Shown here piece after piece: positions 1-64,000 of a stretch of DNA of 64,000 nucleotides. A program made the translations under genes and the position numbers. This DNA comes from Lonsdalea britannica (lineage in GTDB: Bacteria; Pseudomonadota; Gammaproteobacteria; Enterobacterales; Enterobacteriaceae). The notes below the pieces were generated by a model that saw only the letters and a list, made by a program, of their open reading frames with translations, did not search any database and was not told where the DNA came from. Location of the stretch: NCBI RefSeq assembly GCF_002111595.1, contig NZ_LUTN01000008.1, positions 1-64,000 on the forward strand, written 5' to 3'. How positions within the stretch are numbered: the first letter of the stretch is position 1; each line of letters starts with the position of its first letter.

Positions 1-308
1 ATGGTCATGATTCGGGTTCTGCAAGTGTCTCCGTGGCTCATAAGACCGTTGTGATGACCTATTCCTGCTTTCCTGCTCAACGGCTTGCTCCCTTTCCCCA
101 TCCTGATCCCATGCTCCCTTGATTCTGCACCTGGACCTATTTATCCCGCCGGTATCAGTCCTGAGTGAGGTTAAACTCTCTTTTGCCCCTGCTTTGTGAT
201 GACTCGGTACTGACCACGCCGATGAGGCGTCGCGCGAAGAGTCTGGCGTGAAACGCGAAAGGGCTGCCATGCGGTGGATAAGCCTGCTGATGTCCGCCAC
301 CATTCAGA

Positions 309-333
309 CCCAACCCAACCCAACCTCAGACCC
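309..333 (-). repeat. G-tract cluster (potential G-quadruplex)
   Basis: On the minus strand four GGG runs occur within 25 bases (complements of CCC at 309-311, 314-316, 319-321 and 331-333), three of them spaced by only TT. This fits the simple G-quadruplex pattern G3-N(1-9)-G3. It could equally be a short GGGTT slippage repeat. Confidence 0.5.
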
Positions 334-835
334 AGACGCGGCTACGCCGCGCCCGGTCAGGTCTGCGCTACGTTTTATAATGCTGGCCTGTAAGGTATCT
401 ACCGTTGATGCTTGCCGGGGTGATGAGATCGCGGGAGCAAGCCACCGATCGCTAATCACGCTGCCTTCATTCCTGTACATTATGTCTCCCGTGGCCTCTG
501 CGATCCCTGACTTCATCGTTCACACACAAGCTCAAGTTCTTCCCGCCGATCTCTGGTGCCTCCACAGATCGGTAGTGGCCGGTCACTCGATAACTGAGGG
601 ACAGCGCATCAGGTGTTTTGGTTCATGGTCACGGATACGGTGATGTGCCATCACTCCCCTTCATCTACCGGTGTGGTATTAACAGGATTATGCGTCTGCT
701 TTATCCACAGAGAATTCAAGGCTATCCACTAGATGAAACCAGACTTCGCTCGCTGGGCGTATGACAAAAAGCGGTTCACATCGCGAGTAGAGACAAGGAA
801 TCAACGTGGTGATTGAGCGGAGATTGCATGATCGA

Positions 836-866
836 TAAAACGAGGCTCATGCGCTGAATGAGCCTC
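836..866 (-). terminator. rho-independent terminator of the aap operon
   Basis: A perfect 9-bp stem, GAGGCTCAT (842-850) and ATGAGCCTC (858-866), has a 7-base loop and is followed on the minus strand by GTTTTAT. It lies about ten bases past the aapP stop codon, so it should end the aapJQMP transcript. Confidence 0.85.
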
Positions 867-876
867 CGTAAGAGAC

Positions 877-1638
877 TTAATGCAGAATCTGCGCCAGGAA
901 AGCCTGCGTACGTTCTGAGCGGGGATTGGAGAAGAAGATATCCGGTGGCGCCTGTTCGACGATCTCCCCCTGATCCATAAAGATCACTCGGTTGGCCACT
1001 GTACGAGCAAATCCCATCTCATGAGTAACGCACAGCATGGTCATACCGTCTTCGGCTAAACCCAGCATGGTATCCAGCACCTCTTTAACCATTTCGGGAT
1101 CTAACGCCGAAGTCGGCTCATCAAACAGCATGATCTTAGGTCTCATACACAGCGAACGCGCGATGGCGACACGCTGCTGCTGACCTCCGGACAATTGCCC
1201 CGGATATTTATGCGCATGGGCCGCAATGCGAACGCGTTCCAGATAATGCATCGCCAGTGCATCGGCCTCTTTCTTCGGCATGCGATGCACCCAGCTAGGC
1301 GCCAGCGTACAGTTCTGCAAAACCGTGAGATGCGGAAAAAGATTGAAATGTTGAAACACCATGCCGACTTCCGTTCTGATTTTCTCAATGTTGCGGCTGT
1401 CGCTGTTCAGCTCGATGCCATCGACAACAATACGTCCTTTCTGATGTTCTTCCAGATGGTTGATACAGCGGATCGTCGTTGATTTTCCTGAGCCCGATGG
1501 GCCACAGAGGACAATACGCTCACCTTGTTTTACCTGAAGGTTAATGTCTTTCAGTACGTGAAACTGACCGTACCACTTATTCACGTTTTCCAGCGTGATC
1601 ATGTTGTCAGCGGATTGTGTTAACGCATTCTGATTCAT
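877..1638 (-). CDS. aapP: amino-acid ABC transporter ATP-binding protein (AapP/YhdZ)
   Basis: This is the cytoplasmic ATPase of a polar amino-acid importer (GlnQ/HisP family, 253 residues). Visible motifs are Walker [10 protein letters not shown], the signature LSGGQQQR, Walker B MLFDEP followed by the D-loop SALD, and a switch His in CVTHEMGFA. The chosen ATG at 1638 follows a GAGGT ribosome-binding site by about eight bases; an upstream in-frame start at 1650 would overlap aapM. It is the last gene of aapJQMP and should power the AapQM channel. The closest named relatives are Rhizobium AapP and E. coli YhdZ. Confidence 0.93.
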
Positions 1639-1646
1639 GGATGACC

Positions 1647-2735
1647 TCAATGAGACTGATGTCCGGTATCAAACCGTCTTTCTAAATGTTGGCTATAACG
1701 CGACATGCTGAAACAGAAGATCCAGTAGATCAGCGCGGCGAAGACGTAGCCTTCGGTAGACATTCCCAGCCAGGCGGGATCGACCGTGGCTTGCTGGATG
1801 CTGCTGAACAGATCGAACAGCCCAATGATGATCACCAGACTGGTATCTTTAAATAGCGAGATAATGGTGTTGACCAGTCCGGGGATAACCATTTTTAGCG
1901 CCTGAGGCAGGATGACCAGACACTGCATCCGCCAATAGCCCAACGCCAGCGACTGCGAGGCTTCATACTGCCCTTTCGGCAATGCTTGAAGGCCGCCGCG
2001 CACCACTTCCGCGACGTAGGCTGACTGGAACAGAATGACCCCTACCAAGGCGCGCAACAGTTTGTCTATGTTGGTTCCTTCCGTCAGGAACAGCGGCAGC
2101 ATCACGGATGACATGAATAGAACGGTGATCAGCGGTACGCCGCGCCAGAATTCGATAAATCCAATGCATAGCATACGGACGACGGGCATTTCCGATCGCC
2201 GACCAAGTGCCAGTAAGATCCCGAGCGGCAAAGCGCCCGCAATTCCCACGGCGGCGATAATCAGGGTGAGCGTGAGCCCGCCCCATTGGCGCGTTTCTAC
2301 GTGGGGCATACCGCCAAATCCCCCGGACAGCAGGCCCCAGGCGATGAACGGATACACCACGCACCATCCCGTGATATAACGACCGCGATGCGGCATCGCT
2401 TTCCAGAACATGGGGAAAATGCTCAACAGCGCCAGCACCAGCGCGAAATTGATGCGCCAAATCTCTTCGGTGGGGTAGAGGCCATACATAAAGTGGCCGA
2501 AGCGAGCGTGGATAAACACCCAGCAGGCGCCTTCACGCGTACAGTCATTACGGGTCGCGCCTAACCAGTTGGCGTCGAAGATCGCCCAGTTCAACAGCGG
2601 GGGAAGCCCTTTCCACAGCAGCCACAGACAGAGCAGGGTCAGCAGGCTGTTGGGAAGGCTGGAAAACAAATTACGTCGAGTCCAAGCGATAGCGCTGCTC
2701 ATCGGCGTTGGGCGATTTGGCGTATGTGAAATCAT
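1647..2735 (-). CDS. aapM: amino-acid ABC transporter permease (AapM/YhdY)
   Basis: One of two inner-membrane permease subunits of a general L-amino-acid importer (362 residues). It has the long N-terminal extension typical of AapM/YhdY, several hydrophobic segments, and a C-terminal permease domain with the EAA-type loop (residues [12 protein letters not shown]) that docks onto the ATPase. ATG 2735 lies ten bases after AGGAG; the GTG two codons upstream is too close to that site. It starts 15 bases after the aapQ stop and its stop abuts aapP, consistent with one operon. Confidence 0.92.
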
Positions 2736-2750
2736 GGGCACCCAGCTCCT

Positions 2751-3929
2751 CTAGCGCTCAATTAAGGCGATTTTACGGTTATAGATATTCATCAGCAGCG
2801 AAATCAGCAGGCTGATAATCAGGTAGACCGACATCGTCATGGCGATGGTCTCAATCGCCTGACCCGTCTGATTTAAAACCGTACCGGCAAATAGCGACAC
2901 CATATCCGGATAGCCAATCGCGGCGGCGAGGGACGAGTTCTTCACAATGTTCAGGTACTGGCTGGTCAGGGGAGGGATGATGACGCGCATTGCCTGCGGC
3001 AGAATGACTTTGCGCAGGGTGATCGCTTTTGGCAGCCCTAGCGAAAGCGCCGCTTCATGCTGGCCGTGCGCAACCGATTGAATACCGGAACGGATGATTT
3101 CGGCGATGAAGGATGAGGTATAGACCGAAAGCGCCAGCGCCAGTGCGGCGAGTTCGGGGATCATGACCAGACCGCCGTTGAAGTTGAACCCACTTAATAC
3201 CGGAAGTTCCCAGCTCAATGCACGACCGAAGGTGATGTGCGCCAAACCCAGTAGTAACGTAAGGACCAACACTGGCCACGGCCAGTTTCGGCGATAGATG
3301 CCGGTTTCACGGTGATGGCGCAAGTTTCTGCGGACGATGATGACGGTCACGATTACCGTAACAACCACAGCGAGAAAGGCCGGGAGGGCGCCGGGGCCGA
3401 AATCCGCCGCCGGAATATATAATCCACGGTTACTCAAAAACACCGCATCCAGGGCGCTCACCGCCTGGCGTGGTCCCGGCAGATTGCGCAGTACCGCAAA
3501 GTACCAAAAGAAGATCTGCAGCAGCGGCGGAATATTGCGGAACGTTTCAATATAGAAGGTTGATAGCTTGCGCAGCAGCCAGTTGTCAGACAGTCGGGCC
3601 AGGCCGACCATAAATCCTAACAGGGAGGCGCAGATAATACAGATGGCTGACACCAACAACGTATTCAGCAAGCCGACGATGAAAACGCGCGCGTAAGTGT
3701 CGCCCTGCTGATAGTCGATGAGATGCTGGACAATACCGAACCCAGCGGCGTTATCCAGAAAAGCAAAGCCGGAAGTAATTCCGCGCTGCGCCAGATTGGT
3801 GATGGTGTTGTGTAATAGATAGGCGGCGAAAGCCAGTACAGCGACGACCGCGATGATTTGGTAAAGCCAGGCGCGCACCGCAGGATTCGTCAGTGATAAA
3901 TCACCTTTTACGGTTGGGCGTTGCAGCAT
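2751..3929 (-). CDS. aapQ: amino-acid ABC transporter permease (AapQ/YhdX)
   Basis: The second permease subunit of the aap importer (392 residues). It carries an N-terminal membrane segment around residues 20-42, a large inserted region typical of AapQ/YhdX, and a C-terminal HisM-type permease domain with the EAA-like loop GQHEAALSLGLP. It is expected to form a heterodimer with AapM in the inner membrane. It lies second in the operon, 65 bases after aapJ. No defect is seen. Confidence 0.92.
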   Translation of the reverse strand: MLQRPTVKGDLSLTNPAVRAWLYQIIAVVAVLAFAAYLLHNTITNLAQRGITSGFAFLDNAAGFGIVQHLIDYQQGDTYARVFIVGLLNTLLVSAICIICASLLGFMVGLARLSDNWLLRKLSTFYIETFRNIPPLLQIFFWYFAVLRNLPGPRQAVSALDAVFLSNRGLYIPAADFGPGALPAFLAVVVTVIVTVIIVRRNLRHHRETGIYRRNWPWPVLVLTLLLGLAHITFGRALSWELPVLSGFNFNGGLVMIPELAALALALSVYTSSFIAEIIRSGIQSVAHGQHEAALSLGLPKAITLRKVILPQAMRVIIPPLTSQYLNIVKNSSLAAAIGYPDMVSLFAGTVLNQTGQAIETIAMTMSVYLIISLLISLLMNIYNRKIALIER

Positions 3930-3994
3930 GATGAAGCCTCGATAGCGTCAAACGAGAGCACGGCGGTAAAGCCGTGCCCGGTTTACTGGGAAGA

Positions 3995-5023
3995 TTAACG
4001 AACGACCGGCGCGTATTGGATACCGCCTTTGGTCCACAATTCATTCAGCCCGCGTTTGATTTTCAACTCGCTGCCCATACCCACGTTGCGTTCAAAGACT
4101 TCGCCGTAGTTACCGACCTGCTTAATGATTTTATAAGCCCAATCGGCGGGTAATTTGAGATCTTTGCCGTAATTTCCCTCTTTACCGAGCAGGTGCGCCA
4201 TATCCGGCGTTGTCGGTTTAGCCTGCATCTGATCGACGTTCTGAGAGGTGATGCCCATCTCTTCCGCATTCAGCATAGCGAACAGGCTCCAGCGTACGAT
4301 GGAGAACCACTCTTCGTCGCCACGGCGAACGACCGGTCCCAGCGGCTCCTTGGAGATGACTTCAGGCAGCACGATGTATTCGTTGGGATTGGCTAATTTG
4401 ATGCGCAGCGCGTACAGCTGTGACTGGTCGGAAGAGAGCGTATCGCAGCGGCCGGACTCCAGCGCTTTGGCGCTTTCATCAGAGCGATCGAAGGTCACCG
4501 GCGTGTACTTCATGCCGTGAGTTTTGAAGTAGTCTGCGACGTTGAGTTCGGTATCGGTGCCTGCCTGAATACAGACGGTAGCGCCATCCAGCTCTGTCGC
4601 GCTTTTCAGCCCGGCTTTGTTGTGAGTCAGGAACCCGATGCCGTCGTAGTAGGCGACGCCAGTGAACAGCATGCCCATACCCGCGTCACGCGAAGAGGTC
4701 CATGTCGTATTACGAGACAGCACATCCACTTCGCCTGACTGCAGCGCTGTGAAACGTTCTTTGGCGGTCAGCGGGGTAAATTTCACCTTATTGGCATCGC
4801 CGAAGACGGCCGCCGCGACGCCTCTGCAAACATCCACATCAATACCGGCATATTTTCCGCTGCCATCGGCATAGGAAAAACCCGGCAAACCATCGCTGAT
4901 ACCGCATTGGACGAAGCCTTTTTTCTGGATGGCATCCAGCGTAGCGCCAGCATGGGCCTGTTGAATCGCCGCCAAGAGAGAAGCGCCCGCGACCAGCGTA
5001 GACATGATCAATTTTTTTATCAT
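3995..5023 (-). CDS. aapJ: periplasmic general L-amino-acid binding protein (AapJ/YhdW)
   Basis: The solute-binding protein of the aap importer (342 residues). An N-terminal signal peptide ends near AQQAHAGA (about residue 25), followed by an SBP family-3 fold that starts CGISDGLPGFSYAD. It captures amino acids in the periplasm and delivers them to AapQM. It is first in the operon, and a sigma-54-type promoter lies about 100 bases upstream, which suggests nitrogen control. The E. coli counterpart is YhdW. Confidence 0.93.
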   Translation of the reverse strand: MIKKLIMSTLVAGASLLAAIQQAHAGATLDAIQKKGFVQCGISDGLPGFSYADGSGKYAGIDVDVCRGVAAAVFGDANKVKFTPLTAKERFTALQSGEVDVLSRNTTWTSSRDAGMGMLFTGVAYYDGIGFLTHNKAGLKSATELDGATVCIQAGTDTELNVADYFKTHGMKYTPVTFDRSDESAKALESGRCDTLSSDQSQLYALRIKLANPNEYIVLPEVISKEPLGPVVRRGDEEWFSIVRWSLFAMLNAEEMGITSQNVDQMQAKPTTPDMAHLLGKEGNYGKDLKLPADWAYKIIKQVGNYGEVFERNVGMGSELKIKRGLNELWTKGGIQYAPVVR

Positions 5024-5123
5024 CTTATGTGCCTAATGAGTTATGTGCTGTGGTAATGGACGCAGCGTTGCATCCGCCCTGTCTGCCGGCGCCGTCATAG
5101 GACATTGTGCCGTGGCGTGATTA

Positions 5124-5140
5124 AGCAAAACTAATGCCAA
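5124..5140 (-). promoter_or_regulatory. sigma-54 type promoter of aapJQMP
   Basis: On the minus strand TTGGCATTAGTTTTGCT matches the -24/-12 consensus YTGGCAC-N5-TTGCW. The invariant GG and GC doublets have exactly ten bases between them. The predicted start near 5113 leaves a leader of about 90 bases before aapJ. rpoN, encoding sigma-54, is present later in the window. Confidence 0.7.
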
Positions 5141-5176
5141 TCCGTGACAGTCTCTTTCGGGCATAGCGGCGGGATG

Positions 5177-5258
5177 TTTTGTGAGGCAGCACACAAAATT
5201 TAAACTGCATTGCACCAATATAATCACGGTAATAAAAAGTTTGCCTGCTTTTGGTGCG
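5177..5258. promoter_or_regulatory. activator-site region upstream of the aap promoter
   Basis: Three motifs lie 35-135 bases upstream of the sigma-54-type promoter. A dyad TTTTGTG-N8-CACAAAA at 5177-5198 resembles a CRP site with one poor half (TGTGA-N6-ACACA). TGCACCA at 5211-5217 and TGGTGCG at 5252-5258 match NtrC half-sites, the latter within a weak full-length match at 5242-5258. This position is usual for enhancer-binding proteins, but each single match is modest. Confidence 0.4.
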
Positions 5259-5378
5259 AGACGCCGTGATCGGCGGATTCTGCTGAGTCTCGCGATCTTA
5301 ATCAGTGCATGGATAGCGGGTTTGTTGTCTTTTTTAGTGCAACTTGTTATTGAATTGCTAGAGGATTTGGCGGAGTGA
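5181..5378 (+). CDS. possible small membrane protein (doubtful)
   Basis: An open frame of up to 65 codons whose last 40 residues contain a basic stretch (RRRDRR), one convincing hydrophobic segment (LLSLAILISAWIAGLLSFLV) and an acidic tail (ELLEDLAE). The GTG start would overlap the aap regulatory region; a TTG at 5241 would give about 45 residues. No strong ribosome-binding site is seen. The topology-like residue order argues mildly for a real small protein, and the location in a promoter region argues against it. Confidence 0.2.
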   Translation: MRQHTKFKLHCTNIITVIKSLPAFGARRRDRRILLSLAILISAWIAGLLSFLVQLVIELLEDLAE

Positions 5379-5486
5379 GGGGAGAAAGACGGTCACGTAT
5401 AAGGTGGAAAGAAGACTTAAAGATTAAGGGAATGAATGCGTTATTTGGCCCACCGCATCGCGGAAGGCCGGGCGTTAAACGAGCAA

Positions 5487-6152
5487 CTATCGAACGTTAT
5501 GCCGTTGATAGAAGCTTTCCAGCCGTGTCTGAACTTTGCTCAAAATGGTACAGAACAGCAGGTAAATCATCGCGGCTTCAACGTACATGATGAGCGGTTC
5601 ATAGGTGACTGAGACGATGCGCTGAGCGGCGAGAAACATCTCCGGCACGGTGATGACGGCCGCCAACGACGTATCTTTGATCAGCGAGATAAAGGTATTC
5701 GAGAGCGGGGGCAAGGACACAAATACAGATTGTGGAAAAATGACCCACCGAATGGCCTGAGTGCCTTTCATTCCCAGCGAATAGGCCGCGTTCCACTGCC
5801 CCTGAGGTACGGACAGTATGGCTCCGCGGACGATCTCCGAGCTATAGGCCCCGACATTGAGGGTAAAACCGATCAGCGCGGCAGGAAACGCATCCAGGGT
5901 GATACCGGCGCTGGGCAGCCCGTAAAAAATCAGAAACAGTTGCACCAGCAGTGGCGTGCCGCGAATTACCCAGACATAAAAATCGGCAATCCATTTCAGC
6001 GGACGCGGGCCATACAGCCGGATCAAGGCAACGATAATCCCGACGGCAAGTCCAAGAATGAAAGAGATAATAGCCAGAGGAACGGTGAACTTCAGTCCAG
6101 CAGAAAGCAGACTCCAGAAGGAGTCTGCCATGAGTTGTAGCCAGGGTGGCAT
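5487..6152 (-). CDS. polar amino-acid ABC transporter permease
   Basis: An inner-membrane permease of the HisMQ/YecS class (221 residues, usual length). It has several membrane segments and the EAA-type loop GQWNAAYSLGMKGTQA. It follows the binding-protein gene by 25 bases. The pair lacks its own ATPase gene, so it probably borrows one encoded elsewhere or uses a promiscuous ATPase such as AapP. Substrate is unknown; cystine/polar amino-acid systems such as TcyL are similar in form. Confidence 0.85.
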   Translation of the reverse strand: MPPWLQLMADSFWSLLSAGLKFTVPLAIISFILGLAVGIIVALIRLYGPRPLKWIADFYVWVIRGTPLLVQLFLIFYGLPSAGITLDAFPAALIGFTLNVGAYSSEIVRGAILSVPQGQWNAAYSLGMKGTQAIRWVIFPQSVFVSLPPLSNTFISLIKDTSLAAVITVPEMFLAAQRIVSVTYEPLIMYVEAAMIYLLFCTILSKVQTRLESFYQRHNVR

Positions 6153-6177
6153 CTAAAAAACTCCGATATCTTTGCAG

Positions 6178-6948
6178 TTACTGGGAAACATCTTCCCCGA
6201 AGTATCGCACAGAAATCGTTTTATACGTGCCATCCGCTTTGATCTGGTCCAGCGCGTGGTTGATGGCCTCGACCAGCGGGGCTTGTCCCTTACGCACCAG
6301 AATGGCGGAAGGATCGCCGCTTTCCGCGGTGGCGGCGACTTTCACTTTGGCATCCGGCTTCTGTTTTTTGAAGTCGAGGAACGACAGATTATCGTTCAGC
6401 GTCGCATCGGCGCGGCCGCTCAGCACGAGATCCAGCGACTGGTTAAACCCGTCGGTAGGCACGATGTCGGCGCCATAACGCGTCGCCAGCTTCGAGTAAT
6501 TGCTGGTCAGGCTCTGTGCGGATTTGTGGCCTTTAAGATCGGCAAACGTCTTGATGGTGGTGTTGTCGTTGCGGACAACCAGCACAGACTTAGCATCGAT
6601 ATAGGGTTTGGAGAAATCGAATTTCACCTGGCGTTCGGGAGTGATGCCGACCTGGTTAACGACGGCATCATAGCGGCCTGCGCTTAGCCCGGCGATCAAT
6701 CCATCCCAACGTCCTTCAACAAACTCGGCCTTAACGCCGATTTTTTCGGCTACCGCTCGGCCAATTTCCACATCAAAACCGACCAATTTTCCCGATTTAT
6801 CGTGATAGGTGTAAGGCGCATAGGTCCCTTCCGTGCCGAATTTGATGACGCCCGCAGCCTTGATGGTGCTGAGATCGTCCTGCGCCTGTACCAGAGCACT
6901 GGTGACAAGTAACGCGCCAGTCAGTAATGCAACGCTGATTTTTTTCAT
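6178..6948 (-). CDS. periplasmic amino-acid binding protein
   Basis: A family-3 solute-binding protein (256 residues) with a clear signal peptide cleaved after about residue 22 (VQAQ) and the typical opening FGTEGTYAPYTYHD. It should deliver a polar amino acid to the neighbouring permease. The methionine-synthase-like gene just upstream hints at a sulfur amino acid or a methyl-group metabolite, but the sequence does not fix the ligand. The upstream region contains TTGCTA/TAGCAA arms that could be an operator. Confidence 0.85.
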   Translation of the reverse strand: MKKISVALLTGALLVTSALVQAQDDLSTIKAAGVIKFGTEGTYAPYTYHDKSGKLVGFDVEIGRAVAEKIGVKAEFVEGRWDGLIAGLSAGRYDAVVNQVGITPERQVKFDFSKPYIDAKSVLVVRNDNTTIKTFADLKGHKSAQSLTSNYSKLATRYGADIVPTDGFNQSLDLVLSGRADATLNDNLSFLDFKKQKPDAKVKVAATAESGDPSAILVRKGQAPLVEAINHALDQIKADGTYKTISVRYFGEDVSQ

Positions 6949-7143
6949 CGTGGTTCCTACAAAAACGGGGGAGACAACAACCTACATGTTGATGAGGCCG
7001 AGCGGCGAGAATCTACGTGATATCACCACGCATTGCTAATCACATAAGGTGATGGTTTATAGCAACAAAGCATAAATATAGTGTGCTGTGGCGGTTTTTT
7101 CCACAATGGGGGGCGGTGTCGGTGCGTAGAGCGGGGAAACAAA

Positions 7144-7170
7144 GAAAAAGGGACGGACAACTCCGTCCCT
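7144..7170 (-). terminator. rho-independent terminator after the methionine-synthase-like gene
   Basis: AGGGACGGA (7149-7157) pairs with TCCGTCCCT (7162-7170) across a 4-base loop. The minus-strand product ends in CTTTTTC. It lies 32 bases past the stop at 7202 and separates this gene from the binding-protein/permease pair. Confidence 0.85.
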
Positions 7171-7201
7171 GTGATCTGGGTGTGATGGCGATGACTGCCC
7201 G

Positions 7202-8377
7202 TTAACCCCAGACGGCGTCAGCGATCTCTTTGACCAACGCGATTTTCGCCCACTGCTGTGCTTCGGTGATCTCGTTGCCTTCTTCTGTTGAGGCGAAACC
7301 GCACTGAGTGCTGAGACACAGGCGCTCCAGCGGTAAGAATTGGGCGGCTTCCTTGATGCGATCAATCACCGCCTGCTTGTCTTCCAGTTCGCCGAACTTG
7401 GAGGAGATCAGTCCCAGAACAACCTGCTTATCGCCTGATACCTGAGCCAGCGGAGAGAAGTCACCGGCGCGTTCGGTATCAAACTCCAGATAGTAAGCAG
7501 CGACATTTTCACGGCCGAACAGCACGCTTGCGACTGGCTGGTAACCACCGCTGGCGGCCCACGAAGAGGCATAGTTGCCACGGCATACGTGCGTCGTCAG
7601 CACCAGGTCTTCCGGCGCGCCTTCCACGCTTGCGTTATTGACCTTCAAATACAGCTCGGCCAGCGTGTGGACTTTGCTGCCTTCAACCGGTTCTGCGTGA
7701 TGACCACAGCCGCAGCCCGTAGAGTTTGGCGTATCGGCACCGCCGCCGCCCGCAAATTTCGGGTCGACCAGCATGCCCCAGGTGCAGTCATCCAACTGTA
7801 GATTGCGACAACCTGCGGCATACAGCTCTTTGATAAAGGTCTGGTAGGCGTTAGCGATATCCTGCACCAGCGCCTCTTCAGTCGGGTAAAACTCCAGCGT
7901 CTTGGCTTTGTTGTCGGGACGCTGCAGCTCGGCCAGGAACTGTGCGGCGGACGGAACGGTCAGTCGCGGGGTGATACCGGGTTCTGCGAATTGAAGCAGG
8001 AATTTGAAATGTTCGATGAACGGATGGTTCTCACCGGAGATCTTCCCGGAAAGGCGCGCCGTTTCCGGACGGGTTTCTTTGTCCGCAAACGCGTAGCCCT
8101 TGGCGATGATGGTTTTTTCCACGCCGTTCAGGCCCCACATGAAGTCGAGGTGCCACCAGCTGCGACGAAACTCACCGTCGGTAATCACCTGCAAACCGGC
8201 CGCTTTCTGTTTTTCGACCAGTTCTGTGATGGCTTTGTCTTCAACGGCCTGCAGCTCTTCGGCGGAAAGGTTACCCTGGGTAAATTGTGCTCTGGCATCA
8301 TGCAGATACTGAGGACGAAGATAGCTCCCTACTACGTCGGCACGGAATGGGGCGCGTTGCGTCTGAATGGTTGTCAT
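7202..8377 (-). CDS. cobalamin-independent methionine synthase family protein (YxjG/YxjH-like)
   Basis: A 391-residue protein corresponding to the C-terminal catalytic half of MetE. It opens with RADVVGSYLRP and contains DGEFRRSWW, LQLDDCTWG and the metal-site region HVCRGNY with a later Cys near LCLSTQCGF. A Cys/His-rich loop (GCGCGHH) may bind metal. Members of this family transfer a methyl group to homocysteine or a related thiol, and short forms lack the folate-binding N-terminal half of MetE. The ribosome site AAGAAGGG lies about 12 bases before ATG. A large dyad lies upstream. Confidence 0.85.
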   Translation of the reverse strand: MTTIQTQRAPFRADVVGSYLRPQYLHDARAQFTQGNLSAEELQAVEDKAITELVEKQKAAGLQVITDGEFRRSWWHLDFMWGLNGVEKTIIAKGYAFADKETRPETARLSGKISGENHPFIEHFKFLLQFAEPGITPRLTVPSAAQFLAELQRPDNKAKTLEFYPTEEALVQDIANAYQTFIKELYAAGCRNLQLDDCTWGMLVDPKFAGGGGADTPNSTGCGCGHHAEPVEGSKVHTLAELYLKVNNASVEGAPEDLVLTTHVCRGNYASSWAASGGYQPVASVLFGRENVAAYYLEFDTERAGDFSPLAQVSGDKQVVLGLISSKFGELEDKQAVIDRIKEAAQFLPLERLCLSTQCGFASTEEGNEITEAQQWAKIALVKEIADAVWG

Positions 8378-8444
8378 GAATATAAAATCCCTTCTTAATT
8401 ATTCTAGTCGACAGAGATTATCATGGAACTAATCCTCCTATTAG

Positions 8445-8479
8445 ATGAAATTCCCTCAACATAATTGAGGGAATTTCAT
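8445..8479. repeat. 15-bp perfect inverted repeat in the methionine-synthase-like leader
   Basis: ATGAAATTCCCTCAA (8445-8459) and TTGAGGGAATTTCAT (8465-8479) are exact inverse complements separated by five bases. The dyad lies about 70-100 bases upstream of the start at 8377. It lacks a following T-run, so it is a poor terminator. It could be an operator for a dimeric regulator or a stable leader-RNA hairpin. It does not contain the MetJ repeat AGACGTCT. Confidence 0.8.
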
Positions 8480-8724
8480 GTTAGCCAACGGGCGGATCTC
8501 GCACGAAATCTTCATCGACTACACTGTCTGTATGAACTTTGAGCGGTAAGAAAGGGCGAAAATGACGCGTGGATGTACTGATGTGTTAAGAATTCGCTAA
8601 ACAGGGTAAAACTAGTTAAGAAAGCACGAATTAAGACATTTCGTTATTCAAGACTGCCGTAGTGTGGACGATAGTGCTGTGTAATCTGCTTACTATAAGG
8701 CAGGACCATTCGAGGAAGTCAGTT

Positions 8725-9173
8725 ATGAAAAAAATTACGTTGGCAATGGTAATGACGGTATTTACCGCAAGTAGCCTGCTCTCATCCGTCTCTTTTGCAG
8801 CAGGTCCGGATCATCAGGACGGGAAGCAATGGCAGCAGGGGCCGGGAAGCCAACAGCATGGCGGACGCGATGATCATGCTGGCGGTCAGCCTAACCGTGG
8901 CGGCCACGGCGAACCGGGTCGGCAGCAGGCTCACGTACAACGTGGCGGCGACCGTGACCACTTCGTTTCCAATGGTCACGATTTCAGAAGGGGCAAACCG
9001 GCTCCGAGTCGTTACCGCGGCAACGACTATCGTGTCAACGACTGGCGTGCTCGCGGTTTGAGACAGCCGCCGTCAGGCCAGCATTGGGCCTATATCGATG
9101 GCAACTACGTGCTGATTGCAGCCGCTACAGGCGTAATTACCTCGATTATTCTCAACAGCGCCTGCAGCATTAA
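8725..9173 (+). CDS. rcnB: RcnB-family periplasmic protein (C-terminal frame probably disturbed)
   Basis: A secreted protein with a signal peptide (to about residue 25, SVSFAAG), a Gly/His/Gln-rich middle part and a C-terminal RcnB domain (YRVNDWRARGL, then PPSGQHWAYIDGNYVLIA). In E. coli RcnB tunes nickel/cobalt efflux together with RcnA; no rcnA is seen nearby. As written, the frame runs to 9309 straight through a terminator hairpin and adds about 45 unlike residues. Adding one C near 9160 would give the ending NSALQH and a stop at 9171-9173, just before that hairpin. The coordinates use this inferred end (149 residues). Confidence 0.8.
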
Positions 9174-9180
9174 TGCTGAC

Positions 9181-9207
9181 GCGTGCCGGAGAGCATCTCC
9201 GGCACGC
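9181..9207 (+). terminator. terminator hairpin after rcnB
   Basis: A perfect 12-bp stem, GCGTGCCGGAGA and TCTCCGGCACGC, closed by a 3-base loop. The following CTTACCC is a weak T-tract. Its position eight bases after the inferred rcnB stop supports both calls. Confidence 0.65.
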
Positions 9208-9265
9208 CTTACCCCGCCTGGTTTCTTCCCGCGTATCGTGAATCTAACTCACTCGGTGCTGATGC

Positions 9266-9607
9266 TCAGTCGAACCAATCGGCGAGTTTATCGCGTGCCT
9301 GCTGTTTGACCTCATCGTTGATATACAGGCTGACGGTGCCTAGCGCGCCGGCTAAAACACCCAGATCGTCGGTAAATCCCACCACCGGCAGCGCATCCGG
9401 AATGGCGTCTACAGGCAGCACGAAATACGCCAAAGCAGCGTAGATGGTGGTTTTGGCCCAAACGGGCGTATCAGGCCGTTGCGCTGCGAAGTAGAGCCAT
9501 AGCGCTTTCTCAATGACCTCGCTCCCGGCTTTTTTGGCGTAGCCGACGATCTTGGTCCAAAAGCGCGTTTCGTTAAAGTCGCCTGCCTGAGTGAACTTGT
9601 TTTCCAT
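9266..9607 (-). CDS. YkvA/DUF1232 family small membrane protein
   Basis: A 113-residue protein with the DUF1232 core: a hydrophobic segment leading into YFVLPVDAIPDALPVVGFTDD, followed by a second apolar stretch (LGVLAGALGTVSLYI). The family is widespread and of unknown function, probably membrane-associated. It stands alone, convergent with the rcnB-like gene and about 200 bases downstream of fis. Confidence 0.85.
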   Translation of the reverse strand: MENKFTQAGDFNETRFWTKIVGYAKKAGSEVIEKALWLYFAAQRPDTPVWAKTTIYAALAYFVLPVDAIPDALPVVGFTDDLGVLAGALGTVSLYINDEVKQQARDKLADWFD

Positions 9608-9749
9608 CGGTATGTCGCTCCCGGTCAGTTGGTTGCCTTGTTCATAGCATGTTGTGGCATCTCATCTTCAACCTGTCGGTCAACGTTTAGCGCCACGCAG
9701 ATGACGTCATTATGGCAAAGCGCAGGGCAGTCCGGCGGAAAACAGACAC

Positions 9750-9783
9750 AAAAAAGGCGTTGATGATCGCTCATCAACGCCTT
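9750..9783 (-). terminator. fis terminator
   Basis: AAGGCGTTGATGA (9754-9766) and TCATCAACGCCTT (9771-9783) form a perfect 13-bp stem with a 4-base loop, followed on the minus strand by a T-tract. It lies 25 bases past the fis stop and is a textbook intrinsic terminator. Confidence 0.95.
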
Positions 9784-9807
9784 GTGAAACACGGATGCTG
9801 AACGTAA

Positions 9808-10104
9808 TCAGTTCATGCCGTATTTTTTCAGTTTCTTACGCAAAGTGCCGCGGTTGATACCCATCATCAGTGCTGCACGGGTCTGGTTACCGCGAGTGTA
9901 TTGCATCACCATGTCCAACAGTGGTTGCTCAACTTCAGCTAGTACCAGCTCATACAAGTCATTCACATCCTGACCGTTCAGTTGAGCAAAATAGTTCTTC
10001 AGTGCCTGTTTAACCGAGTCGCGCAGGGGTTTTTGGGTTACCTGAGCCTGAGAGTTTACGGTGGAAACGGTCAGTACGTCAGAATTCACGCGTTGTTCGA
10101 ACAT
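9808..10104 (-). CDS. fis: DNA-binding protein Fis
   Basis: A nucleoid-associated dimeric DNA-bending protein, 98 residues as in E. coli. The C-terminal helix-turn-helix ([20 protein letters not shown]) is intact and the N-terminal beta-hairpin region is present. Fis activates rRNA promoters and shapes supercoiling during rapid growth. It lies 23 bases after dusB and is expected to be expressed from the dusB promoter. Confidence 0.98.
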
Positions 10105-10127
10105 AGTTCTGTCAGCTCTTTTTCTGT

Positions 10128-11091
10128 TTACGCAAGATTTTCAAAATATGCCTCCAACGCCTCCAGCTGTTCGCTGGCATCCTCAATGGCGTTGAATGTG
10201 CGCCTAAACTGGTCGTCCGGGGCATGTTCCTGGAGATACCAGGAAACGTGCTTACGAGCGATACGGAATCCCTTGCCTTGACCATAAAAGTCATGCAATT
10301 CCCGTATGTGCCCGATCAGCAAGCGCTTAACCTCTGCCAGTGGCAAGGGTGGCAGCAGCTCCCCTGTGTCCAGATAATGCTGGATTTCCCGAAAGATCCA
10401 GGGTCTTCCCTGAGCGGCCCGTCCTATCATCAGGCATCGGCCCCGGTGTAATCAAGAACCGCTCTGGCTTTATGCGGGTCAGTAATGTCGCCATTCGCAA
10501 TGATGGGAATGCCGACGGCCTGCTTAACTGTCCGAATGCTGTCGTACTCGGCTTCGCCATTGAACAAGCACGTACGTGTTCGTCCATGGATGGTGAGAGC
10601 TGGATACCACAATCTTCAGCCAATCTGGCAATTTGTACACAGTTGCGGTGCTCTGGAGACCAGCCCGTACGAATTTTCAGTGTCACCGGTACGTCTACCG
10701 CTTCCACTACCGCCGTCAGGATCTGTTTCACCAGATCAGGATGCTGCAGTAATGCAGACCCCGCCATCTTGCGGTTCACTTTCTTGGCTGGACATCCCAT
10801 ATTGATGTCGATGATCTGCGCGCCGAACTCAGCATTGATGCTGGCGGCCGCGGCCATCTCCCCCGGATCGCTGCCGGCAATCTGCACGGCTCTGATACCA
10901 GGTTCATCGCTATGCACCATGCGCAAGCGGGACTTATCCGAACGCCACACTTCCGGATTGGAAGAGAGCATTTCGGACACCGTCATTCCAGCGCCCATCA
11001 TGTGACAGAGTGCTCTGAATGGGCGATCGCTAATACCAGCCATCGGGGCGGCTATCAAACGATTGGGAAGCTGAAATTGTCCAATGTGCAT
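10128..11091 (-). pseudogene. dusB: tRNA-dihydrouridine synthase B, two frameshifts as written
   Basis: DusB reduces uridine to dihydrouridine in tRNA using FMN. The protein is recognisable end to end ([32 protein letters not shown] with the catalytic Cys, [30 protein letters not shown]), but in three frames. The first break lies at about 10600, where CAGGCTCTC has become CAGCTCTC. The second lies at about 10433, where GCCCTGATG has become GCCTGATG. Restoring both bases gives 321 residues, the usual length. Both are single-base losses in G/C runs and may be sequence errors. Start ATG is 11091. Confidence 0.92.
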
Positions 11092-11463
11092 AGACAAAGA
11101 GTGACCATACTGTGTCTGCAAGGGCGCGTATATTACGCATTTTTCACGCGATAGGAAAGGCCAAACTTTGAGCAATTACGCGTAACAGATCAATAAAATG
11201 ATATTTCGTCAAAAGAATATTTCATTTTACCTATACATATCATGTTGTTATGTCATTTCGTTACCGGTGGACCACACTGTCGACAAAGGTCGATTAGAAG
11301 TGAAAAGAACGCGATAGGGCGATGTCAGGGAGCGATTCGTGGGGTAATGAAGGCAATTGGTAGTGAAAAATGCACCATATTCAGCCTAAAGAGGAGCAAT
11401 CTATCGGTCTGACGACGGCAATAGCGTGCTCCTGATTTCTGTCATCGCAGTAGCGGCTGGTTC
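11092..11463. other. dusB upstream region without a gene
   Basis: Apart from the promoter at 11123-11135, this holds AT-rich sequence (about 11185-11260) of the kind bound by Fis/IHF upstream of enteric fis promoters. No coding potential is visible up to the hydrolase stop at 11464. Confidence 0.6.
11123..11135 (-). promoter_or_regulatory. dusB-fis promoter, -10 and GC-rich discriminator
   Basis: On the minus strand the -10 element TAATAT (11135-11130) is followed directly by ACGCGCC (11129-11123), a GC-rich discriminator typical of stringently controlled fis promoters. The predicted start near 11122 lies about 30 bases before the dusB ATG. No good -35 hexamer is seen. Confidence 0.65.
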
Positions 11464-12462
11464 CTATTCTTGGTCGGTTTCGTCTATCGCCGCGTCAATT
11501 TCCCGGCTGATATGTTCGATGTCAGCGGGGGAAAATTCGATGTGCGGCCGCACCCCGGTATCGTGCAGAATTTTTTGGGCAATGAGACGCGTGACCGGCA
11601 GGATGATAGAAAAGTGGTCGCCGCGCGGCACGCTATAGGCATGAAAGGGAACGCCCGCGTTTTGCGCATCCTTCTCCATCTGGGGCAATGAATATTCCCA
11701 GTAATTATCGCTGCCTTCGAAATAGTAAGTTGGCGATTTGAGGTGCGTGATAAAAGTGCGAGGCGAGCGCAGGTAAAACTCTCGCGGGTTTTGGGTGTTG
11801 AAGGAAGGGCCGACGGCGGTGGGGCCGCGACTCAATCTCAATGCTAAATCAGGCACGCCCCCAAGTGAAAACGCTGCGCGGAAACCATGTTGATACTCGT
11901 TTCCCAAAAGCGTCATCGTCCCGCCAGTGCTGTGGCCGACGAGATAGATGCGGTTGGGATCAACGTAAGGAAGTTTAGCCAGATAGTCTCTCGCGGCATG
12001 TAAATCGTCAATCTCGCCGTAAAACATCTCGAACTTGCCGGGATTGTCATTTTCCCCGCGCCAGCTTGGCATCATCGTAACGATGCCGGCCTCTGGGAAT
12101 GCGCGCCCACTTTGATCGTTGTCGGCGTCCTGAGGTTCCCAAAGGAAGCTTCCTATACCGCCATAACCCCCGTGGGCCCACACCACGGCCGGATGCCGCT
12201 TGCCATCTTTGGGGTCGGGCGTCAGATAGGCGACCAGTTCGCCCACGGGCGACGGATAATGTATGGTCTTAAACAGCTCCACTGGCGGCGTCTCAGCCTC
12301 GCCGTCGCGTTCCAGCGTATCTTTGACGAGCTCGGTCTGAAAACCGGCTCGTGCCTGAGAGAGATCGATATCGCTCAATGGATAGTGCGCGCTAACGGCG
12401 AATGTCCCGGCGGCGAAAAGCCCCGCCGCCAGCAGAATGGGTTTCAAGTTGCGATGAATCAC
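11464..12462 (-). CDS. exported alpha/beta hydrolase (prolyl-oligopeptidase/dienelactone hydrolase type)
   Basis: A 332-residue protein with a hydrophobic N-terminus (LLAAGLFAAGTFAVSA), so probably periplasmic or anchored. The alpha/beta-hydrolase core shows an oxyanion-hole motif HGGYG near 97-101, the nucleophile elbow GHSTGG with Ser178, a candidate acid Asp252 (EGSDNYW) and His283 (PRGDHFS). The substrate is unknown. It sits between dusB and prmA, which are close neighbours in E. coli, so it appears to be an insertion in the ancestral order. Confidence 0.8.
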   Translation of the reverse strand: MIHRNLKPILLAAGLFAAGTFAVSAHYPLSDIDLSQARAGFQTELVKDTLERDGEAETPPVELFKTIHYPSPVGELVAYLTPDPKDGKRHPAVVWAHGGYGGIGSFLWEPQDADNDQSGRAFPEAGIVTMMPSWRGENDNPGKFEMFYGEIDDLHAARDYLAKLPYVDPNRIYLVGHSTGGTMTLLGNEYQHGFRAAFSLGGVPDLALRLSRGPTAVGPSFNTQNPREFYLRSPRTFITHLKSPTYYFEGSDNYWEYSLPQMEKDAQNAGVPFHAYSVPRGDHFSIILPVTRLIAQKILHDTGVRPHIEFSPADIEHISREIDAAIDETDQE

Positions 12463-12595
12463 TGCAATATTCCTTTTGTCATCAAATAGCCTGACTAACG
12501 CTGCGTCATGCGGCGTGTGGTTAAACGGTGGGGAGAGAGGGGTGATAAAGAGGCGGAACGCACGGAATGGCGCCCCGCCAAGGATTCAGGCGCGT

Positions 12596-13483
12596 TTAGT
12601 GCGCCTTTCTGATACCAGTGATCCGGCACCACTCCTCTTTTTCCGCCACAGGATCAAGCTCGAACTTCTCCTGATAGGCTTCAGATACATTGGCGGCCTG
12701 TGTCGCCAGCACGCCGGAGAGTCCAAGATGACCACCCGCTTTGGGTAAGTCGCCGATCAGGGGCGCTAATTCTCGCAGAGGACCTGCCAGAATGTTGGCG
12801 ACGACCACGTCGGCGGATAGCGCTTCCGGCTGGTCTTTCGGCAGATACAGTTCCAGACGCTCAGACACGCCGTTGCGCTGGGCATTATCGCGGCTGGCCT
12901 GAATGGCCTGCGGGTCGATATCAATGCCGATAGCGCGGGCGGCGCCCAGCTTCAGCGCGGCGATAGCCAGAATGCCGGAGCCACAGCCGAAGTCGATGAC
13001 GGTTTTACCTTGCAGGTCGAGACCGTCCAGCCACTGCAAGCACAGCGCGGTAGTGGGGTGGGTGCCGGTGCCGAAGGCCAGACCGGGGTCCAACATCACG
13101 TTGACCGCATCCGGATCGGGGATATCGCGCCAGCTGGGGCAAATCCACAACCGTTCGCCGAACTGCATGGGATGGAAGTTATCCATCCATTCACGCTCCC
13201 AGTCTTTATCTTCCAACTGCTCGATTTTGTGTTTGAAACCCGTGCCCAGCAGCGGTTCCTGTTCCAGGATCGCGACGACGACCTTCATGTCGGTCTCGGC
13301 ATCGTACAGGCCGATCACGTCCGTATCGCCCCACAGGCGGGTTTCGCCCGGCAGCGGCTCAAACACTGGCGTATCGTGGGTGTCCTGAAACGTGACAGAT
13401 ACCGCGCCGCTTTCGACCAGCGCGTCTCCCAGGGGTTCGGCATGTGCGCCGGAAGTATTAATTTTGAGTTGAATCCACGGCAT
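12596..13483 (-). CDS. prmA: ribosomal protein L11 methyltransferase
   Basis: PrmA trimethylates ribosomal protein L11 using S-adenosylmethionine. The 295-residue length is standard. The SAM-binding motif [18 protein letters not shown] and the catalytic-region motif [10 protein letters not shown] are present. It lies 9 bases downstream of panF on the same strand, as in E. coli (panF-prmA). The stop codon lies in a small GC hairpin (12588-12606). Confidence 0.97.
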
Positions 13484-13492
13484 AACGGCCTC

Positions 13493-14949
13493 TTACTTAA
13501 CGTCGGATGAAGTAACGGCGGCGGGCGCAGCGTGCCCGAACCGGTTACCAATAATAAATGCCAGCAGGCTTAACGCCAGAGCGGGGACGATCGGATGGAA
13601 TCCGCCCGATTGAATTTTGAAACTGGCCAGCAGGGTATAACAGATCGCGCCCCCTAGCATGGCGCTGAGCGCGCCCGTCGCGTTGGCGCGCTCCCAATAC
13701 AGTCCGAGCACCAGTGGCCACAGGAATACGGCCTCCAGCCCGCCGAACGCCAGCAGATTAAGCCAGATGATCATTTCAGGCGGACGCCAGGAGGCCAGTA
13801 CGACCAACAGTCCCAGCACCAGCGTGGTCAGGCTGGACAGGTGTTTAATGTACCTTTCGTCGGCGGCCCGCTGGGGGCGAACGCTGAGATATAAATCTTT
13901 TACGATGGTTGCAGACGCCTGTAGCAGATGCGCATTGATGTTGGACATAATCGCCGCCATCGGCGCCGCCAGAAAAATACCGGCGGCCAGCGGAGGCAGC
14001 ACGGCGATCATCAGCTCAGGCAAAACCTGGTCGGGGATAGTGAGGTTGGGCAGAATCGCTCTCCCCAGCGCTCCGGCCAGATGCATGCCGAGCATCAGCA
14101 GGGTAATGACGATGGTGCCGATGATGATGCCGCGGTGCAGCGCTTTGCTATCCCGATAGGAGATACAGCGCACCGCCGTGTTCGGCAGACCGATGACGCC
14201 GAAGCACACCAGTAGCCAGAACGAGGTCATGAACGGCCCGGAAAGCACATCGCCGGGACCGTGCGGGGAGACCAGCGCCGGATCGATGTGGCGCAGTTTT
14301 TCCACGGCAACGGGCAGGCCGCCCGCGGTATAAATCACGCCGACCACTAACAGTAACGTGCCTACCAGCATCACGATGCCCTGCATGGCGTCGTTGAGTA
14401 CGCTGGCCCGAAAGCCGCCAAAGGCGGTATACAGCGCGATGGTCACGCCGAAAATCAGCAGTCCGGTGTCGTAGGGAATACCGACCGCCGTTTCGAGCAG
14501 ACGGCTCCGCCGATAAACTGCACGGCCATGGCGCCGATGAACGCGACCAGCAGACTGAGGCTGGCGAACCAAACTAGCAGCCGGCTGCCGTAACGGGCGT
14601 ACAACATGTCGTTGAGCGTGATCGCGTTATAACGTCGCGCCAAAATCGCGAACTTTTTCCCCAGAATACTGAGTGAAAGCAGCATGGTCGGCACTTGAAT
14701 CATCGCCAGCAGCACCCAGCCCAGACCATATTTATACGCGGCGCCGGGACCGCCGATGAAAGAGCTGGCGCTCACATAGGTGCCAATCAAGGTCATGGCC
14801 AGAACGAAGCCGCCCATAGACCGGTTGCCGAGAAAATATTCGCGCAGGAAATTGCCCTGCTGGCGGCGGGTATAGGCGTAAACGGACAGCCCGAACACCA
14901 GCAGCAGGTAGGCGATGAGGGGAATGACGATCTGGCTATGCATCCTCAT
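13493..14949 (-). pseudogene. panF: sodium/pantothenate symporter, one frameshift as written
   Basis: PanF imports pantothenate with sodium (SSS family, about 13 membrane helices). The first part (SSFIGGPGAAYKYGLGW, FAILARRYNAITLNDMLYAR) ends at AVQFIGGA. The rest (LLETAVGIPYDTGLLIFG and beyond) continues in another frame. The break lies at 14503-14504, where GGAGCCCGTCTG has become GGAGCCGTCTG. One added C gives about 485 residues, the normal size. It overlaps the end of yhdT; the start could also be 14943. Confidence 0.9.
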
Positions 14950-15175
14950 CCTCCAGCGAAATATCGCGGAACAGATGGCGGACCATCAGCCAGCAGAGAA
15001 TGATAAAGACCAGCGGCAGCAGCAGGCACGACATCTCGAACCAGTGCGGCAGTCCCGTGATGCCGGCGTCGTTACCCGGCAGATACGCGGCGGCAATCCA
15101 CAGCAGTAGGTAACCCAGCGTCAGGCTCAGCGCCCAGCGCGCTTCCCGGTGTGCCTGAAGAAAACGTTTATCCAT
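14936..15175 (-). CDS. yhdT: YhdT family small membrane protein
   Basis: A 79-residue DUF997 protein with two hydrophobic segments (about 18-33 and 48-66) and an acidic end (DISLEDEDA). The start MDKRFLQAH at 15175 matches the E. coli YhdT start better than the upstream in-frame codon at 15187. It overlaps panF, suggesting coupled expression. Function is unknown, though the panF link hints at a role near pantothenate transport. Confidence 0.9.
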   Translation of the reverse strand: MDKRFLQAHREARWALSLTLGYLLLWIAAAYLPGNDAGITGLPHWFEMSCLLLPLVFIILCWLMVRHLFRDISLEDEDA

Positions 15176-15389
15176 CTTGTTATACAACCCAATCGGTATT
15201 CATCAGTATGGCGTGTGCAAAACAGGGGATTTTACGGGATGTGAGCGCATTGCCTAGCAGGAATTCGCGTCTACGTATGCATGGTGGGGGATAAACAGGC
15301 GCGTTTCTGAGTAGAGGAATAGGGAATACGGAGCAGTAATTAGCTGAATAATCGTTATTTTTCTGTTGGCTCGGTGAACTAAAGAACGA

Positions 15390-15423
15390 GGCCGATCGAC
15401 TGCCTGAAAGCGGTCGATCGGCC
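15390..15423. terminator. hairpin downstream of accC
   Basis: GGCCGATCGAC (15390-15400) and GTCGATCGGCC (15413-15423) are exact inverse complements. The stronger T-run (TTTT) is on the plus side, while the minus side has TCGTTCTTT. It lies 22 bases past the accC stop and probably ends accBC transcription, perhaps in both directions. Confidence 0.7.
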
Positions 15424-15444
15424 TTTTCTCTCGTCTGCGGGGAA

Positions 15445-16788
15445 TTACTGCAGGCCGAGTTTTTTCTCCAGATAGTGGATGTTAGTGCCACCATGCTGGA
15501 AGTTTTCGTCGTTCAGGATCTTCAACTGCAGTTCGATGTTCGTCTTGATGCCGTCGATGATCAGTTCCGCCAGCGCATTACGCATACGGGAGATCGCCAC
15601 GTCGCGGCTTTCGCCATAGGTAATCAGCTTGCCGATCATGGAATCGTAATACGGCGGCACGGTATAGCCCGCGTAGATGTGCGATTCCCAACGAACGCCA
15701 AAGCCGCCCGGCGCGTGGAAACGCGTGATTTTACCCGGGCTAGGCAGGAAGGTGTTTGGATCTTCCGCATTAATACGACACTCGATCGCATGGCCGCGGA
15801 CATGAACTTCTTCCTGTTTGATCGACAGCGGCAGACCGGCGGCGACGCGCAGCTGCTCTTTGATCAGGTCTACGCCAGTGACCATTTCGGTGACCGGATG
15901 TTCTACCTGAATACGGGTGTTCATTTCGATGAAATAGAACTCGCCGTTTTCATACAGGAATTCGAACGTACCGGCACCGCGGTAGTTGATGTCCACGCAG
16001 GCCTTCGCGCAGCGTTCGCCGATGTAACGACGCAGTTCGCTGGTGATGCCCGGCGCTGGCGCTTCTTCCAGCACTTTCTGGTGACGGCGCTGCATAGAGC
16101 AGTCACGTTCAGCCAGATAGATCGCCTGGCCCTGACCGTCCGCCAGTACCTGGATTTCCACGTGGCGTGGGTTTTCCAGGTATTTTTCCATGTAGACCAT
16201 ATCGTTGTTAAACGCGGCCTTGGCTTCCGCCTTGGTCATGGAAATGGACTGTTCCAGCTCTTTATCGCTGCGTACGACGCGCATACCGCGTCCGCCGCCG
16301 CCGCCGGAGGCTTTGATAATCACCGGGTAACCGATGCGTTTAGCAAAGGCGCGGTTCTTTTCCATATCATCGCCCAGAGGACCGTCGGAACCTGGGACGC
16401 AAGGAACCCCCGCTTTTTTCATCGCGCTGATCGCGGACACTTTGTCGCCCATCAGGCGAATGGTGTCGGCGCGCGGGCCGATGAAAATAAAGCCGGAACG
16501 CTCAACCTGTTCGGCGAAGTCGGCGTTTTCGGACAAGAAGCCGTAACCGGGGTGGATAGCCACCGCGCCGGTGATTTCAGCGGCTGAGATCAGCGCGGGA
16601 ATGTTCAGATAACTTTTGGTGGACGGCGCAGGGCCGATACACACGGTTTCGTCAGCCAACAATACGTGTTTCAGGTCACGATCCGCCGTGGAGTGCACGG
16701 CTACGGTTTTGATGCCCAGCTCTTTGCAGGCACGCAAAATACGCAGCGCGATCTCACCACGGTTAGCGATAACAATTTTATCTAGCAT
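15445..16788 (-). CDS. accC: biotin carboxylase subunit of acetyl-CoA carboxylase
   Basis: AccC carboxylates the biotin on AccB with ATP and bicarbonate, the first half-reaction of fatty-acid synthesis. The 447-residue ATP-grasp protein opens [18 protein letters not shown] and has the Gly-rich nucleotide loop [25 protein letters not shown], and the [13 protein letters not shown] motif near 290. It lies 11 bases after accB in the usual accBC operon. Confidence 0.99.
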
Positions 16789-16799
16789 GGTACGCCCCG

Positions 16800-17264
16800 T
16801 TATTCGATGACAACCAGCGGCTCGTCAAATTCAACCGGTTGACCGCTTTCCAACAGAATGGCTTTCACCACGCCTGCTTTATCTGCTTCGATTTGGTTCA
16901 TCATTTTCATGGCTTCGACGATGCACAGCGTATCGCCGACGTTAACCTGCTGGCCGACTTCCACAAAAGCTTTCGCTTCCGGGCTTGGCGTACGGTAGAA
17001 GGTTCCTACCATTGGCGAACGTACGATATGACCGCTGACAGCGGCAGGTGCTGCGGCGACTTCGGCTACCGGCGCTTCGGCCACGGTAGCGGTCAGTGCA
17101 GGCTGAGGCTGCATCGGCGCATAGGCCTGTTGCATCATCGGGTAAGCCGGTGCGGCAGGGGAACGGCTGATACGTACTGACTCTTCACCTTCGGAAATTT
17201 CCAGTTCGGCGATGCCGGATTCTTCAACCAGTTCAATCAGTTTCTTGATTTTACGAATATCCAT
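16800..17264 (-). CDS. accB: biotin carboxyl carrier protein
   Basis: AccB carries the covalently bound biotin of acetyl-CoA carboxylase. Its 154 residues comprise an N-terminal helix region, a flexible Ala/Pro-rich linker (about 45-80) and a C-terminal biotinyl domain with [12 protein letters not shown], in which the first Met-flanked Lys is biotinylated. It is first of accBC and lies 21 bases downstream of aroQ. In E. coli AccB represses its own operon. Confidence 0.99.
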
Positions 17265-17285
17265 GAATGGGGTTCCGTACTCTTG

Positions 17286-17738
17286 TTAATTGGAGATTGA
17301 CAGGCGTTTCACCGCCGTCTGTAAAGCGTAGCTATAACCATCTGCCCCCAGGCCACAAATGACCCCGACTGCCACATCGGACAGATAGGAGTGGTGGCGG
17401 AAGGGTTCACGTGCGTGCACGTTGGACAGATGAATTTCGATAAAGGGGATGGCGACCGCCAGCAGCGCATCCCGCAGCGCAACGCTGGTATGGGTGTACG
17501 CCGCTGGGTTGATCAGAATGAAGTCGGTGTTGCCTCTGGCCTGATGAATGCGGTCGATCAGCGTGTGCTCCGCGTTGGACTGCAGATGCGACAGCTGAAC
17601 GTTCAGCGCCAGCGCTTCTTGTTCCAATCCGTTAACGATTTCCGTCAACGTGGTATGGCCATACTTCTCAGGCTCGCGGGTGCCCAGAAGATTCAGGTTC
17701 GGACCGTTCAAAAGCAAAATGTTGAATTTATCGACCAT
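17286..17738 (-). CDS. aroQ: type II 3-dehydroquinate dehydratase
   Basis: AroQ dehydrates 3-dehydroquinate in the shikimate pathway (150 residues, dodecameric family). The motif [19 protein letters not shown] contains the catalytic Tyr, followed by [16 protein letters not shown] and [18 protein letters not shown]. The start MVDKFNILL at 17738 is chosen over an upstream in-frame codon at 17777 because the family starts just before this strand. It lies upstream of accBC on the same strand. Confidence 0.97.
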
Positions 17739-17966
17739 TATGCTGCTATCTCCCGCGATTCGCTTCGTGCTGCACAAAATAGCGCGAAGCTATTCGTTTG
17801 TCACCTTTCTCGGTGCAAATTGTCCGATGCCTAAAAACAAAGTCGGGCATTATAACCATTTCGTTGCAATTAGCAGCCAAATAGTGGCCTTATCTGCGGA
17901 GATGATCATCGCGGCTCCGGCGGCGCCTGTACCGGCGCTTTTATCACGCCGTGGTGCCACGTGGCT

Positions 17967-18566
17967 TCAGCGCCACCACTGGCGAAATTTTTTATAACGC
18001 ATCAGTAACAAAATGAGGGCCAGAAGAGTATAGAAAATAGGTTGCGGAGACAACGTTTTAACCGACCAAATGTAGTGGATGGGGGCTAGAATAGCGACCA
18101 GATAAAGCGCGTTGTGTAATTTTTGCCAGCGGGATCCCAACTTACGCATCATCGCTTGCGTAGACGTCAGCGCCAGTGCCAGCAGGATGATCCAGCTGAC
18201 GATGCCGAGTGTGAGGTAGGGCCGGGAGAACAGCTCGCTGACCAGCAGCGAAAGATGACTCAGTCCTAATTCCAGCAGCGCATAGCTTGTCAGATGCAGC
18301 GTTGCCCAGGCGAAGCACCACAGGCCGACGGGGCGTCGGCAGCGCATCAGCAGCGGCTGTTTGCCGTAGCGGGCCAGCGGCGCTATCGCCAGTGTGGCCA
18401 AGAGCCATTTCAGCGCGGTTCTGCCGGTAAAATGCTGGATATCCTTCGCCGGATCGGCGCTCAGCCATCCCTGACTTACGGTCAGAAACAGCCACAGTAA
18501 CGGCAAAATTCCCGCCAGATGAATCAGCACTTTGATCCAAAACAGATGTTGGGGTTTCAAACGCAT
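17967..18566 (-). CDS. msrQ: MsrPQ heme-binding membrane subunit MsrQ
   Basis: MsrQ (formerly YedZ) passes electrons from the quinone pool to the periplasmic methionine sulfoxide reductase MsrP. Several membrane helices are visible, with [20 protein letters not shown] and the heme-region His in [38 protein letters not shown] 18566 follows GGAG and starts MRLKPQ, like E. coli MRLTAK; a GTG at 18593 would add nine residues. It follows msrP on the same strand. Confidence 0.93.
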
Positions 18567-18610
18567 TCGACGCTGACTCCACGTGTTGGGCACGATCGTG
18601 CTCGTATCAT

Positions 18611-19612
18611 TCAGAAGTTCGCCCGCAAATCCAGACCTCGGTACAGCGAGGCCACCTGGTCGGCATATCCATTGAATAGCAGGGTCGGTTGCCGCTGTAC
18701 ATCGAGAATACCGCCCGCGCCGATCACACGTTCCGTCGCCTGTGACCAGCGCGGGTGGTCGACGTGCGGATTCACGTTAGCGTAAAAACCGTACTCGTTC
18801 GGCGCCGATAAGTTCCAGGTGGAGGGGGGACGATCGTGAGTAAAACGGATTTTCACAATGGATTTGATGTTTTTGAAGCCGTACTTCCACGGCGCCATCA
18901 GCCTCAGCGGCGCGCCGTTCTGCGGCGGCAGCGTTTTGCCGTAAACGCCGACGGCGATCAACGTCAGCGGATTCATCGCCTCATCCATCCGCAGCCCTTC
19001 GACGTAGGGGTAGTTCAACCCCCCGCCGATAAAGCTGTCCTTCTGCCCTGGCATCTGTTCGGGATCGTAGAGCGTCTGAAAAGCGACATAGCGTGCGTTG
19101 CCGGTCGGATTGGCGAAGGCGATCAGTTGGGAGAGAGGGAAACCAATCCACGGGACGACCATCGACCAGGCTTCGACGCAGCGGAAGCGATAAATGCGCT
19201 CTTCCAGCGTGAAGCGCCTGAGAATATCATCCATATCCAGCGTGATGGGTTTGGCGACTTCGCCGTCGATCTCGATTTTCCAACCTTCTGTTTTCAGGCC
19301 GCCCGCGTTGGCCGCCGGGTCCGCTTTATCCAGTCCGAACTCGTAAAAGTTGTTGTATCCGGTGACTTTGTCTTCCGGCGTCAACGGCAGATTCAAGCGC
19401 CAGTCCGGCGGCTGATTGAAGGTGAGCGGCTTGCCGGGAGACGCCTTGGGCCGTTGGTCACCTTTGATCCAGGACAGCAGGTCTGCCTGCGCGGACATCG
19501 GCAACGAGAGGCTTGCGGTCGTGATGCCCAGAAATTTCAGTAGCCGGCGGCGCTGGTGGAATAGGGTTTCCGGTGTGACATCAGCTTCGGTCGGCGTGCG
19601 ATTTTTTTTCAT
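18611..19612 (-). CDS. msrP: periplasmic methionine sulfoxide reductase, molybdopterin subunit MsrP
   Basis: MsrP (formerly YedY) repairs oxidised methionines in envelope proteins. The 333-residue precursor has a Tat signal around residues 26-45 ([19 protein letters not shown], ending SAQA) and a sulfite-oxidase-type molybdopterin domain with the Mo-ligating Cys in [15 protein letters not shown]. It is paired with msrQ 45 bases downstream. In E. coli the pair responds to hypochlorous stress through YedVW; no such regulator is nearby here. Confidence 0.96.
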
Positions 19613-19956
19613 GGTCTTCCGCCTTTATGCCAGTGTAGTGACTTGACGCGCGGCGCACAGAACGTGTGCCGCATGATGACTGAGATCCATCTCCGCGGGT
19701 GTTGGAACGTCGTGTGTGAGTAAAACGAGGCGAGCGCCGTGAGTAAACGGGTCCTCCCCAATGTTTCTAAGCCGTTTCCCACGGCTCCGCGTCACAAGGA
19801 TAGGTCGCACGCTCCCAATAACGCGGTTCTTAATGTATAGATGATTCTGCCGCGCAGAGATTCGGCGTTAACAAGAAAATTTTTTCGGGGTCTGCGCGCT
19901 ATAAGCAAAGACCACCCGGGATAGGGTGGTCTGCAGAGAAGGGGCTTCGGGCGAAT
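19613..19956. other. msrP-acuI intergenic region
   Basis: No convincing gene lies here. It contains the acuI terminator at 19909-19932 near one end and presumably the msrP promoter near the other. An AT-rich stretch (AAGAAAATTTTTTC, about 19873-19886) is the only other notable feature. Confidence 0.7.
19909..19932 (-). terminator. acuI terminator
   Basis: AGACCACCC (19909-19917) pairs with GGGTGGTCT (19924-19932) across six bases, followed on the minus strand by TTGCTTAT. It lies about 25 bases after the acuI stop. Confidence 0.8.
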
Positions 19957-20934
19957 TTAACGCAGTTTCACCAGTGTCCGACCGGTTACGCGGTTAGCGA
20001 TGAGATCGGCCGCGGCGGCGGGAACCTCTGCCAATGAGATCTCTTTGGCGATCTGTTCATAGAATGACGCGGGCAGCAGTTCGGCCAACCGTTTCCAGGC
20101 TTCTTGACGGCGCGGCGGCGGCGCCATGACAGAGTCCACCCCCTGTAACCGTACGTTGCGCAGAATGAACGGCATGACGGTGGTTGGCAGCGCGATACCG
20201 CCAGCCAGACCGCAGGCGGCGACCGTCGCGCCGTAATTCATCTGCGCGAGCAGCGTCGCCAGCACGTTATCGCCCACGGTATCGATAGCGCCGGCCCAAC
20301 GCTGCTTCTCCAGCGGACGCGGCGCGGCGGTGAATTCCTGTCGGTCAAGCACCTGCTCTGCGCCCAACTGCCGCAGATAATCGGCGTTTTCCGCTCGACC
20401 GCTCAGTGCGGACACCTGATACCCCAGCGCGTGGAGCAGGGCTATCGCGGTGCTGCCCACGCCGCCGCTGGCGCCGGTGACGATAATCTCGCCGTCCGCA
20501 GGCGTGACGCCGCCATCTTCCAATGCCATGACGCACAGCATGGCGGTAAATCCTGCGGTGCCTATGATCATGGCCTGACGTGCCGAAAGTCCTTCGGGCA
20601 GCGCAACCAGCCAGTCGCTATTCACTCGAGCCGACTGCGCCAGTCCGCCCCAATGATTTTCGCCAACGCCCCAGCCGGTCAGAATGACAGGCTGACCGAC
20701 GGCGAAGGCGGCATCGTCGCTGTTGAGCACGGTGCCCGCGAAGTCAATGCCGGGCACCATCGGAAACTGGCGGATGATTTTGCCTTGGCCTGTGATAGCC
20801 AGTGCATCTTTATAGTTGATGCTCGACCAGGATACATCGACAGTCACGTTCCCTTCCGGCAGTTGCGTCGGGTCGATGGTACGGACTTCAGACACCGTTT
20901 TACCCTGGTGCTGTTCGAGAATCAGAGCCTGCAT
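19957..20934 (-). CDS. acuI: acrylyl-CoA reductase (NADPH), YhdH/AcuI
   Basis: A medium-chain reductase (325 residues) that reduces toxic acryloyl-CoA to propionyl-CoA. It has the GroES-like N-terminus (SSINYKDALAITGQG), VPGIDFAGTV, and the Rossmann motif VTGASGGVGSTAIALLHALG. No structural zinc Cys cluster is seen, as usual for the family. The start at 20934 is fixed by an excellent ribosome site AGGAGGT six bases before ATG; an upstream frame extension has no such support. Divergent from csrD. Confidence 0.95.
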   Translation of the reverse strand: MQALILEQHQGKTVSEVRTIDPTQLPEGNVTVDVSWSSINYKDALAITGQGKIIRQFPMVPGIDFAGTVLNSDDAAFAVGQPVILTGWGVGENHWGGLAQSARVNSDWLVALPEGLSARQAMIIGTAGFTAMLCVMALEDGGVTPADGEIIVTGASGGVGSTAIALLHALGYQVSALSGRAENADYLRQLGAEQVLDRQEFTAAPRPLEKQRWAGAIDTVGDNVLATLLAQMNYGATVAACGLAGGIALPTTVMPFILRNVRLQGVDSVMAPPPRRQEAWKRLAELLPASFYEQIAKEISLAEVPAAAADLIANRVTGRTLVKLR

Positions 20935-21095
20935 AGCATTACCTCCTTTTGGGGAGCGAACAAATAGGTAGAGGGAAATCAGGTAATGACTATATTGGTA
21001 ATAGACATGACATGCACTGATAAACCGCAAGGGACAGGCGCCTGTCCCGGTGCCGCATTAATCCGGTTATAGCCGTAGGAGTGAAAGACCCAAGG

Positions 21096-23036
21096 ATGAG
21101 ATTGACCACCAAACTTTCGATGCTGATGACGACGCTGACCCTATTGGCCATCGTACTGATGTTCGTCAGCAGCATCTCCAGCTTCGTTTACTACGGTCAG
21201 AAACGCATGGAGCATCAACTTAAAGCGGTGGCGACCAGCGTCGATCAGGCGCTGCTGTTGAACTCGCCCAGCGAGATCATCGCATGGCTGCCGCCGGTGA
21301 TGAGGAGCCTGGGGATTGTCGAGCTGGAAATCCAGCAGGGGTTGGACAGCAGCGATGTCGTCAGCCTGCCGGAAGACAAGCCCGATGACCGGACGATTAT
21401 GTATCGCCGGGCGCAAATGTCGCTCATGCAGCATCCCAATATCTCGCTGAAAATAATCTACGTCGATCCGCTGATGGGCTCCCCGCGTTATCTGTTCTCG
21501 TTTCTGTCCGTTATGGTGGTGATGCTGGTGATGTCGGTCGCCATCTTTTATGCCGTGCGCTGGCTGCGGCGGCAGATGGCAGGGCAGGAGCGGCTTGAAG
21601 AGCGCGCGCAGCGTATTCTCTACGGCGACAGCGAAGTGGTGCCGCACGGCTCCGGCCGCGAATGGCCGGTCAGCGCCAGCGGCGCGCTCGACAAGTTGTT
21701 GGGCGATTTAATGGAGGCCCGGGAAGCCAAGGGACGGGTGGATACGCTAATCCGCGCCTTTGCCGCACAGGACGCGGAGACCGGTTTGAATAACCGGTTT
21801 TTCTTCGATAATCAACTGGCGACGCAGCTGGAGGATCCGGAGTCCGTCGGCACGCACGGCGTGGTGATGATGGTCCGACTGCCGGATTTCGAGACCCTGC
21901 AAGGCACTCACGGTTATGACAGTTCGCTGGCGGAGTACTGCGCGGCGCTGATTAATCAGCTCGCGTTGTTCGTTCGGCGCTATCCGGCCGCACTGTTGGC
22001 CCGCTATCACCAGAGCGACCTCGCCGTGCTGCTGCCGCATCGTACGTTAAAAGAAGCGGACGGCATCGCCGCACAGATGGTGCGGGACGCTGAACGCCTG
22101 CCCGCGCCGTCTTGCATCGATAAAGACGATATTTTACATATCGGCATCTGTGCCTACCGTAGCGGTCAGCGAGTGGATCAGGTTATCGAAAACGTGGAGG
22201 ACGCCACTCGCCATGCGGTATTGCAAGGCGGCAGCGGCTGGTGCGTCTTCGATCGTCGAGTGCCGGAAAAAGGGCGAGGGAGCGTAAAGTGGCGGACGCT
22301 ACTGGAAGAGACGCTGTCCCGCGGCGGCCCGCGTCTCTACCAAAAACCGGCGATAACCTGCGAAGGTTGGGTGCATCACTACGAGCTCAGCAGCCGTATC
22401 GATGACGGCACGCAGGAACTGCTGGAGGCGGAATATATGCCGCTGGTGCGTCAGCTCGGCCTCACCGCCAGCTATGAACGGCTGTTGGTCACCCGTACGC
22501 TGGCGCTGCTAGCGGATGATGCCGACGTCACGCTGGCGATCCCCATCACCGTGGATTCCTTGTTGCAACCTTCATTCTTGCGCTGGCTGTGCGAAACGCT
22601 GCAACAGAATACTCCGGAGCAGCGTCGCCGTTTGCTGCTGGAACTGGCTGAGGCCGACGTCTGTCAGTACCTCGGACGTCTTCGCCCGGTGATTGCCGAG
22701 CTGACCGGATTGGGTTGTCGACTGGTGGTGGCGCAGGCCGGTCTGACGCTGGTGAGCAGCGCCTATATCAAGTCGCTCCCAGTCGAAGTGATTAAGCTGC
22801 ATCCGGGACTGGTGCGCGGCGTCGATCAGCATCCAGAGAATCAACTTTTTATCCACAGTCTGACCGAAGCCTGTGTGGGGACAAAGACGCGCGTTTGCGC
22901 CGTCAGTGTTCGTACTCGGGAAGAGTGGCTGACGTTATTGGATAAGGGCGTTCGTGGCGGTCAGGGCGCATTGTTTGCCAACTCGGCACCCGCTGGGAAT
23001 ACGCTGAAAAAATATTCACAGCAGTTCCACGTTTAA
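21096..23036 (+). CDS. csrD: RNase E specificity factor CsrD
   Basis: CsrD targets the regulatory RNAs CsrB/CsrC for RNase E decay. The 646-residue membrane protein has helices near 10-32 and 140-160, a HAMP-like region, a degenerate GGDEF domain (HQSDL in place of the GGDEF signature) and a degenerate EAL domain (YELSSRI in place of EAL, then KLHPGLVRG). Neither is expected to make or cut cyclic-di-GMP, as known for E. coli CsrD. The start MRLTTKLSM matches family starts. It lies directly upstream of mreB. Confidence 0.95.
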   Translation: MRLTTKLSMLMTTLTLLAIVLMFVSSISSFVYYGQKRMEHQLKAVATSVDQALLLNSPSEIIAWLPPVMRSLGIVELEIQQGLDSSDVVSLPEDKPDDRTIMYRRAQMSLMQHPNISLKIIYVDPLMGSPRYLFSFLSVMVVMLVMSVAIFYAVRWLRRQMAGQERLEERAQRILYGDSEVVPHGSGREWPVSASGALDKLLGDLMEAREAKGRVDTLIRAFAAQDAETGLNNRFFFDNQLATQLEDPESVGTHGVVMMVRLPDFETLQGTHGYDSSLAEYCAALINQLALFVRRYPAALLARYHQSDLAVLLPHRTLKEADGIAAQMVRDAERLPAPSCIDKDDILHIGICAYRSGQRVDQVIENVEDATRHAVLQGGSGWCVFDRRVPEKGRGSVKWRTLLEETLSRGGPRLYQKPAITCEGWVHHYELSSRIDDGTQELLEAEYMPLVRQLGLTASYERLLVTRTLALLADDADVTLAIPITVDSLLQPSFLRWLCETLQQNTPEQRRRLLLELAEADVCQYLGRLRPVIAELTGLGCRLVVAQAGLTLVSSAYIKSLPVEVIKLHPGLVRGVDQHPENQLFIHSLTEACVGTKTRVCAVSVRTREEWLTLLDKGVRGGQGALFANSAPAGNTLKKYSQQFHV

Positions 23037-24393
<1,357 letters not shown>

Positions 24394-24410
24394 TCCGGCC
24401 TGCCAGAAAT

Positions 24411-24479
24411 AAAGAAGGGGGAAACCGTATGGATGAAGGTTTTTTGAGTTCATCCCGTCTGGTGGCCCCCTTTTTCTTT
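24411..24479 (+). terminator. nested hairpin between mreB and mreC (partial terminator)
   Basis: The outer stem GGGGG (24417-24421) pairs with CCCCC (24466-24470) and extends with the AAAGAA/TTTTTCTTT flanks. The inner stem GGATGAA (24431-24437) pairs with TTCATCC (24449-24455). The 3' arm ends in TTTTTCTTT. This should terminate part of the mreB transcripts and lower mreCD expression relative to mreB. Confidence 0.75.
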
Positions 24480-24499
24480 GTCGAGGAATACGCCATTTT

Positions 24500-25504
24500 A
24501 TGAAGCCGATTTTTAGCAGGGGACCCTCCCTGCAACTGCGACTTTTTCTTACCGTCATCACCGCGATTGTCATCATTGTTGCTGACAGCCGGCTCGGTAC
24601 GTTTGTCAAAATCCGCACCTATATGGATACCGCCGTCAGCCCGTTCTATTTTCTGGCGAACGGCCCGCGCGCGGCGTTGGACAACGTGTCGGCCAAGCTG
24701 ACCTCCCGGGAGCAGCTGGAGCGCGAGAATACGGCGCTGCGTCAGGAACTGCTGTTGAAGAACAGCGACCTGTTGCTGCAAGGACAGCTCAAGCAGGAGA
24801 ACGCGCGGCTGCGCGAACTGCTGGGCTCCCCGCTGCGTCAGGACGAACACAAGATGGTGACGCAGGTTCTTTCCGCCGGGATTGACCCCTATAGCGATCA
24901 GGTGGTGATCGACAAAGGCGCCGTCAACGGCGTGTATGAAGGCCAGCCGGTCATCAGCGATAAAGGCGTCGTCGGACAGGTGATCGCCGTTGGGCAACTG
25001 ACCAGCCGCGTACTGCTGATTTGCGATGCCTCGCATGCGCTGCCGATTCAGGTGCTGCGTAACGACATCCGCGTGATTGCCGCAGGTAACGGTTGCACGG
25101 AAGATTTGCAGCTGGAGCACTTGCCGAACAATACCGATATTCGCGTCGGAGATGTGCTGGTCACGTCTGGTCTGGGGGGACGCTTCCCCGAAGGCTATCC
25201 CGTGGGCGTCATTTCTTCGGTAAAAGTCGACACTCAGCGTGCCTATACTGTCATTCAGGCGCATCCCACGGCGGGACTGCAGCGTTTGCGCTATCTTCTC
25301 CTATTGTGGGGAGGGGATAACGACGCCCACGCGGCAATCTCACCTCAGGAAGTGCAACGGGTGGCGAACGAGCGCCTGATGCAGATGATGCCGCATGTGC
25401 TGCCGTCGCCTGACTCGATGGGACCGCCAGCGCCCCCGGCAAATGCCGCTCCTTCGACGGACAGCGCCCCCGCGGGCGGTCGTGCGCCGGGAGGCGAGCA
25501 ATGA
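24500..25504 (+). CDS. mreC: rod-shape determining protein MreC
   Basis: A 334-residue bitopic inner-membrane protein that bridges MreB and the periplasmic elongasome. It has an N-terminal membrane helix (about 12-30, [19 protein letters not shown]), a coiled coil (about 70-110, rich in Glu/Leu/Arg), a beta domain with [20 protein letters not shown], and a low-complexity Pro/Ala tail after 300. It overlaps mreD by four bases. Confidence 0.98.
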
Positions 25505-25989
25505 ACCGTTATCGTCGCAACGGCAACTGGATTATCTGGCTGTCGTTCCTGATAGCGCTGGTGCTGCAAATTATGCCGTGGCCGGATGAGATCTATATGT
25601 TCCGTCCCTCCTGGCTGACGTTGCTGCTGATTTACTGGGTGATGGCGCTGCCGCACCGGGTGAATGTAGGAACCGGCTTCATTCTGGGGATCATCACCGA
25701 TTTGATTCTCGGCGCGACGCTGGGCGTGCGCGCACTGGGGCTAAGCATCGTGGCCTATCTGGTGGCGTTTCGCTTCCAGCTCTTCCGCAATATGGCGCTG
25801 TGGCAGCAGGCGCTAATCGTGATGCTGCTGTCGCTGTTGCTGGATCTGTTGATCTTCTGGGCCGAGTTTCTGGTTCACGATGTGGCGTTCCGCCCGGAAG
25901 TGCTGTGGAACTGCGTGGTTGATGGCGCGCTGTGGCCGTGGCTGTTTCTACTGATGCGGAAAATCCGTCGTCAGTTCACCGTACAATAG
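25501..25989 (+). CDS. mreD: rod-shape determining protein MreD
   Basis: A 162-residue integral membrane protein with about five helices, including [19 protein letters not shown] and [17 protein letters not shown]. It works with MreC and RodA/PBP2 in cell elongation. ATGA overlap with mreC indicates translational coupling; maf follows after nine bases. Confidence 0.97.
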
Positions 25990-25998
25990 AGGTCGTGC

Positions 25999-26592
25999 AT
26001 GACAGCACTGTATTTGGCGTCAACGTCTCCCCGGCGTAAGACCCTTCTGGGGATGCTGGAGATCCCGTTCGTGACGCTGACGGCTGAAGTGGAAGAGCAG
26101 AGACGGCCTGACGAAACGCCGGAGCATTACGTGAGCCGTCTGGCGCAGGATAAAGCGGCGGCCGGTGTGGCCGTGGCGCCGGAAGATCTTCCTGTGCTCG
26201 GTGCGGACACCATCGTGGTGCTGGAAGGCGACGTGCTGGAAAAACCGCGCGATGAGGCGCATGCCGCCGAGATGCTGCGGGCGTTGTCCGGCCGTCGGCA
26301 TCAGGTGATGACGGCCATCGCACTGGCCGATAAAGAGAAAACATTAAGTCAACGTGTGGTCACCGAAGTGGTTTTTCGGCGGCTCTCAGAACAGGATATC
26401 GTTAGCTATATTGCCAGCGGTGAACCCATGGATAAAGCCGGCGCCTATGGTATCCAGGGCAAAGGCGGGTGCTTCGTGAAATCCATCGCCGGGAGTTACC
26501 ACGCCGTTGTGGGACTGCCGCTGGTGGAAACCCTTGACTTGTTCAGCCGATTTGCCGAACTGCGTACAGCAAGAGGAACCCATGACAGCTGA
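25999..26592 (+). CDS. yhdE: Maf-family nucleotide pyrophosphatase YhdE
   Basis: A 197-residue Maf protein. Members hydrolyse non-canonical or pyrimidine nucleoside triphosphates (dTTP/UTP type), limiting misincorporation. Motifs are [31 protein letters not shown] and [10 protein letters not shown]. It lies between mreD and rng; its stop overlaps the rng start by 11 bases (CATGACAGCTGA), so the two are probably coupled. Confidence 0.96.
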
Positions 26593-28051
26593 GTTACTGG
26601 TAAACATTACACCGTCAGAAACGCGCGTCGCTTACATTGATAACGGCACGATGCAGGAAATTCACATCGAGCGTGAAGCCAAGCGCGGCATCGTCGGCAA
26701 CATCTATAAAGGGCGGGTCAGCCGCGTGCTGCCCGGCATGCAGGCGGCGTTTGTCGATATTGGTCTGGATAAGGCCGCTTTTCTGCACGCTTCCGATATC
26801 ATGCCGCACACCGAATGCGTGGCGGGCGATGAACAGAAAAATTTCCACGTTCGCGACATCGCTGAGCTGGTGCGTCAGGGGCAGGATCTCATGGTGCAGG
26901 TGGTCAAAGACCCCTTGGGCACCAAAGGCGCGCGCCTGACGACGGATATCACGCTGCCTTCGCGCTATCTGGTATTTATGCCGGGCGCCTCGCATGTCGG
27001 TGTCTCCCAGCGTATCGAAAGCGAAACCGAGCGCGAGCGACTCAAGCATATCGTGTCCGCCTACTGCGATGAACAGGGCGGCTTCATTATTCGTACCGCC
27101 GCTGAAGGCGTGGGCGAACAGGAGCTGACGGAAGATGCGGCGTTCCTGAAGCGCCTGTGGGGCAAGGTGATGGAGCGTAAGAAACGCAATAAAACCCGCT
27201 GCCAGCTGTATGGCGAACTGGCGTTGGCCCAGCGTATCCTGAGGGATTTCGCCGGCGCGGAGCTGGATCGCATTCGCGTCGACTCCAAGCTGACCTTTGA
27301 TTCGCTGGTAGAATTCACCTCGGAATACATTCCCGAGATGGCCAGCAAACTGGAGCTTCATGCGGGTAAACAGCCGATTTTCGATCTGTACGACGTGGAA
27401 AACGAAATACAGCGCGCGCTGGATCGCAAGGTGGAACTGAAGTCGGGCGGCTATCTGATCATCGATCAGACCGAGGCGATGACCACGATTGATATCAACA
27501 CCGGCGCTTTCGTCGGGCATCGCAATCTGGACGAAACCATCTTCAATACCAATATCGAAGCGACGCAGGCGATTGCCCGCCAGCTGCGACTGCGTAATCT
27601 GGGCGGCATCATCATCATCGACTTCATCGATATGAGCAACGAAGACCACCGTCGGCGCGTGCTGCATTCGCTGGAGCAGGCGCTCAGTAAAGATCGGGTA
27701 AAAACCAGTATTAGCGGCTTCTCTCAACTAGGATTAGTGGAGATGACCCGTAAACGTACCCGTGAGAGTATTGAGCACGTATTGTGCAGCGGCTGTCCTA
27801 CCTGCCATGGTCGCGGTACGGTGAAAACGGTTGAGACCGTCTGCTACGAAATCCTGCGCGAAATTGTGCGCGTTCATCACGCCTACGATTCAGACCGCTT
27901 CCTGGTTTATGCCTCGCCGCGCGTCGGCGAAGCGCTGAAAGGCGAAGAGTCCCATGCGCTGGCCGAGGTGGAAGTGTTTGTCGCAAAACAGGTCAAAGTC
28001 CAGATCGAACCCCTGTACAGTCAGGAGCAGTTCGACGTGGTGATGATGTAA
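26582..28051 (+). CDS. rng: ribonuclease G
   Basis: RNase G (489 residues) matures the 5' end of 16S rRNA and cuts selected mRNAs. The N-terminal S1 domain ([20 protein letters not shown]) precedes an RNase-H-like and a DNase-I-like domain with the metal-binding Asp residues ([12 protein letters not shown] and [17 protein letters not shown]). The zinc-link motif is CSGCPTC. It lacks the long C-terminal scaffold of RNase E. The start MTAELLVNI at 26582 matches E. coli. Confidence 0.98.
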
Positions 28052-28168
28052 TACAGACGGCGTGTGGATGCCGGCGGCAAGCGATAGTAGAAAACGGATA
28101 GTCGATGTGATGTGGATATGGCGCTTCCGCCCGCTCTGCAGCCGGTGACAAAAAACAAGGAGACATGC

Positions 28169-31100
28169 GTGAGGCGACTGCCCGGAATAGTACTTGCGAC
28201 GGGAGCCACCCTTATTGTACTGGTTGCGCTGGCGGTCAGTGGGCTGAGGCTCGTCATGCCGCATCTGGACGAATTCAGGCCACGCTTGGTGGCCTGGGCG
28301 CAGTCTGTTTCCGGGATTCCGATAGAGGTTGCCGGCCTTAACGGCACTTGGGAGCCGTTCGGCCCTACGCTGGAAATTAACCACATCCGCATTCAGCATC
28401 CGGATGCCGACTGGCAGTCGGAACGCGTCACGCTGGCGCTGGATGTATGGCAATCGTTGCTTCACCTGCGCTGGCAGTTCCGCGATCTCACCTTCTATCA
28501 GATGCGGCTGGACATCAAACATCCCCTGCAATTTTCGCAAAAAAACAACGACAGCGGTTGGCAGGCGAACCAGGTGACCGACCTGTTTCTGCGTCAGCTC
28601 GACCACTTTGATCTGCGCGACAGCCACATTACCTTTCTGACGCCCTCCGGCCCGCGCGCCGAACTGTTTATTCCCCAACTGACCTGGCTGAACGGCCACA
28701 ACCGCCATCGCGCCGAAGGCCAAATCAGCTTGTCGAGTTTTAACGGACAGCACGGCGTCGTGCAAATGCGCATGGACTTGCAGGATGATCAGGGATGGCT
28801 GAATGACGGCACCCTCTATCTGCAAGCCGATGATATCGATATGAAGCCCTGGCTGAGCCGCTGGTTGCGCAACAACACCGGTCTGGAGAACGCGGACTTC
28901 AGTCTGGCGACCTGGCTGCATGTGCGTAACGGCGAGATCGCCGGGGGCGATATTCTGCTCAATGAAGGCACGGCGGGCTGGCGCGATGGCAAAGAGACCC
29001 ACCGCATCAGCGTCGACAACATGATGTTGCAGGCCAACCGGCAGGATAACGGCTGGCAGCTGACTATCCCGGCGTTGAAGGTCGCGACGGACGGGCAGGC
29101 CTGGCCACAGGCGGCGATCTCTGCGCTGTGGTTGCCGGCCGATAAGCCGGTTGAGGGCGAAGCGTTACAGGGCGAACTGCGCGTGCGCAGCGGCAATCTG
29201 GCGCTGGAGCGCTTTACGCCGCTGCTGCCCTTGCTCTCTTCCGCCATGCCTGAGCTGAAAACACGCTGGCAGGCGTTGCAGCCGAAGGGCCAGTTGACGA
29301 CGCTGGCGCTGGATATTCCGCTGGCGACGCCGCAGGACAGCCGCTTTCAGGTCGGTTGGCAGGATGTCAGCTGGCAGCCCTGGCAGATGCTGCCGGGCGT
29401 TGACCACTTTTCCGGCACGGTCAGCGGGAGCGTGGGAAGCGGTGAGGTGCATCTTCAGTTGCATCAGAGCACGTTGCCCTATCCGGGCATGTTCCGCGCG
29501 CCGCTGGAAATGGAGAAAGTGGAAGGGAACCTGCACTGGCGAAGCGACGATCAAGGCTGGTCGCTGTGGTCGAAAGGCTTGGACGTGCAGGCCAAATCGC
29601 TGTGGGTCAACGGCGATTTTGACTACCACCATCCCGCCAAGGGCGAGCCGCAGTTAAATATTCTCGCCGGGCTGCGTTTAAGCGATGGCGCGGAGGCATG
29701 GCGCTACTATCCCGAACACTTTATGGGAAAAAGTCTGGTCAATTACCTCAGCCAGGCGGTGCAGGGGGGCTCGGTAGACAACGGCACCCTGATTTTTGCG
29801 GGGAACCCCTCGAACTTCCCCTTTACGCATCATGACGGACAATTTCAGGTATGGGTGCCGCTGAAAAACGCCAAATTCGGTTTCCAACCCGGCTGGCCTG
29901 CGCTAAACAGTGACAATATCACTCTGAACTTCCTGAATAACGGTCTGTGGATGAATGCGCCGCTGGCGCGGCTCGGCAACGTCGAAGGCCGCAACATAAA
30001 CGCCGCGATCCCCAACTATCAGCAGGAGCTGTTGCTCATCGACGGCGACCTGAGCGGCAGCGGCAAAGATGTGAGTGATTACTTCATGCAGACGCCGCTG
30101 AAATCCACATTGGGGACCGCGCTCCAGCAGTTACAGGTCGGCGGCAACGTGGCCAGCACACTGCATCTGTCCATCCCGCTGAACGGTAAGCTGGTACGGG
30201 CGAGCGGCGAGGTGACGATGAACAACAACAGCCTGCTCATCAAACCGCTGGGCGCCACGCTGCGCCAGCTCACCGGCCGCTTTAGCTACGACAATGGCAA
30301 TTTGAAGAGTGAACCGTTGCAGGCCACCGTGTTCGGGCAACCGCTGACCGCCAGTTTCACCACGGAAGAGCAGGCAAACGCATTCAAGATTAACGTGGAC
30401 CTGCATGGGAACGTACAGCCGGCTCGGCTACCCGGTTTGCCTGCTGACGTCGTGAGCGCGCTGGGCGGCAACGCGTCCTGGAAAACCCAGGTGGGCGTCA
30501 CGTTGCCGCACAAGGGCGGCGCAACCTATGACGTGAGCGCACAGGCCGACCTAAAAGAAGTAAGCAGTCACTTACCTTCACCGCTTAACAAGGCGGCGGG
30601 CAAGGCGCTGCCGGTACAGCTGAACGCCAAAGGCGACCTGCGCGGCTTTACCGTTCAGGCGTGCTCGCCAAAAGTCAGCGATTCAACAGTCGCTGGTTGC
30701 TGAAAAGACACTCGGTGGTCCTGGCTCAGGCGGTCTGGCAGGACGGCGGTAAGAATGCCCCTGCGTTGACCGGCGAAGACGGCGTCACGCTACATCTGCC
30801 AGCGCTTGACGGCGAACGCTGGCTGGGCCTGCTGTCCGGTGCGAAGTCCGCGATGGGATCGGGGGGGAGTGGATTCTCGTTGCCAGAGCGTATCACCGTG
30901 ACGACGCCGCAGTTGACGCTGGCGGGCCAGCAGTGGCGCGATCTGGCGTTGAGCGCGTATCCCACGGCGGGCGGCACAGCGGTGACGGCGCGCGGCCGCG
31001 AGATCGACGGACGCCTGGAGATCCCGCGTACCGGCGTATGGCGAAGCGACATTCGCTATCTTTACTACAATCCTCAATGGTCCGGGAGCGCGTCTCCTTC

Positions 31101-31995
31101 GACGTCGGGCAAAGCCGCAGCGCCCTTTACCCTCACCAATGAAACCTTTGCCGGATGGCCGACGTTACAGGTGAACTGCAACGAATGTTGGGCGATGGGA
31201 CAGAATCTGGGCCGGATTCAGGCGTTAGTCGTACCGGAGAGAAACAAGATTTCGATTCGTGGCGGGCTGGTGGATGACGGCAAGGCGCGTTTGACCCTCA
31301 ACGGCACCTGGCAACAGGCTGAGGGCGGAAGCCGCACCTCGCTGAAAGGCGTGCTGTCGGGCGATAGCCTGACGGAAAGCGCCGAGTGGCTGGGTATTTC
31401 CACGCCGCTGCGGGGTGAGTCCTTCAACATCGATTATGACCTCTACTGGCGTGGCGAACCGTGGTCTCCGGACCTGCCCACGCTGAGCGGCATTTTGCAG
31501 ACCCGCCTGGGCAAAGGGGAAATCACCAGCGCGAGCAGCGGGTCGGCCGGGCAGCTGCTGCGCTTGATCAGCTTCGATGCGCTGCTGCGCAAATTGCAGT
31601 TCGATTTCAGCGATACCTTTAACAAAGGCTTCTACTTCGACAGTATCCGCAGCTCGGCCTGGATTAAGTCCGGCGTGCTGCATACGGACAATCTGCTGGT
31701 CGATGGACTGGAGGCGGACATCGCCATGAGCGGCGATGTCGATCTGGTGAAACGGCAGATCAACATGGAAGCCACGATCGCGCCGGAGCTTTCCGGTACG
31801 GTCGGGGTGGCGGCGGCTTTTGTGGTGAATCCGGTCGTTGGCGCGGCGGTGTTCGCCGCCAGCAAAGTGTTGGCGCCGTTGTGGAATAAATTTTCCCTGA
31901 TTCGTTACCACATTTCCGGTAGTGTGGATCAACCGAAGATTCAGGAAGTTCTGCGCGAAAAGCAGAAAGCCCGCGCGGCGACATCCGGCCAGTAA
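28169..31995 (+). pseudogene. yhdP: AsmA-like phospholipid transport protein YhdP, one frameshift as written
   Basis: YhdP is a very large inner-membrane-anchored, periplasm-spanning AsmA-like protein that carries phospholipids to the outer membrane with TamB and YdbH. The start is GTG 28169 (MRRLPGIVLATG) after AAGGAG. An N-terminal helix spans about 5-27, then long beta-rich repeats. The frame breaks at 30659-30661: GGCGGTGCTCGCC has become GGCGTGCTCGCC. One added G joins the parts (FTVQA and KSQRFNSRWLL) into about 1275 residues, the family length. It probably represents a sequence error. Confidence 0.92.
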
Positions 31996-32041
31996 GGGCG
32001 GCATGTTTATCTGATTACCTTGACATGAAGAGTGACATTCT

Positions 32042-33487
32042 ATGAGTCTGACGTTAGTCAGTGAGCAATTACTCACAGCCAACAAGCTGAGCCTGAACGA
32101 TTTAAATACGATTCTGGAGACGCTGAATGAGCGTCGTCTGGACTATGCCGATCTCTATTTCCAATCCAGCTACCATGAGTCCTGGGTATTGGAAGATCGT
32201 ATCATCAAAGACGGTTCCTACCACATCGATCAGGGCGTCGGGATCCGGGCCGTTAGCGGCGAGAAAACCGGTTTCGCCTATGCCGACCAAATCACGTTGA
32301 ATGCGTTGCAACAGAGCGCGCAGGCGGCCCGCAGCATCGTAAGAGAGCAGGGTAACGGCGCTGTGCATGCATTGGGCGAGTCGGCGCATCGCGCGCTGTA
32401 TCCAAGCCAAAATCCTTTGGATAGCCTGACTCGGGAAGAGAAAATCGCTCTGTTGCAGCGTGTGGATGCGACGGCCCGCGCGGAAGATGTCCGCGTGCAG
32501 GAAGTCAGCGCCAGCCTGACCGGCGTGTATGAGCTGGTGCTGGTGGCGGCCACGGATGGCACGCTGGCCGCGGATATTCGCCCGCTGGTGCGTTTGTCCG
32601 TCAGCGTGCTGGTGGAACAGGACGGCAAGCGTGAACGTGGCTCAAGCGGCGGCGGCGCGCGTACCGGTTACGACTACTTCTGGCAGTTGGTGGAAGGCGA
32701 AGCGCGAGCGGAAGCTTGGGCGAAAGAAGCCGTTCGTATGGCGCTGATTAATATCTCCGCGGTGGCGGCGCCCGCGGGTTCAATGCCTGTCGTGCTGGGT
32801 GCCGGCTGGCCGGGCGTGCTGCTGCACGAAGCGGTCGGTCACGGTCTGGAAGGCGACTTCAACCGTCGAGGAACCTCCGTGTTCAGCGGTCAGGTCGGCA
32901 ATCTGGTGGCCTCAGAGCTGTGTACTGTGGTGGACGATGGGACGATGGAAGGTCGTCGCGGCTCACTGGCGATGGACGATGAAGGCGTACCGGGTCAGTA
33001 CAACGTGCTGATCGAGAACGGCGTGTTAAAGGGTTACATGCAGGACAAGCTCAACGCGCGCCTGATGGGCGTCGCGCCGACCGGCAACGGTCGCCGTGAG
33101 TCCTATGCGCATCTGCCGATGCCGCGTATGACCAATACCTACATGCTGGACGGGAAGTCGACGCCGGAAGAGATCATCGCCAGCGTCGACTACGGCCTGT
33201 ATGCGCCGAACTTCGGCGGCGGTCAGGTGGATATCACCTCCGGCAAATTTGTGTTCTCCACGTCGGAAGCCTATCTGATCGAAAAAGGCCGCATCACCAA
33301 GCCGGTCAAAGGCGCGACGCTGATTGGCTCAGGTATTGAAGCCATGCAGCAAATCTCGATGGTGGGCAACGATCTGTCGCTGGATATGGGCGTCGGGGTC
33401 TGCGGTAAAGAAGGCCAGAGTCTGCCGGTCGGCGTCGGTCAGCCCACGTTGAAACTGGACAGCCTGACGGTGGGCGGTACGGCTTAA
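32042..33487 (+). CDS. tldD: metalloprotease TldD
   Basis: The catalytic subunit of the TldD/TldE protease, which processes microcin B17 and the CcdA antitoxin by degrading unfolded peptides. It has 481 residues, with the zinc site HEAVGH (within [15 protein letters not shown]) and a third ligand expected in the C-terminal Cys region ([12 protein letters not shown]). Its partner PmbA/TldE lies six kilobases downstream. The 3' end faces aaeR. Confidence 0.97.
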
Positions 33488-33522
33488 TTCCCACCGATCT
33501 TCTCCGTCGTCGTGACGTGCTA

Positions 33523-34460
33523 TCAGGCGCCGACGGCGGAGGATTCTCCTGGCGATACCCTTGATAGGTCAGCGCCACCTTTTTGAAGTACTCCATCAGA
33601 TAATTAATGCACACCTGCACCTTTAGCGGCAGATGGTCTTTGCGCGTATATAAGGCATAGACCGGACGCGGATCGGAATGGTAGTGGGCAAACAGAATTT
33701 CAACTTCACCGCGCTTAATCTCCTCAAAGACCCACATTAGCGGCACATATGAAATCCCCGCGCCGTGCTTGAGCCAGCGGATCAGCGTCTGGGAATCATT
33801 GGTGGCGAACCGCCCCTGCGGCTTCAGCCGCGTCGTTAATCCCTCCGGCGAGATCAGGTCAAATTCGCTATCAGGCCGCACGCTGTATTCCAACCAGGAA
33901 AAGTTATCGATGTCGGACAGTTTCTCCGGCGCGCCGTTCTGCGACAGGTAGCTTTTGGCGGCGCAAACCACCATCGGCATCGACCCCAGACGGGTGGAAA
34001 ACAGGCTCGAGTCCTGCAGCGCTCCCACGCGAATCACGATATCCAGACCGTCGGCGATCAGGTCCGGCGCGGGGATGCCGCTGACCAGATTGACGGACAG
34101 CCCCGGATACTCTTTCAACATTTCCGCCGTCATCGTCGCCAGTACGTTCTGAGCCATGGTGGAGGTGCTGCCGATACGCAGCGTGCCGATCGGCGTGTTG
34201 GTAAACGCATACAGCTGATCGTGGACTTCATGCGCTTCGACCAACATGCGACGGCAGCCGTGGTAATAGATTTTTCCGGCCTCGGTCAGCCCGATGCTGC
34301 GCGTACTGCGGTTTAGCAGCTTCACCTGCAACGCATTTTCCAGCTTGGTCACCGTTTGACTGACGGCGGAGACGCTCATTTTCAGCTGCCGCGCGGCGGA
34401 GGTAAATGAACCGAACTCCACCACTTTGGCGAAGATGGTCATGCTTTTTAGTCGTTCCAT
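33523..34460 (-). CDS. aaeR: LysR-type regulator AaeR (C-terminal frame probably disturbed)
   Basis: AaeR regulates the divergent aaeXAB efflux operon in response to aromatic carboxylic acids. The winged helix-turn-helix is at about 1-60 (GSFTSAARQLKMSVSAVSQTV), followed by a LysR effector domain. As written the frame runs on to 33306, antisense to tldD, adding an Arg/Pro-rich tail of about 80 residues. In the next frame a TGA/TAG pair occurs at 33525-33520; one added G near 33550 (CAGGAG to CAGGGAG) would end the protein there at 312 residues, close to E. coli AaeR. The coordinates use that end. Confidence 0.87.
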
Positions 34461-34462
34461 TA

Positions 34463-34497
34463 TTAAGCCTGGCTTAAAAGTGATTTAGATCACACTG
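34463..34497. promoter_or_regulatory. palindrome and CRP-like site between aaeR and aaeX
   Basis: TTAAGCC-t-GGCTTAA (34463-34477) is a perfect 7-bp dyad three bases upstream of the aaeR start, a candidate autoregulatory or AaeR-bound operator. It runs into AAAAGTGATTTAGATCACACTG (34476-34497), which matches 18 of 22 positions of the CRP consensus. The overlap suggests competition or joint control by carbon status. Confidence 0.65.
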
Positions 34498-34673
34498 GGT
34501 AGATAAGGTCATAATAAACATCCATAATGAAGTGTGTCTAAACAGGAAGCGCGGTGTTCCCCTCGCAGTGCTTCTGTCTTTGTTACCTCTATGAATGAAA
34601 AAGTAAGCGCTTCATCATACCGATCATTCGTTACGTATGTTCTTCATTATTGTTATCAGTCTTGCTGTGTCTT

Positions 34674-34713
34674 CCCCCGCTTGCAGTCAATGACTGCGGG
34701 CGGAGGTTTTTTT
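34674..34713 (+). terminator. terminator-like hairpin in the aaeXAB leader
   Basis: CCGC-tt-GCAGTC (34677-34688) pairs with GACTGC-gg-GCGG (34692-34703), followed by AGG and seven T. It lies 64 bases upstream of aaeX on the same strand, so it would stop transcripts before aaeX unless relieved. A 54-codon frame from ATG 34591 runs through it and has a Tyr/Cys-rich stretch just before the stem, raising the possibility of attenuation. Confidence 0.55.
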
Positions 34714-34776
34714 GGGTTATTTGCTATGCTGCTTACAGGGTGTATTGCGCATTAGAGTGAGAGAGATAAGAAAAAG

Positions 34777-34980
34777 ATGAATTCGCTTCCGGTCATGGTC
34801 CTGTTCGGCCTCTCGTTCCCGCCGGTATTTTTTGTCCTGCTGGTATCGCTGGCGCTGTTTTATATCTGTATCCGTCTGCTACAGCCGACCGGGATCTATG
34901 ATGTTGTTTGGCATCCCGCGCTGTTCAACACCGCGCTGTTCTGCTGTCTGTTTTATCTGCTGTTCCGTTTCGGTCTTTGA
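34777..34980 (+). CDS. aaeX: AaeX small membrane protein
   Basis: A 67-residue protein with two membrane segments (about 5-32 and 50-65) typical of AaeX/DUF1656, the first gene of the aaeXAB efflux operon. Its exact role is unknown. ATG follows a purine-rich AGAGAGATAAG. The aaeA start codon lies seven bases after its stop. Confidence 0.93.
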
Positions 34981-34987
34981 GGTCGTT

Positions 34988-35935
34988 GTGAATACATCCG
35001 CGCTGACAATTTATCTGAAAAAATTTGCTCGTATCGCGATCACGCTCGCCCTGGTCTTATTGGCACTGGTGGCGATCGTGCGCGTATGGGCTTTCTACAC
35101 CGAATCGCCCTGGACCCGAGACGCGCGATTCACCGCCGATATCGTCGCTATCGCGCCCGATGTCAGCGGACTGCTGACCGCCGTCAACGTCCACGATAAC
35201 CAACAGGTGAATAAGGGCGACATCCTGTTTGAAGTCGACAGGCCTCGCTATCAGCAGGCGCTGGCTGAAGCGCAGGCGAATGTCGACTACTACCAATCGC
35301 TGGTGGTTGAGAAAAAACGGGAAGCGGGCCGCCGTCAGAAGCTCGGGACGCAGGCGCTGTCGCGGGAAGAGATCGAACAGTACGGCAATACCCTGGAGAC
35401 AACGCAGCATCAGCTGGCGCAGGCGCAGGCCGCGCTCGAACTGGCCCGGCTCGATCTGGATCGCACTGTGGTCCGCGCGCCGTCGGATGGCTGGGTGACC
35501 AACCTGAATTTGCAGGTCGGTGAATTCATCACGCGCGGCGCGACCGTGGTCGCGCTCGTGAAAAAAGATTCCTATTACCTGTGGGCGTACATGGAAGAGA
35601 CTAAGCTCGGCGGCGTTCGTCCTGGCTTGCGGGTGGAAATCACGCCGCTCGGCAGCAACCGAATTTTGTACGGCACGGTGGATAGCGTGGCGTCGGCGGT
35701 CACCAACAGCAATATCACCACTGACAGCAGCGGTTTGGCGACGGTCGACTCCAATCTGGAGTGGGTCCGGTTGGCGCAGCGGGTGCCGGTAAAAATTCGG
35801 CTGGACCAGCAAATGGGTAATCTTTACCCGGCAGGCACCACCGCGACGGTCGTGGTCACAGGGGAAAAAACGGAGCATACGAAATCAATGTCGCCGATGT
35901 TGAAACTGATGCACCGGCTGCGCGAGTTCGGGTAA
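34988..35935 (+). CDS. aaeA: p-hydroxybenzoic acid efflux membrane-fusion protein AaeA
   Basis: The HlyD-family adaptor of the AaeAB aromatic-acid efflux pump (315 residues). One N-terminal membrane helix (about 17-36), paired biotinyl-lipoyl halves ([17 protein letters not shown] and [19 protein letters not shown]) around a coiled-coil hairpin rich in Gln/Glu/Ala. GTG 34988 gives [16 protein letters not shown], matching family starts; upstream in-frame codons lie inside aaeX. Confidence 0.94.
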
Positions 35936-35944
35936 GGCACCGTC

Positions 35945-37903
35945 ATGTTCAATTTTCCCGGATTCATCCGGCTACGATTTGCCTTCAAGCTGAGTTTTGC
36001 GATCCTGCTCTCGCTCATGCTCGGTTTCTATATGCAACTGGAAACCCCGCGCTGGGCGGTGCTGACCGCCGCGATCGTGGCCGCCGGGCCCGCTTTCGCC
36101 GCTGGCGGGGAGCCGTTTTCGGGCGCCATTCGCTATCGTGGGCTGCTGCGTATTCTGGGAACGTTTATCGGTTGTATTGGGGCGCTGGTCATTATTGTCA
36201 GTACGGCGCGGGCGCCGGTCGTGATGCTGATGCTGAGCTGCCTGTGGGCGGGCGCCTGCGTGTGGATTTCCTCGCTGGTGCGGGTGGAAAACTCCTACGC
36301 TTTTGGGCTGGCGGGCTACACCGCGCTGATTATCGTCGTGACGACGCAGAGCACGCCGCTTCAGGCGCCGCAGTTCGCCGTCGAACGGTGCAGCGAGATC
36401 GTGCTCGGCATCATGTGCGCCATCCTGGCGGATCTGCTGTTCTCTCCGCGATCTATTAAACAAGATATCGATCGAGCGATGAAAGCGCTGCTGTTGGATC
36501 AGTTCCAGCTGTTGCAACGTTGCGTGTCCGGCGCATCGAAAGAGGATCTGGATGCTCACTGGCACGCGCTGGTGCGTAACACCCAATCGCTGAATGGCAT
36601 GCGCAGCCAGCTGCGCGTCGAGTCGTCCCGCTGGCAGCCCAGCAATCTGCGTCTCAAAAGCATGGTGACCCAGTCCTGGCTGATGATCACCCAAGCCTGC
36701 GAAACCTATCTGATTCTGCAAGACAGCGAAGCGCCGATCAACGGCGCGCTGTCTGTGCTGCTGGAGCAGCCTGTCACGACGCCGGAAGAAGGTCGTCAGC
36801 GGTTACGGCAGCTGCGTTATCTGGTAGCCGTCAACGGCGCCAGTCTGCCGCCGTCGCTTGTCGGCTGGGTCGTGACGGCGACGCGTTACCATCTCCTGAT
36901 GCGGGGCGTACAGAACAACGGCCGCATCAACCGTATTGAGGCGGATGCGCTGACGGCGGATGTGGCGGTGAAAGCCACGTCCGCAGAGACTCATCACGCG
37001 ATGATCAACGGGGTGCGTACTTGGGCGGCCACGACGCTGGGGTGCCTGTTCTGGCTGGCGACGGGATGGAACTCCGGCAGCGTCTGTATGGTGATGCTCG
37101 CCGTCGTGACCGCGCTGGCGATGCGTCTGCCCAATCCGAAAATGATGGCAAAGGATTTTCTGGTCGGGACGCTGTTCGCGCTGCCGCTGGGATCGTTCAT
37201 GTTTATGCTGGTGCTGCCCGCCACTCAGCAGAGTCAGCTGCTGCTGTGTCTGAGCCTCGGCCTCATGGCCTTTTTTATTGGTATCGAAGTGCAGAAACGA
37301 CGGCTGGGATCGCTGGCGTCGTTAGCCACCACCATCAATATTCTGGTGCTGGATAATCCGATGACCTTCGATCTCGCGCAGTTTCTGGATAGCGCCATCG
37401 GACAAATCATCGGCTGCTTCCTGGCTTATCTCGTTATTCTGCTGATTCGGGACAACTCCCTGGCCTGGACAGGACGGACGCTGATGAACCGCTTCGTTTT
37501 CGGTGCGGTATCGGCGTTGAACACGTGTCAGGAGCGGCGGCAAGACAACTATCTGCCCGCGCTTTATCAATACCTGTTTCTGCTGCTGAACCGCTTTCCA
37601 GGCGATATCGCCAAGTATCGTCTGGCGTTGTCGCTGATCATCGCGCATCAGGGGCTACGGCAACTGGATATCCCCGTCAGCGAAACGCTGGTGGCTCATC
37701 ACCGGCAGTTGCGGGCGACGGCGGGACGGGTAATCAAGGCGAAGCAGGATACGGTGCGCAGCCGCTACTTCACGCAGTTGCTGGAGGAAATGGACGCGTA
37801 TCAGCAGGCTTTGCTGGACCATCGGGTCGCGGAAAAAACGATCGCCTCGGTCAGCCGCTTGATCGCCTTACTGCGGCGAAATCAGAATGCGTTTATCGGC
37901 TAA
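35945..37903 (+). CDS. aaeB: p-hydroxybenzoic acid efflux pump AaeB
   Basis: The FUSC-family inner-membrane pump (652 residues) that expels aromatic carboxylic acids with AaeA. Two clusters of membrane helices (about 13-165 and 360-490), each followed by a cytoplasmic domain, are visible; the opening [21 protein letters not shown] is characteristic. In plant-associated bacteria such pumps help tolerate plant phenolics. It lies nine bases after aaeA. Confidence 0.95.
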
Positions 37904-38045
37904 CGACGCTGCCGAAGCGGCTTCTCGCCGTCCCGCTATCTCTGTTTGGGCGGACGGTGTAGTATTTCTCCACCCCTTTTTTTGACTTCATTCACCGTAA
38001 CGTGCGTGGCGACACGCGCAGCTGACGTACAGGTAACGACGTATT

Positions 38046-38678
38046 ATGACTTTGCACCTTTGGTTAGTTTACACCGGCGTGATCGTGGCGCTGATCGCCA
38101 TTCCCGGCCCGTCTGCGCTCATCAGCATGACGCATGGTCTGCGTTATGGACAACGACGTGCTATTGCCACTATCGCAGGCGGGGCGTGTGCCGCGTTGCT
38201 GCTGATGACCGGCTCTGCGCTCGGACTGGGGGCGATCCTCGCGGCGTCGACGACGGCGTTTATGCTGCTGAAGGTGGTGGGCGCGGCTTATCTTATCTGG
38301 CTGGGGATTTCGGCGTGGCGAGCAAAAACCGGCCCGGTGACGGAAACCGAAAGCGTCGCGCTGCCGGTCGATGAACCCGGCGCATTCACGCTGTTCAGAC
38401 GCGGTTTCACGGTGGGCATCAGCAATCCCAAAGATCTGCTGTTCTTCGCGGCGTTGTTTCCTAACTTCATCGACACCAGCGTACCGCAGGCAAGTCAGTT
38501 TGCACTGCTGGCGCTGACCTGGACGGTGTTGGATTGCAGCATCATGTTCTGTTACGCCTGCATGGGAAAACGCGTGTCTTCCCTGTTTGCGCACCCGAAA
38601 CGTCTGCGGTTGTTCAACCGCGCGTCCGGTTCACTGTTTATTTTTGCGGGCACTGCGCTGGCGGCATCAGCCAAGTAG
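38046..38678 (+). CDS. RhtB/LysE-family amino-acid exporter
   Basis: A 210-residue protein with about six membrane segments and the family signature IPGPSALISMTHGLRYGQRRA near the N-terminus, then GISNPKDLLFFAALFPNFID. The family exports homoserine, threonine, lysine or related metabolites; the substrate here cannot be told. It is a single gene on the plus strand, convergent with darP. Confidence 0.9.
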   Translation: MTLHLWLVYTGVIVALIAIPGPSALISMTHGLRYGQRRAIATIAGGACAALLLMTGSALGLGAILAASTTAFMLLKVVGAAYLIWLGISAWRAKTGPVTETESVALPVDEPGAFTLFRRGFTVGISNPKDLLFFAALFPNFIDTSVPQASQFALLALTWTVLDCSIMFCYACMGKRVSSLFAHPKRLRLFNRASGSLFIFAGTALAASAK

Positions 38679-38728
38679 CGATAGGGCGGACCGGCGGCGA
38701 GGAGTACGCCAGCTGCCGGTCAGGACTT

Positions 38729-39280
38729 TCACGCTTGGGCTTCGGCCAGCTCGCGCAGATATTGATACAGCTGGCGAGATGATTTCGGGGGTTTGTTGGC
38801 TGCTTTCTCTTTCTGAGCGTTACGCAGCAATGAGCGCAGCTGTTGGCGATCGGCCTGAGGATAAAGCGTCAGTACGTCGCTCATGGCGTCGTCGCCTTCC
38901 TCCAGCAGACGGTCACGCAGTTGCTCCAGCTTATGGAACAGCGCGACCTGTTGGTTATGACGGTTCTTCAACTTATCCAGCGCCAGCTGAATCGGTTCCG
39001 GATCGCGTGCGCGCAGCATTTTGCCGATCAGCTGCAGCTGACGTCGGCGACCTTCTTTCTTGATGCGCTGAGCCAGCTCGACGGCGGCCAGCAGCTCTTC
39101 ATCCAGTGGGATGCGTTCGAGGGCATTTTTCCCCAGGGCGACCAGTTCCGCTCCAAGATCTTTCAGGGCTTCAGCATCGCGTTTGATTTCGCTCTTGCTG
39201 ACCCAGATAATTTCGTCGTCGTCTTCTTCCTGGCTGGTAGGCGGGACGTCGTCCTGCCAGTCTTCGGGGTGTTTATTCAT
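38729..39280 (-). CDS. darP: ribosome-associated protein DarP (YjgA)
   Basis: A DUF615 protein (183 residues) that assists late 50S ribosomal subunit assembly. Acidic N-terminus ([20 protein letters not shown]), then a mostly helical basic body ([20 protein letters not shown]). The start [11 protein letters not shown] at 39280 matches E. coli better than the codon five residues upstream. It is divergent from pmbA, the usual yjgA-pmbA arrangement. Confidence 0.95.
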
Positions 39281-39471
39281 GCGTGGTTTCCTCAAAAAGA
39301 GGCCGATCCTATCAGGTTATGGCTTGCTGCGAAATTGTCGGCAGATCCTGTTAGACTCAAGGATATCACGCTACCTCTTTATTACGCAGAGGTATGGCAC
39401 GAATCGCGTGCAGACGCGCCTCGTGACCGCCTACATTATCAGGATGTTTTCTTACTCATGATGGCGAATCA

Positions 39472-40811
39472 ATGACAATTATCACTCAGGTTGCAGAGCA
39501 GCGAAAAACGCTGGAACAGGCAGTGGCGCAGGCGCTGGAGTTGGCCCGCGCCGGTTCGGATGCCGCGGAAGTCGCGGTGACCAAGACCACGGGGATCGGC
39601 GTCAGCACCCGCTATGGCGAGGTGGAAAACGTTGAATTCAATAGCGACGGCGCGTTAGGCATTACCGTCTACCATCAGCAGCGCAAAGGCAGTGCGTCCT
39701 CGACGGACCTCAGTCCGGAGGCGATTGCCCGTACCGTGCAGGCCGCGCTGGATATCGCGCGATACACCTCGGTTGATCCCTTCGCCGGTCCGGCGGATGA
39801 AGCCCTGCTGGCGTTTGATGCGCCGGATCTGGATCTGTTTCATCCTGCCGAGTTGGATGCGGAGCGCGGCATCGAGCTGGCGGCCCGCGCGGAGCAGAGC
39901 GCGTTGCAGGCGGATGACCGCATCACCAATACGGAAGGCGGCAGCTTCAACAGCTACTACGGCGTGAAGGTCTTCGGCAATAGCACGGCATGTTGCAAAG
40001 CTACTGCTCCAGCCGCCACTCCATGTCCAGCTGTGTGATCGCCGGCGAAGGCGGCAACATGCAGCGCGATTACGCCTATACCATCGGACGCGCGCTGGAC
40101 GATCTGAAAACGCCGGAGTGGGTCGGTCAGGAGTGCGCACGCCGGACGCTGTCCCGACTGGCGCCGCGTAAGCTGTCCACCATGCAGGCGCCGGTGATGT
40201 TCGGCGCGGAGGTCGCGACCGGCCTGTTCGGTCATCTGGTGGGTGCCATCAGCGGCAGCAGCGTTTATCGCAAATCCACCTTCCTGCTGGATCAGCTGGG
40301 CCAGCAGATCCTGCCCGAGTGGCTGACGATTAGCGAGTTGCCGCATTTGCGCAAAGGGCTGGCGTCCACGCCGTTCGACAGCGAAGGGGTTCGCACGCAG
40401 GAGCGCGATATTGTGAAAGACGGCGTGCTCCAAACCTGGCTGATGACCTCTTATGCAGCGCGCAAACTGGGGATGCAGAGCACCGGTCATGCGGGCGGCA
40501 TTCACAACTGGCGTATTGCCGGACGCGGTCTGGACTTCGACGGCATGCTGCGTGAAATGGGAACCGGGCTGCTGGTGACCGAACTGATGGGACAGGGCGT
40601 TAGCGGCGTGACGGGCGACTATTCGCGCGGCGCGGCCGGTTTCTGGGTGGAGAACGGTCAGATCCAGTACCCCGTCAGCGAAATCACCATCGCGGGCAAT
40701 CTGAAAGACATGCTGCGTAATATCGTCACCGTAGGCGACGATATTGAAACCCGCAGTAACATCCAATGTGGTTCGGTCCTGCTGCCGGCCATGAAGATCG
40801 CCGGGGCGTAA
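39472..40811 (+). pseudogene. pmbA: metalloprotease subunit PmbA/TldE, one frameshift as written
   Basis: PmbA (TldE) partners TldD in the heterodimeric protease and lacks the zinc motif. The N-terminal half runs to [12 protein letters not shown]. The continuation ([15 protein letters not shown] and beyond, through [15 protein letters not shown]) is in another frame. The break lies at 39984, where AATAGCCACGGC has become AATAGCACGGC. One added C gives about 446 residues, the normal length. Likely a sequence error. Confidence 0.92.
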
Positions 40812-40820
40812 TCCCCGAAG

Positions 40821-40845
40821 CACGCGGCGCTGTTTGCGTCGCGTG
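40821..40845. terminator. hairpin between pmbA and phnP
   Basis: CACGCGGCGC (40821-40830) pairs with GCGTCGCGTG (40836-40845) with one G-T pair and a 5-base loop. No clear T-run follows on either strand. It lies between two convergent genes and probably helps end both transcripts. Confidence 0.5.
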
Positions 40846-40858
40846 TTCCCCCCTACCT

Positions 40859-41632
40859 CTACAGTTTCAGCCTCAGCCCGTCGTACGCCGCATGCACATG
40901 CTTTGGCAGCGGGTGCTTCCGCAGCCAGCGATCCAGTGAATGACCGATATGCGTCAGGTACATTTTTCCCGGTTTTAACCGTTCGAAGATGCTCAACGCG
41001 AGGGTCAAATCGTTATGATTTCTGGGAGGCGTGGGCTGCGGTGGCTCGCTGCAGTCGAGTACCAGATAATCCACCGGCCGTCCGGCCAGAAAACGCTCGG
41101 TGTCCTCCGGCAGCCCCACGGTATCCGTGAGGTAGGCCAGCGAGGCGTATTGCGTCTGAAACAGGTAGCCATAGGTGATTCTGGAGTGGCGCAGCGGCAG
41201 CGGCGTGGTCGCCACACGGCCGAACAGTCTCGTGTCGAAGGGCGTCAGCGGAGGCTGGAATTGCAGCATGCCGGGGTGCTGGTACAGATCGTCGCAGCCA
41301 TCGGGATCGGGCGGCCCGAACACCGGTATCGCTTCGCCGCAGCCCCAGCGCAGCGGGAATAGTCCCTGAACGTGGTCCATGTGGTAATGGGTGAGCAGAA
41401 AGCGCTGAATCTCCCCGGCGCTAAAGCGGTTGTCCAGATCGGGCAAGCCCGCGTCGATCAGCGTCATTTCCCCGTGGTCGATCAGCGCGGCGCAGCAGGC
41501 GCGCCGTCGCCGTTGCGGAGACGAGCGTGCGCTCTGGCACACCACGCAATCACAGCCGAAGGCCGGAACCTGCTGCGCGCCGCCGGTGCCCAGAAAATGA
41601 AATATCGACGTGTGACGCGTCTCATCCGACAT
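40859..41632 (-). CDS. phnP: phosphoribosyl 1,2-cyclic phosphate phosphodiesterase PhnP
   Basis: PhnP opens the cyclic phosphate made by C-P lyase to ribose 1,5-bisphosphate. The 257-residue metallo-beta-lactamase-fold enzyme has the metal motif LLTHYHMDHVQGL, LTHIGHS near the end, and an N-terminal Cys cluster (FGCDCVVCQS) that binds structural zinc in the family. It is the last gene of the phosphonate run and overlaps phnN by 11 bases. Confidence 0.95.
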   Translation of the reverse strand: MSDETRHTSIFHFLGTGGAQQVPAFGCDCVVCQSARSSPQRRRRACCAALIDHGEMTLIDAGLPDLDNRFSAGEIQRFLLTHYHMDHVQGLFPLRWGCGEAIPVFGPPDPDGCDDLYQHPGMLQFQPPLTPFDTRLFGRVATTPLPLRHSRITYGYLFQTQYASLAYLTDTVGLPEDTERFLAGRPVDYLVLDCSEPPQPTPPRNHNDLTLALSIFERLKPGKMYLTHIGHSLDRWLRKHPLPKHVHAAYDGLRLKL

Positions 41633-42185
41633 TCTCTTTTCTCTCCGTTTGTGACAGCAACTGCCAGAATCGCGCCAGCGTCTGGGGCAACGGACCGTCG
41701 TTATGCAGTAAGGCGCAGTCTGACGGCAAATTGCGCTGCTGTTCCTGCGCCCGCAATAGTCGCGCTTCGATCTGACTCGTATTTTCCCGTCCGCGCGTCA
41801 GCAGCCGTTGACGCAGGATCGGGGGCGATACCGCCAGACAAAGTGGAAACAGCCGCGCGCCGTAACGCTGTTGCGCCTGTTTCAGGTAAGCCCGTGAGCC
41901 GTTGACGACCACATCCAGATCGCGTTCCAGCCACAGATCGATCTCGATGCCGATGGCGTAGTGGTTATGATGCGCCTGCCAGTGCAGCGCGAACAGGCCG
42001 TGACGACACCGTTGGCCAAACTCGTTGTCCGTGAGCGAAACGTGGTTTTCTCCGGGCAGACCGGCAGGCCGGGTGATGTAGCGGTGTGCGACCAGCAGGC
42101 GTTGCGGCGAGCTGGCGCGTATCGCATCCAGCAGACTGTCCTTTCCCGCGCCCGAAGGCCCTATCAAATAGATCAGTCTGCTCAT
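41622..42185 (-). CDS. phnN: ribose 1,5-bisphosphate phosphokinase PhnN
   Basis: PhnN phosphorylates ribose 1,5-bisphosphate to PRPP, salvaging the C-P lyase sugar product. It has 187 residues, guanylate-kinase-like, with the P-loop LIGPSGAGKDSLL and RYITRPAG. The start MSRLIYLIG at 42185 lies one base after the phnM stop; a longer upstream frame overlaps phnM and is not supported. Confidence 0.95.
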   Translation of the reverse strand: MSRLIYLIGPSGAGKDSLLDAIRASSPQRLLVAHRYITRPAGLPGENHVSLTDNEFGQRCRHGLFALHWQAHHNHYAIGIEIDLWLERDLDVVVNGSRAYLKQAQQRYGARLFPLCLAVSPPILRQRLLTRGRENTSQIEARLLRAQEQQRNLPSDCALLHNDGPLPQTLARFWQLLSQTERKENVG

Positions 42186-42186
42186 A

Positions 42187-43323
42187 TCAGAATACCTGCT
42201 CGCCTTGCCGCCATACCCGTTGCAGCGTGATCTGCGGGCCATGACGATGGACCAGAACCAGATCGGCGCGCTTCCCTTCGGCGATCACCCCCCGATCGTT
42301 CAGCCGCAGCGCCTGCGCCGGATTGCGGCTAACCAATGCGATAGCCTGAGGCAAGTCGTACTCGTTGCGCTCGTCTTCTGCTATCAGAAACGCGGCTTCC
42401 AGCAGGCTGGCCGGATAGTAGTCCGAAGAGAGGATATCCAGCAAACCGGCTTCCGCCAGCTGATGCGCGGCCACGTTGCCGGAGTGTGAGCCGCCGCAGA
42501 TGATGTTCGGCGCCCCCATCAGCACATGCATACCGACCTGATGGGCTGCTTGGGCGGCGATCTCCGTCGTGGGAAATTCGGCGATCGCCACGCCGTGACG
42601 ATAGGCGTCCATCACGTGTTCTTCCGCCGCATCATCGTGGCTGGCCATCGTGATCCCTTTGGCCCGGCATAGACTGACGATGTCTTCACGGTTGGACAGG
42701 GACCAGCGCTGCGAGCCTTCAATCTGTTCCGCTTCAAACTGCGCCATTTGCTCATCGTTGAGGTGGTATTTGCCTTTGTAATACTCGTGGTACTTCTCCC
42801 GCGAGGCGAACTGCCGCTGCCCCGGCGAGTGATCCATCAATGACGCCAGCGCGACCGGCGGCAGATCGCACAGTTGTTCAAACAGCGGCAGCGTCTCCTT
42901 ATGCGGCAGTTCGCAGCGCAGATGCAGCAAATGCTCCGCCCGGTTGAGGCCCGCTTTCTGCGTCTCGACCACCGTATCGGTCATCTTGCGCAGGTTGTCG
43001 AGCCGGTGGCCGCCGTCCCGGACATCGCCGACGGCGAGCGCGTCTAATACTGTGGTGATCCCGCTGGAGATTATCGCGGCGTCGTGCGCGCGCATGGCGG
43101 ACGTCGGCGGCCAGCTGACGCCGGGACGCGGGGTGAAAAATTTGTCGAGGTTGTCGGTATGTAGCTCAATCAGTCCGGGGATCAGCCACGCGCCGCCGCC
43201 GTCCACAGCTCCGGGTAAACGGCTCGGCGCATTGCTGATGTGCTGAATCACACCCTGATGAACCGATAACGATCCGTTGATGACCTCGTCCGATAACACC
43301 ATTCGTACATTATTGATGATCAT
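42187..43323 (-). CDS. phnM: alpha-D-ribose 1-methylphosphonate 5-triphosphate diphosphatase PhnM
   Basis: PhnM removes pyrophosphate from the ribosyl-phosphonate triphosphate intermediate. It has 378 residues, the E. coli length. Amidohydrolase features are [19 protein letters not shown] (metal ligands) and [12 protein letters not shown], then CGGSHSGN. It overlaps phnL by 14 bases; the start [10 protein letters not shown] at 43323 matches the family. Confidence 0.96.
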
Positions 43324-44029
43324 AGGATCCCTCCTCATGAGGCGCGGTGACGGGCATGGCATAGATGCGGTCAGACACGCGCGCGCGAACCTCTTCGTCA
43401 TGGAAAATACCGACAATGGCCGCGCCTCTCGCTTTGGCCTGAATGATGGACTCCGTGACGGCATCGCGATTGACCGCATCCAGCGAGGCGGTCGGCTCAT
43501 CCAGCAGCAGAATGGGATAGTCGCCGATAAGCCCGCGGGCGATATTCACGCGCTGCTGTTCGCCGCCGGAGAACGTCGCTGGCGCCAGCGACCACAGTCG
43601 CTCGGGCACATTCAACCGAGTCAGTAACTCACCGGCGCGGATTTCGCTTTCCTGACGCGAAATACCCCGTTCCAGCAGCGGTTGGATGACGGCGCTTAGG
43701 GTGCTGATGCGCGGAATGACCCGCAAGAACTGGCTGACCCAGCCGATCGTGTGTCGACGCACATCGAGGATGTAGCGCGCGTCGGCCGACACCATATCCA
43801 CCCAGCCATCCTGGTGGCGCGCGTAGATGTGGCCGCTATCCGGCTGATAGTTGCCGTAGAGTGAACGCAGCAGCGTAGATTTTCCGCTGCCGGAATGGCC
43901 GTGGAGGGCGATGCACTCACCGCTTCTCACCTCCAGATTGATGTCTCTGAAAACCGGCAGACGAGCGCCCTGCTGGTTATGCAGTACGAAAGTTTTACTC
44001 ACATGTTCGATGCGTAGGCGAATATCCAT
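43310..44029 (-). CDS. phnL: C-P lyase ABC-type subunit PhnL
   Basis: PhnL is an ABC-ATPase-like subunit (239 residues) that works with PhnGHI in attaching ribose triphosphate to the phosphonate. Walker [13 protein letters not shown], signature [15 protein letters not shown], Walker [13 protein letters not shown]. It is cytoplasmic and not a transporter despite the fold. It follows phnK by 28 bases. Confidence 0.96.
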
Positions 44030-44057
44030 TAAAGGCGCCTCCTGGGGGGTTGGTCTG

Positions 44058-44852
44058 CTAGAGGATGGATGACACCAGCAGTTGGGTATAAGGATGATGA
44101 GGATCGTCCAGCACGCGGTCGGTCAATCCCTGTTCGACGACCTGTCCTTGTTTCATGACCAACAGCCGATGGGATAGTAGGCGCGCTACGCCCAGATCGT
44201 GGGTAACGATGACGACGGCCAGCTGCATGTCCGTCACCAGCGTACGCAGCAGGTCCAGCAGGCGAGCCTGCACCGAAACATCCAGTCCGCCGGTCGGCTC
44301 ATCCATAAAAATGAGACGCGGCGAGGTCACCAGATTGCGGGCGATTTGCAGACGCTGCTGCATCCCGCCGGAGAAGGTGGTCGGCAGATCGTCCATGCGT
44401 TCTGCAGGCAACTCGACGTTGTTCATCCAGCGCGCGGCCGTCTCGCGAATGTGGCCGTAATGGCGCTCGCCGATGGCCATCAGGCGTTCGCCGATATTGC
44501 CGCCGGCGGAGACCGCTGGCCGCAGCCCCAGCAGCGGATGCTGCCAGACCACGCCCCATTCTGTACGTATCAGCGCCCGACGCCGACGCTCGCTGATGTC
44601 ATAAATCGACAACGCCTGTTGCTGGCGATCCCGGTAGGTGACGCAGCCTTGTTGCGGCGCCAGACGGGCGGAAATCGCGTTCAGCAGGGTGGTTTTTCCT
44701 GAACCAGACTCTCCGACGATCCCCAGAACCTCACCCGGCCAGAGCTGGAATGAGACGTTCTGGAATCCTTTGCCCGGCGCATACAGATGGGTGAGGGTAT
44801 CGACTGACAACAGCGGACCGTCGTCCTTACGGTAGTTATTGCGTGTTTTCAT
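44058..44852 (-). CDS. phnK: C-P lyase ABC-type subunit PhnK
   Basis: PhnK binds the PhnGHIJ core, next to PhnJ, and drives turnover with ATP. It has 264 residues, slightly longer at the N-terminus than E. coli. Walker [12 protein letters not shown], signature [15 protein letters not shown], Walker [16 protein letters not shown] 44852 overlaps phnJ by 17 bases; longer upstream frames are antisense-like and are rejected. Confidence 0.96.
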
Positions 44853-45720
44853 GCGCTTTCTCCTGATGGTCCCGTTGCTGCTGGCAATAGTCGGTGTCCG
44901 AGCAGACAAACATGCGGCTGCCCGCATCATCGATGACGACTTCGTCCAAAAAGCTGTCATGAGAGCCGCAGATAGCGCAGGGCTCGTCCCACTGCTGCAC
45001 GGTGAAGGGATGATCGTCGAAGTCGAGGCTTTCGACTGGGGTATAAGGGGGAACCGCATAAATGCGTTTTTCGCGTCCGGCGCCGAACAGTTGCAGGGCC
45101 GGCATCATGTGCATTTTGGGATTATCGAATTTGGGGATAGGAGAAGGGTCCATCACGTAGCGCTGATTGACCTTGACCGGATAGGCGTACGTGGTGGCGA
45201 TGTGTCCGTAGCGCGCGATGTCCTCATACAACTTGACCTGCATGACACCGTACTCTTCCAGCGCATGCATTTTTTGGGTCTCCGTCTCCCTCGGCTCGAT
45301 AAATCGGAGCGGCTCTGGAATCGGTACCTGGTAGACGATGATCTGGTCTTCCTTCAGCGGCGTCTCCGGTATTCGATGGCGGGTCTGAACGATGGTCGCC
45401 TCCGCCGTCTTTTCCGTTGTTTCAACGCTGGCAACATTGCGGAAGAAGTGGCGGATAGAGACGGCGTTGGTCGTATCGTCGGCCCCCTGGTCGATGACTT
45501 TGAGAACGTCGTCCGGCCCGATGATGCTGGCGGTAATCTGAATACCGCCGGTCCCCCATCCGTAAGGCATTGGCATCTCCCGGCTGCCGAAGGGCACCTG
45601 ATGGCCGGGAATGGCGATAGCTTTAAGGATGGCGCGACGGATCATGCCTTTGGTGCCTTCATCCAGATAGGCGAAATTATAGGCGGTTTGTTCTGCATCT
45701 TCAGAAGCGTTAGTCGTCAT
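44836..45720 (-). CDS. phnJ: C-P lyase radical SAM subunit PhnJ
   Basis: PhnJ performs the radical cleavage of the carbon-phosphorus bond in 5-phosphoribosyl 1-alkylphosphonate, releasing the alkane or other carbon product. In this 294-residue copy the unusual 4Fe-4S cysteines C248, C251 and C273 keep the CX2CX21C spacing. C279 corresponds to the catalytic Cys272 of E. coli, and Gly39 to the radical Gly32. All key residues are present, so the enzyme should be active. It overlaps phnI by 11 bases. Confidence 0.98.
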   Translation of the reverse strand: MTTNASEDAEQTAYNFAYLDEGTKGMIRRAILKAIAIPGHQVPFGSREMPMPYGWGTGGIQITASIIGPDDVLKVIDQGADDTTNAVSIRHFFRNVASVETTEKTAEATIVQTRHRIPETPLKEDQIIVYQVPIPEPLRFIEPRETETQKMHALEEYGVMQVKLYEDIARYGHIATTYAYPVKVNQRYVMDPSPIPKFDNPKMHMMPALQLFGAGREKRIYAVPPYTPVESLDFDDHPFTVQQWDEPCAICGSHDSFLDEVVIDDAGSRMFVCSDTDYCQQQRDHQEKAHENTQ

Positions 45721-46816
45721 GATGTTGGTCTTCCTGCGTGGATGAATACTCCTGTCGCAGACGCTTGAGGAGTTCCAGTTCTGATTGAAAATCGACGTAA
45801 TGGGGAAGTTTCAGGTGAGAGACAAAACCGGCCGCTTCGACATTGTCGACATGAGACAGAACAAACTCTTCATCCTGCGCCGGGCCCTGAATTTCTTCGT
45901 GACAGTCGGCGGCCTGTAGCGCACGGTCCGCAAGGGCGACGGTAATCGCTTTGCGTTCGGCTCGCCCAAAGGTCAGCCCATAGCCGCGGGTGAAGTGCGG
46001 GGCCTGTTCCGTGGGTTTAATGAAACCATTGACGGTCTCGCACTCCGTCACCAGGATGTCGCCGATTTCCACCGCCATATCCACTTCCTGAATGAACATC
46101 ACGACCGTGACCAGGCCTGTGCGGATTTCGCCAACAAAAGGGTGATTGCGGCCATAGCCGCGCTGGGTGGAGTACCCCAGCGACAGCAAAAAACCCTCAT
46201 CGCCGCGGATCAGTTGCTGTAGTCGCGCCGAACGCGAACACGGATAGTTTGGCGGATTAAGGGTGATATCCTCCGGCTCTTCGTCGCGTTCGTCCACCGG
46301 CGGCACCAGCCCCTGCTGTGTCAGGAAGTGAAACGCATGAGGAACGGTGTCTTCGGCAGGCTCCTCATCCTGTGTTTCCGGCGCTGTCGGGGCGGTTGGC
46401 GGTTGGCCCTCCGCCAACAGCGTGAAGTCCAGCAGCCGATGGGTATAGTCGTAAGTCGGCCCCAAGAGTTGCCCGCCTGGAAGATCTTTAAAGATCGCGG
46501 AAATGCGCCTTTCCAGACGCATGGATGCCGTAGCCAGCGGTTCGCTCACCCCCCAGCGAGGCAGGGTGGAACGGTAGGCGCGCAGCAGAAAAATCGCTTC
46601 GACGAGATCGCCGCTAGCCTGCTTGATCGACAGCGCAGCCAGCTCGCGATCGTAGATATTGCCTTCGGTCATGACGCGGTCGACCGCCAGGCCGAGCTGC
46701 TGTTCTATCTGTTCACAGCTCAGCTCCGGGATCGTCGGCTGACCGCGTCGACGACAGGCTTGAAGTTGGTGTGCGGCTTCAATGGCTTTTTCACCGCCCT
46801 TCACTGCAACATACAT
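45710..46816 (-). CDS. phnI: C-P lyase core subunit PhnI
   Basis: PhnI is the nucleosidase/transferase subunit that attaches alkylphosphonate to the ribose of ATP together with PhnG, PhnH and PhnL. It has 368 residues. Conserved stretches are YVAVKGGEKAIEAAH, GGQLLGPTYDYTHRLLDF, YPCSRSARLQQLIRGDEGF and AAGFVSHLKLPHYVDFQ. Its ATG shares one base with the phnH TGA, indicating coupling. Confidence 0.97.
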   Translation of the reverse strand: MYVAVKGGEKAIEAAHQLQACRRRGQPTIPELSCEQIEQQLGLAVDRVMTEGNIYDRELAALSIKQASGDLVEAIFLLRAYRSTLPRWGVSEPLATASMRLERRISAIFKDLPGGQLLGPTYDYTHRLLDFTLLAEGQPPTAPTAPETQDEEPAEDTVPHAFHFLTQQGLVPPVDERDEEPEDITLNPPNYPCSRSARLQQLIRGDEGFLLSLGYSTQRGYGRNHPFVGEIRTGLVTVVMFIQEVDMAVEIGDILVTECETVNGFIKPTEQAPHFTRGYGLTFGRAERKAITVALADRALQAADCHEEIQGPAQDEEFVLSHVDNVEAAGFVSHLKLPHYVDFQSELELLKRLRQEYSSTQEDQHHDD

Positions 46817-47418
46817 CAGCACTCCTCCACTCGAGTGGTTCTGGGTATAGCGAGCAGCTTCTTGCCGGAGGTGAACAGAAAATCGAGACCCATCGGGAAA
46901 GGATGTGGCCGCTCGCAGAGATAGCGCCGTATCGCGCTGGGAAGATGCGGGGAGATGATTTTGACGTTATTTACGCCCGGGCCGCTTAGCTTGAGCAATC
47001 TCCCGTTGTTCAGTCCATCCACTTCCAGAATGATGGTGGCTGATTTCTCCGGCTCGACTTCGTTTCCGCACGGGAAACACATCAAATCGTGTTGGATAGG
47101 TCGACTATCGAACGTGTTGGTTTTCCCGTTCAACAGAACGAAATACGCTTCTGCGGCATTGGAAGTGATCGGCACATTGGTGTGTAAACACAGCGTTCTC
47201 AGCAGGAGTGGATTACTGATATTCCGGTCGATGAACAGCGGCGTTTTGTGGCTGCTCAGCGTCAACAGCACGGCGATGGTCGATGAAGAAATATTGTTCA
47301 GTCCCTCAATCCCGGGAACGGTCACAGTCACCCCGGGTTCGCTCATCGCTTTGACGATTTTTCTGAAGCAGGCCTGAGTCCCGAATACCGGATTGGCGAA
47401 TCCATTCAACATGTCCAT
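46816..47418 (-). CDS. phnH: C-P lyase core subunit PhnH
   Basis: PhnH is a structural/catalytic subunit of the PhnGHIJ core (200 residues, close to E. coli 194). Typical opening GFANPVFGTQACFRKIVKAM and ending FPMGLDFLFTSGKKLLAIPR. The start follows AGGAG and lies two bases after the phnG stop. Confidence 0.95.
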   Translation of the reverse strand: MDMLNGFANPVFGTQACFRKIVKAMSEPGVTVTVPGIEGLNNISSSTIAVLLTLSSHKTPLFIDRNISNPLLLRTLCLHTNVPITSNAAEAYFVLLNGKTNTFDSRPIQHDLMCFPCGNEVEPEKSATIILEVDGLNNGRLLKLSGPGVNNVKIISPHLPSAIRRYLCERPHPFPMGLDFLFTSGKKLLAIPRTTRVEEC

Positions 47419-47420
47419 GA

Positions 47421-47867
47421 TTACTCTCCTCTGACCAACGTAAAGAAGTTGACTCGACTGGCGGCGACTTCCCGTCGCTGCCGGTCATGTTCAGCTTGCT
47501 GTTGCTTGGCGAGAGGAGAGACCACGTTCTTCCACAACTGGTTAAAGGCGGACTGGGTTTGTAATAAAGCATCAATCAAGGCACAGCGCTCGGCATGAGT
47601 CTTGTCTCTGCCGAGGATATAGCTGTAGCCGCAAATGCCGTCCTTAATTTGCAGAGCCGCGCGGGTGACGGTCATATCGCCCACCATAAAACGCTGCCCT
47701 GTGGATTCCATGCGCCCTTGCAGCTGGATCAGACCGATTTCCGTCGGTCTCAGTATTTGATAGTCCGCGACAATATTGAGAGGTTGCCAAAAGGACAGCA
47801 GTGCTTCGGCACGGCTGCGTGACAGCACGGACATCCAGTAAGCGCGTTGCTCTTTTTTCACCACCAT
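47421..47867 (-). CDS. phnG: C-P lyase core subunit PhnG
   Basis: PhnG is the small core subunit (148 residues) of the C-P lyase complex. Recognisable by YWMSVLSRSR, TEIGLIQLQGRME, DKTHAERCALIDALL and ASRVNFFTLVRG. Its ribosome site GGAGG and its ATG lie inside the end of the upstream dehydrogenase gene (ATGGTGGTGA overlap), which ties biosynthetic and catabolic genes together at the translational level. Confidence 0.95.
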   Translation of the reverse strand: MVVKKEQRAYWMSVLSRSRAEALLSFWQPLNIVADYQILRPTEIGLIQLQGRMESTGQRFMVGDMTVTRAALQIKDGICGYSYILGRDKTHAERCALIDALLQTQSAFNQLWKNVVSPLAKQQQAEHDRQRREVAASRVNFFTLVRGE

Positions 47868-48768
47868 TTTTCTGCCTCCGGCTCTTGCTGTTGTGACTGC
47901 TGCGACAAATAGGCAAAACATGCGGTCTGATCCTGGGGCGGCCTGAGGGCTTCGGCGGTATTCAGATAGATGCGCTGAACACGGTCAAAAAAGGCGCTAT
48001 GGATCGCTCGTTCCTGAAACAGGGCGTGTGCCAGATCCAGGTCCTTGATGCGGATAGCTAACGGGACGGAAACCTGATCAGTGGGGTGAAGATAGCGATT
48101 CAGCATCACCTCCATATAGGTGGAGCGACCTCGCCCTAGCGGTAGCGCTTTCTGCAAGGCGGCCTGGCTGATGCCGGACTTCTCCGCCAGCAGAATGGAC
48201 TCTGCGGCAACCAGCAGGTGGACGGCTTCGCAGTAGTTGTTGATCACTTTCATGGCCTGTGCGGCCTGGTTGCTGTCCATGACGGCATAGCCGTTGCTCA
48301 GGAAGGAGAGCAACGGGGGCAAGACGTCGGCAAAGGCCCGCGGGATGGGGCCTACCCAGCAAGCCAGTTTGCCGGTGCGCGCGCCTTCGGGGCCCCCGGA
48401 AACGGGGCTTCGACGTAGTGAGCGCCGTGTCGTTGGAAAAACGCCTCCATGTGCTGGCTATCTTGGGGGCCGATAGTGCTGATGTTGACAATAAGAGGCT
48501 GACATTCCTCGAGTTTATTTTTTATTTCAGGGGTACAAAAAAGCGTTTTCGTGGCCTGCGCATCGGTCAGGCAAATCAGGATGATCGGTGCTTTACGCGT
48601 CAATAATTGGCTGAGTGAACTCACCGCGTGTACGCCGCTCCCGGTGAGTGCTTCAGCTTTACTTGCCGTACGATTGTAAAGGCTGAGGGTGTATTGGCAC
48701 TGGCGTAGCCTGAGCGCAATTGCCTTTCCTAAGACGCCGACGCCAACCAGGGAAATGTGTTTTGTCAT
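47858..48768 (-). pseudogene. beta-hydroxyacid-dehydrogenase family reductase of the phosphonate run, one frameshift as written
   Basis: A NAD(P)-dependent enzyme of the 3-hydroxyisobutyrate/tartronate-semialdehyde reductase family. Seen: Rossmann motif LVGVGVLGKAIALRL, the substrate-loop sequence SGGPEGARTGK (in the restored frame) and the catalytic Lys context QAAQAMKVINNY. The frame breaks at 48404-48407, where a run of five C has become four; one added C gives about 303 residues. Family members reduce small semialdehydes, so phosphonoacetaldehyde, product of the preceding gene, is a plausible substrate, giving 2-hydroxyethylphosphonate. That assignment is inference. Overlaps phnG by ten bases. 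Confidence 0.82.
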
Positions 48769-48819
48769 ATTGAGCATCCTTTCAACGCCACCGATACGGG
48801 GAAGGGTGGTAGGGGGTTA

Positions 48820-49974
48820 TCAGCGGGAGTGAGCTGGCTGCGACAGGAAGTGCATAAAACAGGTTCGATTCTGAGAAGGCGATGTTGTGGGCCGTCCCAG
48901 ATTGTCGCGATGCCCAATGCGGCATTTCACCTCGATAAATTGACTTCCCTGACTCGTCAGAGCCTGACGAAGCACGGCTTGCAGGGCTTCTCGGCTTCCT
49001 ACTGTCGAAACCTGTCGATAGCCGCAGGCGGTAGCGATGGGGGCTAAGGGCAGTCGCGACGCCGCCGTTCGCTGACCGCCGACGGAGTCATGGGCGCCGT
49101 TATTGATAACGATATGGATAAGCGTGGGGGAAAGGGCGCTATTGGTCAGCCCGCCCATGTGCATCAACGTCGCGCCGTCACCGTCCAGACAGACAACTTT
49201 TTTACCCGGTCGACCTTCGCTGATACCCAGCGCTATCTGGCTGGCGAGGCCCATGCCGCCTACGGTCAGAAAGTCACGGTCGTGCTCTTCGCCGCGCTGT
49301 TCACGTAGCTCGAACAGCTCGCGCGATAGCATACCGGTGGTGCTGACAATGGGGATGTCGGCCGGTAGTACGGACAGAACTTCCGCAACGATCTCTTCGC
49401 GCAGCAGCGTGGCTGACGTTCGCGACGGCTGCCTGGCTTGCTGGCAGGGAGAGAATGTATTTTTACGTACGATTAAAGCGACAGGACGTTTATCGCGTTT
49501 TGCCTGTTCCAGGAGCTGTTCTATCTGCGGGAAGTCGATATCAGGCTCGCCTTCCAATATATGGTAGGGAATAGTGAGTATCTCTAACTGCGGTAGCGTG
49601 ACCCGACCTTGCATAACATGCTGCGGTTCGTCATTCAGTTGCGTTCCGTCTGGTTTTGTTTCGCCACGCCAGCCGATAATAAATAGCATCGGGATACTGT
49701 AAACGTCTGTCGTCGCCAATGAACAAATTGGATTAACGATATTTCCCAGCCCGGAGTTTTGTAAATAAACCACAGGTACTAAGCCTGTTGCCAACTGATA
49801 GCCAATAGCCATTCCTGCTGCAGCGCCTTCATTGCAAGCTAACTGATGACGCATATCTTCTTTTGATCCGTCGATAGCCAGACAGAATTCTTTTAATAAA
49901 GAATCAGGGACGCCACTATAGAATCGAATACCTTTCTGGTGTAAAAAAACCAAAAAATCATCAGGGCTAATCAT
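48820..49974 (-). CDS. ppd: phosphonopyruvate decarboxylase
   Basis: A thiamine-diphosphate enzyme converting 3-phosphonopyruvate to phosphonoacetaldehyde, the step that makes PEP mutase thermodynamically productive. It has 384 residues. The catalytic Glu lies at 49 (CNEGAAAG), and the ThDP motif GDG at 265-267 is followed by NN at 291-292. The C-terminal SPSQN/FMHFL region is typical of Ppd. Sulfopyruvate decarboxylase is related, but the adjoining PEP mutase gene settles the choice. It starts 58 bases after pepM. Confidence 0.93.
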   Translation of the reverse strand: MISPDDFLVFLHQKGIRFYSGVPDSLLKEFCLAIDGSKEDMRHQLACNEGAAAGMAIGYQLATGLVPVVYLQNSGLGNIVNPICSLATTDVYSIPMLFIIGWRGETKPDGTQLNDEPQHVMQGRVTLPQLEILTIPYHILEGEPDIDFPQIEQLLEQAKRDKRPVALIVRKNTFSPCQQARQPSRTSATLLREEIVAEVLSVLPADIPIVSTTGMLSRELFELREQRGEEHDRDFLTVGGMGLASQIALGISEGRPGKKVVCLDGDGATLMHMGGLTNSALSPTLIHIVINNGAHDSVGGQRTAASRLPLAPIATACGYRQVSTVGSREALQAVLRQALTSQGSQFIEVKCRIGHRDNLGRPTTSPSQNRTCFMHFLSQPAHSR

Positions 49975-50032
49975 GATAATTTCCTTCTTTTTAATGATTG
50001 GTTGTATTGCTAAATTGTGAGTCACCCAGTGA

Positions 50033-50944
50033 TTATTTCGTGCCCGGAATTAAATTGAGGATCTCCTTTATAGAAATACATTTGTCTTCTATTTCTTGCG
50101 TACGGCCATTTTTGAGAATGTGGGGAAGAATTTCACGCATGGCCGGATAAGATGCGCGCAACATATGGTTGGCATAGATAATGATGTTAAAACCACTATC
50201 GACCAGGTGTTCAAAGGTAATGTCGTTAAAACTGGTCGGCACGCATACCAAAGGGATCTGCGGATAATGACTGCGAAAGATTTTTGCAAATTCGAGAATT
50301 TCATCCGGAGTTTTAAGCCGGCTGTGGATCATAATACCATCAGCGCCCGCCTCGACGTAACGCAGCGCGCGGTCAATGGCATCGTCCATACCGGCCTCCA
50401 ATATCAGGCTTTCAATGCGCGCAATCAACATGAATTCCGGCGTCAACTGAGCCTGTTTGGCCGCTTTGATTTTGGCGCAGAAGTCGTCCACGCTAGCCTG
50501 GGTTTGTTTTACATCGTTACCAAATAGTGAGTTTTTCTTCAGGCCGGTTTTATCCTCGATAATAATGGCGGAAATCCCCAGATTTTCGGCCTCGCGGATA
50601 TGGTACACAAGATGTTCTATCTGGCCGCCGGTATCACCGTCAAAAATTAATGGGCTGTTCGTGACATTGAAAATATCCGCGATGGAATTAAACCGGCGGC
50701 TGTAATTGACTAATTCTGTATCGGGTTGACCGCGTAAAGTAGAATCGGTCAGAGAGCTTGACCAAAAAGCGTCAAATTTATGACTCACTCCTTCTCTTAT
50801 ATATTCTGCTTCTTCAATGAGCATGGCGGATAATGGACTGTGAGCTTCCATTACGCGAATCGCTTTTTTACTATTCAGTAGTTCCCTCAGTGCGCCACGA
50901 CGAGAATCTGGTGTTTGGCCTTTATTGGCTATACTTTTAGACAT
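50033..50944 (-). CDS. pepM: phosphoenolpyruvate phosphomutase
   Basis: PepM forms the C-P bond by isomerising PEP to phosphonopyruvate, the entry step of nearly all phosphonate biosynthesis. In the 303-residue isocitrate-lyase-superfamily protein the diagnostic motif EDK-X5-NS is intact (130-139, EDKTGLKKNS), and the mutase Asp is at 58 (KFDAFWSSS), with FDGDTGG at 101-107. The ribosome site GAGGAT precedes ATG. It is first in the run; base composition is visibly more AT-rich than the flanking core genes. Confidence 0.95.
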   Translation of the reverse strand: MSKSIANKGQTPDSRRGALRELLNSKKAIRVMEAHSPLSAMLIEEAEYIREGVSHKFDAFWSSSLTDSTLRGQPDTELVNYSRRFNSIADIFNVTNSPLIFDGDTGGQIEHLVYHIREAENLGISAIIIEDKTGLKKNSLFGNDVKQTQASVDDFCAKIKAAKQAQLTPEFMLIARIESLILEAGMDDAIDRALRYVEAGADGIMIHSRLKTPDEILEFAKIFRSHYPQIPLVCVPTSFNDITFEHLVDSGFNIIIYANHMLRASYPAMREILPHILKNGRTQEIEDKCISIKEILNLIPGTK

Positions 50945-51509
50945 CGTGATATCCTCATCAACGTATTTCTATTCCTACTACTTATCTTGTAGTCACTTAA
51001 CCCTGCCAAAATGACAAGATATTACTTTGGCTCACTAATTAGCCATTTTGGTAGATTGTGTTTTCGTATTTTTATTAATAATTTTTTTAATTTCAAATCA
51101 GATAATATTTTTTGTTTTTTTACAGGTTTTTATATCTGCATGAAGTTAAAAGGGAAAATGGCATTCTTGGTAAAAACGAATAGAATAAACTTCTTATTAA
51201 TCTCGCGAATAAATATGATCGCATATTGTTTAAGGCACTTTCCAGATTTTGGGCCTAATGGAAATTTAAGGTTTCTTTATAAAAATGAAGATAAGAAAAT
51301 AATTTCATGTTATTTATCCGGTTAAGTTGTGAACTTTGGTTTTTTTGAAATTAACAAAACAATTGAGAACCTTTATAGGAACACAGGTTTTTATTTACAC
51401 ACTTCGAACGTTATGAGCTCAAAAATAGTTCAGGTGTAGGGAAGATTGGGAGATGACAAGGAGAGGGGGAGATGGACGGTTTGAAGTGGAAAAGCGAGCG
51501 GAAACCTCG
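50945..51509. other. AT-rich region upstream of pepM
   Basis: 565 bases between the pepM start and the npr stop, very AT-rich; bases 51061-51120 contain only six G or C. It should hold the promoter of the phosphonate run. An open frame of 104 codons on the plus strand (51011-51325) is rich in Phe/Ile/Asn/Lys and looks like a by-product of AT-rich sequence. No clear Pho box, transposase or att site was found. The composition suggests acquired DNA, likely H-NS-bound. Confidence 0.6.
51004..51053. promoter_or_regulatory. separated inverted repeat upstream of pepM
   Basis: CCAAAATG (51006-51013) and CATTTTGG (51044-51051) are exact inverse complements, with further matching flanking bases, centred 38 bases apart, about 60-110 bases upstream of pepM. 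A small palindrome CTAATTAG (51035-51042) lies between. This is a plausible operator pair for the phosphonate operon; no regulator gene is adjacent. Confidence 0.45.
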
Positions 51510-51782
51510 TTATTCTTCGTCAAAGCCGGCGTCGAATAGTTTAACGACGGCCGCAAGGGCTTCGTTTTCGTCTGGACCCGTCGCCTCGATTTCGATGCGC
51601 CGGCCCTTGGCGGAGTCCAGCATTAACATGGCGATCACGCTGCTGGCTTCCGCCTGCGTGCCGCTCTCATTGCGCAGAATGACTTCGGCATCGAAATTTT
51701 GTACCAGTTCGAATAGCTTCATCGCCGGTCGGGCGTGCATACCCAGACGGTTTTTGACTTCAACGGTATGTCTTACGGTCAT
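51510..51782 (-). CDS. npr: nitrogen-PTS phosphocarrier protein NPr
   Basis: An HPr-like phosphocarrier (90 residues) between EI-Ntr and EIIA-Ntr. The phospho-His lies in [14 protein letters not shown] (His16). The Ser-containing regulatory segment is [20 protein letters not shown]. It is the last gene of the rpoN operon and overlaps rapZ by four bases. Confidence 0.97.
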
Positions 51783-52632
51783 GATTTACGTTTTTCCAGC
51801 GTACGGTGGCGCAGTTGCACGTTTTTGCCTCTGGAGTGGAAGTAATCGGCCAACTGCTCGGCGATATATACCGAACGGTGTTTACCACCAGTGCAACCAA
51901 TAGCGACGGTCAGGTAGCTGCGATTGTTGGTTTCCAGCATCGGCAGCCACAGCTCAAGATAGCTGCGCGTTTGATAGATGAAGTTATGCACTTCGGTATG
52001 GCGATCCAAAAACGCCGCGACAGGTTTGTCCAGCCCGGTCATGGGTCGCAGCTTCGGATCCCAGTGCGGGTTCGGCAGGAAGCGAACGTCAAACACATAG
52101 TCGGCGTCAATCGGGATACCGTGCTTGTAGCCGAACGATTCAAACACCATCGTCAGCTCGCGTTCGCGCTTGCCCAACAGGCGGGCGCGCAGCATCTCGG
52201 CCAGTTCATGTACTGACATCTCGGAAGTGTCGATGATCAAGTCGGCGCGGGAGCGCAGCGGCTCCAGCAGATTATTCTCTTCGTCGATGGCGTTTTCGAG
52301 CGACAGGTTCTGGCTGGATAGCGGATGCAGGCGACGGGTATCGCTGTAGCGACGGATCAGCGTATTGCGGTCGGCGTCCAGGAACAGCAGCTGCGGCGAG
52401 AAACTGCTCGGCAGTCGGGTCAGCGCCTGTTCCAGCACTTCCGGCGTTTCCGGCATGTTGCGCACGTCAATGCTGACCGCCGCCGAGATATTCCGCGCCG
52501 CCAGGGCATTGGCCAGATCCGGCAGCAGAATTACAGGCAGGTTATCCACGCAGTAGAAACCCATGTCTTCCAGTGCGCGCAGGGCAACGGATTTGCCCGA
52601 GCTGAACGACCACTGACAATCATCAGCACCAT
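51779..52632 (-). CDS. rapZ: RNase adapter protein RapZ (5' frame disturbed as written)
   Basis: RapZ guides RNase E to the small RNA GlmZ, controlling glucosamine-6-phosphate synthase. The body from [21 protein letters not shown] to the end is intact, with the Walker B-like region, [18 protein letters not shown] and the basic C-terminal RNA-binding tail. The start [10 protein letters not shown] at 52632 is in a different frame. The break lies at 52602, where TTCAGGCTCGGGC has become TTCAGCTCGGGC, destroying the Walker A. One added G gives 284 residues, the E. coli length. Confidence 0.92.
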
Positions 52633-52697
52633 CTGACGACTCCCCCAGGCAGCGGAATGGTGAGGGTCTCGCTGCCACCGTTAGCTTATGTTAGTCA

Positions 52698-52754
52698 TCC
52701 GGCTTTCGCCGGAATTTTTACCGGACGCAGACGCTGTCTGCATGGCGTCCGGTA
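52698..52754. repeat. two hairpins between ptsN and rapZ
   Basis: CCGGC-tttc-GCCGG forms one stem at about 52699-52712, followed on the plus strand by AATTTTT. A second nested structure pairs TACCGGACG (52719-52727) with CGTCCGGTA (52746-52754), with inner stem CAGAC/GTCTG (52728-52732, 52736-52740). On the operon strand neither has a T-run after it, so they may instead stabilise or process the mRNA. Confidence 0.55.
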
Positions 52755-52793
52755 CTGTCATATTCTTTGTCTGGATACGCTTCGCCCTGAGGT

Positions 52794-53282
52794 TCAGGGT
52801 TGTTCGGCGCTATCCGCTTCGGTCATGATCTGATACAGCTCTTCGTCGCTCTGCGCACTCCGTAAACGGCGGCACAGCGCTTTGTCCGACAGCTGTCTGG
52901 CGACCAGCGCCAGCGTATTCAAATGGGTTTTACATTGTTCGGCGGGAACCAGCAAGGCAAACAGCAGGTCCACGGGCTGGTTATCAATGGCATCGAAGGC
53001 GACGGGTTGATCCAGATGGATAAACACGCCTACGGCGCTCAACGAGTCATCGTTCTCGAGCTTGCCGTGAGGAATGGCGATACCGTTGCCGATACCGGTG
53101 CTGCCCATACGTTCCCGCCCCAAAATGGCTTCAAAGATAATCTGTGAGGGCAGATTGAGCTGTGCCGCAGCGAGTTCGCTGATAATTTCCAGAGCGCGCT
53201 TTTTACTCTGGCAGCTTACGGCGTTGCGGGTGCACTCCTGACGAAGTACGGCGCTGAGTTGCATAATGGAATCGTTATTCAT
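52794..53282 (-). CDS. ptsN: nitrogen-regulatory PTS protein EIIA-Ntr
   Basis: The EIIA-Ntr output protein (162 residues) of the nitrogen PTS, linking nitrogen status to potassium uptake and other targets. The phospho-His lies in GNGIAIPHGKLEND. PTS EIIA type-2 fold motifs are present (FDAIDNQPVDLLFALLVP). The start MNNDSIMQL at 53282 is like E. coli; an in-frame codon seven residues upstream is less likely. Downstream of hpf. Confidence 0.97.
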   Translation of the reverse strand: MNNDSIMQLSAVLRQECTRNAVSCQSKKRALEIISELAAAQLNLPSQIIFEAILGRERMGSTGIGNGIAIPHGKLENDDSLSAVGVFIHLDQPVAFDAIDNQPVDLLFALLVPAEQCKTHLNTLALVARQLSDKALCRRLRSAQSDEELYQIMTEADSAEQP

Positions 53283-53381
53283 TTTATATTCACCTGACAA
53301 CACTAGGGCCTCCAGCTACCGAAACGGCGGCTCTTACCGAGCGGGCCGTTCCGGTCCCTGCGCCTGGAGGCGGGGCAATAA

Positions 53382-53669
53382 TCAGTGCTGCTTCAGTTTA
53401 TCCTTATGTTTGTTTAACTGTCGCGCCAGCTTGTCGATGAGAAGATCGATGGCGGCATACATCTCGCCCGCTTCTGATGTGGCATGCAGCTCACCGCCGT
53501 TAACGTGGATCGTGGCTTCAGCAATTTGCTGAATTTTTTCCACTTTCAGCACCACGTACACCTGATTAATGCGATCAAAATACTGTTCCAGCTTCGCGAA
53601 TTTGGTGTTTAAAAATTCGCGCAGGGCATCGGTAATGTCGACATGGTGTCCGGTAATGTTCAGCTGCAT
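53382..53669 (-). CDS. hpf: ribosome hibernation promoting factor HPF
   Basis: A short HPF (95 residues) that binds the 30S decoding region and helps form 100S dimers in stationary phase. MQLNITGHHVDITDALREF opens the beta-alpha fold; the C-terminus is Lys-rich (NKHKDKLKQH). It lies 24 bases after rpoN in the standard rpoN-hpf-ptsN-rapZ-npr order. Confidence 0.97.
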   Translation of the reverse strand: MQLNITGHHVDITDALREFLNTKFAKLEQYFDRINQVYVVLKVEKIQQIAEATIHVNGGELHATSEAGEMYAAIDLLIDKLARQLNKHKDKLKQH

Positions 53670-53693
53670 AGCGTCTTCCTTCTCAGTTCAAGG

Positions 53694-55127
53694 TCAAACC
53701 AGTTGTTTACGCTGGTTGGACGGTGGGATAGATAAAGACTCGCGATATTTGGCAACGGTGCGTCGAGCGACGATGATCCCCTGCTCGGAAAGCAGGGTGG
53801 TCAGCTTGCTGTCGCTGAGCGGTTTGGCGGGATTTTCCGCAGCGATTAATTTCTTGACCAACGCTCGGATAGCGGTGGACGACGCTTCTCCGCCGCTGTC
53901 GGTATTGACGTGGCTGGAGAAGAAATATTTCAGTTCGAAGATGCCGCGCGGGCTGTGCAAAAACTTCTGCGTCGTGACGCGGGAAATGGTGGACTCATGC
54001 ATTTCCACCGCCTGGGCGATATCCGCCAGCACCATGGGCTTCATGTACTCTTCGCCGTGGTCGAAGAAAGCCTGCTGCTGCTCGACGATACAGCGGGTGA
54101 CCTTCAGCAGCGTGTCGTTGCGGCTCTCCAGACTTTTGATAAGCCAGCGGGCTTCCTGAAGATGACTGCGGATAAACTGGCCGTCGCTGTCGCTGCGCGT
54201 GCTGTTGCCGAGCGCAGCATACTGCTGGTTGATTTGCAGTCGCGGCACGCTGTCGGTATTGAGTTCGACGGACCAGCGATCCTGCACTTTACGCACCAGG
54301 ACGTCGGGGATCACGTATTCCGATTCGCCGGTGTTGATGGACTGTCCCGGACGTGGGTCGAGCGACTGAATCAGCGCCAGAGCTTCTTTTAGCACGTCTT
54401 CTTTGAGACGGCTGGCGCGAATGAGCGTACGGAAATCGTGATTCGCCAGCAGAGCGAGATACTCGCTGACGATCAGCGTGGCTTCTTCCCAGCGCGGCAT
54501 TTTATTGTCGAACTGAGACAGCTGAACCAGCAGACATTCGCGCAGATCGCGCGAAGCCACGCCCACCGGATCGAAGCGTTGCACCCGTTTCAGGACCGCT
54601 TCCACTTCTTCCATCGTCAGCTCTTCGTTACCGACGCTGTCGCGAATTTCTTCCAGTGAGACGGTGAGATAACCGGTGGGGTCGACGGCGTCGACGATGG
54701 AGGTCGCGATGGCGGCATCGGTGTCGGAGAACGGCGTCAGCTCCACCTGCCACATCAGATAGTCTTGGAGCGATTGTGTCGTTTCGCCCTGATAGACCGG
54801 CAGCTCATCATCGCGGTAGTCGGTGCTGGTCCCGGAGGGCGTGCCCGCCGTGTAGATTTCATCCCAGGCGGCATCCAGCGGCAGCTCGTCGGGCATATCT
54901 TTCTGCTCCAGCGCTTCGCGGGTATCCAGCGCCTCGCTACTGCTGCTTTCTTGCGTCTCGACCTCTTCGTGGGGATCGGTTTGTTCCAGCAAGGGGTTGC
55001 TTTCCAGCGCCTGTTGAATTTCTTGCTGGAGTTCAAGCGTGGACAGCTGCAACAGGCGGATTGCCTGCTGTAACTGTGGCGTCATTGCCAGTTGCTGGCT
55101 AAGCCTGAGTTGCAAACCTTGCTTCAT
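53694..55127 (-). CDS. rpoN: RNA polymerase sigma-54 factor
   Basis: Sigma-54 (477 residues), used for nitrogen-controlled promoters. The N-terminal Gln/Leu-rich region I ([23 protein letters not shown]) contacts activators, an acidic region II follows (about 50-105), and the C-terminus carries the DNA-recognition RpoN box [10 protein letters not shown]. It probably serves the aapJQMP promoter found at 5124-5140. Confidence 0.98.
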
Positions 55128-55172
55128 AAATAGCGCTAACTTCCCTTGGATAATACGAACGAAAATATGACG

Positions 55173-55898
55173 TCAGAGTCGGAAGCCTTCGCCCAGATAG
55201 ACACGTTTGACCTGTTCATTGGCCAATATATCCGCCGGTGATCCGTGGGCGATGAGATGGCCCTGGCTGACGATATAGGCACGTTCACAGACGTCCAGCG
55301 TTTCGCGGACGTTATGGTCGGTGATGAGGACACCCAGACCGCTGTCGCGGAGGTGTTCAATAATTTTCTTAATATCTATCACCGAAATTGGGTCCACCCC
55401 GGCGAAAGGTTCATCCAGAAGAATGAACTTGGGATTGGCTGCGAGCGCTCGGGCGATTTCCACTCGACGACGCTCACCACCGGAGAGAGATTGTCCCAGA
55501 CTATCGCGTAAATGAGCAATATGAAACTCTTCCATCAGCTCATTGGCGCGGTCCGCCTGCTGTTCCTGCGTCAGATCCTTACGAATTTGCAGCACGGCCA
55601 TCAGGTTATCGTAAACGCTCAACCGCCGAAAAATTGACGCTTCCTGCGGCAGGTAGCCAATGCCGCGACGTGCGCGGTCGTGCAACGGCAGCAGACTGAT
55701 GTCGTCGTTGTCGATAATGATGCGGCCTTCATCGCGCTGCACGATGCCGACGACCATATAGAACGTGGTGGTCTTGCCCGCGCCGTTCGGGCCCAACAGG
55801 CCGACGATTTCGCCGGAGTTAACCTTGAGGCTGACGTTTTCCACGACCTTACGGCCTTTGTACGCCTTAGCCAGATTTTCTGCGATTAATGTAGCCAT
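55173..55898 (-). CDS. lptB: LPS export ABC transporter ATP-binding protein LptB
   Basis: LptB (241 residues) powers extraction of lipopolysaccharide from the inner membrane with LptFG. Walker [17 protein letters not shown], signature [15 protein letters not shown], Walker [14 protein letters not shown]-loop [12 protein letters not shown]. It follows lptA by three bases and precedes rpoN. Confidence 0.98.
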
Positions 55899-55901
55899 GA
55901 G

Positions 55902-56479
55902 TTATTGCGTCGCTCGCTGTTGCGGTTTGGGGGACTTGGCCGGTGCGGTGCGCTGGCCGTTTTTGTCCTGCAACTGGGACGGAACCAGAACCGTTGTCAC
56001 ACGCTTGCCTTTATCGCTGAATGCTTGCATCTGCTGCTGCTTGACCAGATAGGTGATGCGATCGCCTTTGACGTTACTGTCCAGCTGTTCCAGATAGCGT
56101 CGCCGGTCAGGATGACGTTGTCTTTATCCAGCTCATAGCGCATTTTCTGTGAGTGGCCTTTGACCGGTTTGCCGTTGTCCTGCATCTGGTAGAACGTCGC
56201 CGGATTCCCGAATCCTTCGATGACTTCGCGACCTTGCTGGCCCTGAGGACGGGTGACGACGACTTTGTCCGCCTGGACCTTGATCGATCCCTGCGTGACG
56301 ATGACATTGCCGGTAAACGTAACGACGTTGCCCTGCATGTCTAAAGACTGCTGGTCGGAGTCGATGTGAATCGGCTGATCGGTATCGCCTGTCAGCGCCA
56401 ATACCGGCATGCTGGCGGAAAACAGCGAGCTGGCGATCAGCGCGTGGCGCAGTGCTTTATTGATTTTTTGGAATTTCAT
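55902..56479 (-). pseudogene. lptA: LPS periplasmic bridge protein LptA, one frameshift as written
   Basis: LptA polymerises into the periplasmic bridge that carries LPS to LptDE and is essential in E. coli. The signal peptide ends near MPVLALTGD, then the beta-jellyroll (IHIDSDQQSLDMQGNVVTFTGNVIV) continues to VILTGDA. There the frame breaks at 56097: GACGCCTATCTG has become GACGCTATCTG. One added C restores YLEQLDSNVKGDRITYLVKQ and a stop at 55904-55902, total about 192 residues. Because loss would be lethal, a sequence error is the best explanation. Confidence 0.93.
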
Positions 56480-57026
56480 AGGAGGTTTTTACCTTTTCGA
56501 TCAACTCTGCTGTCTTGTTGCGCAGATTTCCACGCATTTTTAAACCCTTGGAGGTAAAGCTGGCACCGTATAACGTCACTTCATCATCGGATGAGACGTC
56601 CTGAGTGATCAGGTTTACCTGGGCATTATCTGTTTTGACCCGTTCCAGCTGGGAATCCGTCGTCAAGCTGTTCATCTCGACATGGCCGTACAGATACAGC
56701 ATGCGGTCCTTAGTCAGTTTGGCTCGATCGGAGCGGACTGACCAGGTCGCGACGCCTAATTCGTTGTACATGGTGGCGACCGGCTGGGTGAACCAGGTCA
56801 GCTGGTCATTTTCGTAATATTCGGCTTTTTCAGTCACCAGCTTGTAGGCCAGTTTCCCCGTAGGGTCATACACCACCGTAAGGTTTTGCTGAGTGGTGTA
56901 GGTCGGCGCGTTGTTCTCCGATACCGCGGGCGTCGCGTCATCGCGGGTAGACGTCAGATTCAAGCCGATGAGCACCAGCGCGATCAGTGCCAGCAGGGCG
57001 GTCAGCCAGCGCTTTGTTTTATTCAT
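56457..57026 (-). CDS. lptC: LPS export protein LptC
   Basis: LptC (189 residues) receives LPS from LptB2FG and passes it to LptA. It has a single N-terminal membrane helix (about 7-25, WLTALLALIALVLIGLNLT) and a periplasmic jellyroll domain. It overlaps kdsC by four bases and lptA by 23 bases, as in related genomes. Confidence 0.96.
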   Translation of the reverse strand: MNKTKRWLTALLALIALVLIGLNLTSTRDDATPAVSENNAPTYTTQQNLTVVYDPTGKLAYKLVTEKAEYYENDQLTWFTQPVATMYNELGVATWSVRSDRAKLTKDRMLYLYGHVEMNSLTTDSQLERVKTDNAQVNLITQDVSSDDEVTLYGASFTSKGLKMRGNLRNKTAELIEKVKTSYEIPKNQ

Positions 57027-57589
57027 ATCGACAACCCTTTAGCCAACTCCAGCTTGTCCTGCGCCTGTAAAATCAGGTCGCAAATCTCGCGTACGGCGCC
57101 GCGCCCGCCAGCGGTGCGCGTCACATAATCCGAACGGGGCAACAGCAGCGGATGGGCATCCGCCACGGCGACGCTCAGTCCGACTTCCGCCATGACCGGC
57201 CAGTCAATCAAATCGTCGCCGATATAGGCGACCTGATGGGCCTCAAGCGCCAGTTTATCCAACAGCTCGCGGAAGGCCAAAAGCTTATCAGACTGTCCCT
57301 GATAAAGGTGAGAAATCCCCAGGGTCTTGCAACGGTCTTCCAGAAGCTTGGCTGAACGGCCGGTAATGATGGCGACGTCGATATCGGACGTCAGCAGGCA
57401 GCGGATGCCGTAGCCGTCCCGGACGTTAAATGTTTTCAGCTCTTCGCCCTGATTGCCCATGTAGATCAGACCATCGGACAGCACGCCGTCCACATCGCAG
57501 ATGAGCAGACGGATATCTCGGGCCTTGCCCATCACTGCGTCGGCGACGGGGCCGTAGCAGGTCTCGGTGTTCGGCGGGGTTTTACTCAT
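57023..57589 (-). CDS. kdsC: KDO 8-phosphate phosphatase
   Basis: A HAD-family tetrameric phosphatase (188 residues) making free Kdo for LPS inner core. Motif I ICDVDGVLSDGLIYMG with the two catalytic Asp, motif II ITGRSAKLLEDR, motif IV YIGDDLIDWPVM. It lies between kdsD and lptC. Confidence 0.97.
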   Translation of the reverse strand: MSKTPPNTETCYGPVADAVMGKARDIRLLICDVDGVLSDGLIYMGNQGEELKTFNVRDGYGIRCLLTSDIDVAIITGRSAKLLEDRCKTLGISHLYQGQSDKLLAFRELLDKLALEAHQVAYIGDDLIDWPVMAEVGLSVAVADAHPLLLPRSDYVTRTAGGRGAVREICDLILQAQDKLELAKGLSI

Positions 57590-57659
57590 TTCACGCTTGT
57601 CCTTGGTTTACAGCCGGGTTGAAGTCGTTGGGTCAACGCCAGGTGACGCGGTGGCTGGA

Positions 57660-58646
57660 TTAAACCACACCTGCCCGCAGCATGTCGTGCATATGCACGA
57701 CGCCGACCAGACGATCGTCTTTGGCGACCATCAGCGCCGTCACATGACGCGACTGCATCAGGTTCAGCGCATCCACGGCCAGCATTTGCGATGTCACGCG
57801 GATACCGCCGCCCGTCATGACGTCGACGATGCGCGCGCTGTTCAGATCGATATTCAGATCGAAAATACGGCGCAGGTCGCCATCGGTGAAAATCCCTTCG
57901 ATGGTGCCGTCGGGCGCGCAGATGGCGGTCATTCCCAGGTTCTTACGGGTGATCTCCAACAGCGCATCGCGCAGTGAGGCATCCCGGGGCACACTGGGGA
58001 TTTCATCGCCAGCGTGCATGATATCGTTCACCCGCAATAACAGTTTGCGGCCAAGTGCTCCGCCCGGATGAGACAGGGCGAAATCTTCCGCGGTAAATCC
58101 GCGAGCCTGAAGCAGCGCCACGGCAATCGCGTCGCCCATTACCAGCGTAGCAGTTGTGCTGGAGGTGGGCGCCAGACCCAGCGGGCAGGCTTCCTGCGAA
58201 ACATGAATGCAAAGATGGTGATCGGCGGCTTTTCCCATGGTGCTTTCCGGGTTGCCGGTCATGCAGATCAACGGGACGTGCAGACGTTTGAGCACGGGGA
58301 TCAGGGCCAGAATCTCATGGGATTCGCCGGAGTTGGAGATAGCGATCACGATATCCTGCGCGGTAATCATCCCGAGATCGCCGTGACTGGCCTCGCCGGG
58401 ATGCACGAAGAAGGACGGCGTGCCGGTACTGGCGAAGGTCGCGGCGATCTTGCAGCCGATATGACCGGATTTCCCCATGCCCATCACCACGACTTTGCCC
58501 GCACAGCGGAAAATCATCTCGCAGACGCGGGTGAAGTTGTCGTCGATATACTGATCCAATTGAGCCAGCGTTTCGCGCTCAATGGATAAAACCTGTTTCC
58601 CTGCGCTCTGGAAATCGAAATTGGAGGGTAGCTCAAAGTGTGACAT
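57660..58646 (-). CDS. kdsD: arabinose 5-phosphate isomerase KdsD
   Basis: Converts ribulose 5-phosphate to arabinose 5-phosphate, first step of Kdo synthesis. 328 residues: SIS domain (about 40-185, with MGMGKSGHIGCKIAATFASTG and SNSGESHEILALIP) followed by two CBS domains (about 210-325). It lies downstream of yrbG with 32 bases between. Confidence 0.97.
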   Translation of the reverse strand: MSHFELPSNFDFQSAGKQVLSIERETLAQLDQYIDDNFTRVCEMIFRCAGKVVVMGMGKSGHIGCKIAATFASTGTPSFFVHPGEASHGDLGMITAQDIVIAISNSGESHEILALIPVLKRLHVPLICMTGNPESTMGKAADHHLCIHVSQEACPLGLAPTSSTTATLVMGDAIAVALLQARGFTAEDFALSHPGGALGRKLLLRVNDIMHAGDEIPSVPRDASLRDALLEITRKNLGMTAICAPDGTIEGIFTDGDLRRIFDLNIDLNSARIVDVMTGGGIRVTSQMLAVDALNLMQSRHVTALMVAKDDRLVGVVHMHDMLRAGVV

Positions 58647-58678
58647 TCAAAACGTCCTGCGTTGCCGATAAGGTCCGG

Positions 58679-59641
58679 CTATGAAAAAAAGAACAGCACG
58701 GCGAGGTAAGCGATAAACGCGCACAGCAATAGCGCGCCCGCGCCCTGACCGATGCACCGTTTCTGGCGTAGGCACAGTGCCGCCAGCAGTACGCTGGCTC
58801 CCAGCATCACCCAGTAGTCGCGGCTGAACGCCAGTGGGTTCACTGACCCCGGGGAAAGCAGCGCCGGTACGCCCAGCACAATGCCGATGTTGAAAATATT
58901 GGAACCGATCAGGTTGCCCAGCGCGATGTCGTCTTCTTTCTTCAGCGTGCCGACGATAGCGGTGGCGAGTTCGGGCAGGCTGGTGCCGATGGCTAGCACC
59001 GTCAGACCGATAGTTAATTCGCTAATATTAAAGCTGCGGGCGATCACCGTGGCGTTGTCCACGACGATGCGGGTCGCCATGGGCAGAATGATGACGCCTA
59101 ACACCAGCCACAGTAAGGCGACGGTCGAGTTATTGTCGCGCGGCAGCTCATCCATCTGCTCGCGCGTCAGGCTATCCACGCCCGCCTGTTGGGCGGTGCG
59201 AGCCATGCGCAGTATCATCGTGATCGAGACCGCGGCTGACAGCAGCAGTATCACGCCGTCCAGTCGGCTGAGGTCATGGTCGAGCAGCAAGACGCCGCAC
59301 AACGCCGTGACGATCAACATCAGCGGCAGTTCCCGACGCACCAAGACCGAATGGAAGGTCAGCGGGCGAATTAATGTGGCGCTGCCGAGGATCAGCAGAA
59401 TGTTGGCGATGTTGGAGCCGAGCACATTGCCCACCGCCATATCTATCTGATGATTCAGCGCTGCGGTGACCGAAACCATCAGCTCCGGCAACGAGGTACC
59501 GAGCCCGACAATCGTAATGCCGATCATCATCGGTGGAATGCCGAAGGAGCGGGCCAACACGGCGGCACCGTAAACCAGTCGGTCGGCACCATAAACCAGC
59601 AGAATCAAACCAACAATCAAGAGTACTGTCGCAAAAAGCAT
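58679..59641 (-). CDS. yrbG: calcium/sodium antiporter YrbG
   Basis: A CaCA-family cation exchanger (320 residues) with about ten membrane helices and the two inverted alpha repeats, VGLGTSLPELMVSVTAAL and LAIGTSLPELATAIVGTL. Its physiological role is unclear. It is divergent from mlaF and heads yrbG-kdsDC-lptCAB. Confidence 0.95.
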   Translation of the reverse strand: MLFATVLLIVGLILLVYGADRLVYGAAVLARSFGIPPMMIGITIVGLGTSLPELMVSVTAALNHQIDMAVGNVLGSNIANILLILGSATLIRPLTFHSVLVRRELPLMLIVTALCGVLLLDHDLSRLDGVILLLSAAVSITMILRMARTAQQAGVDSLTREQMDELPRDNNSTVALLWLVLGVIILPMATRIVVDNATVIARSFNISELTIGLTVLAIGTSLPELATAIVGTLKKEDDIALGNLIGSNIFNIGIVLGVPALLSPGSVNPLAFSRDYWVMLGASVLLAALCLRQKRCIGQGAGALLLCAFIAYLAVLFFFS

Positions 59642-59915
59642 GCAGCGTCCTTTATTCAGGTATAATCACCGGTTTATTGGCGCACAAACCAGTATTTTTT
59701 GGACGAAGAGTGAACAAGAAAGTCATTTTTCATCTTTGGCGCTAATTTTGACTGTGTAGTGTGAAAAAGTAAAACCAATGGCAACTTTGGTCACGAATTA
59801 GTGATGGCCGTTTGTCACAGTGAATGCCTGATGCGTCATCCGGCGTGGAAGGACGGTTCAACATACGGTCTTAATGCTGATGACTGCGCCGCTCGCGCAG
59901 TCGGAAAGGAAACAT

Positions 59916-60731
59916 ATGATGAATCCCGAAGTCTCTAACCTGGTTGAAGTTCGCGGGCTCAGTTTTCGCCGGGGAAATCGGCAGATTTTCACCGATATTT
60001 CCCTGAACGTTCCCAAACGCAAAGTGACGGCCATCATGGGGCCGTCCGGCATCGGCAAAACCACGCTGTTGCGCCTCATCGGCGGACAGCTGCCGCCGGA
60101 TCAGGGGCAAATCTGGTTCGACGGCGAAAACATTCCTGCGCTTTCCCGTTCCGGCCTGTACGAAGCCCGTAAAAAGATGAGCATGCTGTTCCAGTCCGGC
60201 GCGCTGTTTACCGACCTCAACGTATTCGATAACGTCGCCTGGCCGCTGCGCGAGCACAGCCAACTGCCGCCGGAACTGTTGCACACCATTGTGATGATGA
60301 AACTCGAAGCGGTGGGGTTGCGTGGAGCGGCCTCTCTAATGCCGTCCGAATTGTCCGGCGGGATGGCGCGACGTGCGGCGCTGGCGCGAGCCATCGCGCT
60401 CGACCCGCAGCTGATCATGTTTGACGAACCGTTTGTGGGGCAGGACCCCATTACCATGGGCGTGCTGGTCAAACTGATCGATGAACTGAATCATGCGCTC
60501 GGTGTCACTTGTATTGTGGTTTCGCACGATGTGCCCGAAGTGTTGAGCATCGCGGACTATGCCTACATCATTGCCGATCAGCACGTCATTGCCGAAGGCA
60601 CGCCGAACGATTTGCAGCAGAACGCCGACCCCCGTGTCCGCCAGTTCCTGGACGGTATTGCCGACGGGCCGGTGCCTTTCCGCTATCCTGCGGGAGATTA
60701 CACACGCGAGCTGTTGGAAGCAGGGAGTTAA
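59916..60731 (+). CDS. mlaF: Mla phospholipid transport ATP-binding protein MlaF
   Basis: MlaF (271 residues) energises phospholipid movement that maintains outer-membrane asymmetry. Walker [15 protein letters not shown], signature [15 protein letters not shown], Walker [13 protein letters not shown], and the C-terminal extension that holds the MlaB partner. ATG 59916 follows AAAGGA; ATG 59919 is an alternative one codon later. First of mlaFEDCB. Confidence 0.97.
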
Positions 60732-60738
60732 TTTATTC

Positions 60739-61521
60739 ATGCTATTTCAGGCATTAGCGTCTTTTGGACGCGTCGGCATTAACGTTTGCACGTCGTTCGG
60801 ACGCGCGGGACTCATGCTGTTCAATGCGCTGGTGGGAAAACCGGAGCTCGCCAGACAATGGCCGCTGTTGCGCCGCCAGCTGTACAGCGTGGGCGTACAA
60901 TCGCTGTTGATCATCGTGGTGTCCGGTCTCTTTATCGGTATGGTGCTGGGCCTGCAGGGGTATCTGGTGCTCACGACCTATAGCGCGGAAGCCAGCCTCG
61001 GCATGATTGTCGCGCTATCGCTGCTGCGTGAGCTGGGACCGGTGGTGACCGCGTTGTTGTTCGCAGGTCGCGCTGGATCGGCGCTGACCGCGGAAATCGG
61101 CCTGATGAAGGCTACCGAGCAGTTGTCCAGCATGGAAATGATGGCGGTCGACCCGTTACGTCGCGTTGTCGCGCCGCGTTTCTGGGCCGGGGTGATCAGC
61201 ATGCCGCTGCTGACGGTGATTTTTGTCGCTGTGGGCGTGTGGGGCGGCTCGTTGGTGGGCGTGGACTGGAAAGGCATCGATAGCGGCTTTTTCTGGTCGG
61301 CTTTGCAAGGCGCCGTCGAGTGGCGGCTGGATATCGTAAACTGCCTGCTCAAAAGCGTGGCCTTTGCGATTACCGTAACCTGGATCGCTTTGTTTAATGG
61401 TTATGACGCGATCCCGACGTCAGAGGGGATTAGCCGTGCAACGACGCGTACCGTCGTGCATTCATCGCTGGCGGTTCTGGGATTGGATTTTTTGCTGACG
61501 GCACTGATGTTTGGGAACTAA
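60739..61521 (+). CDS. mlaE: Mla phospholipid transport permease MlaE
   Basis: A 260-residue permease with about five membrane helices and the conserved segment [20 protein letters not shown]. It forms the dimeric membrane part of MlaFEDB. The start [10 protein letters not shown] at 60739 gives the E. coli length; upstream in-frame codons lie inside mlaF. Confidence 0.97.
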
Positions 61522-61524
61522 GTG

Positions 61525-62076
61525 ATGCAAACGAAGAAACATGAAATCTGGGTCGGCGTATTCATGCTGATTGCGCTGGGCGCCATTATCTTTATCTGTC
61601 TGAAAGTGGCCGATTTGAACACGTTGGGGCACCAGCAGACGTACCGTTTGACGGCGACGTTCGATAATATCGGCGGTCTGAAAGCGCGTTCGCCGGTGAA
61701 AATCGGCGGTGTCGTGATTGGCCGCGTGGACAGCATCGATCTGGATCAGAAAACGTATTTGCCGCGGGTCACGATGGAGATCGATAAGCGTTACGACCGC
61801 ATTCCGGACACCAGTTCGCTGGCCATCCGCACATCGGGCCTGCTGGGTGAACAGTATCTGGCGCTGAATATGGGCTTCGAAGATCCCGAGATGGGGACGT
61901 CTATCCTGAAGGACGGCGGCACGATCCAGGACACTAAATCGGCGATGGTGCTGGAAGACCTGATTGGACAGTTCCTGTACAAGAGCGGCGGCAGCAATGA
62001 CCATGCTGAGCAGAACGGCAGCGCGCCAGCGGCCGCTCCGGAATCCCAGAATTCCCCCGTGACTCCACATTCTTAA
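61525..62076 (+). CDS. mlaD: Mla MCE-domain protein MlaD
   Basis: MlaD (183 residues) is anchored by one N-terminal helix (about 9-27) and forms a periplasmic hexameric ring with a lipid pore. MCE domain FDNIGGLKARSPVKIGGVVIG, then RTSGLLGEQYLALN; Ala/Pro-rich tail. ATG 61525 lies three bases after the mlaE stop; a GTG directly before it is less likely. Confidence 0.97.
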   Translation: MQTKKHEIWVGVFMLIALGAIIFICLKVADLNTLGHQQTYRLTATFDNIGGLKARSPVKIGGVVIGRVDSIDLDQKTYLPRVTMEIDKRYDRIPDTSSLAIRTSGLLGEQYLALNMGFEDPEMGTSILKDGGTIQDTKSAMVLEDLIGQFLYKSGGSNDHAEQNGSAPAAAPESQNSPVTPHS

Positions 62077-62088
62077 GAGGATACCTGC

Positions 62089-62724
62089 ATGTTGAAACGT
62101 TTACTCATGGCGGCAGCGCTTATCGTGATGGCTCCCGCAGCGCTGGCGGCCGACCAGACTAATCCTTACAGCCTGATGGCTGACGCCGCGCAGAAGACCT
62201 TCGACCGCCTGAAGAATGAACAGCCGAGTATCCGCCAGAACCCCAATTATCTGCGCAGCATCGTGCGTGAAGAGCTGTTGCCCTATGTGCAGGTGAAATA
62301 CGCGGGCGCGCTGGTGCTGGGACAATATTACAAGGGCGCGACGCCGGCCCAGCGCGACGCCTACTTCAAGGCGTTCTCCGCTTATCTGGAACAGGCCTAC
62401 GGTCAGGCGTTGGCGTTGTATCACGGCCAGACTTACCAGATCGCGCCACAGCAGCCGCTGGGCGATGCCAACATTGTGCCTATCCGCGTGACCATCATCG
62501 ATAACGGCGGCCGTCCGCCGGTGCGGCTCGACTTCCAGTGGCGCAAGAACAGCCAGACCGGCAACTGGCAGGCGTACGACATGATCGCCGAAGGGGTGAG
62601 CATGATCACCACCAAGCAGAATGAATGGGCGTCGATACTGCGTCAGCAGGGCGTCGACGGGCTGACCCGCCAGCTGCAAATCTCGGCGCAGCAGCCGATT
62701 ACGCTGGATCAGAAAAATGGCTGA
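62089..62724 (+). CDS. mlaC: Mla periplasmic phospholipid-binding protein MlaC
   Basis: MlaC (211 residues) shuttles phospholipids between the outer-membrane MlaA complex and MlaFEDB. Signal peptide [20 protein letters not shown], then the Ttg2D fold with [19 protein letters not shown] and [19 protein letters not shown]. It overlaps mlaB by eight bases. Confidence 0.97.
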
Positions 62725-63019
62725 GCCGCTAAGCTGGCAATCTCAGGAAGGCACGCTAACGTTGAAAGGCGATCTGGATCGTGAAACGCTGCTGCCGCTG
62801 TGGCAACAGCATGAGACGCTCCTCGCGGAGTCCGTTGAATTGGACGTGAGCCAGCTGCAACGTGTGGATTCCGCCGGTCTGGCTCTGCTGGTGCACTTTT
62901 ACCATGAGCAGACGCAAAAGGGCCGCGACCTGCGGATTATCGGCGTGAGCGATCGGCTAAGAACATTGATCGATCTGTATAACCTGAACAACGTCATTCC
63001 AGTGCAATTGACCCGCTAA
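62717..63019 (+). CDS. mlaB: Mla STAS-domain protein MlaB
   Basis: A 100-residue cytoplasmic STAS protein that stabilises and activates MlaF. Core motif [20 protein letters not shown] includes the conserved Ser region. It is the last mla gene; a terminator follows after 24 bases. Confidence 0.95.
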
Positions 63020-63043
63020 TGCACGGCGTTTCTGGCCCTTCGT

Positions 63044-63080
63044 CCCCCGTTGTCTTTTGCGCCACGGGGGATTTCTTTTG
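63044..63080 (+). terminator. mla operon terminator
   Basis: CCCCCGT (63044-63050) pairs with ACGGGGG (63064-63070), followed by ATTTCTTTTG. It lies between mlaB and ibaG on the plus strand and should separate the mla and ibaG-murA transcripts. Confidence 0.8.
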
Positions 63081-63150
63081 TTTAAGATAGCGGCGGATTC
63101 CTCTAAGATACCCCCTGTTTATCATCCCCCCAGACGTAGAATCGAGAGCG

Positions 63151-63405
63151 ATGGAAAATAAAGAAATCGAATCCGTGCTGATGAGCGCATTGGCACTTCA
63201 GGAAGTTCATGCATCCGGCGATGGAAGCCATTTTCAGGTGATTGTTGTCGGCGATCTCTTTGCCGGCATGAGCCGCGTTAAGCAGCAGCAGACGGTCTAT
63301 GCGCCGCTGATGGAATATATCGCGGACAACCGTATTCACGCCCTGTCAATCAAGGCTTATACCCCCGAAGAGTGGCAACGCGATCGTAAGCTCAGCGGCT
63401 TTTAA
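63151..63405 (+). CDS. ibaG: BolA-family protein IbaG
   Basis: An 84-residue BolA/YrbA protein that binds monothiol glutaredoxin with an iron-sulfur cluster and takes part in acid response. The beta-alpha fold has [21 protein letters not shown] with the conserved region and a ligand His near [13 protein letters not shown]. It lies 40 bases upstream of murA. Confidence 0.95.
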
Positions 63406-63433
63406 ATAGCGCGCCATTGAACTGAATTATTGA

Positions 63434-64000
<567 letters not shown>

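Follow-up and report, generated by a model that had tools for sequence, protein, structure and literature searches.

We identified a block of phosphonate genes at positions 40859-50944 of the window, the whole 64,000-nucleotide stretch of Lonsdalea britannica DNA analysed here, with all genes on the minus strand. The initial annotation had read twelve genes in the order pepM-ppd-reductase-phnG-H-I-J-K-L-M-N-P, and family profile scores confirm that order. The genes and the two neighbours outside the block are listed below, with scores in bits and family cut-offs in brackets.

50033..50944, minus strand: pepM, phosphoenolpyruvate mutase; TIGR02320 420.5 (319.55)
48820..49974, minus strand: ppd, phosphonopyruvate decarboxylase; TIGR03297 476.2 (312.5)
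47858..48777, minus strand: reductase of the beta-hydroxyacid dehydrogenase type, Psf3-like; frameshifted in the assembly
47421..47867, minus strand: phnG; TIGR03293 158 (89)
46816..47418, minus strand: phnH; TIGR03292 160.4 (91.5)
45710..46822, minus strand: phnI; PF05861 514.6 (34.5); His328 and His333 retained
44836..45720, minus strand: phnJ, radical-SAM C-P lyase; PF06007 499.6 (25); Gly32 and Cys241/244/266/272 retained
44058..44816, minus strand: phnK, homologous part (ORF to 45059); TIGR02323 388.2 (302.85)
43310..44029, minus strand: phnL; TIGR02324 335.2 (256.3)
42187..43323, minus strand: phnM, diphosphatase; TIGR02318 501.7 (390.55)
41622..42185, minus strand: phnN, ribose 1,5-bisphosphokinase; TIGR02322 201.9 (156)
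40859..41632, minus strand: phnP, cyclic phosphodiesterase; TIGR03307 389.8 (272.25)
51510..51782, minus strand: npr/ptsO-like ORF, outside the block and marking its upstream edge; same-length ORFs in loci L043 and L084
39472..40811, plus strand: pmbA, downstream neighbour outside the block; split by a frameshift in the window, intact (446 aa) in locus L084

PepM and Ppd both exceed their equivalog cut-offs, which places them in phosphonate biosynthesis, and the translated window pepM contains EDK(X)5NS, the PepM signature motif. The start of ppd was set by homology, as its ORF reaches 50025 from a GTG. Every member of the C-P lyase core set, PhnG, H, I, J, K, L and M, scores above its family cut-off, and the residues listed for PhnI and PhnJ are retained (residue numbering from PMC9947105); from these scores and residues, window PhnJ is predicted to cleave C-P bonds. 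Between pepM and ppd lie 58 nt, and between the ppd stop and the start of the reductase ORF (48777) 42 nt; the remaining nine junctions, from reductase-phnG to phnN-phnP, measure -10, 2, -7, -11, -17, 28, -14, 1 and -11 nt. Purifying selection acts on the block genes, with omega at or below 0.224 for all 12 wherever dS is unsaturated.

The reductase is not the single open frame that it had been taken for. In the window it falls into two ORFs in different frames, 48352-48777 and 47858-48322, while the gene is unbroken in 16/16 related loci, each giving one continuous stop-free match. Because the window assembly has further broken genes (panF, yhdP and pmbA, plus rapZ at its start), the frameshift is likely either an artefact of assembly or of very recent origin. 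That it is real, as the assembly has it, and that the pathway is dead in the window strain would be compatible with any explanation weighed below and stands outside their sum; we consider it unlikely, given those other breaks, the eleven remaining open genes and the two reductase halves, which still look selected (omega 0.13 and 0.20 against locus L042, indicating purifying selection). Intact homologues carry NAD_binding_2 (PF03446) and NAD_binding_11 (PF14833) domains, and K176 and N180, which we assume to be the catalytic Lys and Asn, are invariant in 6/6 sequences, the window copy itself being frameshifted. The closest solved structure is 5u5g (144.7 bits; runner-up 95.4), which we take to be Psf3 of the Pseudomonas fosfomycin pathway, a member of the same enzyme superfamily. 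The block differs from that pathway in that ppd precedes the reductase and no further fosfomycin-type gene was seen in the block. Since ppd precedes it, the reductase likely acts on phosphonoacetaldehyde, and its P. atrosepticum copy has been termed a homologue of 2-oxopropylphosphonate reductase (PMC11546328). The earlier assignment of 2-hydroxyethylphosphonate (2-HEP) as its product can therefore be kept at the level of the structural match and this naming, from which we infer that the enzyme yields 2-HEP; the predicted fold (mean pLDDT 53) is too low in confidence for judging substrate binding.

The order recurs beyond the window in two genera. All five Lonsdalea genomes have it (one cut by a contig end), as do 12/25 Pectobacterium genomes, and the named hosts are plant pathogens. 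Among Pectobacterium genomes bearing pepM, 12 of 13 contain the whole block; the thirteenth has a different PepM (321.5 bits vs 428.6-434.3) and is without PhnJ. Protein identity per gene across the two genera is 56-97% (reductase excluded; matches over more than 80% of the gene), and an order conserved at such identity is more than chance. The flanks differ between the genera. In the seven loci with listed ORFs and in the flanks compared, nothing that accompanies the block looked like a tailoring gene, a transaminase or a transporter, and none of 208 matching plasmid records covers 80% of the 7.9-kb block query.

A wider sample comprised 23 genomes with a PepM match: 21/398 genomes of the phylum at E<=1e-70, from which G000 and G126 were left out, and four more taken from the order sample. 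Of these 23, G344, G486 and G549 score under the equivalog cut-off. PhnJ was found in nine of the 23, and in none of these nine do pepM and phnJ lie within 15 kb on one contig (nearest about 40 kb, in G486), with a draft-assembly doubt for the six that have the genes only on separate contigs. A further 28 PepM loci searched by tblastn, some with short flanks, contained no phnG, H, I, J, M, N or P and no copy of this reductase; two of them (L184 and L185) had solely phnC- or phnK-like ABC matches. Outside Lonsdalea and Pectobacterium, there is thus no pepM-phnJ linkage in the sampled PepM genomes.

That a C-P lyase operon usually has an importer beside it holds as a general rule but is not universal: among 40 control C-P lyase loci, read over fetched stretches of about 20 kb, phnD was present in 30, phnE in 30 and phnF in 39. 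We call the pepM-linked loci class A (n=17, the window and 16 others) and the importer-coupled Pectobacterium loci class B. None of 15 class A loci has phnD, phnE or phnF, and the absence of phnF together with the presence of pepM distinguishes the block more sharply than does the absence of phnCDE. In the window, the reported lack of phnCDE, phnF and phnO was upheld with E. coli queries: phnD, phnF, phnO and phnE (first 92 residues queried) gave no tblastn match, and phnC matched only at the level of general ABC ATPases (25-35%). A profile search of the same Lonsdalea britannica genome likewise found no PhnD or PhnE above cut-off, the best scores being 49.4 for PhnD (cut-off 112.05) and 82.7 for PhnE (cut-off 216.7); PhnW, the transaminase of 2-AEP biosynthesis, reached 94 bits at best against a cut-off of 360.8.

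The block shares the phnG-H-I-J-K-L-M-N-P order and the PhnJ and PhnI catalytic residues with E. coli phnCDEFGHIJKLMNOP (locus L103), but lacks phnC, D, E, F and O, has pepM-ppd-reductase in place of phnCDEF, and has a PhnJ of a separate clade. Class A PhnJ forms one clade (support 97/91) apart from both E. coli and class B PhnJ, and an origin of the block by recent swap into an E. coli-type operon was rejected on this ground. Class B operons (phnF-GHIJKLM-CDEE) share with the block the C-P lyase core and the genus Pectobacterium, yet have phnF and an importer, lack phnN and phnP over the part that was read, and have pepM in 0/7. Because four Pectobacterium genomes hold both classes, their roles probably differ.

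Between the reductase stop and the phnG start there are 0 nt in 15/15 loci scored, so that no intergenic room is left for separate regulation of the making and breaking genes; a promoter within the reductase gene may nevertheless drive the phn genes. Promoter-like sites (7 vs 6.9 expected) and terminator-like sites (13 vs 11.6 expected) were near expectation, and no RNA family was found in the block in the window or in L093, L094 and L084. A scan upstream of pepM gave no Pho box in any class A locus covered; the positive control, E. coli phnC, likewise did not rise above shuffles, which makes the scan uninformative. In Pectobacterium the pepM-ppd gap is 180-230 nt, with no nameable element seen. 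The suggestion that the substrate of this C-P lyase is endogenous gains support, in that it is probably made inside the cell because no importer gene exceeds its cut-off, the linkage is constant in two genera and the junction has no gap.

Part of this system is already in print. P. atrosepticum ECA0487-0489 and island PbaI5 share with the block fom1 (pepM), fom2 (ppd) and the 2-oxopropylphosphonate-reductase homologue (PMC11546328; PMC2718846), and a 2009 table places fom1, fom2 and phnG together in that island (PMC2718846); by gene numbering, ECA0487-0498 would be the twelve-gene block. In P. atrosepticum, pepM (ECA0487) is required for extracellular phosphonates, seen in the medium at 31P 15-25 ppm, and plant extract raises fom1 expression 800-fold relative to LB, with pectin and quorum sensing raising it too (PMC11546328). 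The pepM mutant has threefold higher pectate lyase activity in culture and lower H2O2 resistance, which is not regained with pepM alone, and is still virulent on salicylate-primed plants (PMC11546328). Polarity onto the phn genes further downstream might explain the failed complementation. The words "phn", "operon" and "catabol" do not occur in the 2024 paper (PMC11546328), and the literature consulted does not discuss the coupling to C-P lyase. The authors of the 2024 paper assigned the phosphonates as 2-diethoxyphosphorylethanamine and phenylphosphonic acid, not 2-HEP (PMC11546328). We doubt these structures, without claiming to refute them, because the diester amine 2-diethoxyphosphorylethanamine should not bind an anion exchanger. 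A second reason for doubt is that the signals at 17.2/57.4 ppm resemble those of free ethanol.

Three meanings had been proposed for the block, of which release of a specific carbon product ranks best, because bacteria with C-P lyase have been measured converting 2-HEP to ethylene (PMC5649143). Sulfitobacter HI0054 produced 232.9 nM ethylene from 250 nM 2-HEP, and P. stutzeri with C-P lyase does the same, in both cases from external 2-HEP under phosphorus limitation (PMC5649143); ethanol, which we had first assumed as the cleavage product, was dropped given these data. The reading we prefer, tentatively and with somewhat less than even confidence, is a self-contained route from PEP through 2-HEP to C-P lyase that releases ethylene and keeps the phosphorus as PRPP, the carbon fragment being the useful output. 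PepM would convert PEP to phosphonopyruvate, Ppd would decarboxylate this to phosphonoacetaldehyde and the Psf3-like reductase would give 2-HEP. PhnIGHL would then couple 2-HEP to the ribose triphosphate of ATP, and PhnM would trim the ribosyl intermediate before PhnJ cleaves the C-P bond; the two carbons would exit as ethylene, while the phosphorus would remain on ribose for PhnP and PhnN to return as PRPP. No importer or exporter would be required, because the product is a gas. The individual PepM, Ppd and C-P lyase steps are established for these families; that the intermediate is 2-HEP, that the class A enzyme accepts it and that Lonsdalea and Pectobacterium release ethylene is inferred. 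The proposed last steps are those of Sulfitobacter and P. stutzeri, which take up external 2-HEP, whereas a block-bearing cell would build it from PEP.

Several observations weigh against this ethylene route: extracellular pepM-dependent phosphonates remain, hence the lyase does not consume all; the published ones were not assigned as 2-HEP; the pectate lyase rise in the pepM mutant has no ready ethylene explanation; the conversion was measured in other species, which were phosphorus-limited; the ATP cost is high; and the window reductase is broken. The literature searches, none of them aimed at ethylene from these two genera, turned up no ethylene measurement for block-bearing bacteria. A serious rival is still that the cell detoxifies a product of its own, given the pepM-dependent phosphonates that P. 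atrosepticum releases. Here a secreted phosphonate would be the useful product, and C-P lyase would act as a safety valve, recovering phosphorus from product that is not secreted or shielding the cytoplasm. The phenotype of the pepM mutant fits this, both in its H2O2 sensitivity and virulence on primed plants and in the complementation failure if that was polar, and we regard it as possible but somewhat unlikely: no exporter or tailoring gene was seen accompanying the block, zero-gap coupling would make constant breakdown of the cell's own product costly, and 2-HEP is not known to be toxic.

The third proposed meaning, a phosphorus reserve built in phosphate plenty and broken in need, fares poorly. 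Both halves are in one cell and phnN and phnP complete the recovery, but the halves are 0 nt apart, the published pepM inducers are plant cues and quorum sensing, and the storage idea is reported as tested for Prochlorococcus and unsupported (PMC8931226); we hold it very improbable. Ordinary scavenging of external phosphonates through another permease, with pepM-ppd-reductase as chance neighbours, draws on the 10/40 control loci also without nearby phnD and phnE, which means that a local importer is not obligatory. It seems improbable nonetheless, since the linkage is constant despite different flanks, PhnJ of class A branches apart, four genomes also have a true importer operon and the window's own genome has neither PhnD nor PhnE above cut-off. 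One feature of class A PhnJ, His at position 33 adjoining the radical glycine (17/17 rows vs 1/44 others), would suit a core that only ribosylates, with the ribosyl phosphonate as product. This is scarcely credible to us, as Gly32 and all four cysteines are retained in class A PhnJ and phnP and phnN, needed solely after cleavage, are in 17/17 class A loci.

Known bacterial routes to ethylene include the ethylene-forming enzyme, KMBA and methylthio-alkane reductase. A bolder form of the ethylene reading, that the block is a dedicated, self-contained ethylene biosynthesis from PEP, plant-cue-induced, distinct from these routes and using phosphorus as a recyclable handle, appears doubtful. Phosphonate making and breaking are described as largely exclusive in one survey, with both in less than 1% of genomes and rarely in one cell, the exceptions named there being SAR11 HTCC7217, two Roseobacter isolates and many Burkholderiaceae (PMC8931226). 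Co-presence was less rare in our own sample (9/23), without linkage. The block joins making and breaking in one gene run whose junction between the two halves has no spacer and which is under selection in two genera, and it opens the question of what an endogenous C-P lyase is for to experiment. If the ethylene reading is true, soft-rot and canker bacteria would have a so far unrecognised way of making a plant hormone, and a biosynthetic use would be added to C-P lyase.

Family searches bore out the identities, the placement and the minus-strand orientation that the initial annotation gave to pepM, ppd and phnG to phnP at 40859-50944 of the window. All twelve genes of the block are present in the claimed order, although in the window assembly the third gene, the reductase, consists of two ORFs in different frames. 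The reductase is intact and without stops in 16/16 related loci, and we attribute its frameshift in the window either to faulty assembly or to a recent break. Four other genes carry frameshifts, and these suggest assembly errors in the window genome (3.88 Mb, 99.55% complete).

Genes split or shifted by a frameshift in the window
13493-14949, panF
28112-31995, yhdP
39472-40811, pmbA
52601-52678, start of rapZ

Counting coding and non-coding sequence together, a 15.2-kb alignment of the window with L042, a locus from another genome, contains 12 one-base gaps in the window sequence and 6 gaps in that of L042. The soft-rot antisense RNA Rev11 gave an Rfam match at 29854-30270, on the minus strand inside yhdP (115.4 bits).

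PhnJ loci were sorted into two classes from stretches of up to 20 kb. PhnJ was found in 5/5 Lonsdalea and 15/25 Pectobacterium genomes, with two copies in four of the latter. Class A, the pepM-ppd-reductase-phnGHIJKLMNP block, occurs in 5 Lonsdalea genomes (one of which, G394, breaks off within ppd where its contig stops) and in 12 Pectobacterium genomes, so that the order near phnJ, whose recurrence the initial annotation had named as a check, does recur. Class B, phnF-GHIJKLM-CDEE, occurs in 7 Pectobacterium genomes; the full order was read out in L081, and in all of the class B loci (L080-L082, L099-L102) the importer genes lie 3' of phnM. Both phnN and phnP are present in class A, whereas neither was found in the 20 kb read of these class B loci. 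Four genomes (G401, G402, G413 and G417) carry both classes together. In a separate search PepM was detected in 13/25 Pectobacterium genomes, 12 of which are class A; the thirteenth, G408, carries a different PepM and lacks PhnJ. The nearest matches to the window PepM are from Lonsdalea quercina and L. iberica (94-97%), which places the window genome in Lonsdalea, whose members are tree pathogens. The class A hosts known by name are L. quercina (two strains), P. peruviense, P. zantedeschiae, P. aroidearum and Pectobacterium sp. PL152, whose six complete records are already among our genomes and were counted once; the L. iberica contig stops inside ppd. Some copies contain broken genes, namely ppd in two pieces (L088, L097) and phnK and phnL (L083).

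The reductase stop and the phnG start are 0 nt apart in 15/15 scored class A loci other than the window (L083 was left out; L042, from the same genome as L086, also gives 0), and the value in the frameshifted window is -10. For all twelve genes omega is <=0.224 in four genome pairs, wherever dS is unsaturated. Across 16 loci (again leaving out L083), flanking DNA is common to the four Lonsdalea and divides the Pectobacterium loci into several groups. Because the flanks differ between Lonsdalea and Pectobacterium, the pepM-phnP block itself is the unit. Immediately downstream of the block, L093 carries a polysaccharide-like cluster with a bacterial sugar transferase (PF02397) at 15036-19991, a flank that recurs in L097 and L098, and L094 contains an Rfam match to the isrN sRNA (2465-2607, 136.2 bits).

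Among 394 Enterobacterales genomes, PepM exceeds its cut-off in 6, PhnJ in 56 and both in three; the two are linked in the window genome and G126, and not linked in G097, where PepM has an internal stop. Across the phylum (398 genomes), PepM matches at E<=1e-70 in 21 genomes, 19 of them over the cut-off. PhnJ was present in 9/23 PepM-match genomes searched, and in none of the nine do phnJ and pepM share a contig at a distance of 15 kb or less. Co-presence of PhnJ among PepM genomes is thus not rare, but linkage is. The statement that C-P lyase operons normally sit with an importer holds in our controls, 40 further PhnJ loci, to which 35 of the remaining 54 Enterobacterales genomes over the cut-off and 5 genomes of the phylum set contributed. 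Of these loci, 30 have phnD and phnE nearby, 39 have phnF, and none has pepM or the reductase. None of 15 class A loci has phnD, phnE or phnF nearby. As for an importer elsewhere in the window genome, another proposed check, nothing exceeds the cut-off for PhnE (best 82.7 bits against 216.7) or PhnD (49.4 against 112.05); PhnW likewise reaches only 94 bits against 360.8.

The flanking sequence covered at 28 other PepM loci showed no phn core and no reductase of this type, with generic ABC matches only in L184 and L185. The next closest pepM-ppd pair, in Pseudomonas fluorescens EK007-RG4 (L047 12077-17505, 67% PepM), neighbours genes for a CbiA-like ATPase, a TauE exporter, an aldehyde dehydrogenase, a carbamoyltransferase and a TauD-like dioxygenase; this set contains no phn gene and is a candidate phosphonate cluster. 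Of 22 records named 'Candidatus' that match the window PepM, one was read in detail. This record, the 8749-bp plasmid pStPd2 (L230, CP144779.1) of the beetle symbiont Candidatus Stammera capleta, encodes a PepM 49% identical to that of the window, together with an NtaA-type FMN monooxygenase and homocitrate/isopropylmalate-synthase-like, LeuC-like, LeuD-like and methyltransferase-like genes, a set that we take to resemble the pantaphos cluster of Pantoea.

All 17 class A rows of a 61-row PhnJ tree group in a single clade (97/91). Beside it stands a clade (94/82) containing E. coli, class B and the remaining Enterobacterales rows, and the node that unites the two is less well supported (89/67). 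Because the class A clade is separate, the block is not newly spliced together from the E. coli type. The core order is that of the E. coli phn operon, but phnCDEF is replaced and phnO is absent; the block is a C-P lyase operon in which a synthesis module stands in place of the one for import and control. PhnJ, encoded at 44836-45720 of the window, keeps Gly32 and its four cysteines in 61/61 rows. Position 33 (E. coli numbering), beside the radical glycine, is His in 17/17 class A rows, and outside class A is Tyr in 43/44 and His in one (L163); His33 may reflect ancestry only.

Intact reductase copies contain NAD_binding_2 and NAD_binding_11 domains and score far under the curated cut-offs of named reductases. 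Against the PDB, their profile best matched 5u5g (144.7 bits; next 95.4), an entry named 6-phosphogluconate dehydrogenase, which is presumably Psf3 of Pseudomonas fosfomycin synthesis. In P. atrosepticum the corresponding ECA0489 is described as a homologue of 2-oxopropylphosphonate reductase (PMC11546328). Because ppd precedes the reductase, phosphonoacetaldehyde is its probable natural substrate and 2-hydroxyethylphosphonate (2-HEP) its probable product.

The genes of the block are already known; their coupling is undiscussed in the consulted portions of PMC11546328 and PMC2718846, and 'phn', 'operon', 'catabol' and 'ethylene' do not occur in the former. PMC2718846 lists island PbaI5 (ECA0487-ECA0491) as 'phosphonate metabolism (fom1, fom2, phnG)', and its second table begins island HAI1 at ECA0499, so that twelve loci would remain from ECA0487 up to HAI1; a capsule island starts at ECA0499. 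In P. atrosepticum, plant extract raises fom1 (pepM) expression 800-fold relative to LB, and quorum sensing and pectin also increase it; on plants primed with 1.0 mM salicylate the fom1 mutant stays virulent, and it is less H2O2-resistant, the only trait unrestored by fom1 alone (PMC11546328). Phosphonate production and consumption rarely occur in one cell (PMC8931226).

A pathway that leads from 2-HEP synthesis straight to its cleavage gains nothing in phosphorus, because PEP already carries phosphorus, and is sensible if the carbon fragment is what the cell is after. C-P lyase acting on 2-HEP would yield ethylene, a gas that would need no exporter and is sensed by plants, while PhnP and PhnN would return the phosphorus as PRPP. 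Sulfitobacter HI0054, which has a C-P lyase, converted 250 nM 2-HEP to 232.9 nM ethylene, and a similar result is cited for P. stutzeri (PMC5649143). Ethylene release would explain why importer and tailoring genes are lacking, why the junction has no gap and why phnN and phnP are present, as well as the distinct clade, the plant-pathogenic hosts and the induction by plant cues. The phosphonates that P. atrosepticum releases, whose extracellular 31P signals disappear on deletion of fom1, speak against ethylene, and so does the threefold pectate lyase activity of the fom1 mutant (PMC11546328). The alternative of a secreted phosphonate, with salvage by the C-P lyase, we consider rather unlikely. 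That the main fate is make-and-cleave through 2-HEP to ethylene we propose tentatively, at somewhat less than an even chance, and that ethylene is the selected function we likewise regard as rather unlikely. If ethylene were confirmed, the block would be a new pathway.
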